IMG/VR virus record: IMGVR_UViG_3300042294_004161
Location: 1-64,000 of that record
Length of the DNA stretch: 64,000 bases
Source: a virus
Reading direction: 5' to 3' (one strand)
Shown here: piece by piece, positions 1 through 64,000 of the stretch
Layout of the letters: each line of letters starts with the position of its first letter
How positions within the stretch are numbered: position 1 is the first letter of the stretch
Made by a program: the position numbers and the translations under genes
Notes under the pieces: model-generated
Database searches by the model: none
Told to the model about the DNA's origin: nothing
Seen by the model: the letters and a program-made list of their open reading frames with translations, nothing else

Positions 1-4
1 TTAT

Positions 5-292
5 ATGTTTACTTTAGATTGGTCTCATGAAAATCGAAACATGTTAGACACTAATTTCTCAGAGACTCCAGAACATAAATGTGGTCATGTATTTAAAATG
101 GAAAATGGAAATTATTTTATTTATCCCAATAACAGAATTATATGGATGGATAACGCTTGGACATTCAATAGAATAGACAAAAATCCAGGATATAAAATTG
201 ATATGAATGTATATAGTGTAGAGAATAGAGGAGGATATGAAACAGATTATAGCTATATGACTAATTTTTCCTCAAGTACATCTGAACAATGA
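5..292 (+). CDS. hypothetical protein, possibly 5'-truncated
   Basis: Ninety-five residues from the first ATG. The frame is open to the window edge, so the true start may lie upstream. The protein is soluble and rich in aromatic, Asn and Asp residues (for example NGNYFIYPNNRIIWMDNAW), with no signal peptide or membrane segment. It ends in an ATGA overlap with the cupin-like gene downstream, so the two are probably translationally coupled. I do not recognise the family. The pattern of short strands and the coupling to a cupin suggest a small beta-sheet protein, but this is only a guess. Confidence 0.6.
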   Translation: MFTLDWSHENRNMLDTNFSETPEHKCGHVFKMENGNYFIYPNNRIIWMDNAWTFNRIDKNPGYKIDMNVYSVENRGGYETDYSYMTNFSSSTSEQ

Positions 293-552
293 ATCCATAT
301 ACCAATACTCAAGTAACTGACAAATATATTATTCGTGAATTTAATGAAAATATAGATCCTATTGAATTAAAATGGCATAGGGATTTAGAAGATCGTACAG
401 TAACTGTTTTAGAAGGTAATGGATGGTATTTTCAAAGAGATAATGAATTACCTGTGGAACTCAAAGAAGGAGTTCATATATTTATACCAAAATTAGAGTG
501 GCATAGGGTTATTAAAGGAACAACACCACTTAAAATAAAAATAGAAGAATGA
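289..552 (+). CDS. small cupin-like protein
   Basis: An 87-residue protein with the look of a single-domain cupin. It has an HRDLEDRTVTVLEGNGWYF strand pair (His30, the Gly of the turn near 43) and a second strand with a GVHIFIPKLEWHR motif (His72), as in the two cupin boxes that bind a metal. The substrate cannot be told. It overlaps both neighbours by 4 bp (ATGA at each end), so it belongs to one translational unit with the genes at 5 and 549. The cupin fold rests on the spacing of His, Gly and Pro and is moderately certain. Confidence 0.6.
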   Translation: MNPYTNTQVTDKYIIREFNENIDPIELKWHRDLEDRTVTVLEGNGWYFQRDNELPVELKEGVHIFIPKLEWHRVIKGTTPLKIKIEE

Positions 553-1100
553 AAATCATCCAACTTAGACAAATCATCAGAGAAGAATTACAGTCTTTGA
601 TATTGGAGAGATTTATTAACCTATTTAATAAAGAAGATATTAAACCATATATTCAAGATATATGGAACATAATGCAAAGAACATATGAACCTATAGGTGG
701 TTTTAAAACAGCAAATTCACCTGAAGAATTACTTAATAAAATTAATCTAGCCAAATTAGTTAGAAAAAATAACAAAATAGTAGCAGCTGCTTTATACACA
801 GACAAATATGGTCGTAAAGCAATAGCAAAAGGATCTGATGGATCAATAGATGGAATAAAAGCTATTAAACAAATATATAAAGAAGACGTAAAACTTAACA
901 GAGCTTGGGGTGAATTCTCAGGTAAAGCTGAAGATTTATTATTGAAATATGGTGGAGTACCTATCCCAAATGATATGGTAGAAGATATTTTAGATAAAGA
1001 AATCTTATCTAAAGATAAGGATGGATTCCATTATACAAGATTAATAAATGGTGAACCTATTCGCAAAATTATGATTGGAAGTTTGGATAAGCCCAAATAG
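549..1100 (+). CDS. putative capsid-targeted internal protein with IREE tag
   Basis: A 183-residue protein. Its first 20 residues contain the tag QLRQIIREELQSL shared with other proteins of this window, which I read as a capsid-targeting helix. The body (about residues 30-183) has alternating strands and helices, with motifs KIVAAALYTDKYGRKAIAKG and WGEFSGKAEDLLLKYGGVPIP. This vaguely suggests a GNAT-like acyltransferase fold, but no acetyl-CoA loop is certain. It overlaps the cupin gene by 4 bp. If the tag works like those of T4 internal proteins, the protein would be packed in the head and injected with the DNA. The function of the body is unknown. Confidence 0.6.
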   Translation: MKIIQLRQIIREELQSLILERFINLFNKEDIKPYIQDIWNIMQRTYEPIGGFKTANSPEELLNKINLAKLVRKNNKIVAAALYTDKYGRKAIAKGSDGSIDGIKAIKQIYKEDVKLNRAWGEFSGKAEDLLLKYGGVPIPNDMVEDILDKEILSKDKDGFHYTRLINGEPIRKIMIGSLDKPK

Positions 1101-1116
1101 TTTATTATATTACATG
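1082..1116 (+). promoter_or_regulatory. putative promoter, TTTGG-N15-TTATTATATTA class
   Basis: TTTGG at 1082-1086 and TTATTATATTA at 1102-1112 are followed by CATG. The spacer holds an inverted CCAAA, making TTTGG/CCAAA a short dyad. The 20-base distance between element starts is the same as at 35648 and 58821. It overlaps the end of the preceding gene and lies 14 bp before the hydrolase start. Confidence 0.45.
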
Positions 1117-1129
1117 AGTAATAAAAGTT

Positions 1130-1723
1130 ATGGATAACAAAATAAATATATTAGTCATACATGGTTTCAATAGTGGTCCTGGTAATAAATCAGAAACTTT
1201 AAAAAACCATTTTCCTCACGCTAATGTGTATACTCCTCAATTAAATAATAAACCAATTGATGATATAAATATTCTCCAAGAATTTCTTGATAAGAATACT
1301 AATATTCATGTTGTAGGAACATCGTTAGGTGGATTTTATGGTTTATATTTAGCATTAACTAATCAAGGTAGAGATGATATTTCATTTTATATAATAAATC
1401 CATCATACACACCATATGATAATTTTAAACCTAGAATTAATCAATCTTTTAGAAATCATAAAAATGATCTTATTTCAATAGTAGATGAAAAATTTATTAA
1501 TGAATTAAAAGATTTTCAAAATAAAGTTCATTATGAATTTAAAGTATTACCAAATATATATTTTTATTTTGGTGATAAAGATGATGTCATAAACCATGAC
1601 ATTTTAAAATCAGAAATATTTAAATTTAAAGTTCCACATAATATATTTGAATCTAATCAAGATCACAGACATGAAGACATATCAAAAATTATAAAACAAA
1701 TCAAAGAAAACACAGTTTTATAA
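1130..1723 (+). CDS. YqiA/UPF0227-like alpha/beta hydrolase
   Basis: A 197-residue single-domain alpha/beta hydrolase of the small esterase type. The N-terminus has the oxyanion-side VIHGFNSGPGNK (about 8-20). The nucleophile elbow GTSLGG puts Ser65 at the active site, the acid is probably Asp149 or Asp151 in YFGDKDDV, and the histidine is His179 or His181 in DHRHED. Length and motif order fit the YqiA/UPF0227 family of thioesterase-like enzymes. No signal peptide is present, so it acts in the host cytoplasm. Its substrate is unknown. It follows a TTTGG/TTATTATATTA promoter and is probably expressed before the late genes. Confidence 0.75.
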   Translation: MDNKINILVIHGFNSGPGNKSETLKNHFPHANVYTPQLNNKPIDDINILQEFLDKNTNIHVVGTSLGGFYGLYLALTNQGRDDISFYIINPSYTPYDNFKPRINQSFRNHKNDLISIVDEKFINELKDFQNKVHYEFKVLPNIYFYFGDKDDVINHDILKSEIFKFKVPHNIFESNQDHRHEDISKIIKQIKENTVL

Positions 1724-1732
1724 TATGTATCA
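1722..1732 (+). promoter_or_regulatory. AATATGTATCA promoter-like box
   Basis: A variant of the AATATTTATAA box starting in the stop codon of the hydrolase gene. It is followed by about 65 non-coding bases and then a strong terminator, so it could drive a short untranslated RNA. Confidence 0.3.
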
Positions 1733-1734
1733 TA

Positions 1735-1829
1735 GTAAAAATAGATAGACCTATTCATAGCAGGTCGCTCATAATAGAGATAAAAAATTGATAGCTGTGG
1801 CATCTTCGTTTGGAGATGCCACTTTTTTT
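1735..1829 (+). ncRNA. candidate small RNA ending in a terminator hairpin
   Basis: The non-coding stretch between the hydrolase and the FAD-dehydrogenase gene begins behind a promoter-like box and ends in a strong intrinsic terminator. It contains a short hairpin GACCT/AGGTC at about 1749-1767. No ORF with a plausible start lies in it. It could equally be the 3' untranslated region of the upstream gene. Confidence 0.25.
1797..1829 (+). terminator. intrinsic terminator
   Basis: A nine-base-pair perfect stem, GTGGCATCT (1797-1805) with AGATGCCAC (1814-1822), has an 8-nt loop and is followed by seven T. It isolates the FAD-dehydrogenase gene from the accessory genes upstream. Confidence 0.85.
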
Positions 1830-1862
1830 ACATACATTTAATAGTTAAAACAATATAGAAAC

Positions 1863-3230
1863 ATGAATAAAAAAATAGTAATTGTTGGAGCCGGGGTAGC
1901 AGGTATAAATGCTGCAACTAAATTAGTAGATAATGGTTATCCTGGAGAACTTATCACCATTATTGATATGGGTAAAGATCCATACAACCGCAAACCTGAA
2001 GAAGTAATGACAGGTATGTTAGGTGCTGGAGGTTGGTCTGATGGTAAATTAACATACCATACAGCCATAGGTGGTCAATTATCCAAGTATACAGGTGAAG
2101 ACAAAGCAATGCAACTAATGGATCAGGTAATCACCAATTTTAAACGTTTCCATCCTAAACCAGAAGAGGTACAATGTTCAAATCCCGAAACTGAACCAGA
2201 TTTTATTAAACCATATTTTGGTTTACGTTTATTTCCTGTTTGGCACGTAGGTACAGATTATCTATCTGAGATTGCTAAAAATTGGTATGATTATTTAGTG
2301 TCTAAAGATGTAAATTTTAAATGGGAAACTAAAGTAATCAATATTAATTTTAGACATAGTGAGGTTATCATGAAATCAGTTAAACCTGAATTTGCAAATA
2401 TGGATAACGATATGATATTTTATGATGAGCTTATATTTGGTGTAGGCAAATCAGGTATTGATTTTGCTCAAGAATTAGCCAACCAATATCAACTACCAGA
2501 CGAACCCAAATCAACCCAGATTGGAGTGAGATTTGAAAGCCCACAACACCACTTCCAAAAACTAATCGATATTTCATATGACTTTAAATTATATAGAAAA
2601 TTTGATGATAAAGGTGTTTCATTACGTTCATTCTGTACAAATAATAATGCTGCTTATGTTGCTGTAGAAGAAACATATGGTGATCATAGTTACAATGGTC
2701 ATGCTAAAAAAGATGAGCGTTACCGAAACGATATGACTAACTTTGGTATTTTAATGGAAATTAATGGTATTGAAGATCCATTTACTTGGTCAAGAGATGT
2801 TGTTTCTAAATTACAACATAATGGTACTGGTTTATATTACAGTCCATCTCGTAAACCATCTACTACATCAGAAGGAAATGAAGTAACATCTCATCAAATC
2901 AATAATCTAGATTTAGTAAGAGAGGTGATGGGTGGATATTTTCAATACATAGAAGATTTTATTGAGGATATGAAAAAAGTATTCCCAACATTAGGTGATG
3001 ATTGGGGTGTTTATATTCCTGAGGTAAAATATCTTTCACCTGAACCACTCGTAAATTATAAGGATCTTAGTTTAACTAAATTTTCAAATGTACATTTCGT
3101 AGGTGATGCTTTATCTGCTAGAGGTATTACAGTAAGTGGGGCTCATGGTATATATGTTTCTGAAGCTATACTTGGAGATTGGGAAAAAGATCAATATATT
3201 ATGGAACAAGGAACTGGAGATTTATTTTAA
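1863..3230 (+). CDS. FAD-dependent dehydrogenase (COG2509-like)
   Basis: A 455-residue flavoprotein. The dinucleotide-binding motif IVIVGAGVAGINAA is at about residues 5-18. A Gly-rich segment GMLGAGGWSDGKL follows at about 51-63, and a C-terminal FAD-binding motif HFVGDALSARGITVSGAHG lies near residue 420. This order fits the uncharacterised FAD-dependent dehydrogenases of COG2509, whose substrate is not established. It carries no membrane segment and would act in the cytoplasm. It is an auxiliary metabolic gene rather than a virion gene, isolated upstream by a terminator and followed 6 bp later by a small gene. Whether it consumes or supplies reducing power during infection cannot be told. 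Confidence 0.75.
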   Translation: MNKKIVIVGAGVAGINAATKLVDNGYPGELITIIDMGKDPYNRKPEEVMTGMLGAGGWSDGKLTYHTAIGGQLSKYTGEDKAMQLMDQVITNFKRFHPKPEEVQCSNPETEPDFIKPYFGLRLFPVWHVGTDYLSEIAKNWYDYLVSKDVNFKWETKVININFRHSEVIMKSVKPEFANMDNDMIFYDELIFGVGKSGIDFAQELANQYQLPDEPKSTQIGVRFESPQHHFQKLIDISYDFKLYRKFDDKGVSLRSFCTNNNAAYVAVEETYGDHSYNGHAKKDERYRNDMTNFGILMEINGIEDPFTWSRDVVSKLQHNGTGLYYSPSRKPSTTSEGNEVTSHQINNLDLVREVMGGYFQYIEDFIEDMKKVFPTLGDDWGVYIPEVKYLSPEPLVNYKDLSLTKFSNVHFVGDALSARGITVSGAHGIYVSEAILGDWEKDQYIMEQGTGDLF

Positions 3231-3236
3231 AATACT

Positions 3237-3497
3237 ATGGATAATAAAGAAAATTACAAATATGGAGATGCTAAACGTTTAGTTAAAGCAGATGGTACTA
3301 TTGCTTATGTATTTGATAACCAATATCATAATTGGGAAGGTCCAGCTCTTATCCCCGAAGGAAATAAACGTAAACGTGAGTATTATCTTAACGGAATAAA
3401 ACTTACAGAAAAACAATGGAAAGACGCTAGACGTAACAGATCAGGTTTACCATGGTTTAAAAATCCAAGTCTAAACAATTCAAGAAACGCAGGATAA
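3237..3497 (+). CDS. small MORN-like hypothetical protein
   Basis: Eighty-six basic residues. The segment GDAKRLVKADGTIAYVFDNQYHNWEGPALIPEG followed by YYLNGIKLTEKQW resembles the short strand-turn-strand units of MORN or YwqK-like repeats (N-x-x-G-P-A, Y-x-L-N-G). One and a half such units fit. No enzyme motif is visible. It sits 6 bp after the dehydrogenase and 1 bp before the kinase gene, in a tight transcription unit. Function unknown. Confidence 0.6.
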   Translation: MDNKENYKYGDAKRLVKADGTIAYVFDNQYHNWEGPALIPEGNKRKREYYLNGIKLTEKQWKDARRNRSGLPWFKNPSLNNSRNAG

Positions 3498-3498
3498 T

Positions 3499-4029
3499 AT
3501 GAAAATAGGATTTACAGGTACAATGTCATGTGGAAAAACCACTTTAGTTAATGCTTTAAAGGAATTACCTGAATTTGAAAATTATGTATTTAGAACAGAA
3601 CGTTCAAAATATCTAATGGAACTAGGTATTCCATTAAATACAGACTCAACCATAAAAGGTCAGGTTGTATTTTTAGCTGAACGTGCTAGTGAATTAATGC
3701 ATGAGAATATTATTACTGATAGAACTATAGTAGATGTTATTGCTTTTACTAAATCTGCTAAATCTATTTCAACATTAGAAAAAAATGACTTTAGTGAATT
3801 AGCAGCTAGACTATTATCAGAATATGATTATATATTTTATGTGTCTCCTGAAGGTGTTGAAATAGAAAACAATAATGTACGTGAGACTAATCCTGAATAT
3901 CGTAATACTATAGATACAAGTATTCAACAGATATTAAAAGTATATGGTAATCGTATTAAAAATCTCCATCAAATATCTGGAACTACTGAAGAACGTATAT
4001 TAAAAGTTAAATCTATTTTATTTCCATAA
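3499..4029 (+). CDS. P-loop nucleotide or nucleoside kinase (AAA_28/NadR-like)
   Basis: A 176-residue ATP-binding protein. Walker A is GTMSCGKT at residues 7-14, and the phosphate-binding region is followed by an arginine-rich ERSKYLMELGIP segment. ITDRTIVDVIAF (about 74-85) holds the DR pair typical of deoxynucleoside and NadR-type ribosylnicotinamide kinases. The length fits a single kinase domain without the nucleotidyltransferase half of NadR. The substrate is uncertain; a role in nucleotide or NAD supply is plausible. It follows the MORN-like gene by 1 bp. Confidence 0.65.
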   Translation: MKIGFTGTMSCGKTTLVNALKELPEFENYVFRTERSKYLMELGIPLNTDSTIKGQVVFLAERASELMHENIITDRTIVDVIAFTKSAKSISTLEKNDFSELAARLLSEYDYIFYVSPEGVEIENNNVRETNPEYRNTIDTSIQQILKVYGNRIKNLHQISGTTEERILKVKSILFP

Positions 4030-4038
4030 TATTTATAA
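4028..4038 (+). promoter_or_regulatory. putative late promoter AATATTTATAA
   Basis: The box starts in the stop codon of the kinase gene and ends 8 bp before the next ATG. The same 11-mer stands before many structural genes in the window. Confidence 0.5.
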
Positions 4039-4046
4039 CAAAAAAT

Positions 4047-4538
4047 ATGGTAGGATTTTTTCATGCTGCTACTTTTACATCAAGTGTAGTTAATACATCT
4101 GGTGGTAATTTTATATCAGCCTCAGGGACTGGCCCAGATAATTTTAAAGCAATGGCTCTTGAGGACACTTATTTTAGTGAATGGGGTACAATACCAATTG
4201 TACCTAGAATAAATGTTACTCAATCATCACCAACTCATAATAATTTCCAAAAATTATTTACTTTAGAACCAACTCCACCTGAAGATGCTACCGCAATAGC
4301 TATTTTACCTTATGTAGATGATGGGGGTAATCCATCTACATTATTGTATTCTTTTGAAAATACTAGATCTTTAATAGATAATAGTTATAGGATTCCATAC
4401 CCTCAAATAGGTGCAACATCATCTCTTAGTACAGCATCTTTTGGAAATTCACTTACAGATACAGCAATTGCTTTATCAAATGTTGGGGGATTTATTTATT
4501 ATTGGGATGGTACTAGAGATATTATATTTAGTGTATAA
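4047..4538 (+). CDS. small structural-type protein, paralogue A
   Basis: A 163-residue Ser/Thr/Asn-rich beta-type protein with no charged clusters, as in phage decoration or fibre-associated proteins. It is related to the next gene. Both have a central IAILPYVDDGG or WAIMPYASDGA motif, then YSF(E/I), then ASFGN or GSFGN with an ALxxVGG segment near the end. A late-type promoter precedes it. I do not recognise a named family. A virion protein is likely from composition and promoter type (inference). Confidence 0.55.
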   Translation: MVGFFHAATFTSSVVNTSGGNFISASGTGPDNFKAMALEDTYFSEWGTIPIVPRINVTQSSPTHNNFQKLFTLEPTPPEDATAIAILPYVDDGGNPSTLLYSFENTRSLIDNSYRIPYPQIGATSSLSTASFGNSLTDTAIALSNVGGFIYYWDGTRDIIFSV

Positions 4539-4554
4539 ATTTAAAATATAAAAT

Positions 4555-4983
4555 ATGCCAACAATTAAAGGTAGTTTTCATGTAGTATCATTAACAAATA
4601 CTGATGTAAATAATCTTCCATCAGAAAATAAAATAGCACCATCTACAGCAAATGCTAATGGAAATAAATGCTGTGCTTATCCTAACGCTAATATATCAAA
4701 TTTTGATTCATTTATAACTGATACTCAAAGAGTATTCCCATTACCTACTGATGCTTATTGGGCTATAATGCCGTACGCAAGTGATGGTGCTTGTACTTAT
4801 TATTCTTTTATTGATGAAACAGATTTACTTGCTAAAGCAGCAACTATTCCTGATCTAAATGGAGGTGAATTAGGAGGAAGTTTTGGTAATGTAAATGATG
4901 TTAGTACAGCTTTAGATGCAGTTGGTGGTCTATTAATAAGAGATGGAGGAAGTGGGGAAATTGATTTTATAACACCAGCTTAA
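4555..4983 (+). CDS. small structural-type protein, paralogue B
   Basis: A 142-residue paralogue of the preceding gene, 16 bp downstream, sharing the PYxxDG, YSF, SFGN and ALDAVGG positions. The C-terminal half is better conserved than the N-terminal half. This suggests that the two proteins share an attachment or trimer domain and differ in an exposed part. Two adjacent cysteines (KCCAY, about residues 39-43) are unusual here. Function unknown; probably virion-associated. Confidence 0.55.
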   Translation: MPTIKGSFHVVSLTNTDVNNLPSENKIAPSTANANGNKCCAYPNANISNFDSFITDTQRVFPLPTDAYWAIMPYASDGACTYYSFIDETDLLAKAATIPDLNGGELGGSFGNVNDVSTALDAVGGLLIRDGGSGEIDFITPA

Positions 4984-4992
4984 TATTTATAA
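4982..4992 (+). promoter_or_regulatory. putative late promoter AATATTTATAA
   Basis: The box overlaps the stop codon of the upstream gene and lies 12 bp before the tagged internal protein. Confidence 0.5.
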
Positions 4993-5004
4993 CAAAATAT
5001 ACAC

Positions 5005-5454
5005 ATGAAAAAATCAGAATTAAAACAATTTATACGTGAAGAAATAATATCTACCCTTTCAGAAGCAGAACAAGGTATCATTCATACTAAAGATCAAAAT
5101 AAAGCAGTAGAACTTGCTAAAAAAGGATTAAATGTAAGTATTGACGAAAAGAAGAAATCTGAAGATGAAGATGAGGATGTAGAGGTAAAAGATGATTGGA
5201 ATAAAGTAGAAAAAGAAGATTCATTTGTTGAAAAAGAACCAACAGCTAAAGATCTTAAAAAAGGAGATAAAGTTACTAAGATGGCTGCTAAATTAGCTAT
5301 GGTTACTAAAGAAATGAAATCTGTAGTATCTCAATGGAAGAAAGCAGAAGGTAGTGAAAAAGATAGACTGTTAAATAGATTAAAAGAATTAACTAAAGTC
5401 AAAAAAGAATTAGATGCTTTTATCACTCCAACAATAGGTACAGATGAAGACTAA
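5005..5454 (+). CDS. putative internal head protein with IREE tag
   Basis: A 149-residue highly charged protein. Its N-terminus ELKQFIREEIISTLSEAE is the window-wide tag, and LSE followed by Ala fits a T4 gp21-type cleavage site (hydrophobic-x-Glu before Ala or Gly). The middle is an acidic and lysine-rich low-complexity segment (about 50-85), and the end is a coiled-coil helix (about 95-140). Composition, tag and position next to the head genes suggest a scaffold-core or internal protein packed with the DNA. A late promoter precedes it. Confidence 0.6.
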   Translation: MKKSELKQFIREEIISTLSEAEQGIIHTKDQNKAVELAKKGLNVSIDEKKKSEDEDEDVEVKDDWNKVEKEDSFVEKEPTAKDLKKGDKVTKMAAKLAMVTKEMKSVVSQWKKAEGSEKDRLLNRLKELTKVKKELDAFITPTIGTDED

Positions 5455-5456
5455 AT

Positions 5457-6032
5457 ATGAATTTATTTAATAACACAAAAAACATACTAATTTTAGTACT
5501 TGTCCTCATTATTATTTTAATGAGGACTTGTTCTACTACCCCATCCATCAAACCTAAAACAATCACTAAAACAACTATCGAATATATCCCTGTAACTGAT
5601 ACAGTTCCTGAATATATTCCTAAGTGGAGAGAGAAAATAGTTGTTCAAATAGATAGTTTTAAGGAACCAATTGATACTACTGAAATATTAAGTGACTATT
5701 ATAGCAAATATTACTATATAGATACATTAAAAGTAGATACATTTGGTTTTGTTCTAGTAAAAGATACAGTATCTCAAAACAAAATATCATCCCGTAATAT
5801 TGAATACAACATAAGTATACCTAAGATAACAATAGAAAAAACAACATTCATTAATGAACGAGAATTTTATGTAGGTCCTGGGATACAAGGTAGTACAAGA
5901 CAATTAGATTATATTGGGGGTGAGTTATATTTAAAAACAAAAACATCTCATCTATATGGAATTGGTGTTGGAATAAACAACAATCTACAACCTGTACTTA
6001 GAGGAGGAATGTATTGGAGGATAAACAAATGA
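5457..6032 (+). CDS. membrane-anchored hypothetical protein
   Basis: A 191-residue protein with an N-terminal membrane segment (about residues 9-23, NILILVLVLIIILM) followed by a Cys. No good lipobox is present. The next 100 residues are rich in Thr, Val and Ile strands. The C-terminus (about 135-191) has Gly- and aromatic-rich strands (FYVGPGIQGS, LYGIGVGINNNLQPVLRGGMYW) resembling a few strands of an outer-membrane barrel. Similar anchored proteins occur in phages and prophages of Bacteroidota (recalled, not searched). It lies 2 bp after the tagged gene and overlaps terminase by 4 bp. A role in lysis or membrane modification is possible but unproven. Confidence 0.5.
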   Translation: MNLFNNTKNILILVLVLIIILMRTCSTTPSIKPKTITKTTIEYIPVTDTVPEYIPKWREKIVVQIDSFKEPIDTTEILSDYYSKYYYIDTLKVDTFGFVLVKDTVSQNKISSRNIEYNISIPKITIEKTTFINEREFYVGPGIQGSTRQLDYIGGELYLKTKTSHLYGIGVGINNNLQPVLRGGMYWRINK

Positions 6033-7597
6033 GCCAACCAGACTTAAAAGCAATAATTCGAGAAGAATATATGAAATGTGCAGAAGATCCTGCTCATTTT
6101 ATGAAGAAATATTGCAACATCCAACACCCTCAAAGAGGCCGTGTTTTATTTAATTTATACCCTTTCCAAGAAAAAACGCTACGCCTATTCCGAGATAACC
6201 CGTATTCTATCGTGTTAAAATCGCGTCAATTAGGCATTTCAACATTAGCTGCTGGGTATTCATTATGGTTAATGTTATTCCATAAAGATAAAAACGTACT
6301 ATGTATAGCTACTAAACAAGAAACAGCTAAAAACATGGTTACAAAAGTTAGATTTATGTTTGAAAGTTTACCTTCTTGGCTTAAAATACCACATGAAGAA
6401 AATAATAAACTAACTTTAAGATTAAATAATGGTTCTCAAATTAAAGCAACAGCCGCATCCTCAGATGCAGGTAGATCAGAAGCTGTATCTTTATTAATAG
6501 TGGATGAGGCTGCTTTTATTGAACAAATTGGAGAAATTTGGGCATCAGCCCAACAAACCCTAGCAACTGGTGGGGGTGCTATTGTATTATCTACTCCATA
6601 TGGTACTGGTAATTGGTTTCATCAATCTTGGGTAAAAGCAGAAAATAATGAAAACGATTTTTTACCTATAAAATTACCATGGTATGTTCACCCTGAAAGA
6701 GATGAGACTTGGAGAAAACGTCAAGATGAATTACTAGGTGATCCTAGATTAGCTGCCCAAGAATGTGATTGTGATTTTAATACCTCTGGTGATACTGTAT
6801 TCTATTCAGAATGGTTAGATTTTATAAAAGAAACAACTATACAAGATCCTATAGTACGTAGAGGAGCAGACCAAAACTTATGGGTTTGGGAACCAGCTGA
6901 TTATACTAGAGAATATATGGTAATAGCGGATGTTGCTAGAGGTGATGGTAAAGACTCATCTGCATGTCATATTATAGATATAGCAACAAACACACAAGTG
7001 GCTGAATATAAAGGTCAATTACCTCCTAAAGAATATGGTTATTTTTTAGTAGGCTTAGCATCAGAATATAATAATGCTTTACTAGTAATTGAAAATGCTT
7101 CTATAGGATGGGCCACATTAGATGCTGTTATAGAAAGAGGATATAGAAATTTATATTACTCACCTAAATCAGATCATCTAACTGCAGAATCTTACTTAAA
7201 CATATATGAGGGAAATTCAAATTTAACTCCTGGATTTACAATGTCTTTAAAAACAAGACCTTTAGTAGTTAATAAATTTAGAGAGTATATAGGAGATCGT
7301 TCAGTAACGATTCGTTCTAAAAGATTACTAGAAGAAATGAAAGTCTTTATATGGAAGAATGGTAGACCAGAAGCTCAAAGTGGGTATAATGATGATTTAG
7401 TAATGAGTTTTGGTATAGGAATGTATTTAAGAGACACATCTTTAAAATTCCAACAACAATCTCATGACATGACTAGAGCAACGCTTGGTAATATAACTAA
7501 GACTACGTATATTGGAGCTTACAACAATTCTAACACTCAAAATCCATACCTATTACAAACAGATAAAGGAATGGAAAATATTAGTTGGTTGTTGTAA
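6029..7597 (+). CDS. terminase large subunit (gp17-like)
   Basis: A 522-residue DNA-packaging motor of the T4 gp17 type. The N-terminal ATPase has SRQLGIST as Walker A (about 65-72) and LLIVDEAAF as Walker B. The C-terminal RNase H-like nuclease has its acidic residues in VIADVARGDGKDSS, LVIENASIG and YNDDLVMSFG. I chose the ATG at 6029, which forms an ATGA overlap with the previous stop. The TTG start 15 bp upstream is less likely. gp17 cuts the concatemer and drives DNA into the prohead through the portal, which is the next gene. Confidence 0.95.
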   Translation: MSQPDLKAIIREEYMKCAEDPAHFMKKYCNIQHPQRGRVLFNLYPFQEKTLRLFRDNPYSIVLKSRQLGISTLAAGYSLWLMLFHKDKNVLCIATKQETAKNMVTKVRFMFESLPSWLKIPHEENNKLTLRLNNGSQIKATAASSDAGRSEAVSLLIVDEAAFIEQIGEIWASAQQTLATGGGAIVLSTPYGTGNWFHQSWVKAENNENDFLPIKLPWYVHPERDETWRKRQDELLGDPRLAAQECDCDFNTSGDTVFYSEWLDFIKETTIQDPIVRRGADQNLWVWEPADYTREYMVIADVARGDGKDSSACHIIDIATNTQVAEYKGQLPPKEYGYFLVGLASEYNNALLVIENASIGWATLDAVIERGYRNLYYSPKSDHLTAESYLNIYEGNSNLTPGFTMSLKTRPLVVNKFREYIGDRSVTIRSKRLLEEMKVFIWKNGRPEAQSGYNDDLVMSFGIGMYLRDTSLKFQQQSHDMTRATLGNITKTTYIGAYNNSNTQNPYLLQTDKGMENISWLL

Positions 7598-7606
7598 TAT
7601 TTATAA
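7596..7606 (+). promoter_or_regulatory. putative late promoter AATATTTATAA
   Basis: The box overlaps the terminase stop codon, 15 bp before the portal start. The leader is A-rich and has no Shine-Dalgarno sequence. Confidence 0.5.
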
Positions 7607-7621
7607 CATATAAAAAACAAA

Positions 7622-9514
7622 ATGGCAGATACCAATTTATTCCCCCGATTAAAAAGATTATTCTCAACAGACGTAATAATCAGAAATCAAGGTGGTGATA
7701 CACTAAAAGTAATGGATGTTGATTCAATCCAACGTTCAGGTGATATAGCTACAAATTCCTTAGTAGACAGGTACAATCGTTTATATTCCCCAGCAACTAC
7801 CTCATTATTAGGTTCTCAAATCAATATGAACTGGCAGTACTTACGTACTATGGTTTATTCAGACTATGATAATATGGATTATGATGCTATTGTAGCCTCA
7901 GCTTTAGATATTATCTCTGATGAGAGTACATTAAAAAATGATATGAATGAAGTATTACATATCAAAAGTTCAAATGAGGATATTCAACAAATCCTATATA
8001 ACTTATTTTATGATGTATTAAACATTGAATTTAACTTATGGTCTTGGATTCGTCAGATGTGTAAGTATGGTGATTTTTTCTTAAAGTTAGAGATTGCTGA
8101 AAAATTTGGTGTATATAATGTTATCCCATACACAGCATATCATATTGAAAGACAAGAAAATTATGATAAAGATCACCCAAATGCTGTAAGATTTAAATAT
8201 TCACCTGAAGGAGTATATGGTGGTGGTTCTGGATATTATGGTTCTCCTACTCTTAACACATATACAGACAATCAAAATGGCATATATTTTGATAATTATG
8301 AAATAGCTCACTTTAGATTATTAACAGATGTTAATTACTTACCTTATGGTCGTTCATATCTAGAACCAGCTCGTCGTATCTTTAAACAATATGTGTTAAT
8401 GGAAGATGCTATGTTAATTCATAGAATATCACGTAGCCCAGATAGACGTATATTTTATATTAATGTGGGTTCAATACCACCAAATGAAGTAGAAAACTTC
8501 ATGCAAAAAACAATCTCTACCATGAAACGTACCCCGTTAATGGATAGTAATACTGGTGAATATAATCTTAAGTATAATATGCAAAATTTACTTGAAGATT
8601 TTTATATTCCTGTAAGAGGTAATGACAGTGCCACTAAAATGGAAACTGCACCTGGTTTACAATATGATGGTATTAATGATGTAGAGTATTTAAGAGACAA
8701 ATTATTTGCTGCTCTTAAAGTACCTAAAGCATTCATGGGTTATGAAAAAGATTTATCTGGTAAGGCTACATTAGCTGCAGAAGATATTAGATTTGCCCGT
8801 ACAATTGATAGAATTCAACGTATAACATTATCAGAATTATATAAAATAGCATTAGTACATTTATATTCACAAGGTTATACAGGTGAAGAATTAACTAATT
8901 TTGAATTAGATTTAACAGGTCCTTCAATTATATATGATCAGGAAAAAATAGCTTTATTAACCCAAAAAGTTGATTTAGCTGCTAAAATCATGGAAACTCA
9001 ATTACTTCCTACAGACTGGATTTATGATAACATATTCAAATTCAGTGAGGAACAATATGATGAATATAGAGACATGATATTAGAAGATCAAAAACGTGCC
9101 TTTAGATATGCTCAAGTAAAAGAAGAAGGTAATGATCCTAAAATCACAGGTAAATCATATGGTACACCACATGATTTAGCCTCACTATATGGTAAAGGTA
9201 GAATGTATTCTGACCCAGAAAATGTACCTGTAGGATTTGGTGATGATGTAAAATTAGGTCGTCCTGAAGAAAGTCCAACAGATCGTAATACTCAAAATGA
9301 TAATTTTGGTAAAGATAGATTAGGGGCTAAAGGAATGAAAAATGATGATAATGAATCAGATTCTATTAATCCTAAATTTAAAGGTGGTTCACCATTAGCT
9401 TTAGAAGCTAAACAGGTTTATCTAAAAAATAAAAGTCTAATAGAAAGTTTAGTGAAAAACAAAACTGTAATTGCAGAAAGTTCACTATTAGATGAAAAAC
9501 AAATAAGAGAATAA
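7622..9514 (+). CDS. portal protein (gp20-like)
   Basis: A 630-residue portal of the T4 family. It has the expected wing and stem order: NWQYLRTMVYSDYDNMDYDAIVASALDI near the N-terminus, the YGDFFLKLE strand, the RSYLEPARRIFKQ helix, RSPDRRIFYIN, and the PKAFMGYEKDLSGKATLAAEDIRFAR segment of the crown/stem region. The C-terminal 120 residues are hydrophilic. Dodecamers form the packaging vertex and bind terminase and the neck. Position between terminase and the prohead protease agrees with T4 synteny. Confidence 0.93.
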   Translation: MADTNLFPRLKRLFSTDVIIRNQGGDTLKVMDVDSIQRSGDIATNSLVDRYNRLYSPATTSLLGSQINMNWQYLRTMVYSDYDNMDYDAIVASALDIISDESTLKNDMNEVLHIKSSNEDIQQILYNLFYDVLNIEFNLWSWIRQMCKYGDFFLKLEIAEKFGVYNVIPYTAYHIERQENYDKDHPNAVRFKYSPEGVYGGGSGYYGSPTLNTYTDNQNGIYFDNYEIAHFRLLTDVNYLPYGRSYLEPARRIFKQYVLMEDAMLIHRISRSPDRRIFYINVGSIPPNEVENFMQKTISTMKRTPLMDSNTGEYNLKYNMQNLLEDFYIPVRGNDSATKMETAPGLQYDGINDVEYLRDKLFAALKVPKAFMGYEKDLSGKATLAAEDIRFARTIDRIQRITLSELYKIALVHLYSQGYTGEELTNFELDLTGPSIIYDQEKIALLTQKVDLAAKIMETQLLPTDWIYDNIFKFSEEQYDEYRDMILEDQKRAFRYAQVKEEGNDPKITGKSYGTPHDLASLYGKGRMYSDPENVPVGFGDDVKLGRPEESPTDRNTQNDNFGKDRLGAKGMKNDDNESDSINPKFKGGSPLALEAKQVYLKNKSLIESLVKNKTVIAESSLLDEKQIRE

Positions 9515-9523
9515 AAATCTTTA

Positions 9524-9534
9524 TATATTTATAA
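9524..9534 (+). promoter_or_regulatory. putative late promoter TATATTTATAA
   Basis: A one-base variant of the late box, 14 bp before the gene at 9549. Confidence 0.45.
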
Positions 9535-9548
9535 TTAAACAACCAAGG

Positions 9549-10406
9549 ATGAATATAAAACATTCGAAGTATAAAAATACAGGAATCTTATTTGAATTAC
9601 TTGTCAGACAAATTACATCAGATACATTGTCAGGTAAAGATTCTAAGGCGACTGATATTTTAAAAAAATACTTTATTAAGAGTGAACTAGGAAGAGAATA
9701 TAAACTATATGAGGCTCTTTCAAAGTATAAAAATTTAACAGAGGGTAAAGCAGAATTAGTAATTAATTCCATTGTTGAGTCTTCTAAAAATTTAAACAGA
9801 GGTACTTTAAAGAGACAAAAATATAACTTAATTAAAGAAATATCTAAACATTACAATTTAGAAGAATTTTTTAAAACTAAAATTTCTAGTTACAAATATT
9901 ATGCCTCTTTATATACTTTATTAGAAATATATAACAGTGATCAATTATCTAACCCTGATCAAATCATAGATAATAAAATAGCAATTTTAGAGACATTAAC
10001 CTCTAAAAATATTAACAAACAAAAGATTGAAGACGAATTATTAACTGAGTTTCAATCATACGATAAAGATTTACGTATTCTAACATATAAAGTTATGTTA
10101 GAGAAATTTAATGGCAAATATGCCTCATTAAATGAAAACCAAAAAGAAATATTAAAAGAATTTATTAACTCAGTAGATTCAACTCCTAAATTAAAAGAAT
10201 TTTACAATACTAAAATTCAAGAAATTAAAACAAAATTAAATCAACATAAATCAAAAATAACAGATAAAACTATTCAAATTAAATTGAATGAAGTTAATAG
10301 TTTACTGTCACCTGTAGGAAAAACTAAAAATATAGGTAATGATGATTTGGTCAATTTATTACAATATTATGAACTTTTAGAAGAACTTAGTAAAGTAAAT
10401 GGGTAA
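9549..10406 (+). CDS. conserved head-region protein of unknown function
   Basis: A 285-residue helical, lysine-rich protein that begins NIKHSKYKNTGILFELLVRQIT. A gene of this kind often stands between portal and prohead protease in marine T4-like phages (recalled, not searched). It has no membrane segment and no catalytic motif. The position suggests a prohead-core or assembly factor, perhaps a counterpart of T4 gp67/gp68, but sequence alone does not show this. It overlaps the next gene by 8 bp. Confidence 0.6.
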   Translation: MNIKHSKYKNTGILFELLVRQITSDTLSGKDSKATDILKKYFIKSELGREYKLYEALSKYKNLTEGKAELVINSIVESSKNLNRGTLKRQKYNLIKEISKHYNLEEFFKTKISSYKYYASLYTLLEIYNSDQLSNPDQIIDNKIAILETLTSKNINKQKIEDELLTEFQSYDKDLRILTYKVMLEKFNGKYASLNENQKEILKEFINSVDSTPKLKEFYNTKIQEIKTKLNQHKSKITDKTIQIKLNEVNSLLSPVGKTKNIGNDDLVNLLQYYELLEELSKVNG

Positions 10407-10959
10407 GTTCAAATATAAAATAAAAGAAACATCCTCAATTGGTTCAAATTCAGGATTTATATCAGGTGGTGAAGGTGAAAACCATACAGGTCCATCTCCT
10501 CGTAAATCAACATATGGAGCATATACTCAGGCTGGATTTAAAAAAGTAGAAGAAGGACCAGGAGCAACATTTGGTCCAGGTCCAGCTGCTGGTCCTGAAG
10601 GTGTAAAAGACAATGTTTATGTTAAAAAATTTAACTATAAACTAGTTAACCAAAAAGAATTAAATAAAAAAGCAAAAGGTATTATAGTTAAACCACTTTG
10701 GGAATCTGAAGATGTAGATTCATATTTAGATGGATTAAATATAACTGACCCTGATAGAAGAAAATTTATATCAAGCCGATTAAAAGGTTTTGATTTATTA
10801 GAAGATAAACTAAATGCTTTAATACCATTTCTACAAAAAGCAAAACATGAAACTATGGATTTCTATAGAGAAAATCCAGATTCATTCACTGTAGTATATG
10901 GTACAGATTTAGCTAACGATTATTTAAACGACTTAATAGAACTATTTAAACAAGAATAA
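10399..10959 (+). CDS. head-region hypothetical protein with Gly/Pro-rich N-terminal segment
   Basis: A 186-residue protein. Residues about 10-75 are low complexity and rich in Gly, Ser and Pro (GATFGPGPAAGPEG). The C-terminal half is a compact helical domain (VDSYLDGLNITDPDRRKFISSRLKGFDLLEDKL to the end). It overlaps the upstream gene by 8 bp and is followed 1 bp later by another small gene, so it is co-expressed with the prohead genes. The function is unknown; an assembly role is likely from context. Confidence 0.55.
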   Translation: MGKFKYKIKETSSIGSNSGFISGGEGENHTGPSPRKSTYGAYTQAGFKKVEEGPGATFGPGPAAGPEGVKDNVYVKKFNYKLVNQKELNKKAKGIIVKPLWESEDVDSYLDGLNITDPDRRKFISSRLKGFDLLEDKLNALIPFLQKAKHETMDFYRENPDSFTVVYGTDLANDYLNDLIELFKQE

Positions 10960-10960
10960 A

Positions 10961-11188
10961 ATGGCAAACGTACCAGTTAACGCAACAGGATTAGTAACAA
11001 CAGCATCAATAACAGGATCTTTCGCTGGATTCACAGTAGTCTCAGGTTCAGCAACTTTTACAGGACTTAAAGATTATCAAGGAGTTAATTTAGCAACTAC
11101 AAATTGGACACTTCCAGCAGGAACTACAGTACCAATTTATGTTACAAGTGCTTCTTTATCATCAGGTGCAGTATTATTCTATCTATAA
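10961..11188 (+). CDS. small beta-rich structural protein
   Basis: Seventy-five residues of Thr, Ser, Val and Gly strands with almost no charge (ATGLVTTASITGSFAGFTVVSGSATF, ending YVTSASLSSGAVLFYL). The pattern is typical of small capsid-decoration or fibre-tip domains. No family can be named. It is the third gene of the compact cluster between portal and protease. Confidence 0.5.
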   Translation: MANVPVNATGLVTTASITGSFAGFTVVSGSATFTGLKDYQGVNLATTNWTLPAGTTVPIYVTSASLSSGAVLFYL

Positions 11189-11197
11189 TATTTATAA
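11187..11197 (+). promoter_or_regulatory. putative late promoter AATATTTATAA
   Basis: The box ends only 3 bp before the ATG at 11201. If it works as a -10 element, the transcript of that gene would be leaderless or would start further downstream. Confidence 0.4.
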
Positions 11198-11200
11198 CAA

Positions 11201-12079
11201 ATGGAAAAGACAATACAACAACAATACGACCTTATTAAAGAAGGCAAAGGAAACAAAGACGACTTTTTAAAAAGTGCTCGTCGTGTATTCCCTGAACTAA
11301 TAACTCCAGGAAATGACTATAATACTGCTGTTCATATATTAAAAAGCAAAAGCATATTATCTGAAGGTACTAGTACTGTAACAGCAAATAAAAATTGGTT
11401 CAAAATATTTGAAACAAATTTAAAAGAAGCTGTTGGTGTTAAAGACACTAAAGAATATGGTGACCAAAACACATTTGAAAAAATTGACAAAGATGTTAAA
11501 GCTGCTTTAGATCATCAATTTGACAATAAAGATCCTAAAAACATAGATAACGTTTATGGTCAATCATTCTTAATCGGGTATTTAGCTGAAATGGATGATC
11601 CAAAAAATGCTAAAAAAACAGTTGACGAATTAAAAGCTATTGTATTAAAAAACATGGCTAAAGATATTAACTATTATGCTAAGAATGGAATGTTTGGTGT
11701 TAAAGGTATTGGTTTAGAAACATCAAAAGTATCAAAACCACTTAAAGGTAAATTTAAATCAAGTGGATATGGTGATTTAAAAGAAAATCAATCAACAAAT
11801 GAAGGTATTGGAATGTTTAATGATCCTATGGGATTTAAAAAACCTGAATTAAGTAATATAAATAAAATATTTACTAAAGAATATAAAGGGGAGGGAATGT
11901 ATGATATTTTTAAAAATGGAAAAAAAGTTAAATCTATTGAAGGTGAAGGCAATGCTAATGCTTGGATAAATACTGAAAAAAGAAAATTAAATGACATGAG
12001 TGAGGAAAAATTGGATTCTTTAAAAGAAAACAAACTCCGCTCAGTAATTCGTAATTTAATAAACGAAGAATTAAACTAA
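11201..12079 (+). CDS. prohead-region protein with C-terminal IREE-like tag
   Basis: A 292-residue Lys/Glu-rich protein placed immediately before the prohead protease. Its last 17 residues, ENKLRSVIRNLINEELN, have the same pattern as the N-terminal tag of seven other proteins here (LRxxIRxxIxEE). The tag may therefore act from either end. The middle contains an NVYGQSFLIGYLAEMDDPKNA segment and a strand-rich stretch GEGMYDIFKNGKKVKSIEGEGNANAW (about 233-258). A head-core protein is the best guess. It has its own late-type box. Confidence 0.55.
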   Translation: MEKTIQQQYDLIKEGKGNKDDFLKSARRVFPELITPGNDYNTAVHILKSKSILSEGTSTVTANKNWFKIFETNLKEAVGVKDTKEYGDQNTFEKIDKDVKAALDHQFDNKDPKNIDNVYGQSFLIGYLAEMDDPKNAKKTVDELKAIVLKNMAKDINYYAKNGMFGVKGIGLETSKVSKPLKGKFKSSGYGDLKENQSTNEGIGMFNDPMGFKKPELSNINKIFTKEYKGEGMYDIFKNGKKVKSIEGEGNANAWINTEKRKLNDMSEEKLDSLKENKLRSVIRNLINEELN

Positions 12080-12685
12080 ATGAAACAAGTACTAATTGAA
12101 ACTATACCATTTAATGTATCTCCCATACAATTAACTGAAGGTTTAAAAGCACCTTCTGGTAATCCTATGGTAGAGGGTGTACTAGCCACAGCTGAAGTTA
12201 AAAATGGTAATGGTAGATATTATCCTAAAGAATTATGGGAGAGAGAAATGGATAAATACTCCCAAATCATTAAAGAAAATAGAGCTATGGGTGAATTAGA
12301 CCATCCTGATTCTTCTATAATCAATTTAAAAAATGTATCTCATGTTATTAGAGAAGTAAGATGGGATGGAGATAAAGTACTTGGTAAAATAGAAATATTA
12401 CCTACTTCATCTGGAAATATATTAAAAGCACTCATAGAAAATAATGTTACAGTAGGTGTGTCTTCTCGTGGAATGGGAAGTTTAAAACAAATTGGTGAAA
12501 CATTAGAAGTACAAGATGATTTTGAATTATTATGTTGGGATTTCGTTTCTACACCTTCAAACCCAGGCTCATATATGCACTTGGTTAGAGAAGGTAAAGA
12601 ACATAACATTGAAGATAAATTCGCAAAAGTAAATTCTTTATTAATGGAAATACTTTGCGCTAATGGGACTTGTCCTATTATTTAA
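12080..12685 (+). CDS. prohead protease (gp21-like)
   Basis: A 201-residue serine protease of the T4 gp21 type (peptidase family U9/S77). GVLATAEVKNGNGRYYPKELW forms the first strands, His75 lies in GELDHPDSS, and the nucleophile is probably Ser128 or Ser129 in VGVSSRGMGSL. It starts directly after the previous stop. In T4 this enzyme cuts scaffold, capsid and internal proteins after Glu in (L/I)-x-E contexts, which matters for reading the tags found elsewhere in this window. A strong terminator follows. Confidence 0.9.
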   Translation: MKQVLIETIPFNVSPIQLTEGLKAPSGNPMVEGVLATAEVKNGNGRYYPKELWEREMDKYSQIIKENRAMGELDHPDSSIINLKNVSHVIREVRWDGDKVLGKIEILPTSSGNILKALIENNVTVGVSSRGMGSLKQIGETLEVQDDFELLCWDFVSTPSNPGSYMHLVREGKEHNIEDKFAKVNSLLMEILCANGTCPII

Positions 12686-12735
12686 GAAGCCTGCTACCAT
12701 AGGTAATCGCCCCTCAAAGATAGTATCTTTGGACT

Positions 12736-12762
12736 AAAGCCCACGAAAGTGGGCTTTTTTTT
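12736..12762 (+). terminator. intrinsic terminator after prohead protease
   Basis: A nine-base-pair stem, AAAGCCCAC with GTGGGCTTT, is closed by a GAAA tetraloop and followed by a run of eight T. Confidence 0.9.
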
Positions 12763-12786
12763 CTAACTCTGCGATTTTCAAATATC

Positions 12787-12879
12787 CTCATATATGTATA
12801 TGAGAAATATATGGTTTCTTATACCATATTAATATAAATAATTTCTATTACGCTTTAACATTCGTTAACAATAAGCGTA
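12787..12879 (+). promoter_or_regulatory. structured promoter/leader of the scaffold-capsid unit
   Basis: Three dyads stand in a row: CTCATATA/TATATGAG (12787-12804), ATATGGT/ACCATAT (12809-12829) and TACGCTT/AAGCGTA (12849-12879, with an inner TTAAC/GTTAA). Between the second and third lies TATAAATA (12833-12840), identical to the T4 late-promoter consensus. The segment separates a terminator from the scaffold and major capsid genes, so it probably sets their high late expression. Whether the hairpins act as RNA or DNA sites is unknown. Confidence 0.5.
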
Positions 12880-12913
12880 TTTCCAACAACAATTTAATTT
12901 GAGGACAAAAGGT

Positions 12914-14017
12914 ATGAACAGAAGTTTGCTAACCGAAGCAATCGCTGATGCAAAAGCCGTAAAAGAAACCGCTATTGCAAATGCAAAAGCCGCTCTAGAA
13001 GAAGCATTCACACCGTATTTGAAAGAAAAGTTAGCTGCAAAGTTAGCTGAAATGGATAATATGGATGAAGCTGATGATATGATGGCAGAGAAAAAGGAAG
13101 AAATGGAAGAAAATTTCGACATGGATGAATCTAAAGAAATGGATGAAGCAACTCACATGGATGAGGCTGAAGACATGGAAGAAGGTAAAGATATGGAAGA
13201 AATGGACTTAGATGAACTCCTTAGAGAACTAGAAGGAATGGAAGAAGGTGAAAAAGAAGAAATGATGGAAGGTGAAGAGGACTTAATCAACGATCCCAAA
13301 GGACCCACAGCACATGGTAATGTGGCTGAAGAGGAAGATATGGAAATGGGCGAAGAAGATGAAGAAATGGATCTGGAAAACATGACTGAAGAAGACCTTA
13401 AATCATTCATTGAAAGTGTAATCGCTGATATGGTAGCCGCAGGTGAACTGGAAGGTGAAGTAGAAGGCGAAATGGGTGATGATGAAATAGAAATGGAAGA
13501 TGAAGAAGAAGTTGACATCGAAGAATTATTAGCCGAATTAATGACTGAAAGAAAGAAATATGGTGGTAATAAAGGAGATGTACCTGCTAAAAAACGTGGT
13601 GATAAAAAAGACACAGCAGAAGAAGAAGGAGTTGAAGACTACAAGAAGAAAGCCAAGAAAATGGAAGAACAACTTGCAGAAGCTAATAAAGCAATCAACA
13701 CTATCAGAGCTGAACTTAACGAAGTTAATTTATTAAACGCTAAGTTACTTTACACTAACAAAATCTTCAAAGCCAGAACATTATCAGAATCACAAAAAGT
13801 GAAAGTATTGGAAGCTTTTGATAAAGCAGCAACAGTAAAAGAAGTTAAACTTGTATTTGAAACACTATCTAATAATGCTAAAGAAAAGAAAACTTCTATC
13901 AACGAATCAATGTTCGGAGGTGCTTCTAAAGCATCAGGTGTTGCTCCAACAAAGAAACCAATACTTGAAGTAAACGACCAATTCTCCAGATGGCAGAAAT
14001 TGGCCGGTATTAAGTAA
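12914..14017 (+). CDS. prohead scaffold/core protein (gp22-like)
   Basis: About 367 residues. The ATG at 12914 is preferred over the in-frame TTG 15 bp upstream; GAGG and AAAGG precede it. The N-terminal helix is Ala-rich (SLLTEAIADAKAVKETAIANAKAA). Residues about 40-215 are extremely acidic, with many Glu, Asp and Met. The C-terminal part is a basic coiled coil (DYKKKAKKMEEQLAEANKAI) ending FSRWQKLAGIK. Composition, helix content and place between protease and major capsid protein match T4 gp22, which forms the prohead core and is destroyed by gp21 on maturation. Confidence 0.85.
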   Translation: MNRSLLTEAIADAKAVKETAIANAKAALEEAFTPYLKEKLAAKLAEMDNMDEADDMMAEKKEEMEENFDMDESKEMDEATHMDEAEDMEEGKDMEEMDLDELLRELEGMEEGEKEEMMEGEEDLINDPKGPTAHGNVAEEEDMEMGEEDEEMDLENMTEEDLKSFIESVIADMVAAGELEGEVEGEMGDDEIEMEDEEEVDIEELLAELMTERKKYGGNKGDVPAKKRGDKKDTAEEEGVEDYKKKAKKMEEQLAEANKAINTIRAELNEVNLLNAKLLYTNKIFKARTLSESQKVKVLEAFDKAATVKEVKLVFETLSNNAKEKKTSINESMFGGASKASGVAPTKKPILEVNDQFSRWQKLAGIK

Positions 14018-14053
14018 TAAAATTTAACAAAAACTAAAAACCAAATTTAAAAA

Positions 14054-15763
14054 ATGTCACAAGTACAACAATTATTAGAAAGCGCTGCAGGTTCTTGGAA
14101 GAACATGCAAAGCGATGCTGCTAGATTAGCTGGCAAGTGGGCTAAAACAGGCTTACTTGAAAGTTTAGGTGAAATCGAAAAGAATAACATGTCTATTCTA
14201 TTAGAAAACCAAGCTAAGCAGTTAGTAACAGAAGCAAACACTATCTCTTCAAATTCATCTTTCGTATCAAACGGACAAGGTGAGAACTGGGCTGGTATTG
14301 CTCTTCCTTTAGTTAGAAAAGTATTCGGTACTATCGTAGCTAAAGAGTTTGTTTCAGTTCAACCAATGAACATGCCTTCAGGCCTGGTGTTCTTCTTAGA
14401 TTTCCAATATGGTAATTCTAAGTCACCATTTACTGCAGGTTCTTCATTATATGGTAACAGAAACACTGCCTCAAGATTCCCATTCTCTACTCCAGAAGCA
14501 GTTGGCGGTTTATATGGTGGTCCAGAAGGTCGTTTTACATATGCAACTAACCAATTCTCTGGTTCAGCTACAATCACTACAGCTTCAATTTCATCAGCTT
14601 CATTTGCTGACGTAAATTTTGATTCTGCTTTCTCAGCATCAGTAGCTGCTGGTACAATTAAGGAAATTATTTTCCCTGATGCTAGCACAAACTTAGTAGC
14701 ATTTGACCAAGATGCAGTACGTGGATTTATCTTAACTTCAGGTTCAACTTTAGCCGTTGAGGATTGTTTAAACCAATTCACTACTTACAACTACACTAAC
14801 AACACTATTACTTTCTACGTATCAGCTTCAACTGCTGAAATCGCAAACACTGGTCCATACGTTGTAACTTATCAGAAAGCCGGTAACCAAGAAGGTATTC
14901 CAGTATTCTCAGGTGGTAACAACTTCAGTGGTTCAGGTAGAGGTGATTTTGAAGCTGAAGGTGCTTTCTCAGTACCAAACGCTGCTTCAACAACAGACAT
15001 CGTTATTCCTGAAATCAATGTTAGAATGCAATCATCTGCCATCACTGCAAAAACCAAGAAATTGAAAGCAGTATGGACGCCAGAATTTGCTCAAGACTTA
15101 GCTGCTTACCAGAACATTGACGCAGAAGCTGAATTAACAAACATCATGAGTGAGTATATTTCAATGGAAATTGATTTAGAAATCTTAGATATGTTAATCG
15201 AAGATGCTGCTGCTGAAACTGAATACTGGTCAGCTATTAACAACCAAGTAATCAATGCTACTGGTACTGCATTTGAAAACAATGCTTCAGCATTCTACAA
15301 CACTCAAGGTCAGTGGTTCCAAACTTTAGGTACTAAAATCCAAAAAGTATCTAACAAGATCCACCAGTTAACCTTAAGAGGTGGTGCTAATTTCTTAATC
15401 ACTTCACCAACTGTAGCAACTATCCTTGAGTCAATCCCAGGATTTGCTTCTACAAACAACGGTGAAGCTGATCAAATGGAATATGCATTCGGTGTTCAGA
15501 AAATTGGTTCAGTTAACGGTCGTTACAAGGTTTACAAGAACCCATACATGACTGAAAACTTGATCTTAATGGGATACAAAGGTTCACAATTCCTAGAAAC
15601 AGGTGCTGTATTTGCTCCTTATATTCCGTTGATCATGACTCCATTAGTGTACGATCCAGAAACCTTCACACCAAGAAAAGGTCTCTTAACCCGTTACGCT
15701 AAGAAAATGCTTCGTCCGGAATTCTATGGCAAAATTTATATCAATGGTTTAAACACCATCTAA
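14054..15763 (+). CDS. major capsid protein (gp23-like)
   Basis: A 569-residue HK97-fold capsid protein of the T4 gp23 family. The N-terminal helix LLESAAGSWKNMQSD, the segment NWAGIALPLVRKVFGTIVAKEFVSVQPMNMPSGLVFFLD and the C-terminal GRYKVYKNPYMTENLILMGYKG region are characteristic. A gp21-type cleavage site is likely after Glu60 in LVTEAN, close to the place of T4 cleavage (after Glu65). The insertion around residues 160-300 is Ser/Thr/Ala-rich and probably an exposed loop domain. A terminator follows at 15787. Confidence 0.95.
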   Translation: MSQVQQLLESAAGSWKNMQSDAARLAGKWAKTGLLESLGEIEKNNMSILLENQAKQLVTEANTISSNSSFVSNGQGENWAGIALPLVRKVFGTIVAKEFVSVQPMNMPSGLVFFLDFQYGNSKSPFTAGSSLYGNRNTASRFPFSTPEAVGGLYGGPEGRFTYATNQFSGSATITTASISSASFADVNFDSAFSASVAAGTIKEIIFPDASTNLVAFDQDAVRGFILTSGSTLAVEDCLNQFTTYNYTNNTITFYVSASTAEIANTGPYVVTYQKAGNQEGIPVFSGGNNFSGSGRGDFEAEGAFSVPNAASTTDIVIPEINVRMQSSAITAKTKKLKAVWTPEFAQDLAAYQNIDAEAELTNIMSEYISMEIDLEILDMLIEDAAAETEYWSAINNQVINATGTAFENNASAFYNTQGQWFQTLGTKIQKVSNKIHQLTLRGGANFLITSPTVATILESIPGFASTNNGEADQMEYAFGVQKIGSVNGRYKVYKNPYMTENLILMGYKGSQFLETGAVFAPYIPLIMTPLVYDPETFTPRKGLLTRYAKKMLRPEFYGKIYINGLNTI

Positions 15764-15786
15764 TATAAAACCATAGAATGATTATT

Positions 15787-15812
15787 AAGAGCCGCATTTT
15801 GCGGCTCTTTTT
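15787..15812 (+). terminator. intrinsic terminator after major capsid gene
   Basis: A ten-base-pair stem, AAGAGCCGCA with TGCGGCTCTT, has a 3-nt loop and runs into T residues. Confidence 0.88.
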
Positions 15813-15823
15813 AATATGTATAA
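15813..15823 (+). promoter_or_regulatory. putative promoter AATATGTATAA
   Basis: This box, followed by TAG, lies directly behind the capsid terminator and 21 bp before the HNH gene. It differs from the late box by one G. Confidence 0.45.
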
Positions 15824-15844
15824 TAGACCTGAAAATTCTGGACT

Positions 15845-16432
15845 ATGGATAATAAAATATGTAAAATGTGTAATTCACAATATAATATAAATGAATTTTA
15901 TAATAAAAAAACATCAAGTGATGGTAAACATATTTACTGTAAAACTTGTATGAAACAAGAAAAAAAACAATATTATTTACAAACTAAAGATATTCGCTCA
16001 GACTACTATAAAACATACCGAGATCAAAATAAAGAATATTTTAATCAATATTGTAACAATCATTACCATACTAAAAAAGAATTATATCGAGAATGGAATA
16101 AAAACCAATACCACACAGATATATCATTTAGAATAAAACATGTAACATCAGCTAGAATTAATGAAGCTCTTAAAACATATCAGACATTAAAAAGAAATCG
16201 TACCATAGAATATTTAGGATGCAATATGGATGAATATACTCAGTATCTTGAATATCAATTTACTTCAGAAATGAATTGGGATAATTATGGAGAATATTGG
16301 GAAATAGATCATATTAAACCAGTAGATTCTTTTGATTTGAATAACGAAGAAAATTTATATAAATGTTTTCATTACCTTAACACTCAACCTTTAGAAAAAA
16401 CTAAAAACCGAGAAAAAAGTAATAAATATTAA
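15845..16432 (+). CDS. free-standing HNH homing-type endonuclease
   Basis: A 195-residue protein. A zinc-knuckle N-terminus has CKMC (about 6-9) and CKTC (about 32-35). The C-terminal HNH domain reads EIDHIKPVDSFDLNNEENLYKCFHYLNTQPLE, then KNREKSNKY, with the DH pair and the downstream Asn and His in the usual order. The gene is its own transcription unit: its own promoter box, terminators on both sides, and position directly after the major capsid gene. This fits a mobile endonuclease that invades a conserved essential locus. Confidence 0.85.
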   Translation: MDNKICKMCNSQYNINEFYNKKTSSDGKHIYCKTCMKQEKKQYYLQTKDIRSDYYKTYRDQNKEYFNQYCNNHYHTKKELYREWNKNQYHTDISFRIKHVTSARINEALKTYQTLKRNRTIEYLGCNMDEYTQYLEYQFTSEMNWDNYGEYWEIDHIKPVDSFDLNNEENLYKCFHYLNTQPLEKTKNREKSNKY

Positions 16433-16440
16433 ATGAATAA

Positions 16441-16464
16441 CCCCGCGAAAGCGGGGCTTTTTTT
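16441..16464 (+). terminator. intrinsic terminator after HNH gene
   Basis: A CCCCGC/GCGGGG stem with a GAAA loop and seven T. It overlaps an apparent in-frame upstream ATG of the next gene, which shows that this ATG (16433) is not the real start. Confidence 0.88.
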
Positions 16465-16475
16465 CATATGTATAA
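16465..16475 (+). promoter_or_regulatory. putative promoter CATATGTATAA
   Basis: The box lies between the HNH terminator and the ATG at 16487, 11 bp before the start. It belongs to the TATGTATAA subclass also seen at 15813 and 42962. Confidence 0.45.
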
Positions 16476-16486
16476 TAAAAACACTC

Positions 16487-16768
16487 ATGTTTAATATTTT
16501 TGAAGAAATAACATGGCCTCAATTTAGCCAATTATCCCATATTTCTAAACTCCAAATAAACGAACAAGTACAATACTACAATCAGTATTTATATCAATTA
16601 AGTGAAGCTAGAAGTAATTGGACAACATATCAAAATAAAGGTCCTTATATCCCTACAATTCAAAATATAGGATTTTTAGCACAGGAAGAATATAATTCTA
16701 TTTCTCAAGATTATTTTACTATCTTACAAGAAGATAGTTCATCAATATTTGTAACAGCTTTAATTTAA
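16487..16768 (+). CDS. small hypothetical protein
   Basis: Ninety-three residues starting at ATG 16487 (MFNIFEEITWPQFSQL). The longer frame from 16433 would translate a terminator hairpin and a promoter and is rejected. The protein is helical, with several Gln, Tyr and Asn residues (KLQINEQVQYYNQYLYQLSEARSNW) and no motif I recognise. It is followed 4 bp later by a fibre-like gene, so it may be a virion or assembly component. Confidence 0.55.
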   Translation: MFNIFEEITWPQFSQLSHISKLQINEQVQYYNQYLYQLSEARSNWTTYQNKGPYIPTIQNIGFLAQEEYNSISQDYFTILQEDSSSIFVTALI

Positions 16769-16772
16769 TAAT

Positions 16773-17402
16773 ATGCCAAATTTACCAATATCACAACTTC
16801 CATCATCTGATCCTTTAACAGGTAATGAATTATTTGCTATAGTGCAAGATGGAGTAACAAAACAAACAACATTTGATGAAATTTATACTGGATTAACTGG
16901 TTCCTTTGTATCATCTTCAACTTTTAATAGCTATACAAGCTCAGTTCAAAGCTATTATTTATCGGCTTATCATACAGCTTCTTTAACTACAGTAGCCCAA
17001 AATACTCCATATTCTATGTCTTTTAGTTCAACAGATTTTAGTAGTGGTATAACTATAGGAGGACCAATTAGAAATCAAATTCAAATATCTAATACTGGAA
17101 TATATGATATCCAATTTTCAGCCCAAGTTGATAAAACAAGTGGTACTACTGTAAATGGGTATATTTGGTTAGCAAAAAATGGAACAAATGTACCTGAAAC
17201 TAATACTCAAATAACATTAGCTGGGGGGCAAAATGATGCTCAAGTAGCTGCTTGGAATTTTTATATATCTGCCTCTGCTGGAGATTATTATGAATTAAGA
17301 TATGGTGCAGATCAAACTAATTTTAGAATCCATTATAATACTTCACCAACTGTAGGTCCTGATATCCCCTCAATTATATTAACTGTTGGTAGAATAGCTT
17401 AA
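16773..17402 (+). CDS. tail-fibre or receptor-binding jelly-roll protein
   Basis: A 209-residue protein. Its N-terminus LPISQLPSSDPLTGNELFAIVQDGVTKQ is the short attachment segment common in phage fibre and adaptor proteins. The C-terminal half (about 75-209) has the strand pattern of a C1q/TNF-like jelly roll (ISNTGIYDIQFSAQVDK, GYIWLAKNGTNVPET, AAWNFYISASAGDYYELRYGAD). Trimeric domains of this kind bind receptors or cap fibres. It stands alone upstream of phoH, separated from the big fibre genes. Confidence 0.6.
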   Translation: MPNLPISQLPSSDPLTGNELFAIVQDGVTKQTTFDEIYTGLTGSFVSSSTFNSYTSSVQSYYLSAYHTASLTTVAQNTPYSMSFSSTDFSSGITIGGPIRNQIQISNTGIYDIQFSAQVDKTSGTTVNGYIWLAKNGTNVPETNTQITLAGGQNDAQVAAWNFYISASAGDYYELRYGADQTNFRIHYNTSPTVGPDIPSIILTVGRIA

Positions 17403-17409
17403 AAATAAT

Positions 17410-17431
17410 AAACATTTAAAGAAAATGTTTT
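17410..17431 (+). terminator. weak hairpin, possible terminator
   Basis: AAACATTT pairs with AAATGTTT across a 5-nt loop, with few T after it. It lies in the gap before phoH. Confidence 0.3.
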
Positions 17432-17448
17432 AACTAAAAAAATAATTT

Positions 17449-18126
17449 ATGAGAGAATCAAACAGAGAACGGAAATCTGAAATTAAAGCGATTAGTCAAA
17501 TTCAACTTAACACTGAACAAAAAGAAGCCAAACAAACAATTATAGATAACCAAATTGTTATAATAACAGGAAGAGCAGGTTCAGGTAAGTCTTTAGTTTG
17601 TGCTCAAACAGCCTTAGATTTCTTAAAAAAGAAACAAATAGATTGTATCTATAACACAAGATCAGCAATTGAAGTAGGTCGTAGTCTAGGATATCTACCA
17701 GGAGCATTAAATGAAAAATTTGATCCATATATGGAGGCTTTAGTAGAAAATCTAAACAAATGCTGTGTTGATAAAACTGAAGTTCCAAAACTTATTACAG
17801 ATGGAAAAATTAAAGCAATGCCTGTTCAATTTATTAGAGGAAAAACAGTAGATGATGTTCTAATAGTTGAGGAAGCACAAAACCTAACAAAATCAGAAAT
17901 GTTAGCCATATTAACTCGTTTAGGTAAAAATGGTAAAATCATAATTAATGGAGATAATGAACAAACTGATATTAAAACTTCAACAGGTGAAATGAATGGT
18001 TTATCATATGTTATTGAATTATCTAAAAAAATAGATGAAATTAAATGGGTTAAATTAAAAGAAAACCATAGATCTGATTTAGTAGGTAAAATATTAGATT
18101 ATGAATATAAAAACAAAACATCTTAA
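17449..18126 (+). CDS. phoH: PhoH-like ATPase
   Basis: A 225-residue P-loop ATPase of the PhoH family, common in marine phages. Walker A is GRAGSGKS (41-48), Walker B is DVLIVEEAQNLT, and the sensor-like motif is GKIIINGDNEQTD. The C-terminus contains KLKENHRSDLVGKIL, typical of the PhoH superfamily-1-like core. Its role in infection is not established (RNA metabolism or stress response have been proposed). No PIN domain is present. Confidence 0.88.
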   Translation: MRESNRERKSEIKAISQIQLNTEQKEAKQTIIDNQIVIITGRAGSGKSLVCAQTALDFLKKKQIDCIYNTRSAIEVGRSLGYLPGALNEKFDPYMEALVENLNKCCVDKTEVPKLITDGKIKAMPVQFIRGKTVDDVLIVEEAQNLTKSEMLAILTRLGKNGKIIINGDNEQTDIKTSTGEMNGLSYVIELSKKIDEIKWVKLKENHRSDLVGKILDYEYKNKTS

Positions 18127-18135
18127 TATTTATAA
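18125..18135 (+). promoter_or_regulatory. putative late promoter AATATTTATAA
   Basis: The box overlaps the phoH stop. With the bases that follow it forms the perfect palindrome TATTTATAAATA. The next ATG is 8 bp away. Confidence 0.5.
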
Positions 18136-18143
18136 ATAAAAAC

Positions 18144-18566
18144 ATGGCAACTTTTACTTCTCAAATATTTGAAATATTAAATTTAAATGGAGACAATGTA
18201 GGATCCTCTGTTACTAACACTATTAATAATATTAATTATGTTGATAATAGAAGTCTTAGTGTCCCATCAGGATCAGTTACTACATTATTTTCAATGGATG
18301 CAAACCCAGGAGCTGGTACTTTTGTAACAAGTAGTATTCAGTATGTTAGAGTAACTAACAATTCAACATCTACTCCTATTAAATTAATTATATCTTCATC
18401 AAATGAGGCTATGAGTTATTTAATTTCTACTGGTAGTTCATATATGTTATCTACTAGTAAAATGACAGGAAGTACTAGTGGATTAACATTTGATGATATT
18501 AAATCAGTAAAAGTTCAACCTTCAACAACATCAGCAAATATAGAATATTATATTGCTACAAACTAA
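18144..18566 (+). CDS. small beta-rich structural protein
   Basis: A 140-residue Ser/Thr/Asn-rich protein with strand-turn pattern (VTTLFSMDANPGAGTFVTSSIQYVRVTNNS, LIISSSNEAMSYLISTGSS) and little charge, like small decoration or fibre-associated beta sandwiches. It has a late-type promoter and lies 10 bp before the gp13-like neck gene. No family is recognised. A virion protein is the likely class. Confidence 0.5.
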   Translation: MATFTSQIFEILNLNGDNVGSSVTNTINNINYVDNRSLSVPSGSVTTLFSMDANPGAGTFVTSSIQYVRVTNNSTSTPIKLIISSSNEAMSYLISTGSSYMLSTSKMTGSTSGLTFDDIKSVKVQPSTTSANIEYYIATN

Positions 18567-18576
18567 ATAGAAAAAC

Positions 18577-19809
18577 ATGTCATCAACCTCAATAGCTATT
18601 TGGCCTGGTTCAAGTTCATTTGCCCAAGTATCATCATCATTCTATGTAAGCCAAAGTTGGCCACCACCAACTCCATTTGGTTTCTATGATAATGATGGTG
18701 AATTCCAAAATGATGCTAACAGGGTTGCTAACTTTTGTGCTCTTCGTTTAGGATATCCTATTGAGAATGTTGAATTACAAGATATTAATTTTTGGGCTGG
18801 ATTTGAAGAAGCCACAACTATATATGGTAATGAATTATACGCGTTTCAAACTAGAGACAATTATTTATCTTTAGAAGGAGCATCAACTACTGTAAATGTA
18901 AACACAGATATTATTACTCCATCAATGGCTAATATTGTTAGAATATCTCAACAATATGGAGAAGAAGCAGGAGCTGGTGGTAATGTTACTTGGTATAAAG
19001 GTCAATTAGAACTACAACGAGGTGTACAGAGATATGATTTAACAAAATGGGCAGAAGATGAAAATATTGTAGGTGGAATTGAAATTAAAAATGTATTCTA
19101 TCAACCACCCCCAGCAGTAAGTCAATTATATTCTACCACTCTAATGACTGGACAAGGTGGATTAGGTGGAGTACCAGCAGCAGGTTTATATGGATTTGGA
19201 TATGGATTCGCTAATTACTTAATGATGCCTACAAGTTTCAATATGCAAAATATACAAGCTATTGAAATGCAGAATACAGTAATGTTATCTAATTATACTT
19301 TTAATATTGTAAATAATATATTAACTGTATTTCCTATTCCTGGTACTGGAGGATTTGATATTGGAGAAGAAGATCGAGGAGATTTAGGGTATGGACATTT
19401 CTTAATATTTGATTTCATTAAGATCCAAGAACGATTAGACTCAGCATTTACTAATGGAACCAACAAAATAAATAACACCTCAGATGTTCCTTATGTTAAC
19501 CCAACATACTCTAAAATTAACTCAATTGGTAGAAGTTGGATATTTGAATATACTTTAGCATTAGCTAAAGAAATGTTAGGATACACTAGAAATAAATACT
19601 CTCAAATTCCAATCCCAGGTGCTGAAGTAACATTAAATGGTGATACTTTAATAACAAGTGCTCAAACATCAAAAGAAGCATTAATCTTAAGATTAAGAGA
19701 ATATTTTGATCAAACTTCACGTCAAGCTTTACTTGAAAGAAGAGCAGCAGAAACAGTTGCTCGTGTTCAAGAAATTAGTCAAGTACCAATGCCAATATAC
19801 ATTGCTTAA
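18577..19809 (+). CDS. putative neck protein (gp13-like)
   Basis: A 410-residue protein at the position of T4 gp13, before a gp14-like gene. Recognisable segments are PFGFYDNDGEFQNDANRVANFCALRLGYP (about 33-61), a QDINFWAGFEEATTIYGNELYAF helix, KGQLELQRGVQRYDLTKWAED, and a C-terminal helix of RSWIFEYTLALAKEMLGYTRNKYSQIP. In T4 the gp13/gp14 complex closes the filled head and joins the tail. The assignment rests on synteny and general resemblance to neck proteins of marine T4-like phages. Confidence 0.55.
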   Translation: MSSTSIAIWPGSSSFAQVSSSFYVSQSWPPPTPFGFYDNDGEFQNDANRVANFCALRLGYPIENVELQDINFWAGFEEATTIYGNELYAFQTRDNYLSLEGASTTVNVNTDIITPSMANIVRISQQYGEEAGAGGNVTWYKGQLELQRGVQRYDLTKWAEDENIVGGIEIKNVFYQPPPAVSQLYSTTLMTGQGGLGGVPAAGLYGFGYGFANYLMMPTSFNMQNIQAIEMQNTVMLSNYTFNIVNNILTVFPIPGTGGFDIGEEDRGDLGYGHFLIFDFIKIQERLDSAFTNGTNKINNTSDVPYVNPTYSKINSIGRSWIFEYTLALAKEMLGYTRNKYSQIPIPGAEVTLNGDTLITSAQTSKEALILRLREYFDQTSRQALLERRAAETVARVQEISQVPMPIYIA

Positions 19810-19818
19810 ATAAATAAT

Positions 19819-20340
19819 ATGGCTCTTTTTGGAGAAAAACGCGACATAAGCATGTTCAGACATGTTAATAGAGAATTGATGCATAAAATCATTTCTCAAC
19901 AGATTGTCTTCTACAAATATAAAGTAGGAGAGACACCTGTTAACATGTATGGGGAAGCAGCTGAAGGAAGATATTTTGTAGACCCAGTATTATTATTTGC
20001 ACTTATTGAACCATCAGCCTTTGATTATACAGTAGATGATTTAGGTACAGACTTTAACTGGTCTGTAACATTTAAATTTTTACGTGATGATCTTGTAGAT
20101 TCTCAAGTATTCCCAGAAATAGGAGATGTAATTATGTATCAAAATGGATATTGGGAAATAGATAATGTTAATACAACTCAATTCTTTGTAGGTAAAAATC
20201 CTCAATATCCTTATTTAGATGCAGATGGAAATAATCCATATGAAACAGATTTAGGAGATTTTGGATATAACGTATCTGTAATTTGTACATGTCATTACAC
20301 TCCATCTGATAAAATTAACATTGAAATATCTAGACTATAA
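19819..20340 (+). CDS. putative neck protein (gp14-like)
   Basis: A 173-residue protein beginning LFGEKRDISMFRHVNRELMHKIISQQIVFYK, an N-terminal helix typical of T4-family head-completion proteins. Strands follow (GDVIMYQNGYWEIDNVNTTQFFVGKNP) that resemble a connector beta sandwich. It starts 9 bp after the gp13 candidate and overlaps the next gene by 1 bp. The gene order 13-14-15 supports the call. Confidence 0.6.
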   Translation: MALFGEKRDISMFRHVNRELMHKIISQQIVFYKYKVGETPVNMYGEAAEGRYFVDPVLLFALIEPSAFDYTVDDLGTDFNWSVTFKFLRDDLVDSQVFPEIGDVIMYQNGYWEIDNVNTTQFFVGKNPQYPYLDADGNNPYETDLGDFGYNVSVICTCHYTPSDKINIEISRL

Positions 20341-21293
20341 TGAGCGAAGGAAGACTACATAAACCCACACCGAAGACCCAACGCCAAATTAGCGTAGACC
20401 AGCATAAATCAACGTATAGTCCTGCTGGAAACCCCAATTTCGCGGACCCTGATGTCCCTGGGATACAACGTGCGTTAAATACATCATTTAAAGGAGATAA
20501 TGTAAAACCATTCAGTATCGGTATTCAAGATATTGATGAAGCTGTGTTTTACTATTTTGAAAACGTTATCCAACCCTCAGTAATACAAAATGGTCAACGT
20601 TTACCTGTTCCTGTAATTTATGGTTCTCCTGAAAAATGGAAATCATATCAAAAAGATGGATATTATAGAGATCAAAAAGGTAAAATTATGGCACCTTTAA
20701 TGATGTTTAAAAGAGATTCCATGGAGAAAAACAGATCTATAGGAAACAAATTAGACGCTAACAACCCCCACAACTACAGTATATCACAAAAGAAATATGA
20801 TCCTAGAAATTCATATGACAATTTTAAAGTACTAAACAATAGAATTCCAGAAAAACAATATTATGCTACTGTAATACCAGATTATGTAACAATAACTTAC
20901 AGTTGTGTTGTATTCACATATTATGTTGAACAATTAAATAAAATTGTTGAAGCAATGGAATATGCTTCTGATTCATACTGGGGTGATCCACAACGTTTTA
21001 AATTTAAAACTATGATTGATTCGTTTGGATTCCAAACAGAATTAGTTCAAGACAATGATCGTATTGTTAAAAGTACATTTAATTTAAAATTACATGGATA
21101 TATAACACCAAACATATTACAAAAAGATTTAAATTCATTAAAGAAATTCTCAGATAAAACTAAAGTTATATTCTCTATAGAAGCATCTTCAGTAGATGCT
21201 ATATACGATGGTGAAGTAAATAATAATGGAACCATCACAACCCCAGAAACTATAAAAGCTTTAGAAATAAAGAAAAAAGTAAATGCAATATAA
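20340..21293 (+). CDS. putative tail-completion protein (gp15-like)
   Basis: A 317-residue protein after the gp13 and gp14 candidates, which is the T4 place of gp15, the terminator of the tail tube and sheath. The N-terminal 70 residues are basic and disordered. The core has DIDEAVFYYFENVIQPSVIQNGQRLPVPVIYGSPEKW, then a VTITYSCVVFTYYVEQLNKIVEAM strand-helix, and DSYWGDPQRFKFKTMIDSFGFQTEL. Paired beta strands and the DPQRF segment fit tail-terminator folds, but no diagnostic motif is known to me. Confidence 0.55.
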   Translation: MSEGRLHKPTPKTQRQISVDQHKSTYSPAGNPNFADPDVPGIQRALNTSFKGDNVKPFSIGIQDIDEAVFYYFENVIQPSVIQNGQRLPVPVIYGSPEKWKSYQKDGYYRDQKGKIMAPLMMFKRDSMEKNRSIGNKLDANNPHNYSISQKKYDPRNSYDNFKVLNNRIPEKQYYATVIPDYVTITYSCVVFTYYVEQLNKIVEAMEYASDSYWGDPQRFKFKTMIDSFGFQTELVQDNDRIVKSTFNLKLHGYITPNILQKDLNSLKKFSDKTKVIFSIEASSVDAIYDGEVNNNGTITTPETIKALEIKKKVNAI

Positions 21294-21303
21294 TTGTTTT
21301 TTA

Positions 21304-21314
21304 AATATTTATAG
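21304..21314 (+). promoter_or_regulatory. putative late promoter AATATTTATAG
   Basis: A variant late box 16 bp before the giant fibre gene. GAGGATAA just downstream gives one of the few Shine-Dalgarno-like stretches. Confidence 0.45.
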
Positions 21315-21330
21315 AGGATAATAACATATA

Positions 21331-24300
21331 ATGGCTCAAGTAAGATTTTTAGACCAAGTTCCTGTAGGGGTATATAATATAGATCCAACAAGTGGTGGAG
21401 GCACAATTGATATTTACCAAAATGGTACATTAGTTAGTTCTAGTGTTCCCTTTATAAACTTTTCAGGCTCTGTTGAATTAACCTCTTTTGACACAAATGG
21501 TATAACAGTATATATTACTAGTTCTGGAGGTTCAGGAACAGGATTTCCTTTTTCAGGTTCAGCTGTTATTACTGGTTCTTTAGTAATTTCAGGTTCAACT
21601 CAACCAATTGTATTACAAACACTTCCTGTTCAATCTGGTCCTTATGTTGTAACTTACAATCCAGAAACAGGAATAATTGGATATGTAAATTCTACATCTG
21701 GTACAAGTGGACTTTCAGGCTCCTCAGGTACTGCAGGTGTATCAGGTACATCTGGCACATCAGGATCAAATGGATCTTCAGGAAATACAGGCATTTCAGG
21801 TACATCTGCTGAATCTGGTACATCAGGTTCAAGCGGTAGTGCTGGATCTTCAGGCAATATAGGAGCAAACGGAACTTCAGCAGCTTCAGGTACTTCAGGT
21901 ACCTCAGGTTCATCTGGTTCAAATGGTGTAACCGGTGAAAATGGAACAAGTGCAATTTCAGGAACTAGTGGATCTTCAGGTTCATCTGGTACAAATGGTA
22001 TAACCGGTGAAAATGGAACAAGTGCAATTTCAGGAACTTCAGGTTCAAGTGGTAGTGCTGGTTCATCAGGTAATATAGGAGCATCAGGTGAAAGTGCGGT
22101 CTCAGGAACTTCAGGTTCATCTGGCTCAACAGGTTCAAATGGTGTATCTGGAGGAAATGGCACTTCAGGCACTTCAGGTGAATCAGGTTCATCTGGTTCA
22201 AACGGTGAATCTGGTATTTCAGGTCAAAGCGCAACCTCTGGCACTTCAGGTTCATCTGGTTCAAATGGTGAAACTGGTATTTCAGGCGAAAGTGCAATTT
22301 CAGGAACTAGTGGATCTTCAGGTTCAGCAGGTTCTTCAGGTAATATAGGGACAAATGGAAATTCAGCAGTCTCAGGTACTTCAGGTTCATCAGGTTCTGC
22401 AGGTTCAAATGGTGTAGCTGGAGAAGATGGAGCAAGTGCCACCTCAGGTACATCAGGTTCTTCAGGTTCAAATGGTACTTCTGGTGATATAGGAATAAAC
22501 GGAGCTTCCGCATCTTCAGGTACTTCAGGTTCATCAGGTTCAAACGGATCAAATGGTGTAGCTGGAGAAAATGGAACTTCAGGTACTTCAGGCACATCAG
22601 GTTCATCTGGTTCAAATGGTGAAGCCGGTATTTCAGGCGAAAGTGCAATTTCAGGTACTAGTGGATCTTCAGGTTCAGCTGGTTCAAATGGAGCAGTTGG
22701 AGCAAACGGAGCTTCAGCATCTTCAGGTACTTCAGGTTCATCTGGTTCAAACGGATCAAATGGTATAGTTGGAGAAGATGGAATAAGTGCTATTTCAGGT
22801 ACTTCAGGTTCATCAGGTTCATCAGGTTCAAACGGATCAAATGGTGTAGCTGGAGAAAATGGTACTTCAGGTACTTCAGGTGAATCAGGTTCAACAGGTT
22901 CAAATGGTACATCTGGAGAAAATGGAGCCTCAGGTATTTCAGGCACTTCAGGTACTTCAGGTACATCTGGCTCAACAGGTTCAAATGGTGTAGCCGGAGG
23001 AGATGGAGATAGTGCTATTTCAGGAACTTCAGGTTCATCTGGCTCAACAGGTTCAAATGGTATAGCTGGAGAAAATGGAACTTCAGGCCTTTCAGGTACT
23101 TCTGGTTCAAACGGATCAAATGGTGTATCTGGAGGAAATGGCACTTCAGGCACTTCAGGTGAATCAGGTTCATCTGGTTCAATAGGAACAAGTGGTGAAT
23201 CAGGAATTTCAGGTTCATCAGGTATTTCTGGAACTTCAGGTTCAACAGGTTCTTCTGGTTCTTCAGGAGCAAATGGTACTTCAGGAATAAGTGGTTTAAG
23301 TGGTAGCTCAGGTTCATCAGGTACGTCAGGTGAAGATGGTATATCTGGTACTTCAGGTACTTCAGGTTCATCAGGATCAAATGGTACTTCAGGAGATGAT
23401 GGAATTTCAGGTACAAGTGCAATTTCAGGTACATCAGGTACCTCAGGTTCAAATGGTAATTCAGGACAAAATGGTACATCAGGTGTAAGTACTACATCTG
23501 GTACTAGCGGATCTTCAGGTTCTATAGGTACTTCAGGAGATGCAAGTACTTCAGGAGAAAGTACTACTTCAGGTACAAGTGGATCTTCAGGTTCTATAGG
23601 TACTTCAGGTAATGCCGGTGAATCAGGTCAATCTAATACATCAGGTACATCAGGTACATCAGGATCTATAGGTACTTCAGGAGAAAGTGCAACTTCAGGC
23701 ACTTCTGGTACATCAGGTTCTTCAGGTACATTAGGTTCATCAGGTTCAAGTAGTGAGAGCGGAACATCAGGTTCTTCAGGTACATCAGGCTCATCAGGAG
23801 AAAGCGGAACTAGCGGTTCTTCAGGAACTTCAGGTTTATCAGGAGAAAGCGGAACTAGCGGTTCTTCAGGAACTTCAGGTTCATCAGGAGAAAGCGGAAC
23901 TAGCGGTTCTTCAGGTTTAAGTGGTGAGAGCAGAACATCAGGTTCTTCAGGTACATCAGGTTCAAGTGGCTCATCAGGAGATAATGGTATATCAGGTATC
24001 AGTGCTACCTCAGGTACATCAGGTTCAAGTGGTTCATCAGGAGATAATGGAATTTCAGGAATAAGTGCTACTTCAGGCACCTCAGGTACCTCAGGGTCAA
24101 ATGGAATTAATGGAGATGCAGGTACCTCAGGTATAAGTGCAACTTCAGGCACATCAGGTTCAAATGGTACTTCAGGAAATGATGGAATTTCTGGTACAAG
24201 TGCTATTTCTGGTACTTCAGGAACTTCAGGTTCAAATGGTACCTCAGGAAATAATGGTAATGCAGGTACTTCAGGTATAAGCTCAACTTCAGGTACTTCT

Positions 24301-27300
24301 GGTTCAAGTGGCACCTCAGGAGATAACGGAAACTCAGGTACAAGTGCTATTTCTGGTACTTCAGGTACCTCAGGTACATCAGGATCAAATGGAGTTAATG
24401 GAGAAAATGGAACTTCAGCAATCTCAGGTACTTCAGGTACAAATGGTTCAAGCGGTACCTCAGGAGTAGCAGGTGATTCAGGTCTATCCAGAACATCAGG
24501 TACTTCAGGAACTAATGGTTCATCAGGTACCTCAGGTAATGAAGGAACATCAGGTGTTAGTGCATTATCAGGAACATCAGGTACAAATGGCTCAAACGGA
24601 ATTGATGGTATAGCAGGCACTTCAGGTGTTAGTGCAACATCTGGAACAAATGGTTCAAGCGGTACCTCAGGAGTAGCAGGTGATTCAGGTCTATCCAGAA
24701 CATCAGGTACTTCAGGCACCTCAGGTTCATCTGGCTCAAATGGAGTCACAGGAGATGATGGTATAAGTGCAGCCTCAGGTACAAGTGGTACTTCAGGTTC
24801 AGCAGGTACAAATGGAGAGGCAGGTATAAATGGAACAAGTGCAATTTCAGGAACATCAGGAACATCAGGTACTTCAGGTTCAAACGGAAATATAGGAGAA
24901 GATGGAACTTCAGCTCTATCTGGTACTAGTGGATCTTCAGGTTCAAATGGTACCTCAGGAAATAATGGTGCCTCAGGAACAAGTGCTATCTCAGGTACTT
25001 CAGGTACAAATGGTTCAAGCGGTACCTCAGGAGTAGCAGGTGATTCAGGTCTATCCAGAACATCAGGTACTTCAGGCACCTCAGGTTCAGCCGGTACAAA
25101 TGGTATTGATGGAGTTGCTGGTACCTCAGGTGTTAGTGCATTATCAGGAACATCAGGTACAAATGGTTCAAATGGTATTGATGGTGTAGCAGGTACCTCA
25201 GGTATAAGCTCAACTTCAGGTACAAATGGTTCCTCAGGTACAAATGGTATTAATGGTGTAGCAGGAACATCAGGTGTTAGCGCGGTCTCAGGCTCATCAG
25301 GTTCAAATGGCACAAATGGAATAAATGGAAATACAGGTACTTCAGGTGTAAGTGCAGTCTCAGGTACCTCAGGTACAAATGGTTCAAATGGTATTGATGG
25401 AGTTGCTGGTACTTCAGGTGTTAGCGCGGTCTCAGGTACCTCAGGTTCTAATGGTACAAACGGAATCAATGGAGTCGAAGGCACATCAGGTGTAAGTGCT
25501 ACCTCAGGTACTTCAGGTTCAAATGGTACCTCAGGTAACGCAGGAGCTTCAGGAGCTAGTGCTACTTCAGGTACTTCAGGAACAAATGGATCAAGTGGTA
25601 CTGCTGGAGCAGCTGGAGCCTCAGGTGCAAGTGCGGCCTCAGGTACCTCAGGTACTAATGGCTCTTCAGGTACAAATGGAGTTAATGGTAATGCTGGAAC
25701 TTCAGGTGTAAGCGCGGTCTCAGGCACAAATGGTACCTCAGGCACAAATGGTGTTAATGGTAACGCTGGAGCATCTGGTGTAAGCGCAACTTCGGGTACT
25801 AATGGTACAAATGGTACAACTGGAGCAACAGGTAATGCTGGAGCTTCAGGTGAATCAAGAACCTCAGGTACAAATGGTACTTCAGGCACAAATGGCACTT
25901 CAGGAGTTAACGGAGCATCAGGTGTAAGCGCAGTCTCAGGTACAAACGGTACATCAGGTACAAATGGAGTTAATGGTAATGCAGGAACTTCAGGTGTAAG
26001 CGCAGTCTCAGGTACAAACGGTACATCAGGTACAAATGGAGTTAATGGTAACGCTGGAGCATCTGGTGTTAGCGCAGTTTCAGGTACCTCAGGTACAAAT
26101 GGTACAAACGGAGCTAATGGTAATGCAGGTGCAAATGGTGCAAGTGCGGTATCAGGTACCTCAGGTACTTCAGGTACAGCAGGAAATAATGGTAATGCAG
26201 GAGGATCAGGTGTAAGTGCTACCTCAGGTACAAATGGTACTTCAGGTACTACAGGAGCTAATGGTAATGCAGGAGGATCAGGTGTAAGTGCAGTCTCAGG
26301 CACATCAGGTACAAATGGTACAAATGGTGCTAATGGAGCAGCAGGTGCAAATGGTGCAAGTGCAGCCTCAGGTACCTCAGGTACTTCAGGTACAGCAGGT
26401 ACAAATGGTTTATCTGTAAATGGTACTGCAGGTATAAGTGGAAATACATTTAATAATCAACCAGGATTCCCAGTACTTACATGTAATACTACTCAAATTC
26501 AAAGTACAAGCTTAATGTTCTTTGATGCTGGAAATAGTAGAGTATGTACCCCTGGAGATATGTTAATACATGGTGTATTTGTTGGTAAAGGTCCAGGAGC
26601 TATTGATACAAATACTAGAGTAGGGCCTGGAAATAATTTCAGCGGTAATACAACAGGTTATAGTAATGTAGCTATTGGAAGTAATGCTATGAAAGATAAT
26701 ACTACTGGAGCAAATAACGTAGCTGTTGGTAAGGATGCTTTACTAGATAATACTACAGGAGCTAGTAACATAGGAATAGGACGTAATGCCTTATATAATA
26801 CAAATTCCTCTAATAATATAGGTATTGGAACTAACTCTTCATTTAATAATTCAAGTGGTAATAAAAATGTAGCAATTGGATCTTCAGCATTATATTCTAA
26901 CACAACAGCTGCTACTAGTACAGCAATTGGTTATAGAGCGCAGTTATATTATAATCATTCTAATATTATAGCTGTTGGATCTGATTCTTTAGCATCAGCA
27001 GCTAACCACACAGTTTGGGGAAATTCAGCAAATGATGTTTGTAATTGTGTTTATGTAGCATGGTCAGAAGTTTCTGATTGTAGAGATAAAACAGAAATAG
27101 AAACATTATCTTCTGATTTAGGATTAAATTTAATTCGTAAACTAAGACCAGTATCCTTTAAAAAGGATCATAGAGATACATATGTAAGAGAATGTGGTTT
27201 TAAATATGGAGAAAAAGATGGCACATTAGCTGGAGAAAAAGAACATTATGGTTTAATAGCTCAAGAATTAAACCAAGCATTAACAGAATTAGACACTAGA

Positions 27301-27435
27301 TTTGATGCTTTAGGACATGATCCTAAAAAAGACGCATATCGTGTGACTTATACAGAATTAATAGCTCCTGTAATTAAATCAATTCAAGAATTAGACGAAA
27401 GATTAAAAATTGTTGAAACTAGATTGGAAATCTAA
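21331..27435 (+). CDS. giant Gly/Ser/Thr-repeat fibre with S74 chaperone domain
   Basis: A 2034-residue fibre. Residues 1-120 form a beta-type attachment domain. About 121-1700 are Gly-x-y triplets (x,y mostly Ser, Thr, Asn), without Pro, in a dominant 24-residue period marked by a triplet lacking Gly (A/R-x-S). Then comes a YadA-like head region with IGxNA/VGxDA repeats (about 1760-1890). The end is an S74 intramolecular chaperone: Ser1915 and Lys1920 in SDCRDKTEIE are the predicted self-cleavage dyad, followed by LRPVSFKKD, HYGLIAQEL and a coiled-coil ELDERLKIVETRLEI. It should trimerise, cut itself and form a long tail or head fibre. Ser/Thr richness makes it a candidate acceptor for the neighbouring glycosyltransferases. 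Confidence 0.88.
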   Translation: MAQVRFLDQVPVGVYNIDPTSGGGTIDIYQNGTLVSSSVPFINFSGSVELTSFDTNGITVYITSSGGSGTGFPFSGSAVITGSLVISGSTQPIVLQTLPVQSGPYVVTYNPETGIIGYVNSTSGTSGLSGSSGTAGVSGTSGTSGSNGSSGNTGISGTSAESGTSGSSGSAGSSGNIGANGTSAASGTSGTSGSSGSNGVTGENGTSAISGTSGSSGSSGTNGITGENGTSAISGTSGSSGSAGSSGNIGASGESAVSGTSGSSGSTGSNGVSGGNGTSGTSGESGSSGSNGESGISGQSATSGTSGSSGSNGETGISGESAISGTSGSSGSAGSSGNIGTNGNSAVSGTSGSSGSAGSNGVAGEDGASATSGTSGSSGSNGTSGDIGINGASASSGTSGSSGSNGSNGVAGENGTSGTSGTSGSSGSNGEAGISGESAISGTSGSSGSAGSNGAVGANGASASSGTSGSSGSNGSNGIVGEDGISAISGTSGSSGSSGSNGSNGVAGENGTSGTSGESGSTGSNGTSGENGASGISGTSGTSGTSGSTGSNGVAGGDGDSAISGTSGSSGSTGSNGIAGENGTSGLSGTSGSNGSNGVSGGNGTSGTSGESGSSGSIGTSGESGISGSSGISGTSGSTGSSGSSGANGTSGISGLSGSSGSSGTSGEDGISGTSGTSGSSGSNGTSGDDGISGTSAISGTSGTSGSNGNSGQNGTSGVSTTSGTSGSSGSIGTSGDASTSGESTTSGTSGSSGSIGTSGNAGESGQSNTSGTSGTSGSIGTSGESATSGTSGTSGSSGTLGSSGSSSESGTSGSSGTSGSSGESGTSGSSGTSGLSGESGTSGSSGTSGSSGESGTSGSSGLSGESRTSGSSGTSGSSGSSGDNGISGISATSGTSGSSGSSGDNGISGISATSGTSGTSGSNGINGDAGTSGISATSGTSGSNGTSGNDGISGTSAISGTSGTSGSNGTSGNNGNAGTSGISSTSGTSGSSGTSGDNGNSGTSAISGTSGTSGTSGSNGVNGENGTSAISGTSGTNGSSGTSGVAGDSGLSRTSGTSGTNGSSGTSGNEGTSGVSALSGTSGTNGSNGIDGIAGTSGVSATSGTNGSSGTSGVAGDSGLSRTSGTSGTSGSSGSNGVTGDDGISAASGTSGTSGSAGTNGEAGINGTSAISGTSGTSGTSGSNGNIGEDGTSALSGTSGSSGSNGTSGNNGASGTSAISGTSGTNGSSGTSGVAGDSGLSRTSGTSGTSGSAGTNGIDGVAGTSGVSALSGTSGTNGSNGIDGVAGTSGISSTSGTNGSSGTNGINGVAGTSGVSAVSGSSGSNGTNGINGNTGTSGVSAVSGTSGTNGSNGIDGVAGTSGVSAVSGTSGSNGTNGINGVEGTSGVSATSGTSGSNGTSGNAGASGASATSGTSGTNGSSGTAGAAGASGASAASGTSGTNGSSGTNGVNGNAGTSGVSAVSGTNGTSGTNGVNGNAGASGVSATSGTNGTNGTTGATGNAGASGESRTSGTNGTSGTNGTSGVNGASGVSAVSGTNGTSGTNGVNGNAGTSGVSAVSGTNGTSGTNGVNGNAGASGVSAVSGTSGTNGTNGANGNAGANGASAVSGTSGTSGTAGNNGNAGGSGVSATSGTNGTSGTTGANGNAGGSGVSAVSGTSGTNGTNGANGAAGANGASAASGTSGTSGTAGTNGLSVNGTAGISGNTFNNQPGFPVLTCNTTQIQSTSLMFFDAGNSRVCTPGDMLIHGVFVGKGPGAIDTNTRVGPGNNFSGNTTGYSNVAIGSNAMKDNTTGANNVAVGKDALLDNTTGASNIGIGRNALYNTNSSNNIGIGTNSSFNNSSGNKNVAIGSSALYSNTTAATSTAIGYRAQLYYNHSNIIAVGSDSLASAANHTVWGNSANDVCNCVYVAWSEVSDCRDKTEIETLSSDLGLNLIRKLRPVSFKKDHRDTYVRECGFKYGEKDGTLAGEKEHYGLIAQELNQALTELDTRFDALGHDPKKDAYRVTYTELIAPVIKSIQELDERLKIVETRLEI
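21695..26430 (+). repeat. 72-bp-period repeat array coding Gly-x-y triplets
   Basis: About 4.7 kb of degenerate 9-bp and 72-bp repeats inside the first fibre gene. Synonymous codons vary freely, but blocks of 60-70 bp recur exactly; for example the block with GTAGCAGGTGATTCAGGTCT occurs near 24466, 24675 and 25033. Long antisense open frames across it are by-products of the repeat composition. Confidence 0.9.
25621..25681 (+). repeat. 61-bp block identical to 32776-32836
   Basis: An identical 61-bp stretch, starting TCAGGTGCAAGTGCGGCCTC, occurs once in each giant fibre gene. This indicates recent exchange between the two repeat arrays. Confidence 0.85.
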
Positions 27436-27465
27436 AATTAAATTAATATATTTTATATCAAATTA

Positions 27466-27476
27466 AATACTTATAA
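27466..27476 (+). promoter_or_regulatory. putative late promoter AATACTTATAA
   Basis: A one-base variant of the late box, 12 bp before the small structural gene at 27489. Confidence 0.4.
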
Positions 27477-27488
27477 TAAAAAATAAAT

Positions 27489-27854
27489 ATGGCACAAACA
27501 GCAATTTTTGGCAAAATCAACCCAGTTATTAGTATTGTTGAACAAACAACATTATTTAATCCTTCTCCAGCATATATTACTGGAGATTACATTACAGCGA
27601 CCGCAAATCCTTATGTCTTAGGAACTAATGAAGTAAATTTCCGTGTATATTATGGAAATTGTACTTTTAATAATGATGGAGAAGTAGTTAGTTTTAAAAG
27701 TATTTATGTTGACAGTGTAAAACTTTCAGGCAGTGCAATTACTAGTTGGGGAGAAGATGATAGTGTTATTTTAGATACTATAGCTACTCAACAAGGTACC
27801 ACAGTTACACAAGTTGTATCTGGTAGTTTAGGAATTGGAGAAATAATATATTAA
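27489..27854 (+). CDS. small fibre-associated structural protein
   Basis: A 121-residue beta-rich protein (AIFGKINPVISIVEQTTLFNPSPAYITGDYITATANPY at the start, SGSLGIGEIIY at the end), weakly charged and without Cys clusters. It follows the first giant fibre behind a late-type box, just as the gene at 35310 follows the second one. A fibre cap, adaptor or chaperone is plausible; no family is recognised. Confidence 0.5.
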   Translation: MAQTAIFGKINPVISIVEQTTLFNPSPAYITGDYITATANPYVLGTNEVNFRVYYGNCTFNNDGEVVSFKSIYVDSVKLSGSAITSWGEDDSVILDTIATQQGTTVTQVVSGSLGIGEIIY

Positions 27855-27887
27855 AAATATTTAAATTAGTTTTAAATTAAAAAAGTT

Positions 27888-28709
27888 ATGATAGAAAAAG
27901 TATTTTATAATAGTTCTATGCCGAGGGCTGGGTCTACTTTAATACAAAATATTTTAGGACAAAACCCAGAAATATATGCTACTCCAACATCTGGTTTATT
28001 TGAGATGATGGCTACCTCTAGAACTATATTTACAGATAGTTTAGAAATTAAAGCTCAAAATGAGCAAGAAATGTTAAATGGCTTTAAAGGCTTCCTTAAA
28101 GGAGGTCTTTATAATTTTTACAATAATATAACTGATAAACCTTATGTAATAGATAAATCAAGAGGATGGAATTCAGAATGGGAATTTATTAATGCTTTTG
28201 ATCCTAATCCTAAAATTATTTGTATGATTAGAGATATAAGAGCAGTATATTCTTCTTTAGAAAAAAAATTTAGAAAACATCCACTACAAGATCATCATTT
28301 AGCTAATTGGGTTAATTTAACAGGTACTACAACTGACAAAAGAATACAATTCTGGTTTACAAACCCACCTATTGGTCCTTCTATGGATAAAATATACCAA
28401 ACATTAATTCAGGGAATACATAAAAATATTTTATTTATTAAGTTTGAGGAACTTTGTTCTGATCCTGATATACAATTAAAAAAAATATATGAATATCTTG
28501 AATTACCATTCTATCAACATGATTTTAAAAATATTCAACAAATAACACATGAGGATGATAAATGGTATGGTATTTTTGGAGATCATATTATTAGGCAAGA
28601 ACTTAAACCTGTAGAAGATGATTATTTAGAGGTATTAGGACCTAATGCTTGTAGACTGATTGTAGAAAATTATGGTTGGTTTTTTAATGATTTTGGTTAT
28701 AAAATTTAA
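27888..28709 (+). CDS. sulfotransferase (PAPS-dependent)
   Basis: A 273-residue sulfotransferase. The 5'-phosphosulfate loop is SSMPRAGSTLIQNIL (PR..GST at residues 12-17). The 3'-phosphate-binding segment is KIICMIRDIRAVYSSL, with Arg and Ser in the usual places. FIKFEELCSDPDIQLKKIYEYLELPF is the typical C-terminal helix of the family. It would transfer sulfate from PAPS to a hydroxyl group of a glycan, protein or small molecule. An APS kinase two genes downstream could supply PAPS. It heads a compact run of five genes up to 30728. Confidence 0.85.
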   Translation: MIEKVFYNSSMPRAGSTLIQNILGQNPEIYATPTSGLFEMMATSRTIFTDSLEIKAQNEQEMLNGFKGFLKGGLYNFYNNITDKPYVIDKSRGWNSEWEFINAFDPNPKIICMIRDIRAVYSSLEKKFRKHPLQDHHLANWVNLTGTTTDKRIQFWFTNPPIGPSMDKIYQTLIQGIHKNILFIKFEELCSDPDIQLKKIYEYLELPFYQHDFKNIQQITHEDDKWYGIFGDHIIRQELKPVEDDYLEVLGPNACRLIVENYGWFFNDFGYKI

Positions 28710-28711
28710 TT

Positions 28712-29680
28712 ATGAAAGTAGGTTATAAATCTAAATTTGATACAGAAATTATTGAAGAAGAATTAGATCAAGAAATCATTTCATTTGATAAGAAAACTAA
28801 ATATTTAGTTTGGCATATTGAAGGAGGATTAGGGAAAAACATAGCAGCTACTGCTCTTTTAAAATCTATTGATGAAACATATCCTGACAGAAAAATAATT
28901 ATTGTAGCCTCATATCCTGAGATTTTTATAAATAATCCATCTGTTTATAGAGTATATAAAGTTGGTATGACTAGTTATTTTTATGATGACTATATTAAAG
29001 ATAAAGACACACTTATATTCAGGCATGAACCTTATTTTCAAACATCACATATTCTTAAACAAAAACATTTAATTGAAAATTGGGCAGATTTATTGGGGGT
29101 TAAATATAAAGGTCATTTTCCTGAAATACATTTTAATCTAGTTCAAAAACAATTACCTCTTAGTTGGCTTAGAGATAAACCAATATTATTATTACAAACA
29201 AATGGAGGTCCATTTTATAATCAAAAACTAAGTTATTCTTGGACTAGAGATATACCATATAATATAGCAACTCAAATTGTTGAAGAGTTTAAAAAAGATT
29301 ATCATATTATTCAAATAATGAGACAAGGTTCTATTCCATTAGAGAATGCTGAAGTTATTGATTATCAAATGAGTAATATGGAATTATTTGGATTAGTAGG
29401 GGTATCTGATAAACGAGTATTAATAGACTCTAGCATCCAACATATAGCATCTGCTTTAAATTTATCATCAACTGTTTTATGGGTAGGAACTTCACCTAAA
29501 AATTTTGGATATACTATTCATTCTAACATAGTATCAAAACCACCAAAAGGTAATACTAAATTAATAGATGCTTATTTATTTGATTATTCATTTGAAGGTG
29601 TACCATATGAATGTCCATATATGGATGTTAATGAAATGTTTGATATTAATGAAATTATAAACTCAATTAAAAACACATGA
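28712..29680 (+). CDS. GT9-like (heptosyltransferase-type) glycosyltransferase
   Basis: A 322-residue GT-B glycosyltransferase. YLVWHIEGGLGKNIAATALLKSI is the N-terminal Gly-rich loop with the ADP-heptose:LPS heptosyltransferase pattern. The donor half has LLLQTNGGP, then MELFGLVGVSDKRVLIDSSIQHIASALNLSSTVLWVGTSPKNFGY, which matches the GT9 sugar-nucleotide site. It starts 2 bp after the sulfotransferase and overlaps the APS kinase (ATGA), so their products probably serve one pathway. The acceptor is unknown; fibre or host surface glycan are the options. Confidence 0.75.
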   Translation: MKVGYKSKFDTEIIEEELDQEIISFDKKTKYLVWHIEGGLGKNIAATALLKSIDETYPDRKIIIVASYPEIFINNPSVYRVYKVGMTSYFYDDYIKDKDTLIFRHEPYFQTSHILKQKHLIENWADLLGVKYKGHFPEIHFNLVQKQLPLSWLRDKPILLLQTNGGPFYNQKLSYSWTRDIPYNIATQIVEEFKKDYHIIQIMRQGSIPLENAEVIDYQMSNMELFGLVGVSDKRVLIDSSIQHIASALNLSSTVLWVGTSPKNFGYTIHSNIVSKPPKGNTKLIDAYLFDYSFEGVPYECPYMDVNEMFDINEIINSIKNT

Positions 29681-30120
29681 TATATTGGCTCACAGGACAA
29701 CCAGGACATGGTAAAACAGTTTTATCTAAAATGTTAAAACATTACATTGAATTAAATGAAAATACAACAGTATTTAATATTGATGGAGATGATTTACGCG
29801 AAATTTTAACTAATAAAGATTATTCTAAACAAGGTAGAGAAAATAACATAAAAACAGCACATTCTATTGCAAGATATTTGGCAAATCAAGGATTTGATGT
29901 TATCGTATCGTTAGTATCACCTTATAGAGAATTAAGAGAAGAATTTAAATCTTTAGGAAATATAACTGAAATATATGTTCATACAACTGAAATTAGAGGC
30001 AGAGAACAATTTCATGTAGAAGATTATGAACCACCATTATCTAATTTTATAGATATTGATACTACTAACCAAACACCAGGACAAAGCTTAAGTACTATTT
30101 TAAATTATATTCATGGATAA
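29677..30120 (+). CDS. cysC: adenylylsulfate (APS) kinase
   Basis: A 147-residue APS kinase, shorter than the usual 180-200. Walker A is GQPGHGKT (7-14), then comes NIDGDDLREIL. The conserved RENNIKTAHSIARYLANQGFDVIVSLVSPYRELREE carries the APS-binding Asn/Arg and SPYR motifs. The C-terminal lid is reduced to REQFHVEDYEPPLSNFIDIDTT. It makes PAPS from APS and ATP. Encoded with a sulfotransferase, it indicates that the phage secures its own sulfate donor. It overlaps both neighbours. Confidence 0.85.
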   Translation: MIYWLTGQPGHGKTVLSKMLKHYIELNENTTVFNIDGDDLREILTNKDYSKQGRENNIKTAHSIARYLANQGFDVIVSLVSPYRELREEFKSLGNITEIYVHTTEIRGREQFHVEDYEPPLSNFIDIDTTNQTPGQSLSTILNYIHG

Positions 30121-30523
30121 TAAAATATGGGATAAAAAATATCATGTAGAATCATCAATGGTTAATGATGAAGATGGATTCGCAATGTTCTTAGGTAGAT
30201 GGCAACCTCTACATGACGGGCATAAAAATTTATTCTCACAAGCATTAAATTCAGATAAAAATATCTGTATTATGATACGTGATACACCAGTAAGTGAAAA
30301 AAATCCATTTACCTCTGAACAAGTAAAACAAAATATTGAAGAATATTATAGTAAGGGTGTAAAAAATGGAAATGTAGTTGTTATGGTTGTACCAAATATT
30401 ACTTCAATCAATTTTGGAAGAGGAGTAGGATATGATATTATAGAACATATCCCACCTACAGAAATTGCTGACATATCAGCAACTAAAATTAGAGAACAAA
30501 TGAAACAAGATGGTAGACTATAA
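30113..30523 (+). CDS. HxGH nucleotidyltransferase
   Basis: A 136-residue adenylyl/cytidylyltransferase-like enzyme. FLGRWQPLHDGHKNLF (His34 and His37) is the H-x-G-H signature, and DISATKIREQM is the ISxTxxR-type motif. The size equals a single Rossmann domain. Its place in the sulfation operon suggests a role in activating sulfate (ATP sulfurylase belongs to the same superfamily) or a sugar or alcohol phosphate. The motif itself is closer to NMN/cytidylyltransferases, so the substrate stays open. Confidence 0.7.
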   Translation: MDNKIWDKKYHVESSMVNDEDGFAMFLGRWQPLHDGHKNLFSQALNSDKNICIMIRDTPVSEKNPFTSEQVKQNIEEYYSKGVKNGNVVVMVVPNITSINFGRGVGYDIIEHIPPTEIADISATKIREQMKQDGRL

Positions 30524-30728
30524 AAGACATATAGCCAAAACCATAAGTTATCGTATCTTAAGTACAGGAATAGGTTTTATAACAATGTGGGTTATAACAG
30601 GCAGTATTAAAATAAGTACTGCCTTTAGTATTATAGAATTAGTATGGAAACCTATCCAATATTATGTTCACGAAAGAATATGGTATAAATGGATAAAATA
30701 CGGAGTTGAATCTAAAGAACAAAACTAA
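30510..30728 (+). CDS. DUF2061 membrane protein
   Basis: A 72-residue protein matching DUF2061: RHIAKTISYRILSTGIGFITMWVITGS, then IELVWKPIQYYVHERIWYKW. There are probably two short membrane helices (about 12-30 and 35-55) with a conserved HERIW end. DUF2061 proteins are often found near APS kinase or sulfate-assimilation genes (recalled, not searched), and here the gene overlaps the nucleotidyltransferase at the end of the sulfation run. The function is unknown; a transport or membrane-tethering role is conceivable. Confidence 0.8.
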   Translation: MVDYKRHIAKTISYRILSTGIGFITMWVITGSIKISTAFSIIELVWKPIQYYVHERIWYKWIKYGVESKEQN

Positions 30729-30748
30729 ATACATTTTGTAAAATTTTC

Positions 30749-30759
30749 AATATTTATAT
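30749..30759 (+). promoter_or_regulatory. putative late promoter AATATTTATAT
   Basis: The box lies 15 bp before the second giant fibre gene and separates it from the sulfation run. Confidence 0.45.
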
Positions 30760-30774
30760 GAAACAATCATATAG

Positions 30775-33700
30775 ATGGCTGAAAATAGAAGTAGTGGAGT
30801 TAATAGGTTAGATAGTCCAGATAAAGGTAGAGGATTTTTTAACAACTCTTTAGGTTTTAATAAAAATAATCTACCTGTAGTTACTCAAGGATGGGAAAAT
30901 TATGTATTAACAATAGATGATACAGGTCTTGTATCTTTAGTTCAAGTATCATCAACAAGCACATCAGGAACAGCAGGTACTTCTGGTACAAGTGGTACAT
31001 CAGGCTCAAACGGTACATCAGGTTCAAGTGGTGCTTCCGGTTCAAGTGGTATCTCAGGTTCAAGAGGTACATCAGGTATAACTGGTTCATCAGGTACATC
31101 AGGTAGCTCATCAGGTACTTCAGGCTCAAGTGGCTCTTCAGGTACAGCAGGTGCAGACGGTCAGTCAGGTTTAAGTGCTACTTCAGGTACCTCAGGCACT
31201 TCAGGATCCTCAGGTACCTCAGGTCTAACAGGTTCATCAGGAATATCTAGAACCTCAGGCAGTTCAGGCTCAAGTGGTACATCAGGTTCCTCAGGTACAG
31301 CAGGTGCAGATGGTCAATCAGGATTAAGTGCTACCTCAGGTACATCTGGTTCCTCAGGCTCTTCAGGTACATCAGGTCTAACAGGTTCTTCTGGATTATC
31401 TAGAACCTCAGGTACATCAGGCTCATCAGGTTCCTCAGGTACAGCAGGTGCAGATGGTCAATCTGGCCTTAGCACTACATCTGGCACCTCAGGTTCATCA
31501 GGTTCAAGTGGTACCTCAGGTTTGGTAGGTTCATCAGGATTATCTAGAACCTCAGGTACTTCAGGCACCTCAGGATCAAATGGATCTTCAGGTACAGCAG
31601 GTGCAGATGGTCAATCAGGTTTAAGTGCTACATCTGGCACCTCAGGTTCATCAGGTTCAAGTGGTACCTCAGGTTTGGTAGGTTCATCAGGTTTATCTAG
31701 AACTTCAGGTTCAAGTGGTTCATCAGGTTCCTCAGGTACAGCAGGTGCAGACGGACAATCAGGTTTAAGTGCTACCTCAGGTACATCTGGTTCTTCTGGT
31801 TCTTCAGGTACCTCAGGTTTAGTAGGTTCTTCAGGACAGTCTAGAACCTCAGGTACATCAGGCTCAAGTGGCTCATCAGGTACAGCAGGTGCAGATGGTC
31901 AATCTGGACTAAGCTCAACTTCAGGCACTTCAGGATCAAGTGGCTCTTCAGGCACATCAGGTCTAGTTGGTTCATCAGGAATATCTAGAACTTCAGGTAC
32001 ATCTGGTACAAATGGCTCATCGGGTACAGCAGGAGCAGATGGTCAATCTGGATTAAGCGCTACCTCAGGTACATCAGGTACTTCAGGTTCAAGTGGAACT
32101 TCAGGTTTAGTAGGTTCTTCTGGTTTATCTAGAACATCTGGTGCTTCAGGTACATCAGGTACTTCTGGTACTAATGGTTCAAGTGGTACAGCAGGTGCAG
32201 ACGGTCAGTCAGGTTTAAGTGCTACCTCAGGTACAAGTGGAACTTCAGGTTCAAGTGGTACATCAGGACTAGTAGGTTCCTCAGGACTATCTAGAACATC
32301 AGGTACCTCAGGTACCTCAGGTTCTTCAGGTACATCAGGAACAAATGGTTCTTCTGGTACTTCAGGAAATGCTGGAGTTTCAGGAGTAAGCTCAACTTCA
32401 GGCACTTCAGGTACCTCAGGATCATCAGGTACATCAGGTCTAGCTAGAAGTTCAGGTACTTCAGGTAGTTCAGGTACAAGTGGTACATCAGGAGATATAG
32501 GTTCCTCAGGTGCCAGTGCAGCTTCAGGAACCTCAGGTACAAATGGCTCAAATGGTACCTCAGGTAATGCAGGTGTCTCAGGTGTAAGTTCTACCTCAGG
32601 TACAAGTGGTACATCAGGTTCTTCAGGTACATCAGGTTTAGCTAGAACTTCAGGTACCTCAGGTACCTCAGGTTCTTCAGGTACATCTGGTGATATTGGG
32701 ACAAGTGGTACAAGTACAGTCTCAGGTACCTCAGGTACCTCAGGTTCAAGTGGTACATCAGGAGATATAGGCACTTCAGGTGCAAGTGCGGCCTCAGGTA
32801 CCTCAGGTACTAATGGCTCTTCAGGTACAAATGGAGCAATAGGTACTTCAGGAGCCAGTGCCACCTCAGGTACTTCAGGATCCTCAGGTACAAATGGTAA
32901 TGCAGGTGTCTCAGGTGTTAGTTCAACCTCAGGTACTTCAGGTACCTCAGGTTCTTCAGGTACATCTGGTCTATCCCAAAGTTCAGGCACTTCAGGCACC
33001 TCAGGTTCTTCAGGTACATCTGGTGATGCAGGAGCTTCAGGTTTATCTAGAACCTCAGGTACTTCAGGCACTTCAGGATCAAATGGTACCTCAGGTAACG
33101 CTGGAGCCTCAGGTGCAAGTGCCACCTCAGGTACCTCAGGTACTAATGGATCTTCAGGTACAAATGGAGCAATAGGTACTTCAGGAACAAGTGCAGCCTC
33201 AGGTACCTCAGGTACAAACGGATCCTCAGGCACAAATGGTAACGCAGGTGTTTCAGGTGTAAGCTCTACCTCAGGTACAAGTGGTACATCAGGCTCAAGT
33301 GGCACTTCAGGTTTAGCTAGAAGTTCAGGTTCCTCAAGTGCTTCAGGTACCTCAGGTACCTCAGGTTCAGCTGGTACTTCAGGTATATCATTTAATGGTA
33401 CAAGTGGAATATCAGGTGGTGTATTTACAAACCAACCAGACTTTTTAGTACGAACTACAGGTACTACTACAATACAAAGTGTACCATTCCTATTTGCAGA
33501 TATAACTAATAGTAGGTTGGGTATTGGTACTACTACCCCGAACGCTCTTTTAAGTCTAGGAACATCAGTCCAAGATAATAAAATTTATCTTTACGATGGA
33601 ACCTCAGATAAATACGGTCTAGGAATACGCAGTAATCAACTTATAATTTATAGTGGCGCAGCTGCGGCTTCTACTGGGGGAATTCTTTTTGGCACCTATG

Positions 33701-35274
33701 ACGGTACAACGTTTGCCGAACTAATGAGAATAAGGAAAGATGGCAACGTAGGTATTGGAATAACATCCCCTGGCTCCCGTCTAGTAGTCCAAGGTTCAGG
33801 TGCAACATCAGCAACCTCTGCTCTAAATATAACCAACTCAACTCCAACAAGTCTATTGTTTGTAAGAGATGATAGCAACGTCGGTATTGGGACGACGGCG
33901 CCTGAAGCACTGCTACATTTAAGTAAATCATCGGCAGGTGGAGAAGGGGCATTTTTGTTTATTGATAACCCCGCAGCATCTACGTTAGACAATAAAGCTG
34001 GAATTAGATTTGCGACAAACGCTGGAGCTTCATTCTCAGGGTATGGTTCATTCATTGAAGCTATAAATACGAATGCTGGCAACGGTGCTGAATCATTAGC
34101 CTTTGGAACTTGGAATGGGGCAGCAAGAGGAGAGCGTATGCGTATTGATGCATCAGGCAACGTCGGCATTGGTACTACGAGTCCAAGTTCTTTGCTTGAT
34201 GTTGTTACAAACACGGTTGGCCTTGCTACAAATTCTATAAAATTAGGAAACGCAGCTGGAGACTCTAGAAGTGTTGGTCAATTTCTTGGCGACCAAGCGG
34301 TTTATAATCCAGCAGCGGCAACAAACACTACAAATGGTTCAGTTGCTGGAATTAAGTTCAATTGGTATAGCGAAAATTGGATGTTGTCTGCTACACGTGG
34401 TGGGGGCGCTGATATAGAAGGATTAGTAATTAGTAGAAATGGTACTGAAAGATTAGTTATTAGCTCAACAGGTAATGTAGGCATTGGCACGACGGCGCCA
34501 TTCTCAACTGCAAAATTACAAGTTAAGACTGCCACGGATATAAACGTAGCAATACAAACTGGTACAACAAATACTTCCGGAATTAAAATAAATGCATTTA
34601 ACGATGCTGGTAATGCAAATATACCTTTAGAATTAAACGGTTCTATTTTAAGTCTAAAAACGGGTGAGGCAGAACGGATGCGTATTGATGCATCAGGCAA
34701 CGTCGGCATTGGCACGACAAGTCCAGGCTCTCGCCTAGTAGTCCAAGGCTCAGGCACAACATCAGCAACATCAGCTCTCAATGTAACCAACTCAACCCCA
34801 ACAAGCCTATTGTTTGTAAGAGATGATGGAAACGTAGGTATTGGAACTTCTTCTCCTTTATACCCTGTAGTGATAGCAAATAGAGGTCCAGCAGGAACTC
34901 CTCAACGTTCTCTAGCAATAGGTAACACAGCAACTAATGGTACATTTATGTATCTTGGATCTTCAGCATCTACATCAGGATATAATTTAATACAATCAGT
35001 AACTACTGAGGGTACAGCTTACGGTAATTTAGTACTACAACCAGAAGCTGGTGATGTAGGTATAGCGACAACATCTCCACAAGCAAAACTTCATGTAGCT
35101 GGAACAGTAAGAATAGATAGTACATCCTCTACCCCCAATAGTTTAGGAGGTAGTGTAGATACATTATTAACAAATACAGCCACAGATAATATAGCTATGG
35201 GGGTTCCTGATACTTGGCTTCAAATTAATATAAATGGTGTAGATTATGCTATCCCAGTATATCAACCTGCTTAA
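30775..35274 (+). CDS. giant Gly/Ser/Thr-repeat fibre with GIGTTxP C-terminal repeats
   Basis: A 1499-residue fibre. A 60-residue N-terminal attachment segment (GFFNNSLGFNKNNLPVVTQGWENYVLTIDD) precedes Gly-x-y triplets from about 61 to 880, with the same Gly-less marker triplets (ATS, RTS) every 24-27 residues. A junction SFNGTSGISGGVFTNQPDF is shared with the first fibre. The C-terminal 600 residues carry repeats of NVGIGTT(S/A)P, common in phage fibres, with several 30-125-bp internal duplications and a higher GC content. It ends DTWLQININGVDYAIPVYQPA and, unlike the first fibre, has no S74 domain. Probably a second adhesion fibre. Confidence 0.85.
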   Translation: MAENRSSGVNRLDSPDKGRGFFNNSLGFNKNNLPVVTQGWENYVLTIDDTGLVSLVQVSSTSTSGTAGTSGTSGTSGSNGTSGSSGASGSSGISGSRGTSGITGSSGTSGSSSGTSGSSGSSGTAGADGQSGLSATSGTSGTSGSSGTSGLTGSSGISRTSGSSGSSGTSGSSGTAGADGQSGLSATSGTSGSSGSSGTSGLTGSSGLSRTSGTSGSSGSSGTAGADGQSGLSTTSGTSGSSGSSGTSGLVGSSGLSRTSGTSGTSGSNGSSGTAGADGQSGLSATSGTSGSSGSSGTSGLVGSSGLSRTSGSSGSSGSSGTAGADGQSGLSATSGTSGSSGSSGTSGLVGSSGQSRTSGTSGSSGSSGTAGADGQSGLSSTSGTSGSSGSSGTSGLVGSSGISRTSGTSGTNGSSGTAGADGQSGLSATSGTSGTSGSSGTSGLVGSSGLSRTSGASGTSGTSGTNGSSGTAGADGQSGLSATSGTSGTSGSSGTSGLVGSSGLSRTSGTSGTSGSSGTSGTNGSSGTSGNAGVSGVSSTSGTSGTSGSSGTSGLARSSGTSGSSGTSGTSGDIGSSGASAASGTSGTNGSNGTSGNAGVSGVSSTSGTSGTSGSSGTSGLARTSGTSGTSGSSGTSGDIGTSGTSTVSGTSGTSGSSGTSGDIGTSGASAASGTSGTNGSSGTNGAIGTSGASATSGTSGSSGTNGNAGVSGVSSTSGTSGTSGSSGTSGLSQSSGTSGTSGSSGTSGDAGASGLSRTSGTSGTSGSNGTSGNAGASGASATSGTSGTNGSSGTNGAIGTSGTSAASGTSGTNGSSGTNGNAGVSGVSSTSGTSGTSGSSGTSGLARSSGSSSASGTSGTSGSAGTSGISFNGTSGISGGVFTNQPDFLVRTTGTTTIQSVPFLFADITNSRLGIGTTTPNALLSLGTSVQDNKIYLYDGTSDKYGLGIRSNQLIIYSGAAAASTGGILFGTYDGTTFAELMRIRKDGNVGIGITSPGSRLVVQGSGATSATSALNITNSTPTSLLFVRDDSNVGIGTTAPEALLHLSKSSAGGEGAFLFIDNPAASTLDNKAGIRFATNAGASFSGYGSFIEAINTNAGNGAESLAFGTWNGAARGERMRIDASGNVGIGTTSPSSLLDVVTNTVGLATNSIKLGNAAGDSRSVGQFLGDQAVYNPAAATNTTNGSVAGIKFNWYSENWMLSATRGGGADIEGLVISRNGTERLVISSTGNVGIGTTAPFSTAKLQVKTATDINVAIQTGTTNTSGIKINAFNDAGNANIPLELNGSILSLKTGEAERMRIDASGNVGIGTTSPGSRLVVQGSGTTSATSALNVTNSTPTSLLFVRDDGNVGIGTSSPLYPVVIANRGPAGTPQRSLAIGNTATNGTFMYLGSSASTSGYNLIQSVTTEGTAYGNLVLQPEAGDVGIATTSPQAKLHVAGTVRIDSTSSTPNSLGGSVDTLLTNTATDNIAMGVPDTWLQININGVDYAIPVYQPA
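30955..33400 (+). repeat. 72-81-bp-period repeat array coding Gly-x-y triplets
   Basis: A 2.4-kb array in the second fibre gene. The higher-order unit in its first half contains GADGQSGLSATSGTSG and GLSRTSG and recurs about eight times with few changes. Confidence 0.88.
32776..32836 (+). repeat. 61-bp block identical to 25621-25681
   Basis: The partner of the identical block in the first giant fibre gene. Confidence 0.85.
33769..33893 (+). repeat. C-terminal fibre module duplicated at 34722-34846
   Basis: About 125 bp coding SRLVVQGSG(A/T)TSATSALN and SLLFVRDD recur at 34722-34846 with scattered third-base differences. In addition, about 35 bp around CGTATTGATGCATCAGGCAA are repeated at 34138 and 34678. 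Confidence 0.75.
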
Positions 35275-35288
35275 TAACTTTTAAAATT

Positions 35289-35299
35289 AATATTTATAA
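35289..35299 (+). promoter_or_regulatory. putative late promoter AATATTTATAA
   Basis: The box extends to the perfect palindrome TATTTATAAATA, 10 bp before the next start. Confidence 0.5.
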
Positions 35300-35309
35300 A
35301 TAAATAATT

Positions 35310-35642
35310 ATGGCAATTCAAACAACATCAAATTTTGAGTACAATTATGGAACATATTCAAATCCATATTTTCGTTTAGTACTTCATCTTCCCCAAAGCG
35401 GTCAAGATACACCAGTAGACTGTTTTATGTATCATTCTAAAGAAATGTATGAAAGCGGAAGTCAAGCTATTACATGTCTTCCATTCTATATCCCAAATGC
35501 TTCCGCCTCAATAAACAACCAAGGTATAGATGTAGTAAACAAATATCTACTATATGTTACTGAACAAGTTACAGGATCATTAGAAACTTTATCTTCAGGT
35601 TCAGTATTTGAAATAGTAGAAATACCTACAGAATTAGATTAA
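35310..35642 (+). CDS. small fibre-associated structural protein
   Basis: A 110-residue beta-rich protein (YNYGTYSNPYFRLVLHLPQSGQDTPVDCFMYHSKEMYESG). It follows the second giant fibre with its own late-type box, in the same arrangement as the gene at 27489 after the first fibre. The two have little sequence in common. No family is recognised. A fibre-associated virion protein is the likely class. Confidence 0.5.
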   Translation: MAIQTTSNFEYNYGTYSNPYFRLVLHLPQSGQDTPVDCFMYHSKEMYESGSQAITCLPFYIPNASASINNQGIDVVNKYLLYVTEQVTGSLETLSSGSVFEIVEIPTELD

Positions 35643-35647
35643 TTAGG

Positions 35648-35681
35648 TTTGGAAAACTAAAAATTAGTTATTATATTATTG
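35648..35681 (+). promoter_or_regulatory. putative promoter, TTTGG-N15-TTATTATATTA class
   Basis: TTTGG at 35648-35652 and TTATTATATTA at 35668-35678 are followed by TTG. The ATG of the glycosyltransferase is 5 bp further on. The glycan run thus appears to be driven by the non-late promoter class. Confidence 0.45.
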
Positions 35682-35683
35682 TT

Positions 35684-37678
35684 ATGAAAAAACTGTTATA
35701 TATAGCCCCTCACCTATCAACTGGGGGATTACCACAATATCTAACTAAAAAAATAGAACTACTTAAAGATAAATTTGAAATTTATCTTGTAGAATGGGTT
35801 GATTGTACAGGTGGTGTTTTAGTAGTTACTAGAAATAAAATTGTAAAGCTTATCGACAGTGATAAGTTTTTTACATTAGGAGACAACAAACAAGAACTAA
35901 TTAACATTATATCTAAAATAAAACCAGATATAATTCATTTAGAAGAAATACCAGAATTTTTTATGGATTCTGATATTACTAAACAAATATATAATCCTAA
36001 TAGAAAATATGTTATTGTAGAAACATCTCATGACTCATCATATGATGTATCAAATAAACAGTTCTTTCCAGACAAATTTATGTTTGTCTCACAATGGCAG
36101 ATAGATCAATATAAGAGCATTGATGTACCTAGTGTATTAATCGAATATCCTATTGAATATATAGAACGTCCCGACCGTACTGAGGTACTACGTAATTTAC
36201 ACTTAGATCCAACAAAAAAACACATTTTACACGTTGGGTTATACACATCAAGAAAGAATCAAAAAGAATTCTTTGAATATGCTAAAGCATTTCCTGAGTA
36301 TGAGTTTCATAGTTTAGGTAATAGAGCAGACAACTTTAAATGGTATTGGGAACCATTAGAACAAAACACTCCTCCTAATTTAACATGGTGGAATGAAAGA
36401 ACAGATGTAGATGCTTTTTATCAAGCAATGGATTTGTTTTTGTTTACTTCTAGAGGAACAAATAATGATAAAGAAACTATGCCTTTAGTAATCCGAGAGG
36501 CAATATCTAATCAGATACCAACTTTAATTTACAATCTAGAGGTATATCAGAACTATTTTGATAAGTTTGAAAAAGTAAATTATCTTGATTTTGATAGTTT
36601 TAGAACAAATTGTGATATAATCAAAAATACTCTAGAACAAAATAATAATATAAATCTTGATGAAGAAGCAATTGTTATATCAACATACCCTATATCAAGT
36701 TCTACAATACAAACAACTAAAGAATGTATTGAATCTTTAAGACAAACTGGTAGAAAAATTATATTAACATCTCATATTCCTATTCCTGAAGAATTACAAA
36801 AAATTGTAGATTATTGTTTATATGATTCTAATAATATTTTAACTAAACATACATTCTATAAACACACATGGGTTGATTATGATACATGGAGAGTTGATTT
36901 AAATTTAACCGGAGAAGATAATGATGTATATCATGGACCTGCTGTTTATACAAATTATTATAATGCAGCTGTATTAGCTAATAATTTAGGTATTAAAAAA
37001 TTGTACTTTTTAAATTATGATTACTATTTAAAAAATTCTTTATATATAGATAATATATCTTTAATTTTAAATAATAAAAAAGCATATGTTTGTTTAAAAA
37101 AAGAACAAGAAGGTAATACAGTTACTACTTTCTTTTTAGCATCTGATCCACAGTTCTATTTAAATCATTTTCCATTAATTAAAACATCTAAAGATTATGA
37201 TGATTTAATGGTAAAATGGGGTAGTGAATCTAATGGTTTGGAAAATTTAGCATATCATACATTTAATCAAGATAAAGATAAAATATATTGGGAAGAAGAA
37301 TCTAAATTCAATAATTTAATAACTGAAAATTTTGAACATAAAGATTACTCTAGAATCGAATATTTTTCAGTAATCCCTATAAAAGATAATCTAAATCAAT
37401 TTGCTGTATTTTTACATGTAAATAATTTTCAAGATAGTAGAGTTATTAATATAACAATAACTGAAAATGATAATCTTATATCTGATGATAATATAAATTT
37501 TACCAATAAAATGTCATGGTTTAAACAAATATTTTCAAATATAGAAAATATATATGAAATAAAATATAAATCATTTGATGAAATAAATGGTTCTTTAATT
37601 GAAACAAAAGTTATTAAAATAGATAAAGATTATTTTGAAAATAAAATTAATCAAAACGGTTTACTTATATTAAAATGA
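35684..37678 (+). CDS. two-domain glycosyltransferase
   Basis: A 664-residue protein. Residues about 1-320 form a GT-B (GT4-type) enzyme: LLYIAPHLSTGGLPQYLTKKIELL at the N-terminus, HILHVGLYTSRKNQKEFFEYAKAFPEYEFHSLG at the donor-domain start, and a MDLFLFTSRGTNNDKETMPLVIREAISNQIPTL donor-site segment with the E-x(7)-E-like pattern. Residues about 330-664 are a second domain beginning IVISTYPISSSTIQTTKECIESLRQTGRKIILTSHIP, which looks like a GT2-like nucleotide-binding start. A four-base overlap couples it to the next glycosyltransferase. It probably builds or extends a glycan on fibre or host surface. Confidence 0.75.
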   Translation: MKKLLYIAPHLSTGGLPQYLTKKIELLKDKFEIYLVEWVDCTGGVLVVTRNKIVKLIDSDKFFTLGDNKQELINIISKIKPDIIHLEEIPEFFMDSDITKQIYNPNRKYVIVETSHDSSYDVSNKQFFPDKFMFVSQWQIDQYKSIDVPSVLIEYPIEYIERPDRTEVLRNLHLDPTKKHILHVGLYTSRKNQKEFFEYAKAFPEYEFHSLGNRADNFKWYWEPLEQNTPPNLTWWNERTDVDAFYQAMDLFLFTSRGTNNDKETMPLVIREAISNQIPTLIYNLEVYQNYFDKFEKVNYLDFDSFRTNCDIIKNTLEQNNNINLDEEAIVISTYPISSSTIQTTKECIESLRQTGRKIILTSHIPIPEELQKIVDYCLYDSNNILTKHTFYKHTWVDYDTWRVDLNLTGEDNDVYHGPAVYTNYYNAAVLANNLGIKKLYFLNYDYYLKNSLYIDNISLILNNKKAYVCLKKEQEGNTVTTFFLASDPQFYLNHFPLIKTSKDYDDLMVKWGSESNGLENLAYHTFNQDKDKIYWEEESKFNNLITENFEHKDYSRIEYFSVIPIKDNLNQFAVFLHVNNFQDSRVINITITENDNLISDDNINFTNKMSWFKQIFSNIENIYEIKYKSFDEINGSLIETKVIKIDKDYFENKINQNGLLILK

Positions 37679-38625
37679 AAATAGCACAAATACATCCAGG
37701 TTGTGGGATATCAGTTCCTCCTCCATCTTGGGGAGCAATAGAAAAAATAGTATGGGAATTTATGGTGAATCTTAAAAAATTAGGTCATCAAGTAGATTTA
37801 AAATGGGCTAACGAAGTTAAACCAGGAGAATATGATTTAGTAATGGTTCATGTTGCTAATTTAGCATTAGAATTAGCTGATAAAGGAATACCATATATTT
37901 TTCAACATCATGACCATCATGCTTTTCATTATGGAAAAACATCTGATGTATATAAACAAAATAAAGAGGCTATGGAAAAATCAGTATTTTCCTTAGTTCC
38001 AGCAAGATATTTAGTTAATTATTTTGAGTTACCAAATGTTTATTATTTTTCACATGGTATAAACAATGAAGAATTTTATCCTATAAATAAATCTAAACCT
38101 ACTGAACCTAAATTACTTATGATAGCTAACAATGGATTAGCAGGTGATCCTGGTTTTGATAGAAAAGGATTTACATATGGAATAGCATTAGCTCAAGCTC
38201 GTAATCTACCTATTACAATAGCAGGACCATCAAATAATAAACATTTCTTTAATAATCATTTATGGGTGTTGGCTTATCCAAAACTTAATATTATATTTGA
38301 TTTACCAAATGAACAACTATTAAATCTATACCATCAACATGATATATTTATACATCCAACAATGTTAGAGGCAGGTCATCCTAATTTAACAATGTTAGAG
38401 GCAGTAGCTTCTGGTTTACCATTAATTGCAGATTGGGAACATGAAACTATATTTCATGGGGCTTGGAGGTCACCTAGAGATGTCTTTGAAATGTCTAGAG
38501 GATTAGATGATATAATGAATAATTGGGAATTATATAGAACAAAATGTTCAGAAACAGCTAAAGAATTATCATGGTACAATCGTTCAAAAGAATTAATAAA
38601 TTTATATAATGAACATGCGAACTAA
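37675..38625 (+). CDS. GT4-type glycosyltransferase
   Basis: A 316-residue GT-B glycosyltransferase. KIAQIHPGCGISVPPPSWGAIEKIVWEFMVNLKKLGHQVDLKW is the acceptor-domain start with the usual Gly-rich loop. LVPARYLVNYF and YYFSHGINNEEFYP close the first domain. DIFIHPTMLEAGHPNLTMLEAVASGLPLIAD is the GT4 donor site with its glutamates. It overlaps the upstream enzyme by 4 bp and the methyltransferase by 17 bp. The sugar donor is unknown. Confidence 0.82.
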   Translation: MKIAQIHPGCGISVPPPSWGAIEKIVWEFMVNLKKLGHQVDLKWANEVKPGEYDLVMVHVANLALELADKGIPYIFQHHDHHAFHYGKTSDVYKQNKEAMEKSVFSLVPARYLVNYFELPNVYYFSHGINNEEFYPINKSKPTEPKLLMIANNGLAGDPGFDRKGFTYGIALAQARNLPITIAGPSNNKHFFNNHLWVLAYPKLNIIFDLPNEQLLNLYHQHDIFIHPTMLEAGHPNLTMLEAVASGLPLIADWEHETIFHGAWRSPRDVFEMSRGLDDIMNNWELYRTKCSETAKELSWYNRSKELINLYNEHAN

Positions 38626-39301
38626 ATTTTATACAAAAAATAACCAACTAATTGACATATCAACATGGGATATATCAGGTGATATAAATGATATAGGAAA
38701 TAGATATGGTTGGGAAGGATCAATGGCTTATGGTAATTTAATACATGATGAATTAAATATCCATGGACCTGGAATGCAATATGGTGATATTTATTTAGAT
38801 TTAGGGGCTAACATTGGTATGTCTGCTATTAGAGCTGAGTCCAAAGGATGTTCTAAAATATATTGTATCGAACCAGATCCTGGAGTGTTTGAGGCTTTAA
38901 ATAAAAATAAAAGTTATAATTGGATCGTAGATAATATAGCTATAGGTACAGAACAAGGGTATATTGATATTTCTAAATGGCCTGATTGGTGGGATGTACA
39001 ACCAATTCAATGTATTACATTAGATCAATTTTTTGCGAAACATAATCTTAGTAAAGTAGATTATATGAAGTGTGATATTGAAGGTCATGAAAAATATGTT
39101 TTTGAAAATGTAAGTCAAATAACATGGGATAAAATACAAAAAATATTTTTTGAATATCATGAAGACACTCAAAATTTAAATGAAGAACAAAGAAATGAAG
39201 AACGATTAAAATTTGTTAAATTTTTTGCTGATAAAGGTTTTAATAATCATTTTGTTTCTCTTGGATATTATCAAAGTTTTATATATTATTGGAAATCATG
39301 A
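38609..39301 (+). CDS. FkbM-family methyltransferase
   Basis: A 230-residue SAM-dependent O-methyltransferase. DIYLDLGANIGMSAIRAESKGCSKIYCIEPDPGVFEAL is the SAM-binding motif I/II region, and CITLDQFFAKHNLSKVDYMKCDIEGHEKYVFEN is the FkbM hallmark. ATGs at 38609 and 38615 are both possible starts; the first is listed. FkbM enzymes methylate sugar hydroxyls or carboxyls in many phage and bacterial glycan loci. It overlaps both neighbours, so it belongs to the same glycan pathway. Confidence 0.85.
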   Translation: MNMRTKFYTKNNQLIDISTWDISGDINDIGNRYGWEGSMAYGNLIHDELNIHGPGMQYGDIYLDLGANIGMSAIRAESKGCSKIYCIEPDPGVFEALNKNKSYNWIVDNIAIGTEQGYIDISKWPDWWDVQPIQCITLDQFFAKHNLSKVDYMKCDIEGHEKYVFENVSQITWDKIQKIFFEYHEDTQNLNEEQRNEERLKFVKFFADKGFNNHFVSLGYYQSFIYYWKS

Positions 39302-40494
39302 AAAACATATTAATTAACGAATACAACAATACCCCAATCCTAAATTTAGAGAATAAAAAACCACAAAATAAATTTATAATTAATTTTATAGATGGTGCTT
39401 TCTTAGAAATATTAGGTCCTGTAAATCTAGAATATAAAGCTAAATTTATAGATCGAAAAACTAAAAAAGTACTCCATGAAACTACACTTAGTAATAACAT
39501 GTGGACTCGTACTAATATTAAATATTGTATTAATTGGCGAGTAGAAGTTTATCAAAACAATAATTTAGTGTATGAACATGATTGGGATCCAACAGGTAAA
39601 AGAGTCTATATTGCTTTAGATTCAGGAGCCTTAGGTGATACATTAGCTTGGTTTCCATATGTAGAAGAATTTAGAAAAACATTTATGTGTGATGTTGTAT
39701 GTTCTACATTCCATAATGATTGGTTTAAAGAAAACTATCCAAATATTGAATTTATAAAACCAGGTACAGTAGCGAATGATTTATATGCTATGTATCCAAT
39801 TGGATGGTTTTATGATAATAAAAAAGTAGTATATGATAAAGTACCAATTGATTTTAAAAAATATCCATTACAACAAACAGCTAGTGAAATTTTAGGATTA
39901 AGCTATAGTGAAACAAAACCAAATCTAGTTACACCTAATATAAAAACAGATATTGAAGGAGAATATGTAGTAATAGCACCTCATGCTTCAGCTCATGCTA
40001 AGTACTGGATGTATGAAAAAGGATGGCAATCTATAATAGACTATTTAAATGAAAAAGGATATAAAGTAGTTATGTTAACTGGAGAGCCTTTAAATGATGA
40101 ATGGCATGATTCAAAATTAGGAGGTACACTAACTGGAGTAATAAATAAAACTGGATATCATATAGATATTAAAGACCGAATGATTGATATTAGAGATGCT
40201 AAAGCATTTATAGGAGTAGGTAGTGGATTAAGTTGGTTATCATGGTCATTAAACACCCCTACAATTTTAATATCTGGTTTTAGTTATCCATATACTGAAA
40301 TGCAAGACTGTGAACGTATATTCCCTGAAAATAAATCAGTATGTACTGGATGTTTTAACAGACATTGGCTAAACCCAGGAGATTGGGAATGGTGTCCTGA
40401 TCATAAAGATACTCCAAGACAATTTGAATGTACTAAAACAATCACCCCAGATCAAATAATTAAATCAATAAATAAAATTTTAAAAATCAAATAA
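39298..40494 (+). CDS. TibC/BAHT-type autotransporter O-heptosyltransferase homologue
   Basis: A 398-residue protein resembling the bacterial autotransporter heptosyltransferase family (strand-loop-strand O-heptosyltransferase, TibC). It has YIALDSGALGDTLAW, with Asp114 at the position of the catalytic Asp. DAKAFIGVGSGLSWLSWSLNTPTILISGFS is the donor site. Cys349, Cys352, Cys366 and Cys378 lie in CTGC..WCPD..RQFECT and match the iron-binding finger. TibC puts heptose on Ser of repetitive adhesins. The ATG at 39298 gives an ATGA overlap with the methyltransferase; the TTG upstream is rejected. It is the strongest hint that the repeat fibres are O-glycosylated. Confidence 0.82.
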   Translation: MKNILINEYNNTPILNLENKKPQNKFIINFIDGAFLEILGPVNLEYKAKFIDRKTKKVLHETTLSNNMWTRTNIKYCINWRVEVYQNNNLVYEHDWDPTGKRVYIALDSGALGDTLAWFPYVEEFRKTFMCDVVCSTFHNDWFKENYPNIEFIKPGTVANDLYAMYPIGWFYDNKKVVYDKVPIDFKKYPLQQTASEILGLSYSETKPNLVTPNIKTDIEGEYVVIAPHASAHAKYWMYEKGWQSIIDYLNEKGYKVVMLTGEPLNDEWHDSKLGGTLTGVINKTGYHIDIKDRMIDIRDAKAFIGVGSGLSWLSWSLNTPTILISGFSYPYTEMQDCERIFPENKSVCTGCFNRHWLNPGDWEWCPDHKDTPRQFECTKTITPDQIIKSINKILKIK

Positions 40495-40497
40495 AAC

Positions 40498-40746
40498 ATG
40501 GAAAAATTAACAACAGAAGAATTACAAAAATTGCAAAATCTTCAAGATAAAGGTCAAGCTTTAATTAATGAATTAGGTCAAATTGAAGTAGCTAAAATTT
40601 CACTTGAAATTAGACATGAAAAAGCAAAACAAACATTAGTTGAACTTCAACAAGAAGAAATAGACTATGGAAAACAAATGAGTGAAAAGTATGGTCCTAT
40701 TTCAGTTAATCCAGAGACTGGAGAGATTACAAAAGTTGAGGCCTAA
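40498..40746 (+). CDS. small coiled-coil protein
   Basis: Eighty-two residues, almost all one amphipathic helix (LTTEELQKLQNLQDKGQALINELGQIEVAKISLEIRHEKAKQTLVELQQEEIDYGKQM), followed by a short GPISVNPETGEITKVEA tail. Such proteins commonly precede the sheath gene in marine T4-like phages (recalled, not searched). A chaperone or small tail protein is possible. It is 3 bp after the BAHT homologue and 52 bp before the sheath gene. Confidence 0.55.
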   Translation: MEKLTTEELQKLQNLQDKGQALINELGQIEVAKISLEIRHEKAKQTLVELQQEEIDYGKQMSEKYGPISVNPETGEITKVEA

Positions 40747-40769
40747 CATCGATTTTTAAAAGTTTCTGT

Positions 40770-40780
40770 CATATTTATAA
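40770..40780 (+). promoter_or_regulatory. putative late promoter CATATTTATAA
   Basis: The late box lies in the gap before the tail sheath, 18 bp upstream of its ATG. Confidence 0.5.
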
Positions 40781-40798
40781 TCAACAAAATTATAAAAT

Positions 40799-42904
40799 AT
40801 GGCAGAAACCTTAATATCCCCAGGCGTATTAGCACTGGAAAACGACAATTCATTCGTATCATCTCAACCAGTAACGGTTGGAGCAGCTATTATAGGACCA
40901 ACAGTAAAAGGTCCAGTAGAAATTCCAACTATTGTTACATCTTATAGTGAGTATCAAAACAAATTTGGTACTACATTCATAAGTGGTGGTCAAGTTCAAA
41001 GCTACTTTACATCAGTAGCAGCTTTCAATTACTTTAACAACGGTGGTGAAACATTATTAGTAGCTAGAGTAGTAAGTGGATCATTCAATCCAGCTTCTTC
41101 TAGTATCTATAATTTAAATTTAGCTAGTACAGCCTCTGTAAACGCTAATTTAACTTATGTTTCAGCTAGTGTAGCTGCTGTTGGTTCAGGTTCATTTAGT
41201 GTTAATGGTATTGAATTCTTCTTTACTGGATCTACAGTAGCAAATACATCAACTAGAATATCTGTTAATACAGGTTCATTTGCAGCTAGTACAGCAGCAG
41301 ATTATGCGGCTACTGCATCAGCAGTATTTAATGTAAGTAAATCAATTGCCCCATACAGTACTGTATTATCTGGTATAACATCTTCAGTATCAGCATCAAC
41401 TGGAATTAAATTAGATGCTGGTGTAGTAGGAGGTGAATTTAATTATTTATTATTAAATGAATTTACATTTACATCAGGAAGTACTGTTACTAAATTTAGT
41501 GGTGCTATAGGTACTGAAGCTTTAGAATTAAAAACTATTTCTGAAGGAAATATAATGAATAATGCTGGACCTACAGGATCTAACAATTCATTAATATCAG
41601 GATCAGCAGATAATGTAAGATGGCAAATTACAAACAGAGACACAGCCTCAGGTACATTTAGTTTATTAATCAGAAGAGGTGACGATGATAATATCAATCC
41701 AGTTGTATTAGAAACATGGACTAACTTATCATTAGACCCAACCCAACCAAACTATGTATCTAAAGTAATTGGTAATCAATTCCAACAATTTAGTTCACAA
41801 GATAATCAGATTGAGGTAATTGGTGATTTTCCAACAAGATCAAGATACGTCTATGTAGCATCAGTAAATTCTCCAACTCCTTTCTATTTAGGAAACAATG
41901 GTTTAGCTAAATCTGAATTTACTTCATCTATACCTTTCAATACCAATGGAACATTTGGTGGAGCAACAGGTGATTTATTTTATGGTGGAGGAGCTGATTA
42001 TCATAATAACATTAATAGTGCTACAACTGCACCTCAAGGTATCTCATCCTCAGATTATAATGGTATGATTAACTTATTAGCTAATGCTGATGATTATAGA
42101 TTTAATGTATTGGTAGTTCCTGGTTTATTTGCTTCAACAGCAGATTTAGGTGCTTCACAAATAACAGCTATTATTAATAACACTCAAAATAGAGGTGATT
42201 CTATTTATATATCTGATTTAGTACCATTTGGTTCAAATATAGGTGATGTTACAACTCAAGCAAATGCTAAAAACACATCATATGCTGCTACATATTGGCC
42301 TTGGGTTCAAACAATTGACCCAGACTCAGCTCAATTAGTATGGGTTCCAGCATCAACAATGATGGTAGGTGTTTACGCTTATAATGATAATGTAAGTGAG
42401 CCTTGGTTCGCCCCAGCTGGTATTAACAGAGGTGGATTAGGAAATGTAATAAGAGCTGAAAAGAAATTAACTCAAGCTAACCGTGATACTTTATATTCAA
42501 ATAAAGTAAATCCAATAGCAACATTCCCAGGAACTGGAATAGTAGCATATGGTCAGAAAACATTACAAACTAAAGCCTCAGCTCTTGATAGAGTAAATGT
42601 TCGTAGATTATTAATTTCTCTTAAGTCTTATATTTCTCAAGTAGCACAAAACTTAGTATTTGAACAAAACACAATTGCTACAAGAAATCAATTCTTAAGT
42701 CAAGTAAATCCATATCTAGAATCAGTACAACAACGTCAAGGTTTATATGCTTTCAAAGTAATTATGGATGATAGTAATAATACTGCTGATGTAATTGATA
42801 GAAACCAGATGGTAGGTCAGATTTATATTCAACCAACTAAAACAGCTGAATTTATTTATCTAGATTTCAACATCTTACCAACAGGCGCAGTATTTCCCGC
42901 TTAA
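40799..42904 (+). CDS. tail sheath protein (gp18-like)
   Basis: A 701-residue contractile sheath subunit. The N-terminus LISPGVLALENDNSFVSSQPVTVGAAIIGPTVKGPVEIPTIVTSYSEYQNKFG is the conserved sheath start. The C-terminus (about 560-701) has the core domain with INRGGLGNVIRAEKKLTQANRDTLYSNKVNPIATFPGTGIVAYGQKTL and a terminal strand (AEFIYLDFNILPTGAVFPA) for the inter-subunit weave. The middle is a Ser/Thr-rich exposed insertion. It forms the outer tail cylinder that contracts on infection. A terminator follows. Confidence 0.95.
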   Translation: MAETLISPGVLALENDNSFVSSQPVTVGAAIIGPTVKGPVEIPTIVTSYSEYQNKFGTTFISGGQVQSYFTSVAAFNYFNNGGETLLVARVVSGSFNPASSSIYNLNLASTASVNANLTYVSASVAAVGSGSFSVNGIEFFFTGSTVANTSTRISVNTGSFAASTAADYAATASAVFNVSKSIAPYSTVLSGITSSVSASTGIKLDAGVVGGEFNYLLLNEFTFTSGSTVTKFSGAIGTEALELKTISEGNIMNNAGPTGSNNSLISGSADNVRWQITNRDTASGTFSLLIRRGDDDNINPVVLETWTNLSLDPTQPNYVSKVIGNQFQQFSSQDNQIEVIGDFPTRSRYVYVASVNSPTPFYLGNNGLAKSEFTSSIPFNTNGTFGGATGDLFYGGGADYHNNINSATTAPQGISSSDYNGMINLLANADDYRFNVLVVPGLFASTADLGASQITAIINNTQNRGDSIYISDLVPFGSNIGDVTTQANAKNTSYAATYWPWVQTIDPDSAQLVWVPASTMMVGVYAYNDNVSEPWFAPAGINRGGLGNVIRAEKKLTQANRDTLYSNKVNPIATFPGTGIVAYGQKTLQTKASALDRVNVRRLLISLKSYISQVAQNLVFEQNTIATRNQFLSQVNPYLESVQQRQGLYAFKVIMDDSNNTADVIDRNQMVGQIYIQPTKTAEFIYLDFNILPTGAVFPA

Positions 42905-42923
42905 TTAATTTAAAATGAATAGA

Positions 42924-42960
42924 AGAAAAGGTATCTCATTTGATATCTTTTCTTTCTCTT
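42924..42960 (+). terminator. intrinsic terminator between sheath and tube genes
   Basis: A twelve-base-pair stem, AGAAAAGGTATC with GATATCTTTTCT (one G-U pair), has a 6-nt loop and T/C-rich sequence after it. Confidence 0.7.
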
Positions 42961-42961
42961 C

Positions 42962-42972
42962 AATATGTATAA
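42962..42972 (+). promoter_or_regulatory. putative promoter AATATGTATAA
   Basis: The TATGTATAA variant box lies between the sheath terminator and the tube gene, 18 bp before its start. Confidence 0.45.
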
Positions 42973-42990
42973 GAAAATAAATAACATAAA

Positions 42991-43479
42991 ATGGCAATAT
43001 TAGATCCAAACGAAATATTTTTCACCGCTTTTGAACCAAAACAAGCTAACCGATTCATCATGTATATTGATGGTATCCCTGCTTATGAAATCAAAGGGGT
43101 AAGTGCAGTAAGTTTAACTCAAGGTACCGTAGCTTTAAATCATATTAACGTACAACGTTTTGTTAAAGGCAAATCTACTTGGGGACCAATTACATTCACA
43201 TTATTTGATCCAATCACACCTTCAGGTGCTCAAGCAGTAATGGAATGGGTACGTTTACATCACGAATCAGTAACTGGTAGAGATGGTTATAGTGATTTCT
43301 ACAAGAAAGACTTAACATTTGATGTATTAGGACCAGTAGGTGATATTGTATCAGAGTGGATTATTAAAGGTGCTTTAATTACTGAAGCTAATTTTGGCGA
43401 TTATAACTGGGATACAGTAGATACAGCTATTAACATTACAATGACAGTACAACCAGATTACTGTGTATTAAATTTCTAA
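42991..43479 (+). CDS. tail tube protein (gp19-like)
   Basis: A 162-residue tube subunit. EPKQANRFIMYIDGIPAYEIKGVSAVSLTQ is the first strand pair. KGKSTWGPITFTLFDPITPSGAQAVMEWVRLHHESVTGRDGYSDFYKKDLTFDVL and the C-terminal NWDTVDTAINITMTVQPDYCVL complete the gp19-type barrel. It polymerises as hexamer rings under the sheath on the length-determining tape measure. It is bounded by terminators on both sides, allowing separate high expression. Confidence 0.92.
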   Translation: MAILDPNEIFFTAFEPKQANRFIMYIDGIPAYEIKGVSAVSLTQGTVALNHINVQRFVKGKSTWGPITFTLFDPITPSGAQAVMEWVRLHHESVTGRDGYSDFYKKDLTFDVLGPVGDIVSEWIIKGALITEANFGDYNWDTVDTAINITMTVQPDYCVLNF

Positions 43480-43500
43480 TTATTTTTACTTTTATTTTTA

Positions 43501-43532
43501 AAGAGAACTTGGCTATGTCAAGTTCTTTTTTT
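43501..43532 (+). terminator. intrinsic terminator after tube gene
   Basis: AAGAGAACTTG pairs with CAAGTTCTTTT (8 perfect pairs extended by a wobble and A-T pairs), with a 7-nt loop and a T run. Confidence 0.85.
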
Positions 43533-43541
43533 ATGTTATAA

Positions 43542-43561
43542 TATTATAGGGAAAGTTCTTT
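43542..43561 (+). repeat. left arm of imperfect inverted repeat around 43594-43863
   Basis: TATTATAGGGAAAGTTCTTT is mirrored at 43873-43893 as AAAGAACTTTCTCCTATAAT plus A, with one extra base. The arms flank the small membrane-protein gene, and the right arm runs into a late promoter box. Confidence 0.6.
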
Positions 43562-43593
43562 GACATTATGTTTAACAATTTAAATTAAAAAAT

Positions 43594-43863
43594 ATGACAA
43601 CATTCTATTTTGTATTAGGTATGGTTGTAGTCTTGGTAATAGCTGAGGTTATAGCTATGGTTATAGCAATTAAAATAATTAATTCACTAAACCAACAAGT
43701 AACAAATTTTAAAAATGAATTAAGATCAATTTATGAAGATTTTAATAATTTAAGACGAGATACAGATCAACAATTTCAAGAAGTTTATCGACAAATTGAT
43801 TCTCGATTAGATAAATTAGAAACTAGGTTAACAACATCACCAAAACAAGTTATAAAAGGATAA
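43594..43863 (+). CDS. small membrane-anchored coiled-coil protein
   Basis: Eighty-nine residues. There is one N-terminal membrane helix (about 4-28, FVLGMVVVLVIAEVIAMVIAIKII), followed by a coiled coil (QVTNFKNELRSIYEDFNNLRRDTDQQFQEVYRQIDSRLDKLETRL). This layout resembles Rz-type spanins or small host-membrane effectors, but no lipoprotein partner is visible. It is inserted between tail tube and tail chaperone genes and framed by a near-perfect inverted repeat. Function unknown. Confidence 0.55.
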   Translation: MTTFYFVLGMVVVLVIAEVIAMVIAIKIINSLNQQVTNFKNELRSIYEDFNNLRRDTDQQFQEVYRQIDSRLDKLETRLTTSPKQVIKG

Positions 43864-43872
43864 AAAATCGTT

Positions 43873-43893
43873 AAAGAACTTTCTCCTATAATA
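43873..43893 (+). repeat. right arm of inverted repeat around 43594-43863
   Basis: The counterpart of 43542-43561. The last bases are shared with the AATATTTATAA box that serves the next gene. Confidence 0.6.
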
Positions 43894-43900
43894 TTTATAA
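43890..43900 (+). promoter_or_regulatory. putative late promoter AATATTTATAA
   Basis: The box lies 27 bp before the gp26-like gene. Confidence 0.5.
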
Positions 43901-43927
43901 TAAATAAAGTTACATTAAATAAAAATT

Positions 43928-44653
43928 ATGACAGAATTTAAATTCCCTACAGAAATTGTAGAATTACCTTCAAAAGGTTTAGTATATCCTGAAGGTTCTC
44001 TTTTAGCAGAAGGTAAAATTGAAATGAAATACATGACTGCTAAAGAAGAAGATATTCTTACAAACCAAGCTTACATTAAACAAGGTACAGTTTTAGATAA
44101 GCTATTACAATCTTTAATTGTAAGTAAAATTAACTATGATGATTTAATTGTAGGTGATAAAAATGCATTATTTATTGCAGCTCGTATTTTAGGTTATGGT
44201 AAAGATTATACCTTTTCATACAATGGAGAAGAAATTACAGTAGATTTATCATCTTTAAATAATAAACCATTTAATGAATCTTTAGTTACTAAGGGTTTAA
44301 ATGAATTCCATTTTACACTTCCATCTTCACAAACAAAAATTACTTTTAAAATTCTTACAAGTGGGGATGATAGAAAAATTGATACTGAAATAACAGGACT
44401 AAAGAAAATCAATAAAGATGCATCTCCAGAATTATCTACTCGTCTAAAATATATTATTACATCTGTTAATGGAGATAAAGATGAAAAAACAATTCGTGAA
44501 TTTGTAGATAATTACTTATTAGCTCGAGACTCTAGAGCTTTAAGAGAATATATTAAACAAATTCAACCTGATGTTGATTTAACTTATATTACTGATGGTG
44601 GTGAGGAGGTCACTATTCCAATTAATTTAAACTTTTTTTGGCCTGACATTTGA
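43928..44653 (+). CDS. gp26-like baseplate/tail assembly chaperone
   Basis: A 241-residue protein of the T4_baseplate family (gp26-like; PF12322 from memory). The N-terminus EIVELPSKGLVYPEGSLLAEGKIEMKYMTAKEEDILTNQAYIKQGTVLDKLLQS is the family signature, and the end is VTIPINLNFFWPDI. Its place directly before the tape-measure gene is that of tail assembly chaperones (lambda gpG-like) in other phages. The run of seven T at codons for Phe-Phe (44633-44639) could shift ribosomes into the +1 frame of the next feature. Confidence 0.75.
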   Translation: MTEFKFPTEIVELPSKGLVYPEGSLLAEGKIEMKYMTAKEEDILTNQAYIKQGTVLDKLLQSLIVSKINYDDLIVGDKNALFIAARILGYGKDYTFSYNGEEITVDLSSLNNKPFNESLVTKGLNEFHFTLPSSQTKITFKILTSGDDRKIDTEITGLKKINKDASPELSTRLKYIITSVNGDKDEKTIREFVDNYLLARDSRALREYIKQIQPDVDLTYITDGGEEVTIPINLNFFWPDI

Positions 44654-44939
44654 TATAGTTCCACAAGTTAGAATTAATCTATTTACTCAAATTCATGAAA
44701 TAGTATTCCATAGTAATGGAGGTTATGATTGGCATACAATATATAATATGCCAATATGGTTAAGAAAGTTTACATTTAATAAACTTAAAGAACATTATGA
44801 CAAAATAAATAATAATGAAAGTAGTGATAATGTTTCTAAATCTATAGAAGCTATGAAATCAGCTGGATCTGTAAATAAAACTCCAATACCAAAAACTATT
44901 ACACCTAATACTTATATTACAAAGGCATCAAAAAAATGA
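44640..44939 (+). CDS. +1-frame extension of the tail chaperone (gpGT-like)
   Basis: An open frame of 99 codons beginning inside the end of the gp26-like gene (GLTFDIVPQVRINLF, HSNGGYDWHTIYNMPIWLRKFTFNKLKEHYDKI). The protein-like sequence starts far upstream of its first ATG (44748), so it is probably made by a ribosomal +1 shift at TTT TTT TGG (44633-44641), or from a non-ATG start. The arrangement chaperone, frameshifted extension, tape measure is the classical G/GT pattern of tailed phages. An assembly error in the T run is the alternative. The 3' end overlaps a terminator stem. Confidence 0.6.
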   Translation, partial: GLTFDIVPQVRINLFTQIHEIVFHSNGGYDWHTIYNMPIWLRKFTFNKLKEHYDKINNNESSDNVSKSIEAMKSAGSVNKTPIPKTITPNTYITKASKK

Positions 44940-44948
44940 TGCCTTTTT
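44921..44948 (+). terminator. intrinsic terminator after tail chaperone
   Basis: A ten-base-pair perfect stem, AAAGGCATCA with TGATGCCTTT, has a 6-A loop and ends in T residues. The stop codon lies inside it. Confidence 0.82.
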
Positions 44949-44955
44949 ATTTTAT

Positions 44956-44966
44956 AATATTTATAA
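44956..44966 (+). promoter_or_regulatory. putative late promoter AATATTTATAA
   Basis: The box lies directly behind the terminator, extended to TATTTATAAATA, 15 bp before the tape-measure gene. Confidence 0.55.
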
Positions 44967-44981
44967 ATAAATAATATTTAA

Positions 44982-47669
44982 ATGGCAACTCCTGAGGAAA
45001 TACAAAAATTACTTAAAGACTTAGAAAAAGTTTATAAAGAATTAGGTACTAAAAATCCATTTGCTAATTTTGATGCTTCTAAAGTTTCAGATGCTAGTGC
45101 AGCTGTTGCTATTCTTAATGCAGGATTAAGAGATGCTAAACGAGAATTAAATGACATAAATGGGGATTTAAATGATACTGTCACAGCTTTTAAAAAAACA
45201 GTTGATGAAATTAAAAATACTAACTCAGGTCTTACATTAGCCTCTAAAACATTTAGTGGTTTAAGTGATATAGCTCGAAAATTAAAATCAGACCAAGCTG
45301 GAATTAATGAACTTTCAGGAAAAGAATTAAAAACATTACAAAAACAAGCTAAAGAAAAACGAGAAGATTTAATAGTTTCTAAAGATCTTCTTACATCCAG
45401 AATTTCAGAATTAAAAGAACTAGAAAAAAAAGGTGAATTAAATAAAAAAAATGAAAAAGAATTAATTCAATCTATAAATGCGGCTAAAGCTATTAAAAAT
45501 GAATTAAGAGAACAAGATACTCTTTCTGCTTTAATTAATGGTAGATTAAATCAACGTATAAAACAAGAAGAAAGAATTGAAGGATTACTAGGTTTAGGTG
45601 GCGCCTCTATAGAAGGTGCTAAAAAAGCATTAGATAAATTAGGTTTTGGAGGATTAGCAAATGCCCTTGGTTTAGATAAAGTCAAGGAGAAAATGGAAGA
45701 AGTAGCTGAGACTACAGAAAAATCTGAAGGATATACTGGAGGATTTTCTGATAAAATGAAAGTACTTAAATCAGGAATTTCTGAAGCTGGGGTTCAATTT
45801 AAAAAATCTTTAACAGATCCAACAGTAGTTACTACATTTTTAATTAATGAAATGGTATCTGCTCTTACCTCTGCTGATAAAGCTACAGGTGAATTAGCTA
45901 AATCTTTTGGTACTTCATATTCTGAGGCTACATCATTAAGAAATGAGTTAAATACAGTAGCTAATTTAAGTGGTGATATAAATGTTAATACAGCAGCTCT
46001 CCAAAAATCATTAATAGCTATTAATAAAGAATTTGGAACAGCATCAATGCTTAATGGTGAACTTCTTAAAGATTTCACTCAATTAACTACAGCAGCTGGT
46101 TATACTGAAGAGGCGGCATTAGGTTTATCTAAAATTACTGTAGCTACAGGTACAGATTTATCTGAAAATACATCTGAGATTTTAGGACAAGCAATGGCTT
46201 TTAATGCTACTAATAAGTTAGCTTTAAATGAAAAAGAAATTGTTGAAGGTGTAGCTAAAGCATCTGCAGCTACTACTTTATCTTTAGGAATGCAACCTAA
46301 AGAAATAGCTAAAGCTGTAGCCCAATCTAAAGCATTAGGTGTATCTTTACAACAAGTAGAACAAATAGCTAATTCATTACTTAATTTTGAACAATCTATT
46401 TCATCTGAATTAGAAGCAGAATTATTAACAGGTAAAGAACTTAATTTAGAAGAAGCAAGAAGATTTGCACTTAATAATGATATAGCTGGAGTAGCTAGAG
46501 AAATAGCAAAACAAATAGGAACAGCTGCTGATTTTACTAAAATGAATGTTATTCAACAAGAAGCATTAGCAAAGTCTGTTGGAATGACTCGTGAAGATTT
46601 AGCTAACTCTTTAATAGAAAGAGAAGCATTAGCTAAAATTGGTAAAGGAGAAACAAATGCTCTAGAAGCATATAATAGACTTAAAAAAGAAGGACTATCT
46701 GATGACCAAATAGCAGCTAGATTAGGAGATGAAAAATTAGCAACTCAATTAAAATCTCAATCAGTTCAAGAACGTTTTAATGCCTCAGTTGAAAAATTAA
46801 GAGAAATTTTTGTTAGTTTAGCAGAACCTGTTTTACAAATAATATCTCCATTTATGGATTTAGCAACAACAATATTACCTTTAATTAATATAGCATTAAC
46901 TCCAATTACAGGAATTCTTAAATTTTTAGGAGAATCAATCCAATTTACTTTAGGATTAATAAGATCACTTTTAAAAGAAATTGGAGATCTTTTAAGCCCA
47001 TTAACTAATATTCTTAATCCTTTATTTAAAGGCTTTTCAGAATTTGTAGAACAATCTAAAATTTTAAATACAATTTTAGAAGTCACAAAATCTATAGTAG
47101 GATCTATTGTTATTGCTTACGGAGCAATAGCAGCTTATAATGCAACTGCTAGTTTTTTTGCTGGACTAAGAGCAAAAGCTGAACAATCAACAGAAAAATC
47201 TTTAATTAGACAAGGTATTGTTATGTTAAAAAATTTAGGAACAGCTATTTTAGAGGCTGTTGCTAAAGTTACAGGAGCTAGTGCTGCTACTTTAGGAGTT
47301 GCTGCCGGCATAGCAGCAGTCGCCGGAGCTTCAGCTTACGCTTTTTTAAATAGCAAAAAAGGTAATGATATAATATCCCCAGGATATGGTGAACGTACAT
47401 TATTCGGTCCAGAAGGAGCAATAGCATTAAATAATAAAGATACAGTAATAGCAGGTACTAGTTTGTTTGGAGAAAATAAAAATCAATCAATAAATGAATC
47501 TACATCTGCATCTCCCTCATCCCCCTCAATTAACTTATCACCATTAATTGAACGTATGATGGCTGTAGAAAATGTATTAGTACAAATTCTAAATAAAGAA
47601 GGTGGAGTATATTTAGATGGTACTAAAGTAGGTACAGCAATGGCTGTAAGTACTTACAGAGTTCAATAA
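44982..47669 (+). CDS. tape measure protein
   Basis: An 895-residue helical protein. The first 250 residues are Lys/Glu/Leu coiled coil (LLKDLEKVYKELG, LIVSKDLLTSRISELKELEKKGEL). The middle has KSFGTSYSEATSLRNELNTVANLSGDINVNTAALQKSLIAIN, typical of tape measures. Hydrophobic stretches lie at about 605-680 (ISPFMDLATTILPLINIALTPITGILKFLG) and about 700-790 (IVGSIVIAYGAIAAYNA, ATLGVAAGIAAVAGASAYAF), which may cross the host membrane during DNA entry. It sets tail length, is packed in the tube, and takes the place of T4 gp29. The upstream chaperone pair supports the call. Confidence 0.85.
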   Translation: MATPEEIQKLLKDLEKVYKELGTKNPFANFDASKVSDASAAVAILNAGLRDAKRELNDINGDLNDTVTAFKKTVDEIKNTNSGLTLASKTFSGLSDIARKLKSDQAGINELSGKELKTLQKQAKEKREDLIVSKDLLTSRISELKELEKKGELNKKNEKELIQSINAAKAIKNELREQDTLSALINGRLNQRIKQEERIEGLLGLGGASIEGAKKALDKLGFGGLANALGLDKVKEKMEEVAETTEKSEGYTGGFSDKMKVLKSGISEAGVQFKKSLTDPTVVTTFLINEMVSALTSADKATGELAKSFGTSYSEATSLRNELNTVANLSGDINVNTAALQKSLIAINKEFGTASMLNGELLKDFTQLTTAAGYTEEAALGLSKITVATGTDLSENTSEILGQAMAFNATNKLALNEKEIVEGVAKASAATTLSLGMQPKEIAKAVAQSKALGVSLQQVEQIANSLLNFEQSISSELEAELLTGKELNLEEARRFALNNDIAGVAREIAKQIGTAADFTKMNVIQQEALAKSVGMTREDLANSLIEREALAKIGKGETNALEAYNRLKKEGLSDDQIAARLGDEKLATQLKSQSVQERFNASVEKLREIFVSLAEPVLQIISPFMDLATTILPLINIALTPITGILKFLGESIQFTLGLIRSLLKEIGDLLSPLTNILNPLFKGFSEFVEQSKILNTILEVTKSIVGSIVIAYGAIAAYNATASFFAGLRAKAEQSTEKSLIRQGIVMLKNLGTAILEAVAKVTGASAATLGVAAGIAAVAGASAYAFLNSKKGNDIISPGYGERTLFGPEGAIALNNKDTVIAGTSLFGENKNQSINESTSASPSSPSINLSPLIERMMAVENVLVQILNKEGGVYLDGTKVGTAMAVSTYRVQ

Positions 47670-47673
47670 TTTT

Positions 47674-47684
47674 AATATTTATAA
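47674..47684 (+). promoter_or_regulatory. putative late promoter AATATTTATAA
   Basis: The box lies 15 bp before the small repeat protein that opens the baseplate run. Confidence 0.5.
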
Positions 47685-47699
47685 CTAAAACATAAAAAC

Positions 47700-47942
47700 A
47701 TGAGTGTATTAGATTTACTTAACAACGGGTCTCAACTTACCGCATATGACGGTAGAACCCCAGCATCATATGATGGTGCATCTCAATTTCAAAGAGGATT
47801 AGAAGTATCACAATTAGATTTAAATGGTAGAAGACCAATACCATTTGATGGAACAACTCAATATGAAAGAGGATTAGCAGTTTCTCAACTAGATTTAGAT
47901 GGTAGAACTCCTAACAGATATTTAGATAATCCACCTAGATAA
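47700..47942 (+). CDS. small protein with two 28-residue repeats
   Basis: Eighty residues made of two tandem units: DGRTPASYDGASQFQRGLEVSQLDLN and GRRPIPFDGTTQYERGLAVSQLDLD, then a partial third (GRTPNRYLDNPPR). The conserved positions are Y/FDG, QxxRGL and VSQLDL. The gene ends directly at the ATG of the large baseplate protein, so they are co-translated. A structural linker or baseplate component is likely. No named family. Confidence 0.6.
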   Translation: MSVLDLLNNGSQLTAYDGRTPASYDGASQFQRGLEVSQLDLNGRRPIPFDGTTQYERGLAVSQLDLDGRTPNRYLDNPPR

Positions 47943-50234
47943 ATGGCTCTTATTAATCTTCAAACTGACCTTAAATCTCTTAGGTATGGTAAAGACACTC
48001 CAGGTGGTGGTGATAGTGGACAACCATATATTAAAAAAACCATACCACGTGTTTTTGTAGGAGCCAGTGAAGATTTTCTGTTAAGAGGAGGAATAAACGC
48101 TGTAACAGACTCACTTACGGATGTTGCTCGTTTAGCTAAAATGTTCACTGATACCAAATCACCAAATGGTTTGTTATTTATTGCTAAACAACAGTTATTA
48201 TCACGTACTGCTTCACCAGCACAAGGTGGGACACCACAATCACCACGATTATTAAATGAAGGCGTTTATAACCCGTTAAGTACACTAGCTCAGGCAGGTG
48301 TAGTAGCGTTTGGGGGTCATTTAAATAAACAAGGTATTAATCCATTTGCTGAAACAGGGGCATATTCTAAAAATCCTAATTTATATTTTAATAAAGTTAA
48401 AGCATCAAATTTAAGTGCTGACAACTATATTAGAACAGATGAAGTAGTTACTCAAGCTGATACTATTACAACTCCTATAAGAGTTTTCAATTCAGATCTA
48501 CCATACGCTGATCAAATATATAATGGTTTTGATGTATTAGGAAATGATACAACACAATTTTCTACTTCAAAAGTTACTAGTGCTGATTTTCAAAATAGAC
48601 TAGCTAATTTATGGTATAATAAAGTAGAACAAAAAACATCAGATATTAATGTTTTAACATATAATGGAGGACCTGGTTCTATATTAGGAATCGGAAAAAC
48701 TAATATTAGATTTGCAGATCAAAGAACAGGAGTAAATAGTGATAAACCTATTACAGGGGGAGTGACTTGGACTCCAAATCAATCAATTAATAGAGAATTC
48801 ACTACATTAATAGGAATTGAAACTTCTAAAGGAGCTTCAAAAGCGTATGCTACTACTAATGGGTTAACATTAGATAATGATGTTGTTGATGGAACTAGAG
48901 TTTATAACTCAGCTGTAGGTCTTAATGCTAAATTATTTAATCCTTTAGCTAATAGTCCAATAACTTGGACTCCAAAACTAGAACAAACTAAACCAGATAG
49001 AACTCTTCCATTTAATATAACTATAGGTAAATTAAGTGATATAATAAATAATGATCCTGTATTTGATAGTCTTGATAACTTAAATACAAATAGAGGATTT
49101 ACAACTCCTACAGTTTATCAACCAGGTCCTGATCAAACTATATTAAATAATACAGACTTAATATATGCTAATAATACTTATACTTATACTCAAAAACAAA
49201 TATTAGAAAATCCATATGGCAATGAAAATACAGGAGAAACAATATCATCTCGTTCTAATGTAGGAAAATTAAATGGTTCACCTATATGGCAAGATTTTAG
49301 AAAAAAAATTAGAGAAACTTTAGGAGAAAATTCTGAGCAAGTTAAAAAAGCAAAAGAAAAAGGAGCTCTTCCTAATTCTCCTAATTATGCTTTTAAAGGA
49401 ATTGAAAATAGAGTAAATATAGGTGGAAAAAATAATTTAGGACCTGGAAATTTTACTGGTAAAAATTTATCATCATATACAGCTGGTTCAGGTATAGGAC
49501 CAATAGATAAAATAAATGCTTTACCAATATATAGAAGTAAAAATGTTGAAACAAATTCTCAAGATTATCCTATAAATGATCTAGTTAAATTTAGAATAGC
49601 TGTAATAGATAATAATTCCCCTAACTTTAAAACATTCATACATTTTAGGGCATTTATTGATTCAATGTCTGATTCATATAATGCTACTTGGAATGGATTT
49701 AATTATTTAGGAAGAAGTGAACAATTTTACAATTATGGTGGGTTTACTAGAACTGTTTCATTATCATGGACGGTATCAGTTCAATCAAAACAGGAACTTA
49801 TTCCAATGTATAAAAAATTAAATTATCTAGCTTCATCATTAACAGGTGATTATAGTCCAGATGGATATATGAGAGGTAATTTAGTGCAATTAACTATTGG
49901 AGGATATTTATATGAACAACCAGGTATAATAACTTCATTAACATATGATGTTCCCACAGAATCACCTTGGGAGATTGGAATAAATGATGAAGGTGGATTT
50001 GATTCTAGTGTAAAAGAATTACCTCATATTATACGAGTAACAGGATTTAACTTTATACCTATCCAAAATTTTGTACCACAAAAACAAAAATTAACATTTG
50101 GTGATAATAATACAACAGGCAGTACTGATAGTTCTACAGGATTTGTAAAAACTGAAGGATTTCAAAGATATATAGCTTTAGCTAATGGAGATGATAAAGA
50201 TAAAAGTTTTACTAATTATACAAACCCATCATAA
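47943..50234 (+). CDS. baseplate protein with tube-like C-terminal domain (gp48/gp54-like role)
   Basis: A 763-residue protein. The N-terminal 100 residues include KKTIPRVFVGASEDFLLRGG, and a long Asn/Thr-rich middle follows. The C-terminal domain (about 545-735) is the most conserved-looking: LVKFRIAVIDNNSPNFKTFIHFRAFIDSMSDSYNATWNGFNYLGRSEQFYNYGGFTRTVSLSWTV and YLYEQPGIITSLTYDVPTESPWEIG. Its strand order recalls tail-tube and tube-initiator domains. In T4, gp48 and gp54 form the tube base on the hub. The assignment is from position and strand pattern, not a motif. Confidence 0.6.
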   Translation: MALINLQTDLKSLRYGKDTPGGGDSGQPYIKKTIPRVFVGASEDFLLRGGINAVTDSLTDVARLAKMFTDTKSPNGLLFIAKQQLLSRTASPAQGGTPQSPRLLNEGVYNPLSTLAQAGVVAFGGHLNKQGINPFAETGAYSKNPNLYFNKVKASNLSADNYIRTDEVVTQADTITTPIRVFNSDLPYADQIYNGFDVLGNDTTQFSTSKVTSADFQNRLANLWYNKVEQKTSDINVLTYNGGPGSILGIGKTNIRFADQRTGVNSDKPITGGVTWTPNQSINREFTTLIGIETSKGASKAYATTNGLTLDNDVVDGTRVYNSAVGLNAKLFNPLANSPITWTPKLEQTKPDRTLPFNITIGKLSDIINNDPVFDSLDNLNTNRGFTTPTVYQPGPDQTILNNTDLIYANNTYTYTQKQILENPYGNENTGETISSRSNVGKLNGSPIWQDFRKKIRETLGENSEQVKKAKEKGALPNSPNYAFKGIENRVNIGGKNNLGPGNFTGKNLSSYTAGSGIGPIDKINALPIYRSKNVETNSQDYPINDLVKFRIAVIDNNSPNFKTFIHFRAFIDSMSDSYNATWNGFNYLGRSEQFYNYGGFTRTVSLSWTVSVQSKQELIPMYKKLNYLASSLTGDYSPDGYMRGNLVQLTIGGYLYEQPGIITSLTYDVPTESPWEIGINDEGGFDSSVKELPHIIRVTGFNFIPIQNFVPQKQKLTFGDNNTTGSTDSSTGFVKTEGFQRYIALANGDDKDKSFTNYTNPS

Positions 50235-50240
50235 TAATTA

Positions 50241-50540
50241 ATGAATAGATATCAAAACATACCTAAAACTAAAATTAATAAAAAATTAGTATATCAAACA
50301 TCAAGATATCCTGAGGTTTTATTATCTCCTAATGACATATATGTGTATACTACACAAGGAGATAGATTTGATACTCTAGCTCAACAATATTATAATAATA
50401 GTTCATTATGGTGGGTAATTTCAATAGCAAACACAGACAAAGTAAACCAAAGTACAATAGTAATCCCAGAAGGATTACAAATTAGAATACCAGCAACATA
50501 TGCTAATGTAATACAAGATTTTAATATAATAAACGCTTAA
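50241..50540 (+). CDS. LysM-type baseplate protein (gp53-like)
   Basis: A 99-residue single LysM-like domain: DIYVYTTQGDRFDTLAQQYYNNSSLWWVISIANTDKVNQSTIVIPEGLQIRIP. The pattern is T-x-G-D-x-x-D-x-L-A-x-x-Y-Y, then W-W-x-I-x-x-A-N, then I-P-x-G-x-x-x-R-I-P. T4 gp53 and P2 gpX carry this domain and link wedge or hub parts. It stands 6 bp after the large baseplate gene and 1 bp before the hub gene. Confidence 0.78.
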   Translation: MNRYQNIPKTKINKKLVYQTSRYPEVLLSPNDIYVYTTQGDRFDTLAQQYYNNSSLWWVISIANTDKVNQSTIVIPEGLQIRIPATYANVIQDFNIINA

Positions 50541-50541
50541 T

Positions 50542-53502
50542 ATGGGAAACATAGTAGGGGAAGGTTTTGATCAAATAATTATAGATCAAATAAATCAAAG
50601 ACAAAAAATATATGGTTCTATTAATAGAACTAATGAAATATTAAATTACATAAATAATAAAACAGGTTGGTGTCGTTTAGTATCATCGGTTGATGTTGTT
50701 GTACCTCCTCCAAATAGAAACTTACCTAATAGAGGTGTAGACCTTGCTAAAAATTTTATTTTATTTAATGGCACTTCATTCCAAGGGAATCAACAAAGAG
50801 GAGGAGTATGGCCTGGTACAGATGATCCTAGTTTTAATGACTATGCTTATGGTATGGGAGGTACTAATTTTGGATTACGTCCAATGCCTGGTATTACTCA
50901 AGCAACAATAAAAACAGAAACTAGAGGTTCTCTTAAAACAGCAACAATTAATATTAAAGCAAATAATAGAGAACAATTTGATATAATTGATGTTCTTTAT
51001 CTTCGTTTAGGATATACAATGTTATTAGAATGGGGTAGTAGTTCTTATTTTAGAAATAATGGAGATTATGAATCTAATAATTCTAATAGTTTAGTAAATG
51101 ATTTTTTAAACGCAGGCCCCGCTACCCCACCTAGTCCTACTTCAAGTACAAATCCAAATATTACAAATATTACAAATAATCCTTTAGTCTTTCAAACACC
51201 CCAACTTATTACAGGAAATACAACACCATCAAACACAAATAAAATTTTTAGTTATGCCAATTATCCTGAAAAGATTAAAGAAAAAAGATTAGAAGCTGTA
51301 GGTAATTATGATGCTATTATAGGTAAAGTAGTTAATTTTAATTGGACTTTTACAAAAGATGGAACCTATGATATTACTGTAATTTTAAGAAGTATGGGAG
51401 ATGTAATTGAATCTCTTAAAACAAATATTCTACTTCCTGGAACTACAATTAATACTAATTCTGGAGATACTCAACCATCTGATAAACCAATTGAAGTAAT
51501 TAAATCCTTTTCAGAAATTCATAGTATAGGAAAAGAATTTTATAGATTACAACAAAAACTCCCTTCAGCAAATACTCAAGGTGGGGGCATATTTAGAATT
51601 TTAGCTAAGTCTCAAGACAAAAATAATATGGCTTTTGAAGACAATAGTATTGATCCAAATTCAGTTATAGCTTTTTCTCAAATATATAGTGGAGAAGGTG
51701 GAGGTACTCATTATTATATTCGTTTAGGATATTTTTTAAAATTTTTAGAAAGAAAAATTATTCCTTATGTAAATATACCAGAAGTAGCTTTAATGGAATT
51801 TGATACAGATGTTAGGTCTAATATTATATATTTACAAGCTCGACAAATTAGTAATAATCCAGGAATATGTGTAATTAATACTACTATAACTTTTAATGAA
51901 AATGGAAAAGAAGTAAAATTTGCTCCTGGTTGTGATCAGTTTAAAACTACATTACCTGGTAGTAAAAATACATATGGAAGAATAATGAATATTTATTTTG
52001 ATATGGCTTGGATATTAACTACTATGGATTCATTAAAAGATAAAGATGGAAAAATATCATTATATTCCTTATTAGAAAGTATTTGTGATGGATGGAATAC
52101 AGCAACAGGTAATTTTAATAAATTAGAACCAACAGTAGAAGAAAAAACAATACGTTTTATAGATGAAACAGCTCTTCCTGATAGAGATAGATGGTTAGAA
52201 TTATTAGGTCAATCTGTAAAACCTGCGTTTTTTGATGTATATGGTTTATATCCTAGTAATCAAACAGCAGGATTTATTAAAGATTTAAGTTTTAATACAA
52301 CTGTACCTCCAAATTTAGCTACTATGATTACTATAGGAGCTACTTCTAAAGGATATGTTGTAGGACAAGATTCAACTGCTTTATCTCGAATGAATGCAGG
52401 TTTTACAGATAGATTTAAAAAAAATATAGAATTCTCAGAAGATAAATCACCTCCAGGAACTTCATCTATTATTAATAACTATTCAGAAGTATTAAAAAAT
52501 TATAATACTTTTCTTTTAGAATTAGGATCTGTTGATGAAGGAAAACCAAACTGGAATCAAGAAGCTATAGATAACTTTACAAATACAGCTGAAACTTTTT
52601 ATGAATATGATCAAGCTAAACAAACATTAGAAGCTGTTGGATTATCAAAAGATTTAGCTGTTAAAGTAGTATCAGGAGAAACAACTACATCAGTAGAAGA
52701 TTATGTAAATTATTTATCATCAGCTCCTGCATCTTCAATTGGATTTTTACCTTTTGATCTACAATTAATAATGGATGGCCTTTCTGGAATGAAAATATAT
52801 CAAAAATATACAATTGATACTACTTATTTACCTGCTAATTATCCAACATCATTAGAATTTTTAATTAAAGGAATAACTAATAATATTCAAAACAATGAAT
52901 GGACTACTACTATAGAATCAATAGCTATACCTAAAAATCCATTTGGTTCTGTTCTTGGGAAAGGGGCGGTTGGTAATGCTTCTCGAGATAATAATAGAGG
53001 TGCTGCTCCTACACCAACCGGATCTACACCAAACGCTAATAGATTAAGAACAATCTTAACAAGTTTAGGATACCGTGAAAAAGGTAGAGAATTATCTAAC
53101 GGTGGAGATATTTCAAATGATCTAGTAAATTATGCTGCTTCAGTATTTAGAGAAATTAAAAACCAACTTCCAAGTTTAATAATCACAGTAACTGGAGGTA
53201 ATGATGCTTATCACCAAAGATTAGCTTACAAATCATCTCATACCTTGGGCCAAGGATTAGATTTTGTAATTTCTCCATTAACAATAGATAATAAAAATGC
53301 TGTTGATAAAATATTAGGAGGATTTGCAGCTGGTAACCAATCTAAAATTGTTAGCTTTATTAATGAATATGATTATCCATCTTCAGCAGCTACAGCAGGT
53401 CACTTCCATATTAGAATTGGAGGTAAAGTTGAAAGTAAAAGAATAGCTACATTTATAGCTCAAGCAAATAAAGGTCAATTAACAACATATCCAATAGTTT
53501 AA
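50542..53502 (+). CDS. baseplate hub protein with C-terminal M15-like peptidase domain
   Basis: A 986-residue protein. The N-terminal part has ITQATIKTETRGSLKTATINIKANNREQFDIIDVLYLRLGYTMLLEWGSS, which fits hub beta-barrel domains (gp27-like). The C-terminal 125 residues form a DD-peptidase-like metallodomain: SSHTLGQGLDFVI (His900, Asp907) and TAGHFHIRIGG (His954, His956), as in the S-x-H-x-x-G-x-A-x-D ... H-x-H pattern of Hedgehog/M15 peptidases. It would cut cell-wall peptide bridges as the tail penetrates, the job done in T4 by the gp5 lysozyme. Gln and Gly replace some usual residues around the motif. Confidence 0.72.
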   Translation: MGNIVGEGFDQIIIDQINQRQKIYGSINRTNEILNYINNKTGWCRLVSSVDVVVPPPNRNLPNRGVDLAKNFILFNGTSFQGNQQRGGVWPGTDDPSFNDYAYGMGGTNFGLRPMPGITQATIKTETRGSLKTATINIKANNREQFDIIDVLYLRLGYTMLLEWGSSSYFRNNGDYESNNSNSLVNDFLNAGPATPPSPTSSTNPNITNITNNPLVFQTPQLITGNTTPSNTNKIFSYANYPEKIKEKRLEAVGNYDAIIGKVVNFNWTFTKDGTYDITVILRSMGDVIESLKTNILLPGTTINTNSGDTQPSDKPIEVIKSFSEIHSIGKEFYRLQQKLPSANTQGGGIFRILAKSQDKNNMAFEDNSIDPNSVIAFSQIYSGEGGGTHYYIRLGYFLKFLERKIIPYVNIPEVALMEFDTDVRSNIIYLQARQISNNPGICVINTTITFNENGKEVKFAPGCDQFKTTLPGSKNTYGRIMNIYFDMAWILTTMDSLKDKDGKISLYSLLESICDGWNTATGNFNKLEPTVEEKTIRFIDETALPDRDRWLELLGQSVKPAFFDVYGLYPSNQTAGFIKDLSFNTTVPPNLATMITIGATSKGYVVGQDSTALSRMNAGFTDRFKKNIEFSEDKSPPGTSSIINNYSEVLKNYNTFLLELGSVDEGKPNWNQEAIDNFTNTAETFYEYDQAKQTLEAVGLSKDLAVKVVSGETTTSVEDYVNYLSSAPASSIGFLPFDLQLIMDGLSGMKIYQKYTIDTTYLPANYPTSLEFLIKGITNNIQNNEWTTTIESIAIPKNPFGSVLGKGAVGNASRDNNRGAAPTPTGSTPNANRLRTILTSLGYREKGRELSNGGDISNDLVNYAASVFREIKNQLPSLIITVTGGNDAYHQRLAYKSSHTLGQGLDFVISPLTIDNKNAVDKILGGFAAGNQSKIVSFINEYDYPSSAATAGHFHIRIGGKVESKRIATFIAQANKGQLTTYPIV

Positions 53503-53503
53503 A

Positions 53504-54166
53504 ATGTATTACCCTAAATCACAAATAAAAACTAATTTATACACTAATGGGGATGAGTATATTGTTGAATTAACTCAAACACCATATATAGGATATTATT
53601 ACTTAACAAGTACAGGAAGAGCATTTACTGGAAGAACACCTGATGATAGACCAAATCAAGAATTAATTAAAGTTGAACCGGTAACAAAAGATGAAGGTGA
53701 TTCTTCAACAGTAATAAGACCCTCAACAGCTACTATTTTTTCATCTCATAATCCGGGAGCAATAGATGCAGTTACTTCTTTAGATTATAATTCAGCTTTA
53801 AATTATGCCCAATTAAAAAATATAAACGTATATAACCCTCCAATTAAAATTTTACCTTATTACTCCCCAACCCTCCCAACCCCACAAGACTACCAAAACG
53901 GAGAATTTCAAAGATATTTTTGTAAAAAAACAAACGAAATAAAATATATTGAAATAAATAAGGAACAATTTGATAAATTAGTAGCCCAAGATCCTCAAAT
54001 TGAATTCTCACTATATCAACCATTTACTATAACATGGATTATATCAGGTGATAAAGATACAGTAGCTAAAACTAATAGAAATATAGTAGAATTAGCATCA
54101 TTTAGACAAAAATTACCTAGATTAGCTGATTATCTTCGATTTGATTACACTAAGTATTTAAAATAA
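53504..54166 (+). CDS. baseplate-region hypothetical protein
   Basis: A 220-residue protein starting 1 bp after the hub gene. It opens YYPKSQIKTNLYTNGDEYIVELTQTPYIGYYYLTSTGRAFTGRTPDD and has a later strand-helix FQRYFCKKTNEIKYIEINKEQFDKLVAQDPQIEF. It is probably the last gene of the baseplate run, since the next genes have a different promoter and the capsid tag. No family is recognised. Confidence 0.55.
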   Translation: MYYPKSQIKTNLYTNGDEYIVELTQTPYIGYYYLTSTGRAFTGRTPDDRPNQELIKVEPVTKDEGDSSTVIRPSTATIFSSHNPGAIDAVTSLDYNSALNYAQLKNINVYNPPIKILPYYSPTLPTPQDYQNGEFQRYFCKKTNEIKYIEINKEQFDKLVAQDPQIEFSLYQPFTITWIISGDKDTVAKTNRNIVELASFRQKLPRLADYLRFDYTKYLK

Positions 54167-54273
54167 TTTGGTAATCTTACTTTTCTTTCATATATTTATC
54201 ATAAATAATTAAAAAACATAAACATGAAAGTAACACAACTACGTCAATTAATCAGAGAAGAAATTCAATCTGT
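54155..54273 (+). repeat. 119-bp direct repeat (promoter plus tag), copy 1
   Basis: Identical base for base to 56693-56811. It spans the last codons of the upstream gene, a promoter-like region, the leader and the first 17 codons of the tagged gene. Confidence 0.95.
54167..54207 (+). promoter_or_regulatory. putative promoter of tagged gene, TTTGG-N15 class
   Basis: TTTGG at 54167 and TTCATATATT at 54187 have the 20-base distance seen at 1082, 35648 and 58821. ATATTTATCATAAATA follows. It lies within the 119-bp repeat. Confidence 0.45.
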
Positions 54274-54559
54274 GGTTAAAGAAGCTAAAATCAAAAATCA
54301 ATATGTCATTAAAGATGAAGAAGAAAGTGATGAAGATTTTGATTTTTATGTAATTGATAAAAAGAAAGCATTTGAATATCTGAAACAATTTGATAAAAGA
54401 GGAAGTGTAAATGCTAAACAATTCATTAAGGATGATGAGGGTTGGGGTGAATTTGAACAATATTTAGAAGATGTTGAAAAAATGTCAGATAAACAGTTAG
54501 AAAAAGCAATGCGTGAAGAAATGAGTTATTATTTCTTTAGCGAACCAGATGGTATTTAA
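54224..54559 (+). CDS. putative capsid-targeted protein with IREE tag
   Basis: A 111-residue acidic protein. Residues 1-20 are the tag (VTQLRQLIREEIQSVVKEA), with V-K-E before Ala as a possible protease site. The body is a compact alpha/beta sequence (DFYVIDKKKAFEYLKQFDKRGSVNAKQFI, EDVEKMSDKQLEKAMREEMSYYFF). Function unknown. It is the first of five consecutive or near-consecutive tagged genes, and its first 17 codons are copied exactly at 56762. Confidence 0.6.
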   Translation: MKVTQLRQLIREEIQSVVKEAKIKNQYVIKDEEESDEDFDFYVIDKKKAFEYLKQFDKRGSVNAKQFIKDDEGWGEFEQYLEDVEKMSDKQLEKAMREEMSYYFFSEPDGI

Positions 54560-54570
54560 AATATAAAGGC

Positions 54571-54933
54571 ATGAAAATTACTCAGCTACGTCAATTAATC
54601 AGAGAAGAAATTCAATCTGTAGTTAAAGAAGATAAAATTCATATAAAAGTAATTAATAAAGGCTTAAATAAATTTGGAGCAGAACAAATGAATAAAGCTT
54701 TTAAAAGTAATAGAGAAAAATATCCTGAAGCTATTGATGATTACTTTTTTAAAGTTGGAGATAAAATAGGTAAACCTAATAAAGTAATTAAACAACCTAA
54801 ACTATTTAATAGCAACCCAGGCAAAACTAGTATGGGATTATATCATGTTCATAGTGTAGACCAAGGAATAATTGAAATACCATTAGAATGGCTAGATTAT
54901 GATACTAAAACATTTAAAATTGTAGAAATTTAA
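54571..54933 (+). CDS. putative capsid-targeted protein with IREE tag
   Basis: A 120-residue basic protein. The tag (QLRQLIREEIQSVVKED) is followed by a body with HIKVINKGLNKFGAEQMNKAFKSNREKYPEAIDDYFFKVGDKIGKP and a final strand region (HVHSVDQGIIEIPLEWLDYDTKTFKIVEI). DNA of the tag is nearly the same as in the gene before, with which it shares no body similarity. Unknown function, plausible injected protein. Confidence 0.58.
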   Translation: MKITQLRQLIREEIQSVVKEDKIHIKVINKGLNKFGAEQMNKAFKSNREKYPEAIDDYFFKVGDKIGKPNKVIKQPKLFNSNPGKTSMGLYHVHSVDQGIIEIPLEWLDYDTKTFKIVEI

Positions 54934-54945
54934 ATAATTAAAATA

Positions 54946-55275
54946 ATGAAAGTAAGACAACTTAGACAAATTATTAGAGAAGAAATTCAATCTGTGATGA
55001 AAGAACAAGAAGCTATTAAAATTACTCCTGAACAAAAAGCAGCATTTTTAGATAGGATTAAAGGATATGCTGAAGATGAAGGAGCAGATAGTGCTTTTTT
55101 TGAAGCAGGTAATATATTAGCTCGTGTACTTACTGATGATGAAGCTGAATTTATAGAAGATGTTGAAGATTTTGGATATAATGCCCAAGAAGTTGAAGAT
55201 TATGCTCAAGATTTAGTAGGTTCTTTGGATTTAGAATTCGATTATGACGATAATGATTACGACGATGATTTCTAA
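54946..55275 (+). CDS. putative capsid-targeted protein with IREE tag
   Basis: A 109-residue acidic protein. The tag (QLRQIIREEIQSVMKEQE) is joined to a domain AIKITPEQKAAFLDRIKGYAEDEG, then LARVLTDDEAEFIEDVEDFGYNAQEVEDYAQDLV. This domain is repeated in the next gene, so the pair arose by tandem duplication. The C-terminus is a string of Asp. Function unknown. Confidence 0.58.
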   Translation: MKVRQLRQIIREEIQSVMKEQEAIKITPEQKAAFLDRIKGYAEDEGADSAFFEAGNILARVLTDDEAEFIEDVEDFGYNAQEVEDYAQDLVGSLDLEFDYDDNDYDDDF

Positions 55276-55279
55276 TCAT

Positions 55280-56101
55280 ATGAAAAGAAAGCAGTTTAAT
55301 CAACTACGCCAACTAATCAAAGAAGAAATTAAGTTAGCAATAAAAGAGCAAGAAGCTATTAAAATTACTCCTGAACAAAAGAAAGAATTTCTTAGATTAG
55401 TTAAAAGAACTATGGGAGAATTATATCTCAACACAGGAAAAGAAGTGGTGAATGATGGGGAAGTAGATCGTCTTTTAGTTTCAGTTTTAACTAATGATGA
55501 AACCGATTGGTTAGAAGATATAGATCAATACGGATATGACCCAGATGCTGTAAAAAAATACGCTGAAGAACTAGTATTACTTAGATTCCCAGACCCTCTA
55601 CCTCCACCTCCTAAGGACTATGAAAATATTATACAACAATATATTCAAAATGGAAATAAAGGTGATTTAGATTTAATGGGTTATGATAAACCTACTTTAC
55701 CTAATAATTTTCCTTCTGAAATAGGAGGAAATTTGTATTTAAATGATTCATCTATAAAATCTTTACCTGATGGATTAACAGTACATGGTAACTTAGGTTT
55801 AAGTAAATCATCTATAAAATCTTTACCTAATAGACTAACAGTACATGGTACTTTGAGTTTAGCAGGTTTACCTATAAAATCATTACCTAAAGATTTAGTA
55901 GTAAAACAAAGAAAAAGAAACCGATTAGCTGATACTATATGGTTAACAAATACCCCAATTAGTAAAAAATATACAAAAGAAGAACTAGAAGCTTTATCTC
56001 CCGGAATTAAAGGTCTTCAATGGCTTGCAGGAGTATGGAATGAAGAAGATATTAAAGATCATAATTTAAAGAGAAAACCTGACGGAACTTTTTATAGATA
56101 A
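55280..56101 (+). CDS. tagged protein with LRR-like repeats
   Basis: A 273-residue protein from ATG 55280; the longer frame from 55244 overlaps the upstream gene and is rejected. It contains the tag (FNQLRQLIKEEIKLAIKEQE), then a copy of the domain of the previous gene (AIKITPEQKKEFLRLVKR, SVLTNDETDWLEDIDQYGYDPDAVKKYAEEL). From about residue 140 there are three to four leucine-rich-like repeats, each with LPxxLTVHGxLxLxxxxIKS. Such short repeats occur in phage and bacterial proteins as binding scaffolds. A packaged host-interacting protein is conceivable. Confidence 0.6.
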   Translation: MKRKQFNQLRQLIKEEIKLAIKEQEAIKITPEQKKEFLRLVKRTMGELYLNTGKEVVNDGEVDRLLVSVLTNDETDWLEDIDQYGYDPDAVKKYAEELVLLRFPDPLPPPPKDYENIIQQYIQNGNKGDLDLMGYDKPTLPNNFPSEIGGNLYLNDSSIKSLPDGLTVHGNLGLSKSSIKSLPNRLTVHGTLSLAGLPIKSLPKDLVVKQRKRNRLADTIWLTNTPISKKYTKEELEALSPGIKGLQWLAGVWNEEDIKDHNLKRKPDGTFYR

Positions 56102-56114
56102 AACAACATATTTT

Positions 56115-56153
56115 AAAGTAAAGCTTGGGAAACCAGGCTTTCTTTATTATATT
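56115..56153 (+). repeat. 39-bp direct repeat (hairpin plus promoter), copy 1
   Basis: Identical to 57039-57077. It contains AAAGCTTGG/CCAGGCTTT with a GAAA loop, and TTATTATATT at its end. Confidence 0.9.
56120..56153 (+). terminator. terminator-like hairpin overlapping a promoter
   Basis: The 9-bp stem (56120-56128 with 56133-56141, one G-U) has a GAAA tetraloop and is followed by CTTTA, a weak T tract. CTTGG at 56124 and TTATTATATT at 56144 have the 20-base spacing of the TTTGG promoter class, so one element may both end and start transcription. Confidence 0.5.
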
Positions 56154-56159
56154 TACATT

Positions 56160-56405
56160 ATGAAAATAATAATTAATAGAATCCTCAATTTAGATGGAAC
56201 ATGGCAAAGCTATAAAATTTCATCTCCTAATGCTTATACAAAACCAACTTGGAAAGAATTAGGTAAACAATTTAACACATTAAATGATATAATTGATTTT
56301 TATAAATTACAAAATGTAAGAGAACTAGGTGTAAAATATTCTTATGATAATAAGGATAGAAAATATGGAATTGAAGAACATGAAGCAATTTTACCATTAA
56401 TTTAA
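56160..56405 (+). CDS. small hypothetical protein
   Basis: Eighty-one residues (IINRILNLDGTWQSYKISSPNAYTKPTWKELGKQFNTLNDIIDFYKLQNVRELGVKYSYDNKDRKYGIEEHEAILPLI), probably one small alpha/beta domain. No signal peptide, tag or catalytic motif is present. It is flanked by hairpins on both sides and forms its own transcription unit in the accessory region. Unknown function. Confidence 0.5.
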   Translation: MKIIINRILNLDGTWQSYKISSPNAYTKPTWKELGKQFNTLNDIIDFYKLQNVRELGVKYSYDNKDRKYGIEEHEAILPLI

Positions 56406-56425
56406 TAATTTTAAATTTTTTAATT

Positions 56426-56450
56426 AAAGCTTAATTATTTAAGCTTTTTT
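56426..56450 (+). terminator. intrinsic terminator
   Basis: AAAGCTTAA pairs perfectly with TTAAGCTTT over a 4-nt loop, ending in six T. Confidence 0.75.
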
Positions 56451-56479
56451 GTTATATCATATTAAATAATAAATAATTT

Positions 56480-56704
56480 ATGAATTATTATACAAGACTT
56501 TTATATAAAGATAAAATGCATCCTGAAATTTATAATTCAAATATTCCTATAGACCAAAAATTATTTCTTCAAAATCAATTGGAGAAGTTTGGAGGAGATT
56601 TTGATAAACTTCTAGAAGATATGGAAAAATATGCTATACTTACTGATGTAGAAGATTATGAAAATGCAGCTAAGATTAGAGATTATAGAAAATATTTAAA
56701 ATAA
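56480..56704 (+). CDS. small UVR-motif-like protein
   Basis: Seventy-four residues. The C-terminal LTDVEDYENAAKIRDYRKYLK resembles the UVR motif (Y-E-x-A-A-x-x-R-D) by which UvrB and UvrC interact. The rest is helical (KLFLQNQLEKFGGDFDKLLEDMEKY). It could bind a host UvrB/UvrC-type or Clp-adaptor protein, but a 20-residue motif is weak evidence. Its end is followed by the second copy of the 119-bp repeat. Confidence 0.5.
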   Translation: MNYYTRLLYKDKMHPEIYNSNIPIDQKLFLQNQLEKFGGDFDKLLEDMEKYAILTDVEDYENAAKIRDYRKYLK

Positions 56705-56811
56705 TTTGGTAATCTTACTTTTCTTTCATATATTTATCATAAATAATTAAAAAACATAAACATGAAAGTAACACAACTACGTCAATTAATCAGAGAAGAA
56801 ATTCAATCTGT
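56693..56811 (+). repeat. 119-bp direct repeat (promoter plus tag), copy 2
   Basis: A perfect copy of 54155-54273. It starts in the last codons of the UVR-like gene and ends in the tag of the gene at 56762. Confidence 0.95.
56705..56745 (+). promoter_or_regulatory. putative promoter of tagged gene, TTTGG-N15 class
   Basis: The second copy of the promoter at 54167, identical because it lies inside the 119-bp repeat. Confidence 0.45.
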
Positions 56812-57022
56812 AAAGAAAACATCCATAAATGAAAATATGACCTCAGAATATTGGAGTATAATGGTTGAAAATCAACCCGAAGATGTAATTAAGATTTTAG
56901 TTGATTTAACTAATGGTAAACTATCTTATCGTGACTTTTTAGAATCTACAGAAGCTGATATATATGATTCCTTTAGAGATGAAATGGGAGAAGATGAAGA
57001 TGATGAGTTTGATGAAGATTAA
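56762..57022 (+). CDS. putative capsid-targeted protein with IREE tag
   Basis: Eighty-six residues. The first 17 codons are identical to those of the gene at 54224 (VTQLRQLIREEIQSV), and a short unrelated acidic body follows (MTSEYWSIMVENQPEDVIKILVDLTNGKLSYRDFLESTEADIYDSF). A different body behind an identical promoter and tag indicates module exchange. INE near residue 25 could be a cleavage site. Function unknown. Confidence 0.58.
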   Translation: MKVTQLRQLIREEIQSVKKTSINENMTSEYWSIMVENQPEDVIKILVDLTNGKLSYRDFLESTEADIYDSFRDEMGEDEDDEFDED

Positions 57023-57038
57023 TAAATAAAAACCATTA

Positions 57039-57077
57039 AAAGTAAAGCTTGGGAAACCAGGCTTTCTTTATTATATT
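57039..57077 (+). repeat. 39-bp direct repeat (hairpin plus promoter), copy 2
   Basis: A perfect copy of 56115-56153, here between the last tagged gene and the polymerase-like gene. The hairpin stems are at 57044-57052 and 57057-57065. CTTGG (57048) and TTATTATATT (57068) keep the 20-base spacing. Confidence 0.9.
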
Positions 57078-57103
57078 ATATGTCAATAAAAGGTTATAGA
57101 TAA

Positions 57104-58384
57104 ATGTTTTGGCTAATAGAAAAAGACTCACAAATTGAATATTTAATAAATAAAAAATATGAAGAAGTATTTGTTGAGGTAATCTCTTATAATGATAATT
57201 TACATCCAATCCTCAACGATGTGTCTTTAATATATTATAAACCGTTAAAATCCAATAAAGGGTTTATGTTATGTATTGACCATAGTGAATCATTAAATGC
57301 AGATAAAACACTAATAGACACGTTATTAACACAAACATCTCGTATATGGGTACGAGATAAGAAAAAAACATTATATTATTTACCTATTAAAAATTTATAT
57401 GATGTAAATTTAATTGATACACCATATGAACCAGCTTTAACACCCACTCATATTTATTTTCAAAACAAATATCCTGAGTATAAGAAAATAAATAAATTAA
57501 TTCCTATATCAAAACATTATGAATTATGTGAGGGTATATATAATAATGTAAAACATAATTTTGATAAAGAATTACCATCTTATTTTGAGTTTTATAACAA
57601 TAAAGCAACACTTGCTTTTTTTGGAATAGAAAAAAATGGAATAACAATAAACGAAAATATATTTTATGAACATTTTAAACCAAATCAATCTTTTTATTCT
57701 ATCCAAGATTCAAAGATTTATACCAATTACAACTTATATACAACTACACGCAGACCCAGCAACGCTTTTAATGGGGTTAACTTTGCCGCATTAAATAAAG
57801 AAAATGGTTCTAGAAAAAGTTTTATCCCACAAAACCACAGATTTGTTGAAATTGATATAAGTGCTTATCACCCTCACCTAACAGCCAATTTAGTTGGTTA
57901 TGATTTTGGAGATCAAGATGTACACCAAGTATTTGCAGATATGTATGGTGTCTCATATGATGAATCTAAAAATCTTACATTTAAACAGTTATATGGTGGA
58001 GTATTCAGAGAATATGAAAACCTAGAATATTTCCAACTCATAAAACAATACATTAATAATATCTGGGAGGAGTTCAATAACTCAGGTAAAGTTATTACAC
58101 CAATTTCAGGTTATTGCTTTGAAAAAAGTAAATTAGATAATATGAACCCTCAAAAATTATTTAATTACATATTACAAAACTATGAGAGTTCAAATAATGT
58201 TCATATATTGATGGACATTCATAAATTATTAAAAGGAAAAAATACTAAGTTAATTTTATACACATATGATTCAGTATTAATAGATTATGACGATGAAGAA
58301 AAATTATTTAATAGTATAAAAAACATATTTAAAAAACACAATTTAAAAATAAAGGTTAAAAATGGAACCAACTACGACTTTTGA
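57104..58384 (+). CDS. A-family DNA polymerase-like protein, no exonuclease domain
   Basis: A 426-residue protein with the palm and fingers pattern of family A polymerases. TTRRPSNAFNGVNFAAL (213-230) is the T-x-R-x-S-x-x-x-x-N-x-x region. Motif A is EIDISAYHPHLTA (Asp251), the fingers helix has K294 in TFKQLYGG, and motif C is reduced to YTYDSVLID (Asp389) in place of HDE. About 200 N-terminal residues do not show the usual 3'-5' exonuclease motifs. The short length and altered motif C mean that it may be a specialised or repair polymerase rather than the replicase. It lies at the head of the replication genes. Confidence 0.7.
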   Translation: MFWLIEKDSQIEYLINKKYEEVFVEVISYNDNLHPILNDVSLIYYKPLKSNKGFMLCIDHSESLNADKTLIDTLLTQTSRIWVRDKKKTLYYLPIKNLYDVNLIDTPYEPALTPTHIYFQNKYPEYKKINKLIPISKHYELCEGIYNNVKHNFDKELPSYFEFYNNKATLAFFGIEKNGITINENIFYEHFKPNQSFYSIQDSKIYTNYNLYTTTRRPSNAFNGVNFAALNKENGSRKSFIPQNHRFVEIDISAYHPHLTANLVGYDFGDQDVHQVFADMYGVSYDESKNLTFKQLYGGVFREYENLEYFQLIKQYINNIWEEFNNSGKVITPISGYCFEKSKLDNMNPQKLFNYILQNYESSNNVHILMDIHKLLKGKNTKLILYTYDSVLIDYDDEEKLFNSIKNIFKKHNLKIKVKNGTNYDF

Positions 58385-58820
58385 TAATTACTATAATATT
58401 TATTGGGAGAACACCCAATTAAATACTAAAGATTTGAATAACCGACTGTTATGCACGTTTGTATCTGAGGATACATTAGATGATATGATATATAGTATAG
58501 AGAATGCTTACTCTATCATGTACAATAAAATGTTTGTACTTTTTATTAAAAGCACAGGTGAATATGCTATTACCTATAATGTAGACCAAGGTAATGTTAG
58601 TAACATTCCTAAAAATACTATATTAGTTCACCGTAAAAAAGAGTTTAATGTTTTATATAGTTTAAATGGTTTAAACGAAATAATTAAGACGTTAAATGGA
58701 GGTGTAGTAGATCCGTCATTTAAAATAAATTGGCAACATTATCAAAATAGTATTCTATTAACTCAAGAAGGTCAATTAAAACAGCTAAATACAAAAATTC
58801 ACAAGATTGTTGAATTATAA
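58362..58820 (+). CDS. hypothetical protein coupled to polymerase-like gene
   Basis: A 152-residue protein whose start overlaps the polymerase-like gene by 23 bp. It is an alpha/beta sequence (TFVSEDTLDDMIYSIENAYSIMYNKMFVLFIKSTGEYAITYNVDQ) with an internal ILVHRKKEFNVLYSLNGLNEIIKTLNGG segment and no known motif. Coupling suggests a replication accessory factor. It is followed by the dyad and promoter of the ssDNA-binding protein gene. Confidence 0.5.
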   Translation: MEPTTTFDNYYNIYWENTQLNTKDLNNRLLCTFVSEDTLDDMIYSIENAYSIMYNKMFVLFIKSTGEYAITYNVDQGNVSNIPKNTILVHRKKEFNVLYSLNGLNEIIKTLNGGVVDPSFKINWQHYQNSILLTQEGQLKQLNTKIHKIVEL

Positions 58821-58854
58821 TTTGGCTAAGCCAAAATAAGTTATTATATTATAG
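58821..58854 (+). promoter_or_regulatory. promoter with perfect dyad before the SSB gene
   Basis: TTTGGCT-A-AGCCAAA (58821-58835) is a perfect inverted repeat that contains the TTTGG element. TTATTATATTA follows at 58841 and TAG at 58852-58854. The SSB ATG lies 25 bp beyond. The dyad could be an operator or an mRNA hairpin of the upstream transcript. Confidence 0.5.
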
Positions 58855-58879
58855 TTAAACTAAAAATTAAAACACAGTT

Positions 58880-59713
58880 ATGGATTTAAACGAAATGAAA
58901 AACCGACTGGCATCTATCCAGTCAAAATCAACAGGGAAAGGTGGTAACAACCAAAAATCAGTTTTTTGGAAACCATCTGTAGGTAAACAAGTTATCCGAG
59001 TTGTACCTAATAAGTACAATAAGAAAAACCCATTTACAGAATTGTATTTTCACTATGGTATTGGAAAAAACACTATGGTGTCTCCATCAAATTGGGGAGA
59101 AAAAGACCCGATCATCGAGTTTGCAAAACAACTACGGGGTACTAGTGACAAAGAAAATTGGAGATTAGCTAAGAAGCTTGATCCTAAAATGAGGGTTTTT
59201 GTACCTATTATTGTACGAGGTGAAGAAAGTGAAGGAGTACGTTTGTGGCAGTTTGGTAAAGAACTTTATATGGATTTTCTTAATCTAGCTGATAATGAAG
59301 ATGTAGGTGACTTTACAGATGTTCATGAAGGTAGAGATATTACATTAACTACTGTAGGACCAGAAGTAACAGGAACAAGTTACAACAAAACAACAATCAT
59401 GCCTAAAGTTAAAATTACAGCTTTAGCAGATGATAAGAAAACTATTGAAGCATTGCTTGAAAATCAACCAAATCCTAAAGAAGTATTTAAGAAATACTCA
59501 TATGAGGAAATGAAGCAATCTTTACAAGAATGGTTAGCTCCTGAAGAAGATGAAAGTGATACTCCAGTTGAAGAAGATGAAACCCCAGTTACCAAACAAT
59601 CTACAGGTACTGAGTATGCTCTAAAAACACCTGCAGCAAAAGTAAGCAAAGCAGAAAAATTTGATGCTTTGTTTGATGATGAAGAGGCTGGGGACCTTCC
59701 TTGGGAAAAATAA
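58880..59713 (+). CDS. single-stranded DNA-binding protein (gp32-like)
   Basis: A 277-residue T4 gp32-type SSB. The N-terminal B-region is basic (MKNRLASIQSKSTGKGGNNQKSVFWKPSVGKQVIRVVPNKYNKKNPFTELYFHYGI), and the core carries aromatic residues for DNA contact (ENWRLAKKLDPKMRVFVPIIVRGEESEGVRLWQFGKELY). The acidic C-terminal tail ends EKFDALFDDEEAGDLPWEK, the usual protein-interaction end. The Cys-His zinc site of T4 gp32 is absent. It coats DNA in replication and recombination with UvsX, which is encoded next. Confidence 0.87.
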   Translation: MDLNEMKNRLASIQSKSTGKGGNNQKSVFWKPSVGKQVIRVVPNKYNKKNPFTELYFHYGIGKNTMVSPSNWGEKDPIIEFAKQLRGTSDKENWRLAKKLDPKMRVFVPIIVRGEESEGVRLWQFGKELYMDFLNLADNEDVGDFTDVHEGRDITLTTVGPEVTGTSYNKTTIMPKVKITALADDKKTIEALLENQPNPKEVFKKYSYEEMKQSLQEWLAPEEDESDTPVEEDETPVTKQSTGTEYALKTPAAKVSKAEKFDALFDDEEAGDLPWEK

Positions 59714-59727
59714 AATTAATTTAATTT

Positions 59728-60837
59728 ATGGCAAGATCTAAAAAAAGTGAAACACTTATGGCTGCCTTCTCCTCAGAGCTTAAATCTAAATTTGATTTAG
59801 AAAAGTTTAAAGAGAAAAAGTTATTAAGTGCTAATTCTAAATTCAAATCACAGAAATGGATCCCATTTTCACCTGCTATCCAAGAGGCACTCTCGATTCC
59901 GGGAGTGCCAATGGGTCATATCACAATATCAAGGGGTGGATCTGATACAGGTAAAACCACATTATTAATTGAAACTGCTGTAGCAGCTCAAAAAATGAAC
60001 ATTTTACCAGTTTTTATTATTACTGAACAGAAATGGGATTTCTCTCATGCTCAAAAAATGGGTTTAGAATTACAAGAAATCCCAGATGAAGAGACTGGAG
60101 AAATTATGGATTATAAAGGTTTCTTTCTATATGTAGATAGATCATCTTTAAATTCTATTGAAGACGTTTCTGGTTTTATTGCTGATATATTGGATGAACA
60201 GAAAAAAGGTAATTTACCATATGATTTATTATTTTTATGGGATTCATCAGGTTCAATTCCATGTAGAATGAGTATTGAACAAAACAATAACAATCCAATG
60301 TGGAATGCAGGAGCAATGGCTGCTCAATTTGGTAATTTTATCAACCAAAAATTCCCATTATCTCGTAAAGAAAGTTCACCATATACAAATACATTTTTTG
60401 TTATTAATAAAACAGGTGTTCAACCAGCATTAGTTCCAATGGCACAACCCAGAATGACTAATAAAGGAGGTAATGCAATGTATTGGGATGCTACAATTGT
60501 TATCACATTTGGTAATATTACTAATAGTGGTACCTCAAAAATTAGTGTTCAACATACTGGTAAAAAAGTTGAATTTGCAAAACGTACTAAGATTGCAATT
60601 GATAAAATTCATGCTGATTATGGAATTGCTACTACATCAACAGTTATTGTAACACCACATGGATTCATTGATGACACAAAAGAAGCTATAAAAGAATATA
60701 AAGCTAAACATGCTCATGAATGGTTTAATGATCAAGTGAATGTTACTGAATTAGCACTTATTGAAGACAACTCAGAATGGGAAGAAAGTAGTAGAATATC
60801 TCCTACAATGTCTGTAGATGAGGATGAAACAAATTAA
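59728..60837 (+). CDS. uvsX: UvsX-like RecA recombinase
   Basis: A 369-residue RecA-family recombinase of the T4 UvsX type. Walker A is GGSDTGKT (70-77), preceded by PGVPMGHITISRG. Walker B lies in YDLLFLWDSSGSIP. The DNA-binding loop region is around NKTGVQPALVPMAQPRMTNKGGNAMYWDATIVITFG. A C-terminal acidic tail is present. It forms filaments on ssDNA for strand invasion and recombination-dependent replication, 14 bp after the SSB gene. Confidence 0.9.
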   Translation: MARSKKSETLMAAFSSELKSKFDLEKFKEKKLLSANSKFKSQKWIPFSPAIQEALSIPGVPMGHITISRGGSDTGKTTLLIETAVAAQKMNILPVFIITEQKWDFSHAQKMGLELQEIPDEETGEIMDYKGFFLYVDRSSLNSIEDVSGFIADILDEQKKGNLPYDLLFLWDSSGSIPCRMSIEQNNNNPMWNAGAMAAQFGNFINQKFPLSRKESSPYTNTFFVINKTGVQPALVPMAQPRMTNKGGNAMYWDATIVITFGNITNSGTSKISVQHTGKKVEFAKRTKIAIDKIHADYGIATTSTVIVTPHGFIDDTKEAIKEYKAKHAHEWFNDQVNVTELALIEDNSEWEESSRISPTMSVDEDETN

Positions 60838-60844
60838 TTAAATT

Positions 60845-61882
60845 ATGAACAAAAAAGACCTACTTAAACTTCTCAACAATGTTGTTGAGAATGAGGAGCC
60901 AGTATCTGTAAATCGTTATGACAGAGTGCTTTTAATAGATGGATTAAATTTATTCTTTAGGAATTTTGCAATGATGAATATTGTTAATTCTCAAGGGGCG
61001 CATGTTGGGGGTTTAGGTGGTTTTATTAGGTCATTAGGAACTTTAATAAATCAAATCCAACCTACATCTATGTTTGTTATATTTGATGGGATGGGTTCTT
61101 CCACCAACAGGAAGAACCTACTCCCAGAATATAAATCAGGTCGTAATGTTAATAGAATTACTAATTGGGATGTATTTGAAAATTTAGAAGAAGAAGATGA
61201 TGCTAAAATATCTCAAATAGTAAGGTTAGCTCATTATCTAAAATGTCTTCCTGTTAAAACAATAGCAATAGACAAATCTGAAGCAGATGATATTATAGCA
61301 TATTATAGTCAATTATTACCTGAAAAATATAATTCTAAAGTATTTATAGTATCTAGTGATAAAGATTTTATTCAATTGGTAAATAAAGATGTTACTGTTT
61401 ATCGACCAACTGAAAGAGAATATTATACTCCAGAAATAGTTAAACAAAAGTTTGGAGTTCCACCTGAGAATTTTATCTTATATAAAATGTTATTAGGTGA
61501 TAATTCAGATAAAGTTCCGGGTGTTAAAGGATTAGGAGATAAAGGATTACTTAAAAGATTTCCTGAATTGACTGAAGAAATATTAACTAAAGATGATATA
61601 TTTGATATAGCAAAAGAAAAATATAAAGAACATGTTATCTACTCTCGAATAGCATTTGAACAAACCCGATTAGAACAAAATTTTAAAATAATGAATCTAA
61701 GTAATCCGTTATTAGATGATGAAGATAAATTACTTTTAGAAGAATTTGCAGAAGGTAAAAACCCAATTTTGAATCGTGAAGATTTTTTACGATTTTACAA
61801 TGATGATGGTTTAGGTCATCTAATTAAAAATGTTGATTTTTGGATCAGCGACACTTTTAAAGTATTAAATAGTTTTAAATAA
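60845..61882 (+). CDS. 5'-3' exonuclease / RNase H (T4 Rnh, FEN family)
   Basis: A 345-residue FEN-family nuclease. The acidic metal site starts with LLIDGLNLFFRNF (Asp32), continues with FVIFDGMGSSTNRKNLLPEYKSGR, IAIDKSEADDIIAYYS and VSSDKDFIQLVN, and is followed by the helix-hairpin-helix LLGDNSDKVPGVKGLGDKGLLKRFPEL. It removes RNA primers and flaps on the lagging strand. It is 7 bp after uvsX. Confidence 0.9.
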   Translation: MNKKDLLKLLNNVVENEEPVSVNRYDRVLLIDGLNLFFRNFAMMNIVNSQGAHVGGLGGFIRSLGTLINQIQPTSMFVIFDGMGSSTNRKNLLPEYKSGRNVNRITNWDVFENLEEEDDAKISQIVRLAHYLKCLPVKTIAIDKSEADDIIAYYSQLLPEKYNSKVFIVSSDKDFIQLVNKDVTVYRPTEREYYTPEIVKQKFGVPPENFILYKMLLGDNSDKVPGVKGLGDKGLLKRFPELTEEILTKDDIFDIAKEKYKEHVIYSRIAFEQTRLEQNFKIMNLSNPLLDDEDKLLLEEFAEGKNPILNREDFLRFYNDDGLGHLIKNVDFWISDTFKVLNSFK

Positions 61883-61896
61883 AAAGTTATAAATAA

Positions 61897-63276
61897 ATGA
61901 CATTAAGTTCACTAAATTCATATGGCTCATCTTTTCAGGTCAAAGTATTATCTGCTTTATTAACCCGTAAAGAATTCCTTTTAAACATACATGATGTCTT
62001 AAATGAAGAATATTTTGAAAATTCAGCTCATCGTTGGATAATTAAAGAAATATTGAAATATTATCAAAAATATCATACTACACCTTCATTAGAAACATTA
62101 AAAATTGAATTAAAGAAAATTGATAATGAAGTACTACAAATTTCAGTTAAAGAACAACTTCGGGAAGCTTATAAATCATCAGATGAAGATTTAAAGTATG
62201 TTGAAGAAGAATTTGCTAATTTTTGTAAGAACCAACAGTTGAAAGCAGCGCTTTTAAACAGCGTCCAATTCTTAAACGCCGGAGATTATGACTCTATAAG
62301 GTCATTGATTAATAACGCGTTAAAGGCAGGACAAGACAAAAATATTGGCCACGAGTATAATAAAGATGTTGAATCAAGATATCGTGAAGACCATAGAGTA
62401 GTAGTACCTACACCTTGGGATTTATTTAATGAATTCCTTCAAGGTGGATTAGGTAATGGAGACTTTGGTTTAATATTTGGTAATCCTGGAGGTGGCAAAT
62501 CATGGGCTTTAATAGCATTAGGTGGTTATGCTGTTAAAATGGGGTACAATGTTGTTCATTACACATTAGAGTTAGGTGAGGATTATGTAGGAAGACGATA
62601 TGATGCCTTTTTTACTAATATACCTGTTGATAAAATAACAGACAAAAATAATAGGGCATCTGTAGAAGATACCGTTACAAATCTTTCAGGACAATTAATT
62701 ATTAAAGAATATTCACCAGGAAGAGCATCTATATCAACAATTGAAGCCCACATTAAAAAATGTATAGACCAACAAGATTTTCAACCTGACTTAGTACTTA
62801 TAGATTACGTTGATCTTCTTCGTTCTAAAAAAACAAACAGAGAACGAAAAGATGAAATTGATGATATTTATATAAGCACTAAAGCACTTGCTCGTGAATT
62901 AAATATTCCGATATGGTCTGTATCACAAGTAAATAGAACAGGTGCAAAAGACAATATTATTGAAGGTACATCTGCAGCTGGATCATATGATAAAATGATG
63001 ATTACAGATGTAGCTATGTCTCTTTCACGTAAAAGACAAGACAAAGTAAATAATACTGGAAGATTTCATATTATGAAAAACAGGTATGGTATGGATGGAA
63101 TGACGTATAATGCAAATGTTAACACATCAACTGGACATTTTGAGATTTTAGGTGAATTTGATGAGAATGATGAGGATGAAACACCAAAACCATCAAAACC
63201 ACAAAAATTTGATACTGTGGATTATATGGATAAAAAAGAACTAAAAAATAAATTTTTTGAATTAAATGGAAACTAA
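61897..63276 (+). CDS. DnaB-type replicative helicase (gp41-like)
   Basis: A 459-residue helicase. An N-terminal helical domain (about 1-150, SLNSYGSSFQVKVLSALLTRKEFLLNIHDVLNEEYFE) resembles DnaB-N. The RecA-like motor has Walker A GNPGGGKS (195-202), Walker B PDLVLIDYVDLLRS, and the RecA-fold segment IPIWSVSQVNRTGAKDNIIEGTSAAGSYDKMMITDVAMSL. The acidic C-terminal tail could bind primase. It unwinds the replication fork as a hexamer. It overlaps nrdB by 11 bp. Confidence 0.9.
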   Translation: MTLSSLNSYGSSFQVKVLSALLTRKEFLLNIHDVLNEEYFENSAHRWIIKEILKYYQKYHTTPSLETLKIELKKIDNEVLQISVKEQLREAYKSSDEDLKYVEEEFANFCKNQQLKAALLNSVQFLNAGDYDSIRSLINNALKAGQDKNIGHEYNKDVESRYREDHRVVVPTPWDLFNEFLQGGLGNGDFGLIFGNPGGGKSWALIALGGYAVKMGYNVVHYTLELGEDYVGRRYDAFFTNIPVDKITDKNNRASVEDTVTNLSGQLIIKEYSPGRASISTIEAHIKKCIDQQDFQPDLVLIDYVDLLRSKKTNRERKDEIDDIYISTKALARELNIPIWSVSQVNRTGAKDNIIEGTSAAGSYDKMMITDVAMSLSRKRQDKVNNTGRFHIMKNRYGMDGMTYNANVNTSTGHFEILGEFDENDEDETPKPSKPQKFDTVDYMDKKELKNKFFELNGN

Positions 63277-64000
63277 AAACATATTATCACCTCGAAATTA
63301 TTATAAGCCGTTTGAATATGAACAGGCTTTTAAATTCTTTAAAGACCAACATCGCAGTCACTGGCTAGCAGATGAAGTGCCTCTATCCTCAGATGTTAAT
63401 GATTGGAAACTTAAATTAACAGAAACTGAAAAAAGTTTATTAGGAAATATCTTAAAAAGCTTTACTCAAACAGAAGTTCATGTTAATGATTACTGGTCCA
63501 CTAAAGTATCAGCTTGGTTTCCAAAACCTGAAGTACAAGCTATGGCTCGTGTATTTGCTGATTTTGAAAGTATTCATGCTGAAGCATATGCAAGACTAAA
63601 TGAAGAACTAGGTTTAGATGATTTTAAAGCATTTCTTGAAGATGAAGAAGCAAAAGCTAAAATTGATAGATTAGTAGAACTACCAGGTGATACATTAGAA
63701 GAAAAAGCACTGTCATTAGCTATATTTTCAGCGTTCACAGAAGGAGTAAATTTATTTAGTTCATTTGCAGTATTAATGTCTTTTCAATTAAGAAACTTAA
63801 TGAAAGGTACTGGACAAATTGTAGCATGGAGTGTACGAGATGAATCTTTACACTCTCAAGCAGGATGTTGGTTATACAGAACATTAATTGAGGAAAATCC
63901 AGAATTAAAAAATGATACAATGTTAAATAATCTCCAAAAAGCATGCGATTTATCTGTAAAATTAGAATTTGATTTTATTGACAAGGCTTTTGAAATGGGA
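63266..64000 (+). CDS. nrdB: ribonucleotide reductase small subunit NrdB (3' part outside window)
   Basis: The first 245 codons of a class I ribonucleotide reductase beta subunit, open to the window end. Metal ligands are visible: Glu70 in FTQTEVHVND, Glu101 and His104 in ESIHAEAY with the radical Tyr108, Glu in FTEGVNLFSSF, and Glu/His in RDESLHSQAG. The start ATG at 63266 overlaps the helicase gene. With the large subunit (not in the window) it makes deoxynucleotides for phage replication. Confidence 0.92.
   Translation, partial: METKNILSPRNYYKPFEYEQAFKFFKDQHRSHWLADEVPLSSDVNDWKLKLTETEKSLLGNILKSFTQTEVHVNDYWSTKVSAWFPKPEVQAMARVFADFESIHAEAYARLNEELGLDDFKAFLEDEEAKAKIDRLVELPGDTLEEKALSLAIFSAFTEGVNLFSSFAVLMSFQLRNLMKGTGQIVAWSVRDESLHSQAGCWLYRTLIEENPELKNDTMLNNLQKACDLSVKLEFDFIDKAFEMG

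Follow-up and report, generated by a model that had tools for sequence, protein, structure and literature searches.

A +1 programmed ribosomal frameshift very probably operates near the 3' end of a gp26-like tail assembly chaperone gene in the window, i.e., the whole 64,000-nucleotide stretch of viral DNA analyzed here, which was taken from a viral record of 99 kb that encodes a T4-type major capsid protein. As judged from sequence comparison, the gene would give two products, the zero-frame protein TAC-N and the extended protein TAC-NC, presumably the short and the long tail assembly chaperone. The evidence comes from frame architecture, conservation of the slippery site, selection on the extension and synteny, and from these we infer the production of the fusion, the slipping tRNA, the ratio of the products and their function. 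A programmed +1 shift had been proposed from the letters of the window; comparison with homologues supported this reading, and position and homology supported the chaperone role.

Gene order and reading frames at the site

The relevant features of the window were as follows.

40799–42904, + strand: tail sheath protein (PF04984, PF17482, phrog_23)
42991–43479, + strand: tail tube protein (phrog_4542, E=7.6e-24)
43594–43863: small ORF of 89 aa with an apparent N-terminal membrane segment and a coiled coil, between tube and chaperone
43928–44653, + strand: TAC-N, gp26/gp51-like zero-frame product of 241 aa (phrog_150, 'baseplate hub', E=9.5e-10)
44628–44630, + strand: +1-frame stop TAA just 5' of the site, bounding the shift to 44631–44650 (sequence)
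44633–44639, + strand: predicted +1 slippery site TTT TTT T (TTT YTT T conservation, codon 1 usage, preceding non-T)
44651–44653, + strand: zero-frame stop TGA, end of TAC-N (sequence)
44640–44939, + strand: TAC-C, +1-frame extension of 99 aa (frame relation in homologues, codon-position bias, helical AF2 model)
44982–47669, + strand: tape measure protein candidate of 895 aa (similarity to an immuto protein, synteny)

The gp26-like gene ends with AAC TTT TTT TGG CCT GAC ATT TGA, and both the sequence and the ORF calls confirmed that its product ends in INLNFFWPDI. In the zero frame, AAC occupies 44630–44632, the two TTT codons 44633–44635 and 44636–44638, TGG 44639–44641, and the stop follows at 44651–44653. 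The +1 frame is free of stops from 44631, directly after its TAA, to a TGA ending at 44939, and this reading frame was absent from the program-made ORF list. Both frames are open over 20 nt only, with the T run inside. Because the +1 frame is closed upstream by TAA and the zero frame downstream by TGA, a shift is possible only within 44631–44650. From GGC at 44640, the +1 frame contains exactly 36 codons before the ATG at 44748, and the −1 frame stops at once after the T run (TTG GCC TGA). The +1 sequence had been called protein-like, and homologues encode the same +1 peptide. The arrangement of the frames is not a product of chance, and the original prediction described it correctly in every point.

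The tube gene, the chaperone gene and the tape measure candidate follow one another in the G/GT-type order. The tape measure candidate had no Pfam or PHROG match of its own; it resembled a protein of the cultured Flavobacterium phage immuto that is annotated as tail tape measure (29.5% identity, 597 aa, E=1e-58), and 121 of 133 loci had a homologue of it 3' of the extension. The small ORF between tube and chaperone had no annotated counterpart at that place in immuto.

Conservation of the site among homologues

A first scan recovered 80 homologues, every one of which had the site and encoded the same +1 peptide; one of its search patterns included the slip site. The scans were repeated using alignments that covered only the N-terminal part and had various distant members at their head, and the results were pooled with the first set. 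When the extension profile was applied to 331 homologous loci, 322 had a +1 extension, 2 had a −1 extension, and 0 had a fused one; hence, the +1 relation held in 322 of the 324 testable loci. The remaining 7 loci were contigs cut near the site and the divergent RM378, whose extension frame, read directly, is also open in +1. A simple fused gene, which had been named as the finding that would overturn the prediction, was therefore encountered in no homologue. Likewise, a fused gene broken by a sequencing or assembly error in the T run has practically no probability: homopolymers are error-prone in principle, but independent contigs by the hundred and several cultured phages, some of them with no run at the site, show the same frame relation, which excludes such an error.

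In all, 255 out of 260 distinct sequence contexts match TTT YTT T when read in the zero frame, namely, TTTTTTTGG (199), TTTTTTTAC (31), TTTCTTTGG (14), TTTTTTTTC (7), TTTCTTTAC (3), and TTTTTTTAT (1). The five exceptions were TTT CTA TTC (L084), TTC TTT TGG (L180), TTC TTT TAC (L170), and TTC TTC TGG (L275 and L317). In a non-redundant set of 181 loci less than 80% identical, codon 1 of the site was TTT in 179 and TTC in 2, and TTT makes up 80% of the Phe codons in these genes. Only 5 in-frame occurrences of TTTYTTT were found elsewhere in the 181 genes. The site is thus not a matter of chance, as TTTYTTT sits at the end of nearly every homologous gene, occurs 5 times elsewhere, and is accompanied by the same +1 peptide in the homologues. 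A tree built without the site sequence implies at least 6 switches of codon 2 between TTT and CTT and at least 8 changes of codon 3, with the site staying slippery throughout.

The hosts of the +1 family, for the most part putatively assigned, include Flavobacteriales (contigs, immuto) and others (RM378, Microcystis phage). Unannotated +1 extensions were also observed in Listeria phage LIS04 (L343, 4208–4439), where the extension belongs to the same chaperone family and lies between the 'baseplate hub' gene and the tape measure gene, and in Streptococcus phage GXN1 (L342, 4229–4497), where it lies between the 'baseplate hub' gene and the next large ORF. The site of GXN1 reads TTC TTT CGT CCC CGA.

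Selection on the extension

Substitutions 3' of the zero-frame stop were counted in 60 independent pairs. The changes at +1-frame codon positions 1, 2 and 3 numbered 220, 125 and 572, respectively, and single-base codon changes were synonymous or nonsynonymous in a ratio of 422:167 in the +1 frame vs 80:528 and 77:547 in the other two frames. This pattern indicates that the +1 extension is under strong purifying selection. Moreover, ATG, GTG and TTG were all absent between the site and the conserved GGY core of the extension in 145 of the 181 loci. From the selection and the missing start codons, it was therefore concluded that the extension is genuinely part of a protein and is translated as a continuation of the upstream gene. 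As in G/GT-type genes, an overlapping extension is conserved as protein in another frame, and a conserved slippery sequence lies in the overlap.

These data also bear on whether two separate proteins are made, the second from ATG 44748 or by re-initiation, with the upstream open frame being fortuitous. The ATG is present, and the depositors of immuto annotated such a short ORF. However, amino-acid conservation begins at the slip site, well 5' of the ATG, purifying selection acts 5' of position 44748, most loci have no start codon before the core, as counted above, and several relatives (L030/L031) have Leu at the ATG position. A second protein starting at a conserved ATG only, which had also been named as contrary evidence, thus found no support among the homologues, and we consider this explanation extremely unlikely.

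Direction of the proposed shift and register of the T run

The original prediction placed tRNA-Phe re-pairing on a run of seven T. Re-pairing held in the comparison; the slip is better described by a UUU codon with a pyrimidine after it, at one or the other of two adjacent codons, than by a T7 run as such. This one rule fits all +1 members examined. The rule 'YUU then U' was also considered and rejected, as it fails for L084 and GXN1. A homopolymer is lacking in TTT CTT TGG, which was found in 14 contexts, including immuto.

The variants weigh on two other ways of reaching the same frame. In the first, RNA polymerase would drop one U or add two in the T7 run and ribosomes would stay in frame. 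The window and most relatives do have the seven-T run, but the relatives with TTT CTT TGG, codon 2 having changed at least 6 times on the tree, encode the same extension without it, and the runs are held at exactly 7 (153 of 166) by a non-T base upstream, the opposite of what slippage would lead one to expect. Transcriptional slippage was ruled out as a general mechanism because variants without a homopolymer exist, and for the window it is very unlikely. In the second, the ribosome would shift by −2, as in Mu, giving NFFFGLT instead of NFFGLT. The final frame is identical and tRNA-Phe can re-pair two bases back in T7; however, re-pairing backward is poor in the TTT CTT TGG and TTT CTA TTC relatives, and the +1 move from UUU to UUC is perfect. 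A −2 shift is accordingly highly improbable, and the +1 ribosomal shift is retained below.

The base before the site is a T in only 6 of the 181 loci. Where an Asn or Ser codon precedes the site, AAT/AGT occurs 4 times vs 87 for AAC/AGC; elsewhere in the gene, the numbers are 1878 vs 684 (p=4e-43, for related sequences that are not fully independent). A preceding T would create the classical −1 heptamer T TTT TTT, and these counts indicate that the +1 lineage avoids it. In the window, TTT TTT is preceded by C and the extension lies in +1, so the canonical −1 form X XXY YYZ is absent. Distant members that have the heptamer carry a −1 extension, namely, Stenotrophomonas phage RAS14 (AGT TTT TTT) and LR756511 (GGT TTT TTC). 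L275 and L317 are the only near relatives without UUU-Y and are exactly the two with a −1 extension. On the tree, the direction of the frameshift changed at least 3 times.

We lean towards the view that one chaperone family steers the direction of frameshifting by the register of its T run: T TTT TTT would direct −1, and a non-T followed by TTT TTT T would direct +1 through tRNA-Phe moving from UUU to UUY, without a stop codon, a Shine-Dalgarno element or strong downstream structure, with a large +1 lineage (phages of Bacteroidota and other aquatic bacteria) avoiding the −1 heptamer. If true, this would provide a +1 site that is conserved although poor in stimulators, and a natural means of reversing the direction.

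The two contigs with a −1 extension, L275 (3686–3947) and L317 (3430–3694), read TTC TTC TGG CCT TCC CGR TAG and are 58% identical to each other. A canonical −1 heptamer was not evident in either, and a −1 slip site was not found.

Stimulators and proposed mechanism

Neither a close Shine-Dalgarno-like element nor another conserved stimulator was found near the site among the relatives, and no conserved purine block adjoins it; the A-site codon is TGG or TTT, unlike in RF2-type sites, and is not obviously rare. A purine-rich Gly-Glu stretch 24–39 nt upstream in many relatives was rejected as a source of Shine-Dalgarno stimulation, as it is too distant and is explained by first-position G codons. 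RNA folding gave no convincing signal, with z-scores near the site being mildly negative (−0.4 to −1.4; control 0.1). No phage-encoded tRNA was detected in the window, and no bS21 gene in the record.

Under the proposed mechanism, most ribosomes would read FFWPDI and stop, releasing TAC-N. In some ribosomes, tRNA-Phe on the P-site UUU would move forward by one base to pair with UUU (or UUY in relatives), and translation would continue with GGC CTG ACA..., giving TAC-NC of a predicted ~336 aa with a helical C-terminal domain. The junction peptide expected for the window is QIQPDVDLTYITDGGEEVTIPINLNFFGLTFDIVPQVR (NFFGLT). For immuto, the expected peptide is FFPEDGPDGGVDIPIGVSFFGLTPEYR if slippage takes place on the first codon (UUU to UUC) and ...VSFLGLTPEYR if it takes place on the second (CUU to UUU). 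By analogy with lambda gpG/gpGT, the N part may form a coat on the tape measure protein, whose gene comes next, and the recruitment of tail tube subunits may fall to the C domain.

Relation to T4 gp26 and gp51

The phrog_150 family matched by the window protein is that of T4 gp26 and gp51. PF12322 (T4_baseplate) gave no match for the window protein itself and was matched by 23 of 32 relatives (best E=1e-17). When the T4 proteins were taken from NC_000866, homology between gp26 and gp51, the latter ~45 residues longer, extended over almost the whole of gp26 (hhalign E=5e-16). On these profile matches, T4 gp26 and gp51 are evidently paralogues of the TAC-N protein of the window. As for the extension, five relatives of it matched phrog_634 (best E=5e-4), which also covers the C-terminus of gp51, and in some fused relatives the phrog_150 alignments run on into the extension. 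A direct comparison of the extension with the gp51 C-terminus (204–249) by hhalign aligned the same residues, with E=0.3–0.6, which is not significant.

The N domain and the extension were modelled apart with AF2. The TAC-N model had a pLDDT of 92.9, and its top Foldseek matches include phage 'baseplate hub' proteins; among the matches listed, the PDB entry with the best probability was the HK97 tail assembly chaperone 2ob9, at a non-significant E=1.6 and probability of 0.35. The TAC-C model was helical (mean pLDDT 78.4), and a Foldseek search with the extension alone returned nothing significant. In the 2010 T4 tail review, both gp26 and gp51 are listed as chaperones of hub assembly; gp51 is characterized there as an essential protein whose function is unknown and which is missing from the final particle. 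Our comparison agrees with the interpretation of T4 genes 26 and 51, which have long gone under the name of baseplate hub genes, as those for the short and long tail assembly chaperones.

Comparison with known frameshift systems

The order tube, chaperone, extension, tape measure had been likened to the classical gpG/gpGT arrangement and described as not known for T4 itself. The order was borne out by synteny; the remark on T4 needs context. Frameshifting is reportedly conserved in several T4-like groups, and T4 is said to use genes 26 and 51. T4-like tail assembly chaperone genes were identified in 2022, in a paper whose title argues for a non-frameshift mechanism (Vladimirov, Gautam, Davidson 2022, Virology 566:9-15), and a paper citing it describes poly-T signals for −1 shifting in the TAC-N genes of T4-like phages. 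The T4-like genes share with the window the protein family (phrog_150/PF12322), the position before the tape measure gene, and short and long forms; as far as the accessible text of these sources goes, they differ in that their signals are −1 poly-T, whereas the window has +1 at UUU-Y and T4 itself two genes, 26 and 51.

Tail assembly chaperones are a classical case of frameshifting, according to the available part of the Atkins review. In lambda gpG/gpGT, too, a frameshift late in the chaperone gene adds a C-terminal extension, and the tape measure gene lies directly 3'; however, the lambda shift is −1, and no sequence relation to the window was detected. RF2 frameshifting needs an A-site stop codon and a Shine-Dalgarno-like element just upstream. 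Both are absent at the window site, although bacterial RF2 (prfB, CUU UGA) also shifts +1 and the CTT T variants of the chaperone site match its CUU U. In the influenza A PA-X site UUU CGU, as covered in the same part of the review, tRNA-Phe slips +1 from UUU to UUC with no obvious stimulator, as proposed here; PA-X is an unrelated eukaryotic virus gene with another A-site codon than the window, and GXN1 of the chaperone family has TTT CGT. The haloarchaeal myovirus HSTV-2, of another virus group and likened here by description only, is reported there to have a very likely +1 shift in a tail assembly gene. The available parts of the Atkins review and the PRFect paper do not mention the chaperone +1 site.

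A frameshifted tail chaperone is therefore known in kind. Apparently new, as far as the literature examined goes, are the +1 direction at a UUU-Y site, how deeply that site is conserved, the fact that the −1 heptamer is avoided, and the change of register between −1 and +1. Conserved +1 sites in bacteria and phages have been described far less often than −1 sites. The present site is kept in hundreds of environmental phages, its natural variants act as mutagenesis, and one family contains a clean +1/−1 switch. It offers a testable rule, UUU then pyrimidine with no T before, and a route to annotating an overlooked long chaperone in many phages.

Other features of the window

A family 9 glycosyltransferase (heptosyltransferase) gene is situated among the tail genes at 39289–40494. 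An 80-aa ORF (47700–47942) lies between the tape measure candidate and the next gene; it contains a 75-nt tandem repeat in 1.9 copies (SQLDLNGRRPIPFDGTTQYERGL), and a family match for it was not found. Two very large ORFs, 21331–27435 (2034 aa) and 30775–35274 (1499 aa), consist mostly of collagen-like repeats. These are probably tail fibres because the first ends in a C-terminal Peptidase_S74 chaperone domain. Antisense ORFs of 891 and 366 aa opposite them look like by-products of the repeats.
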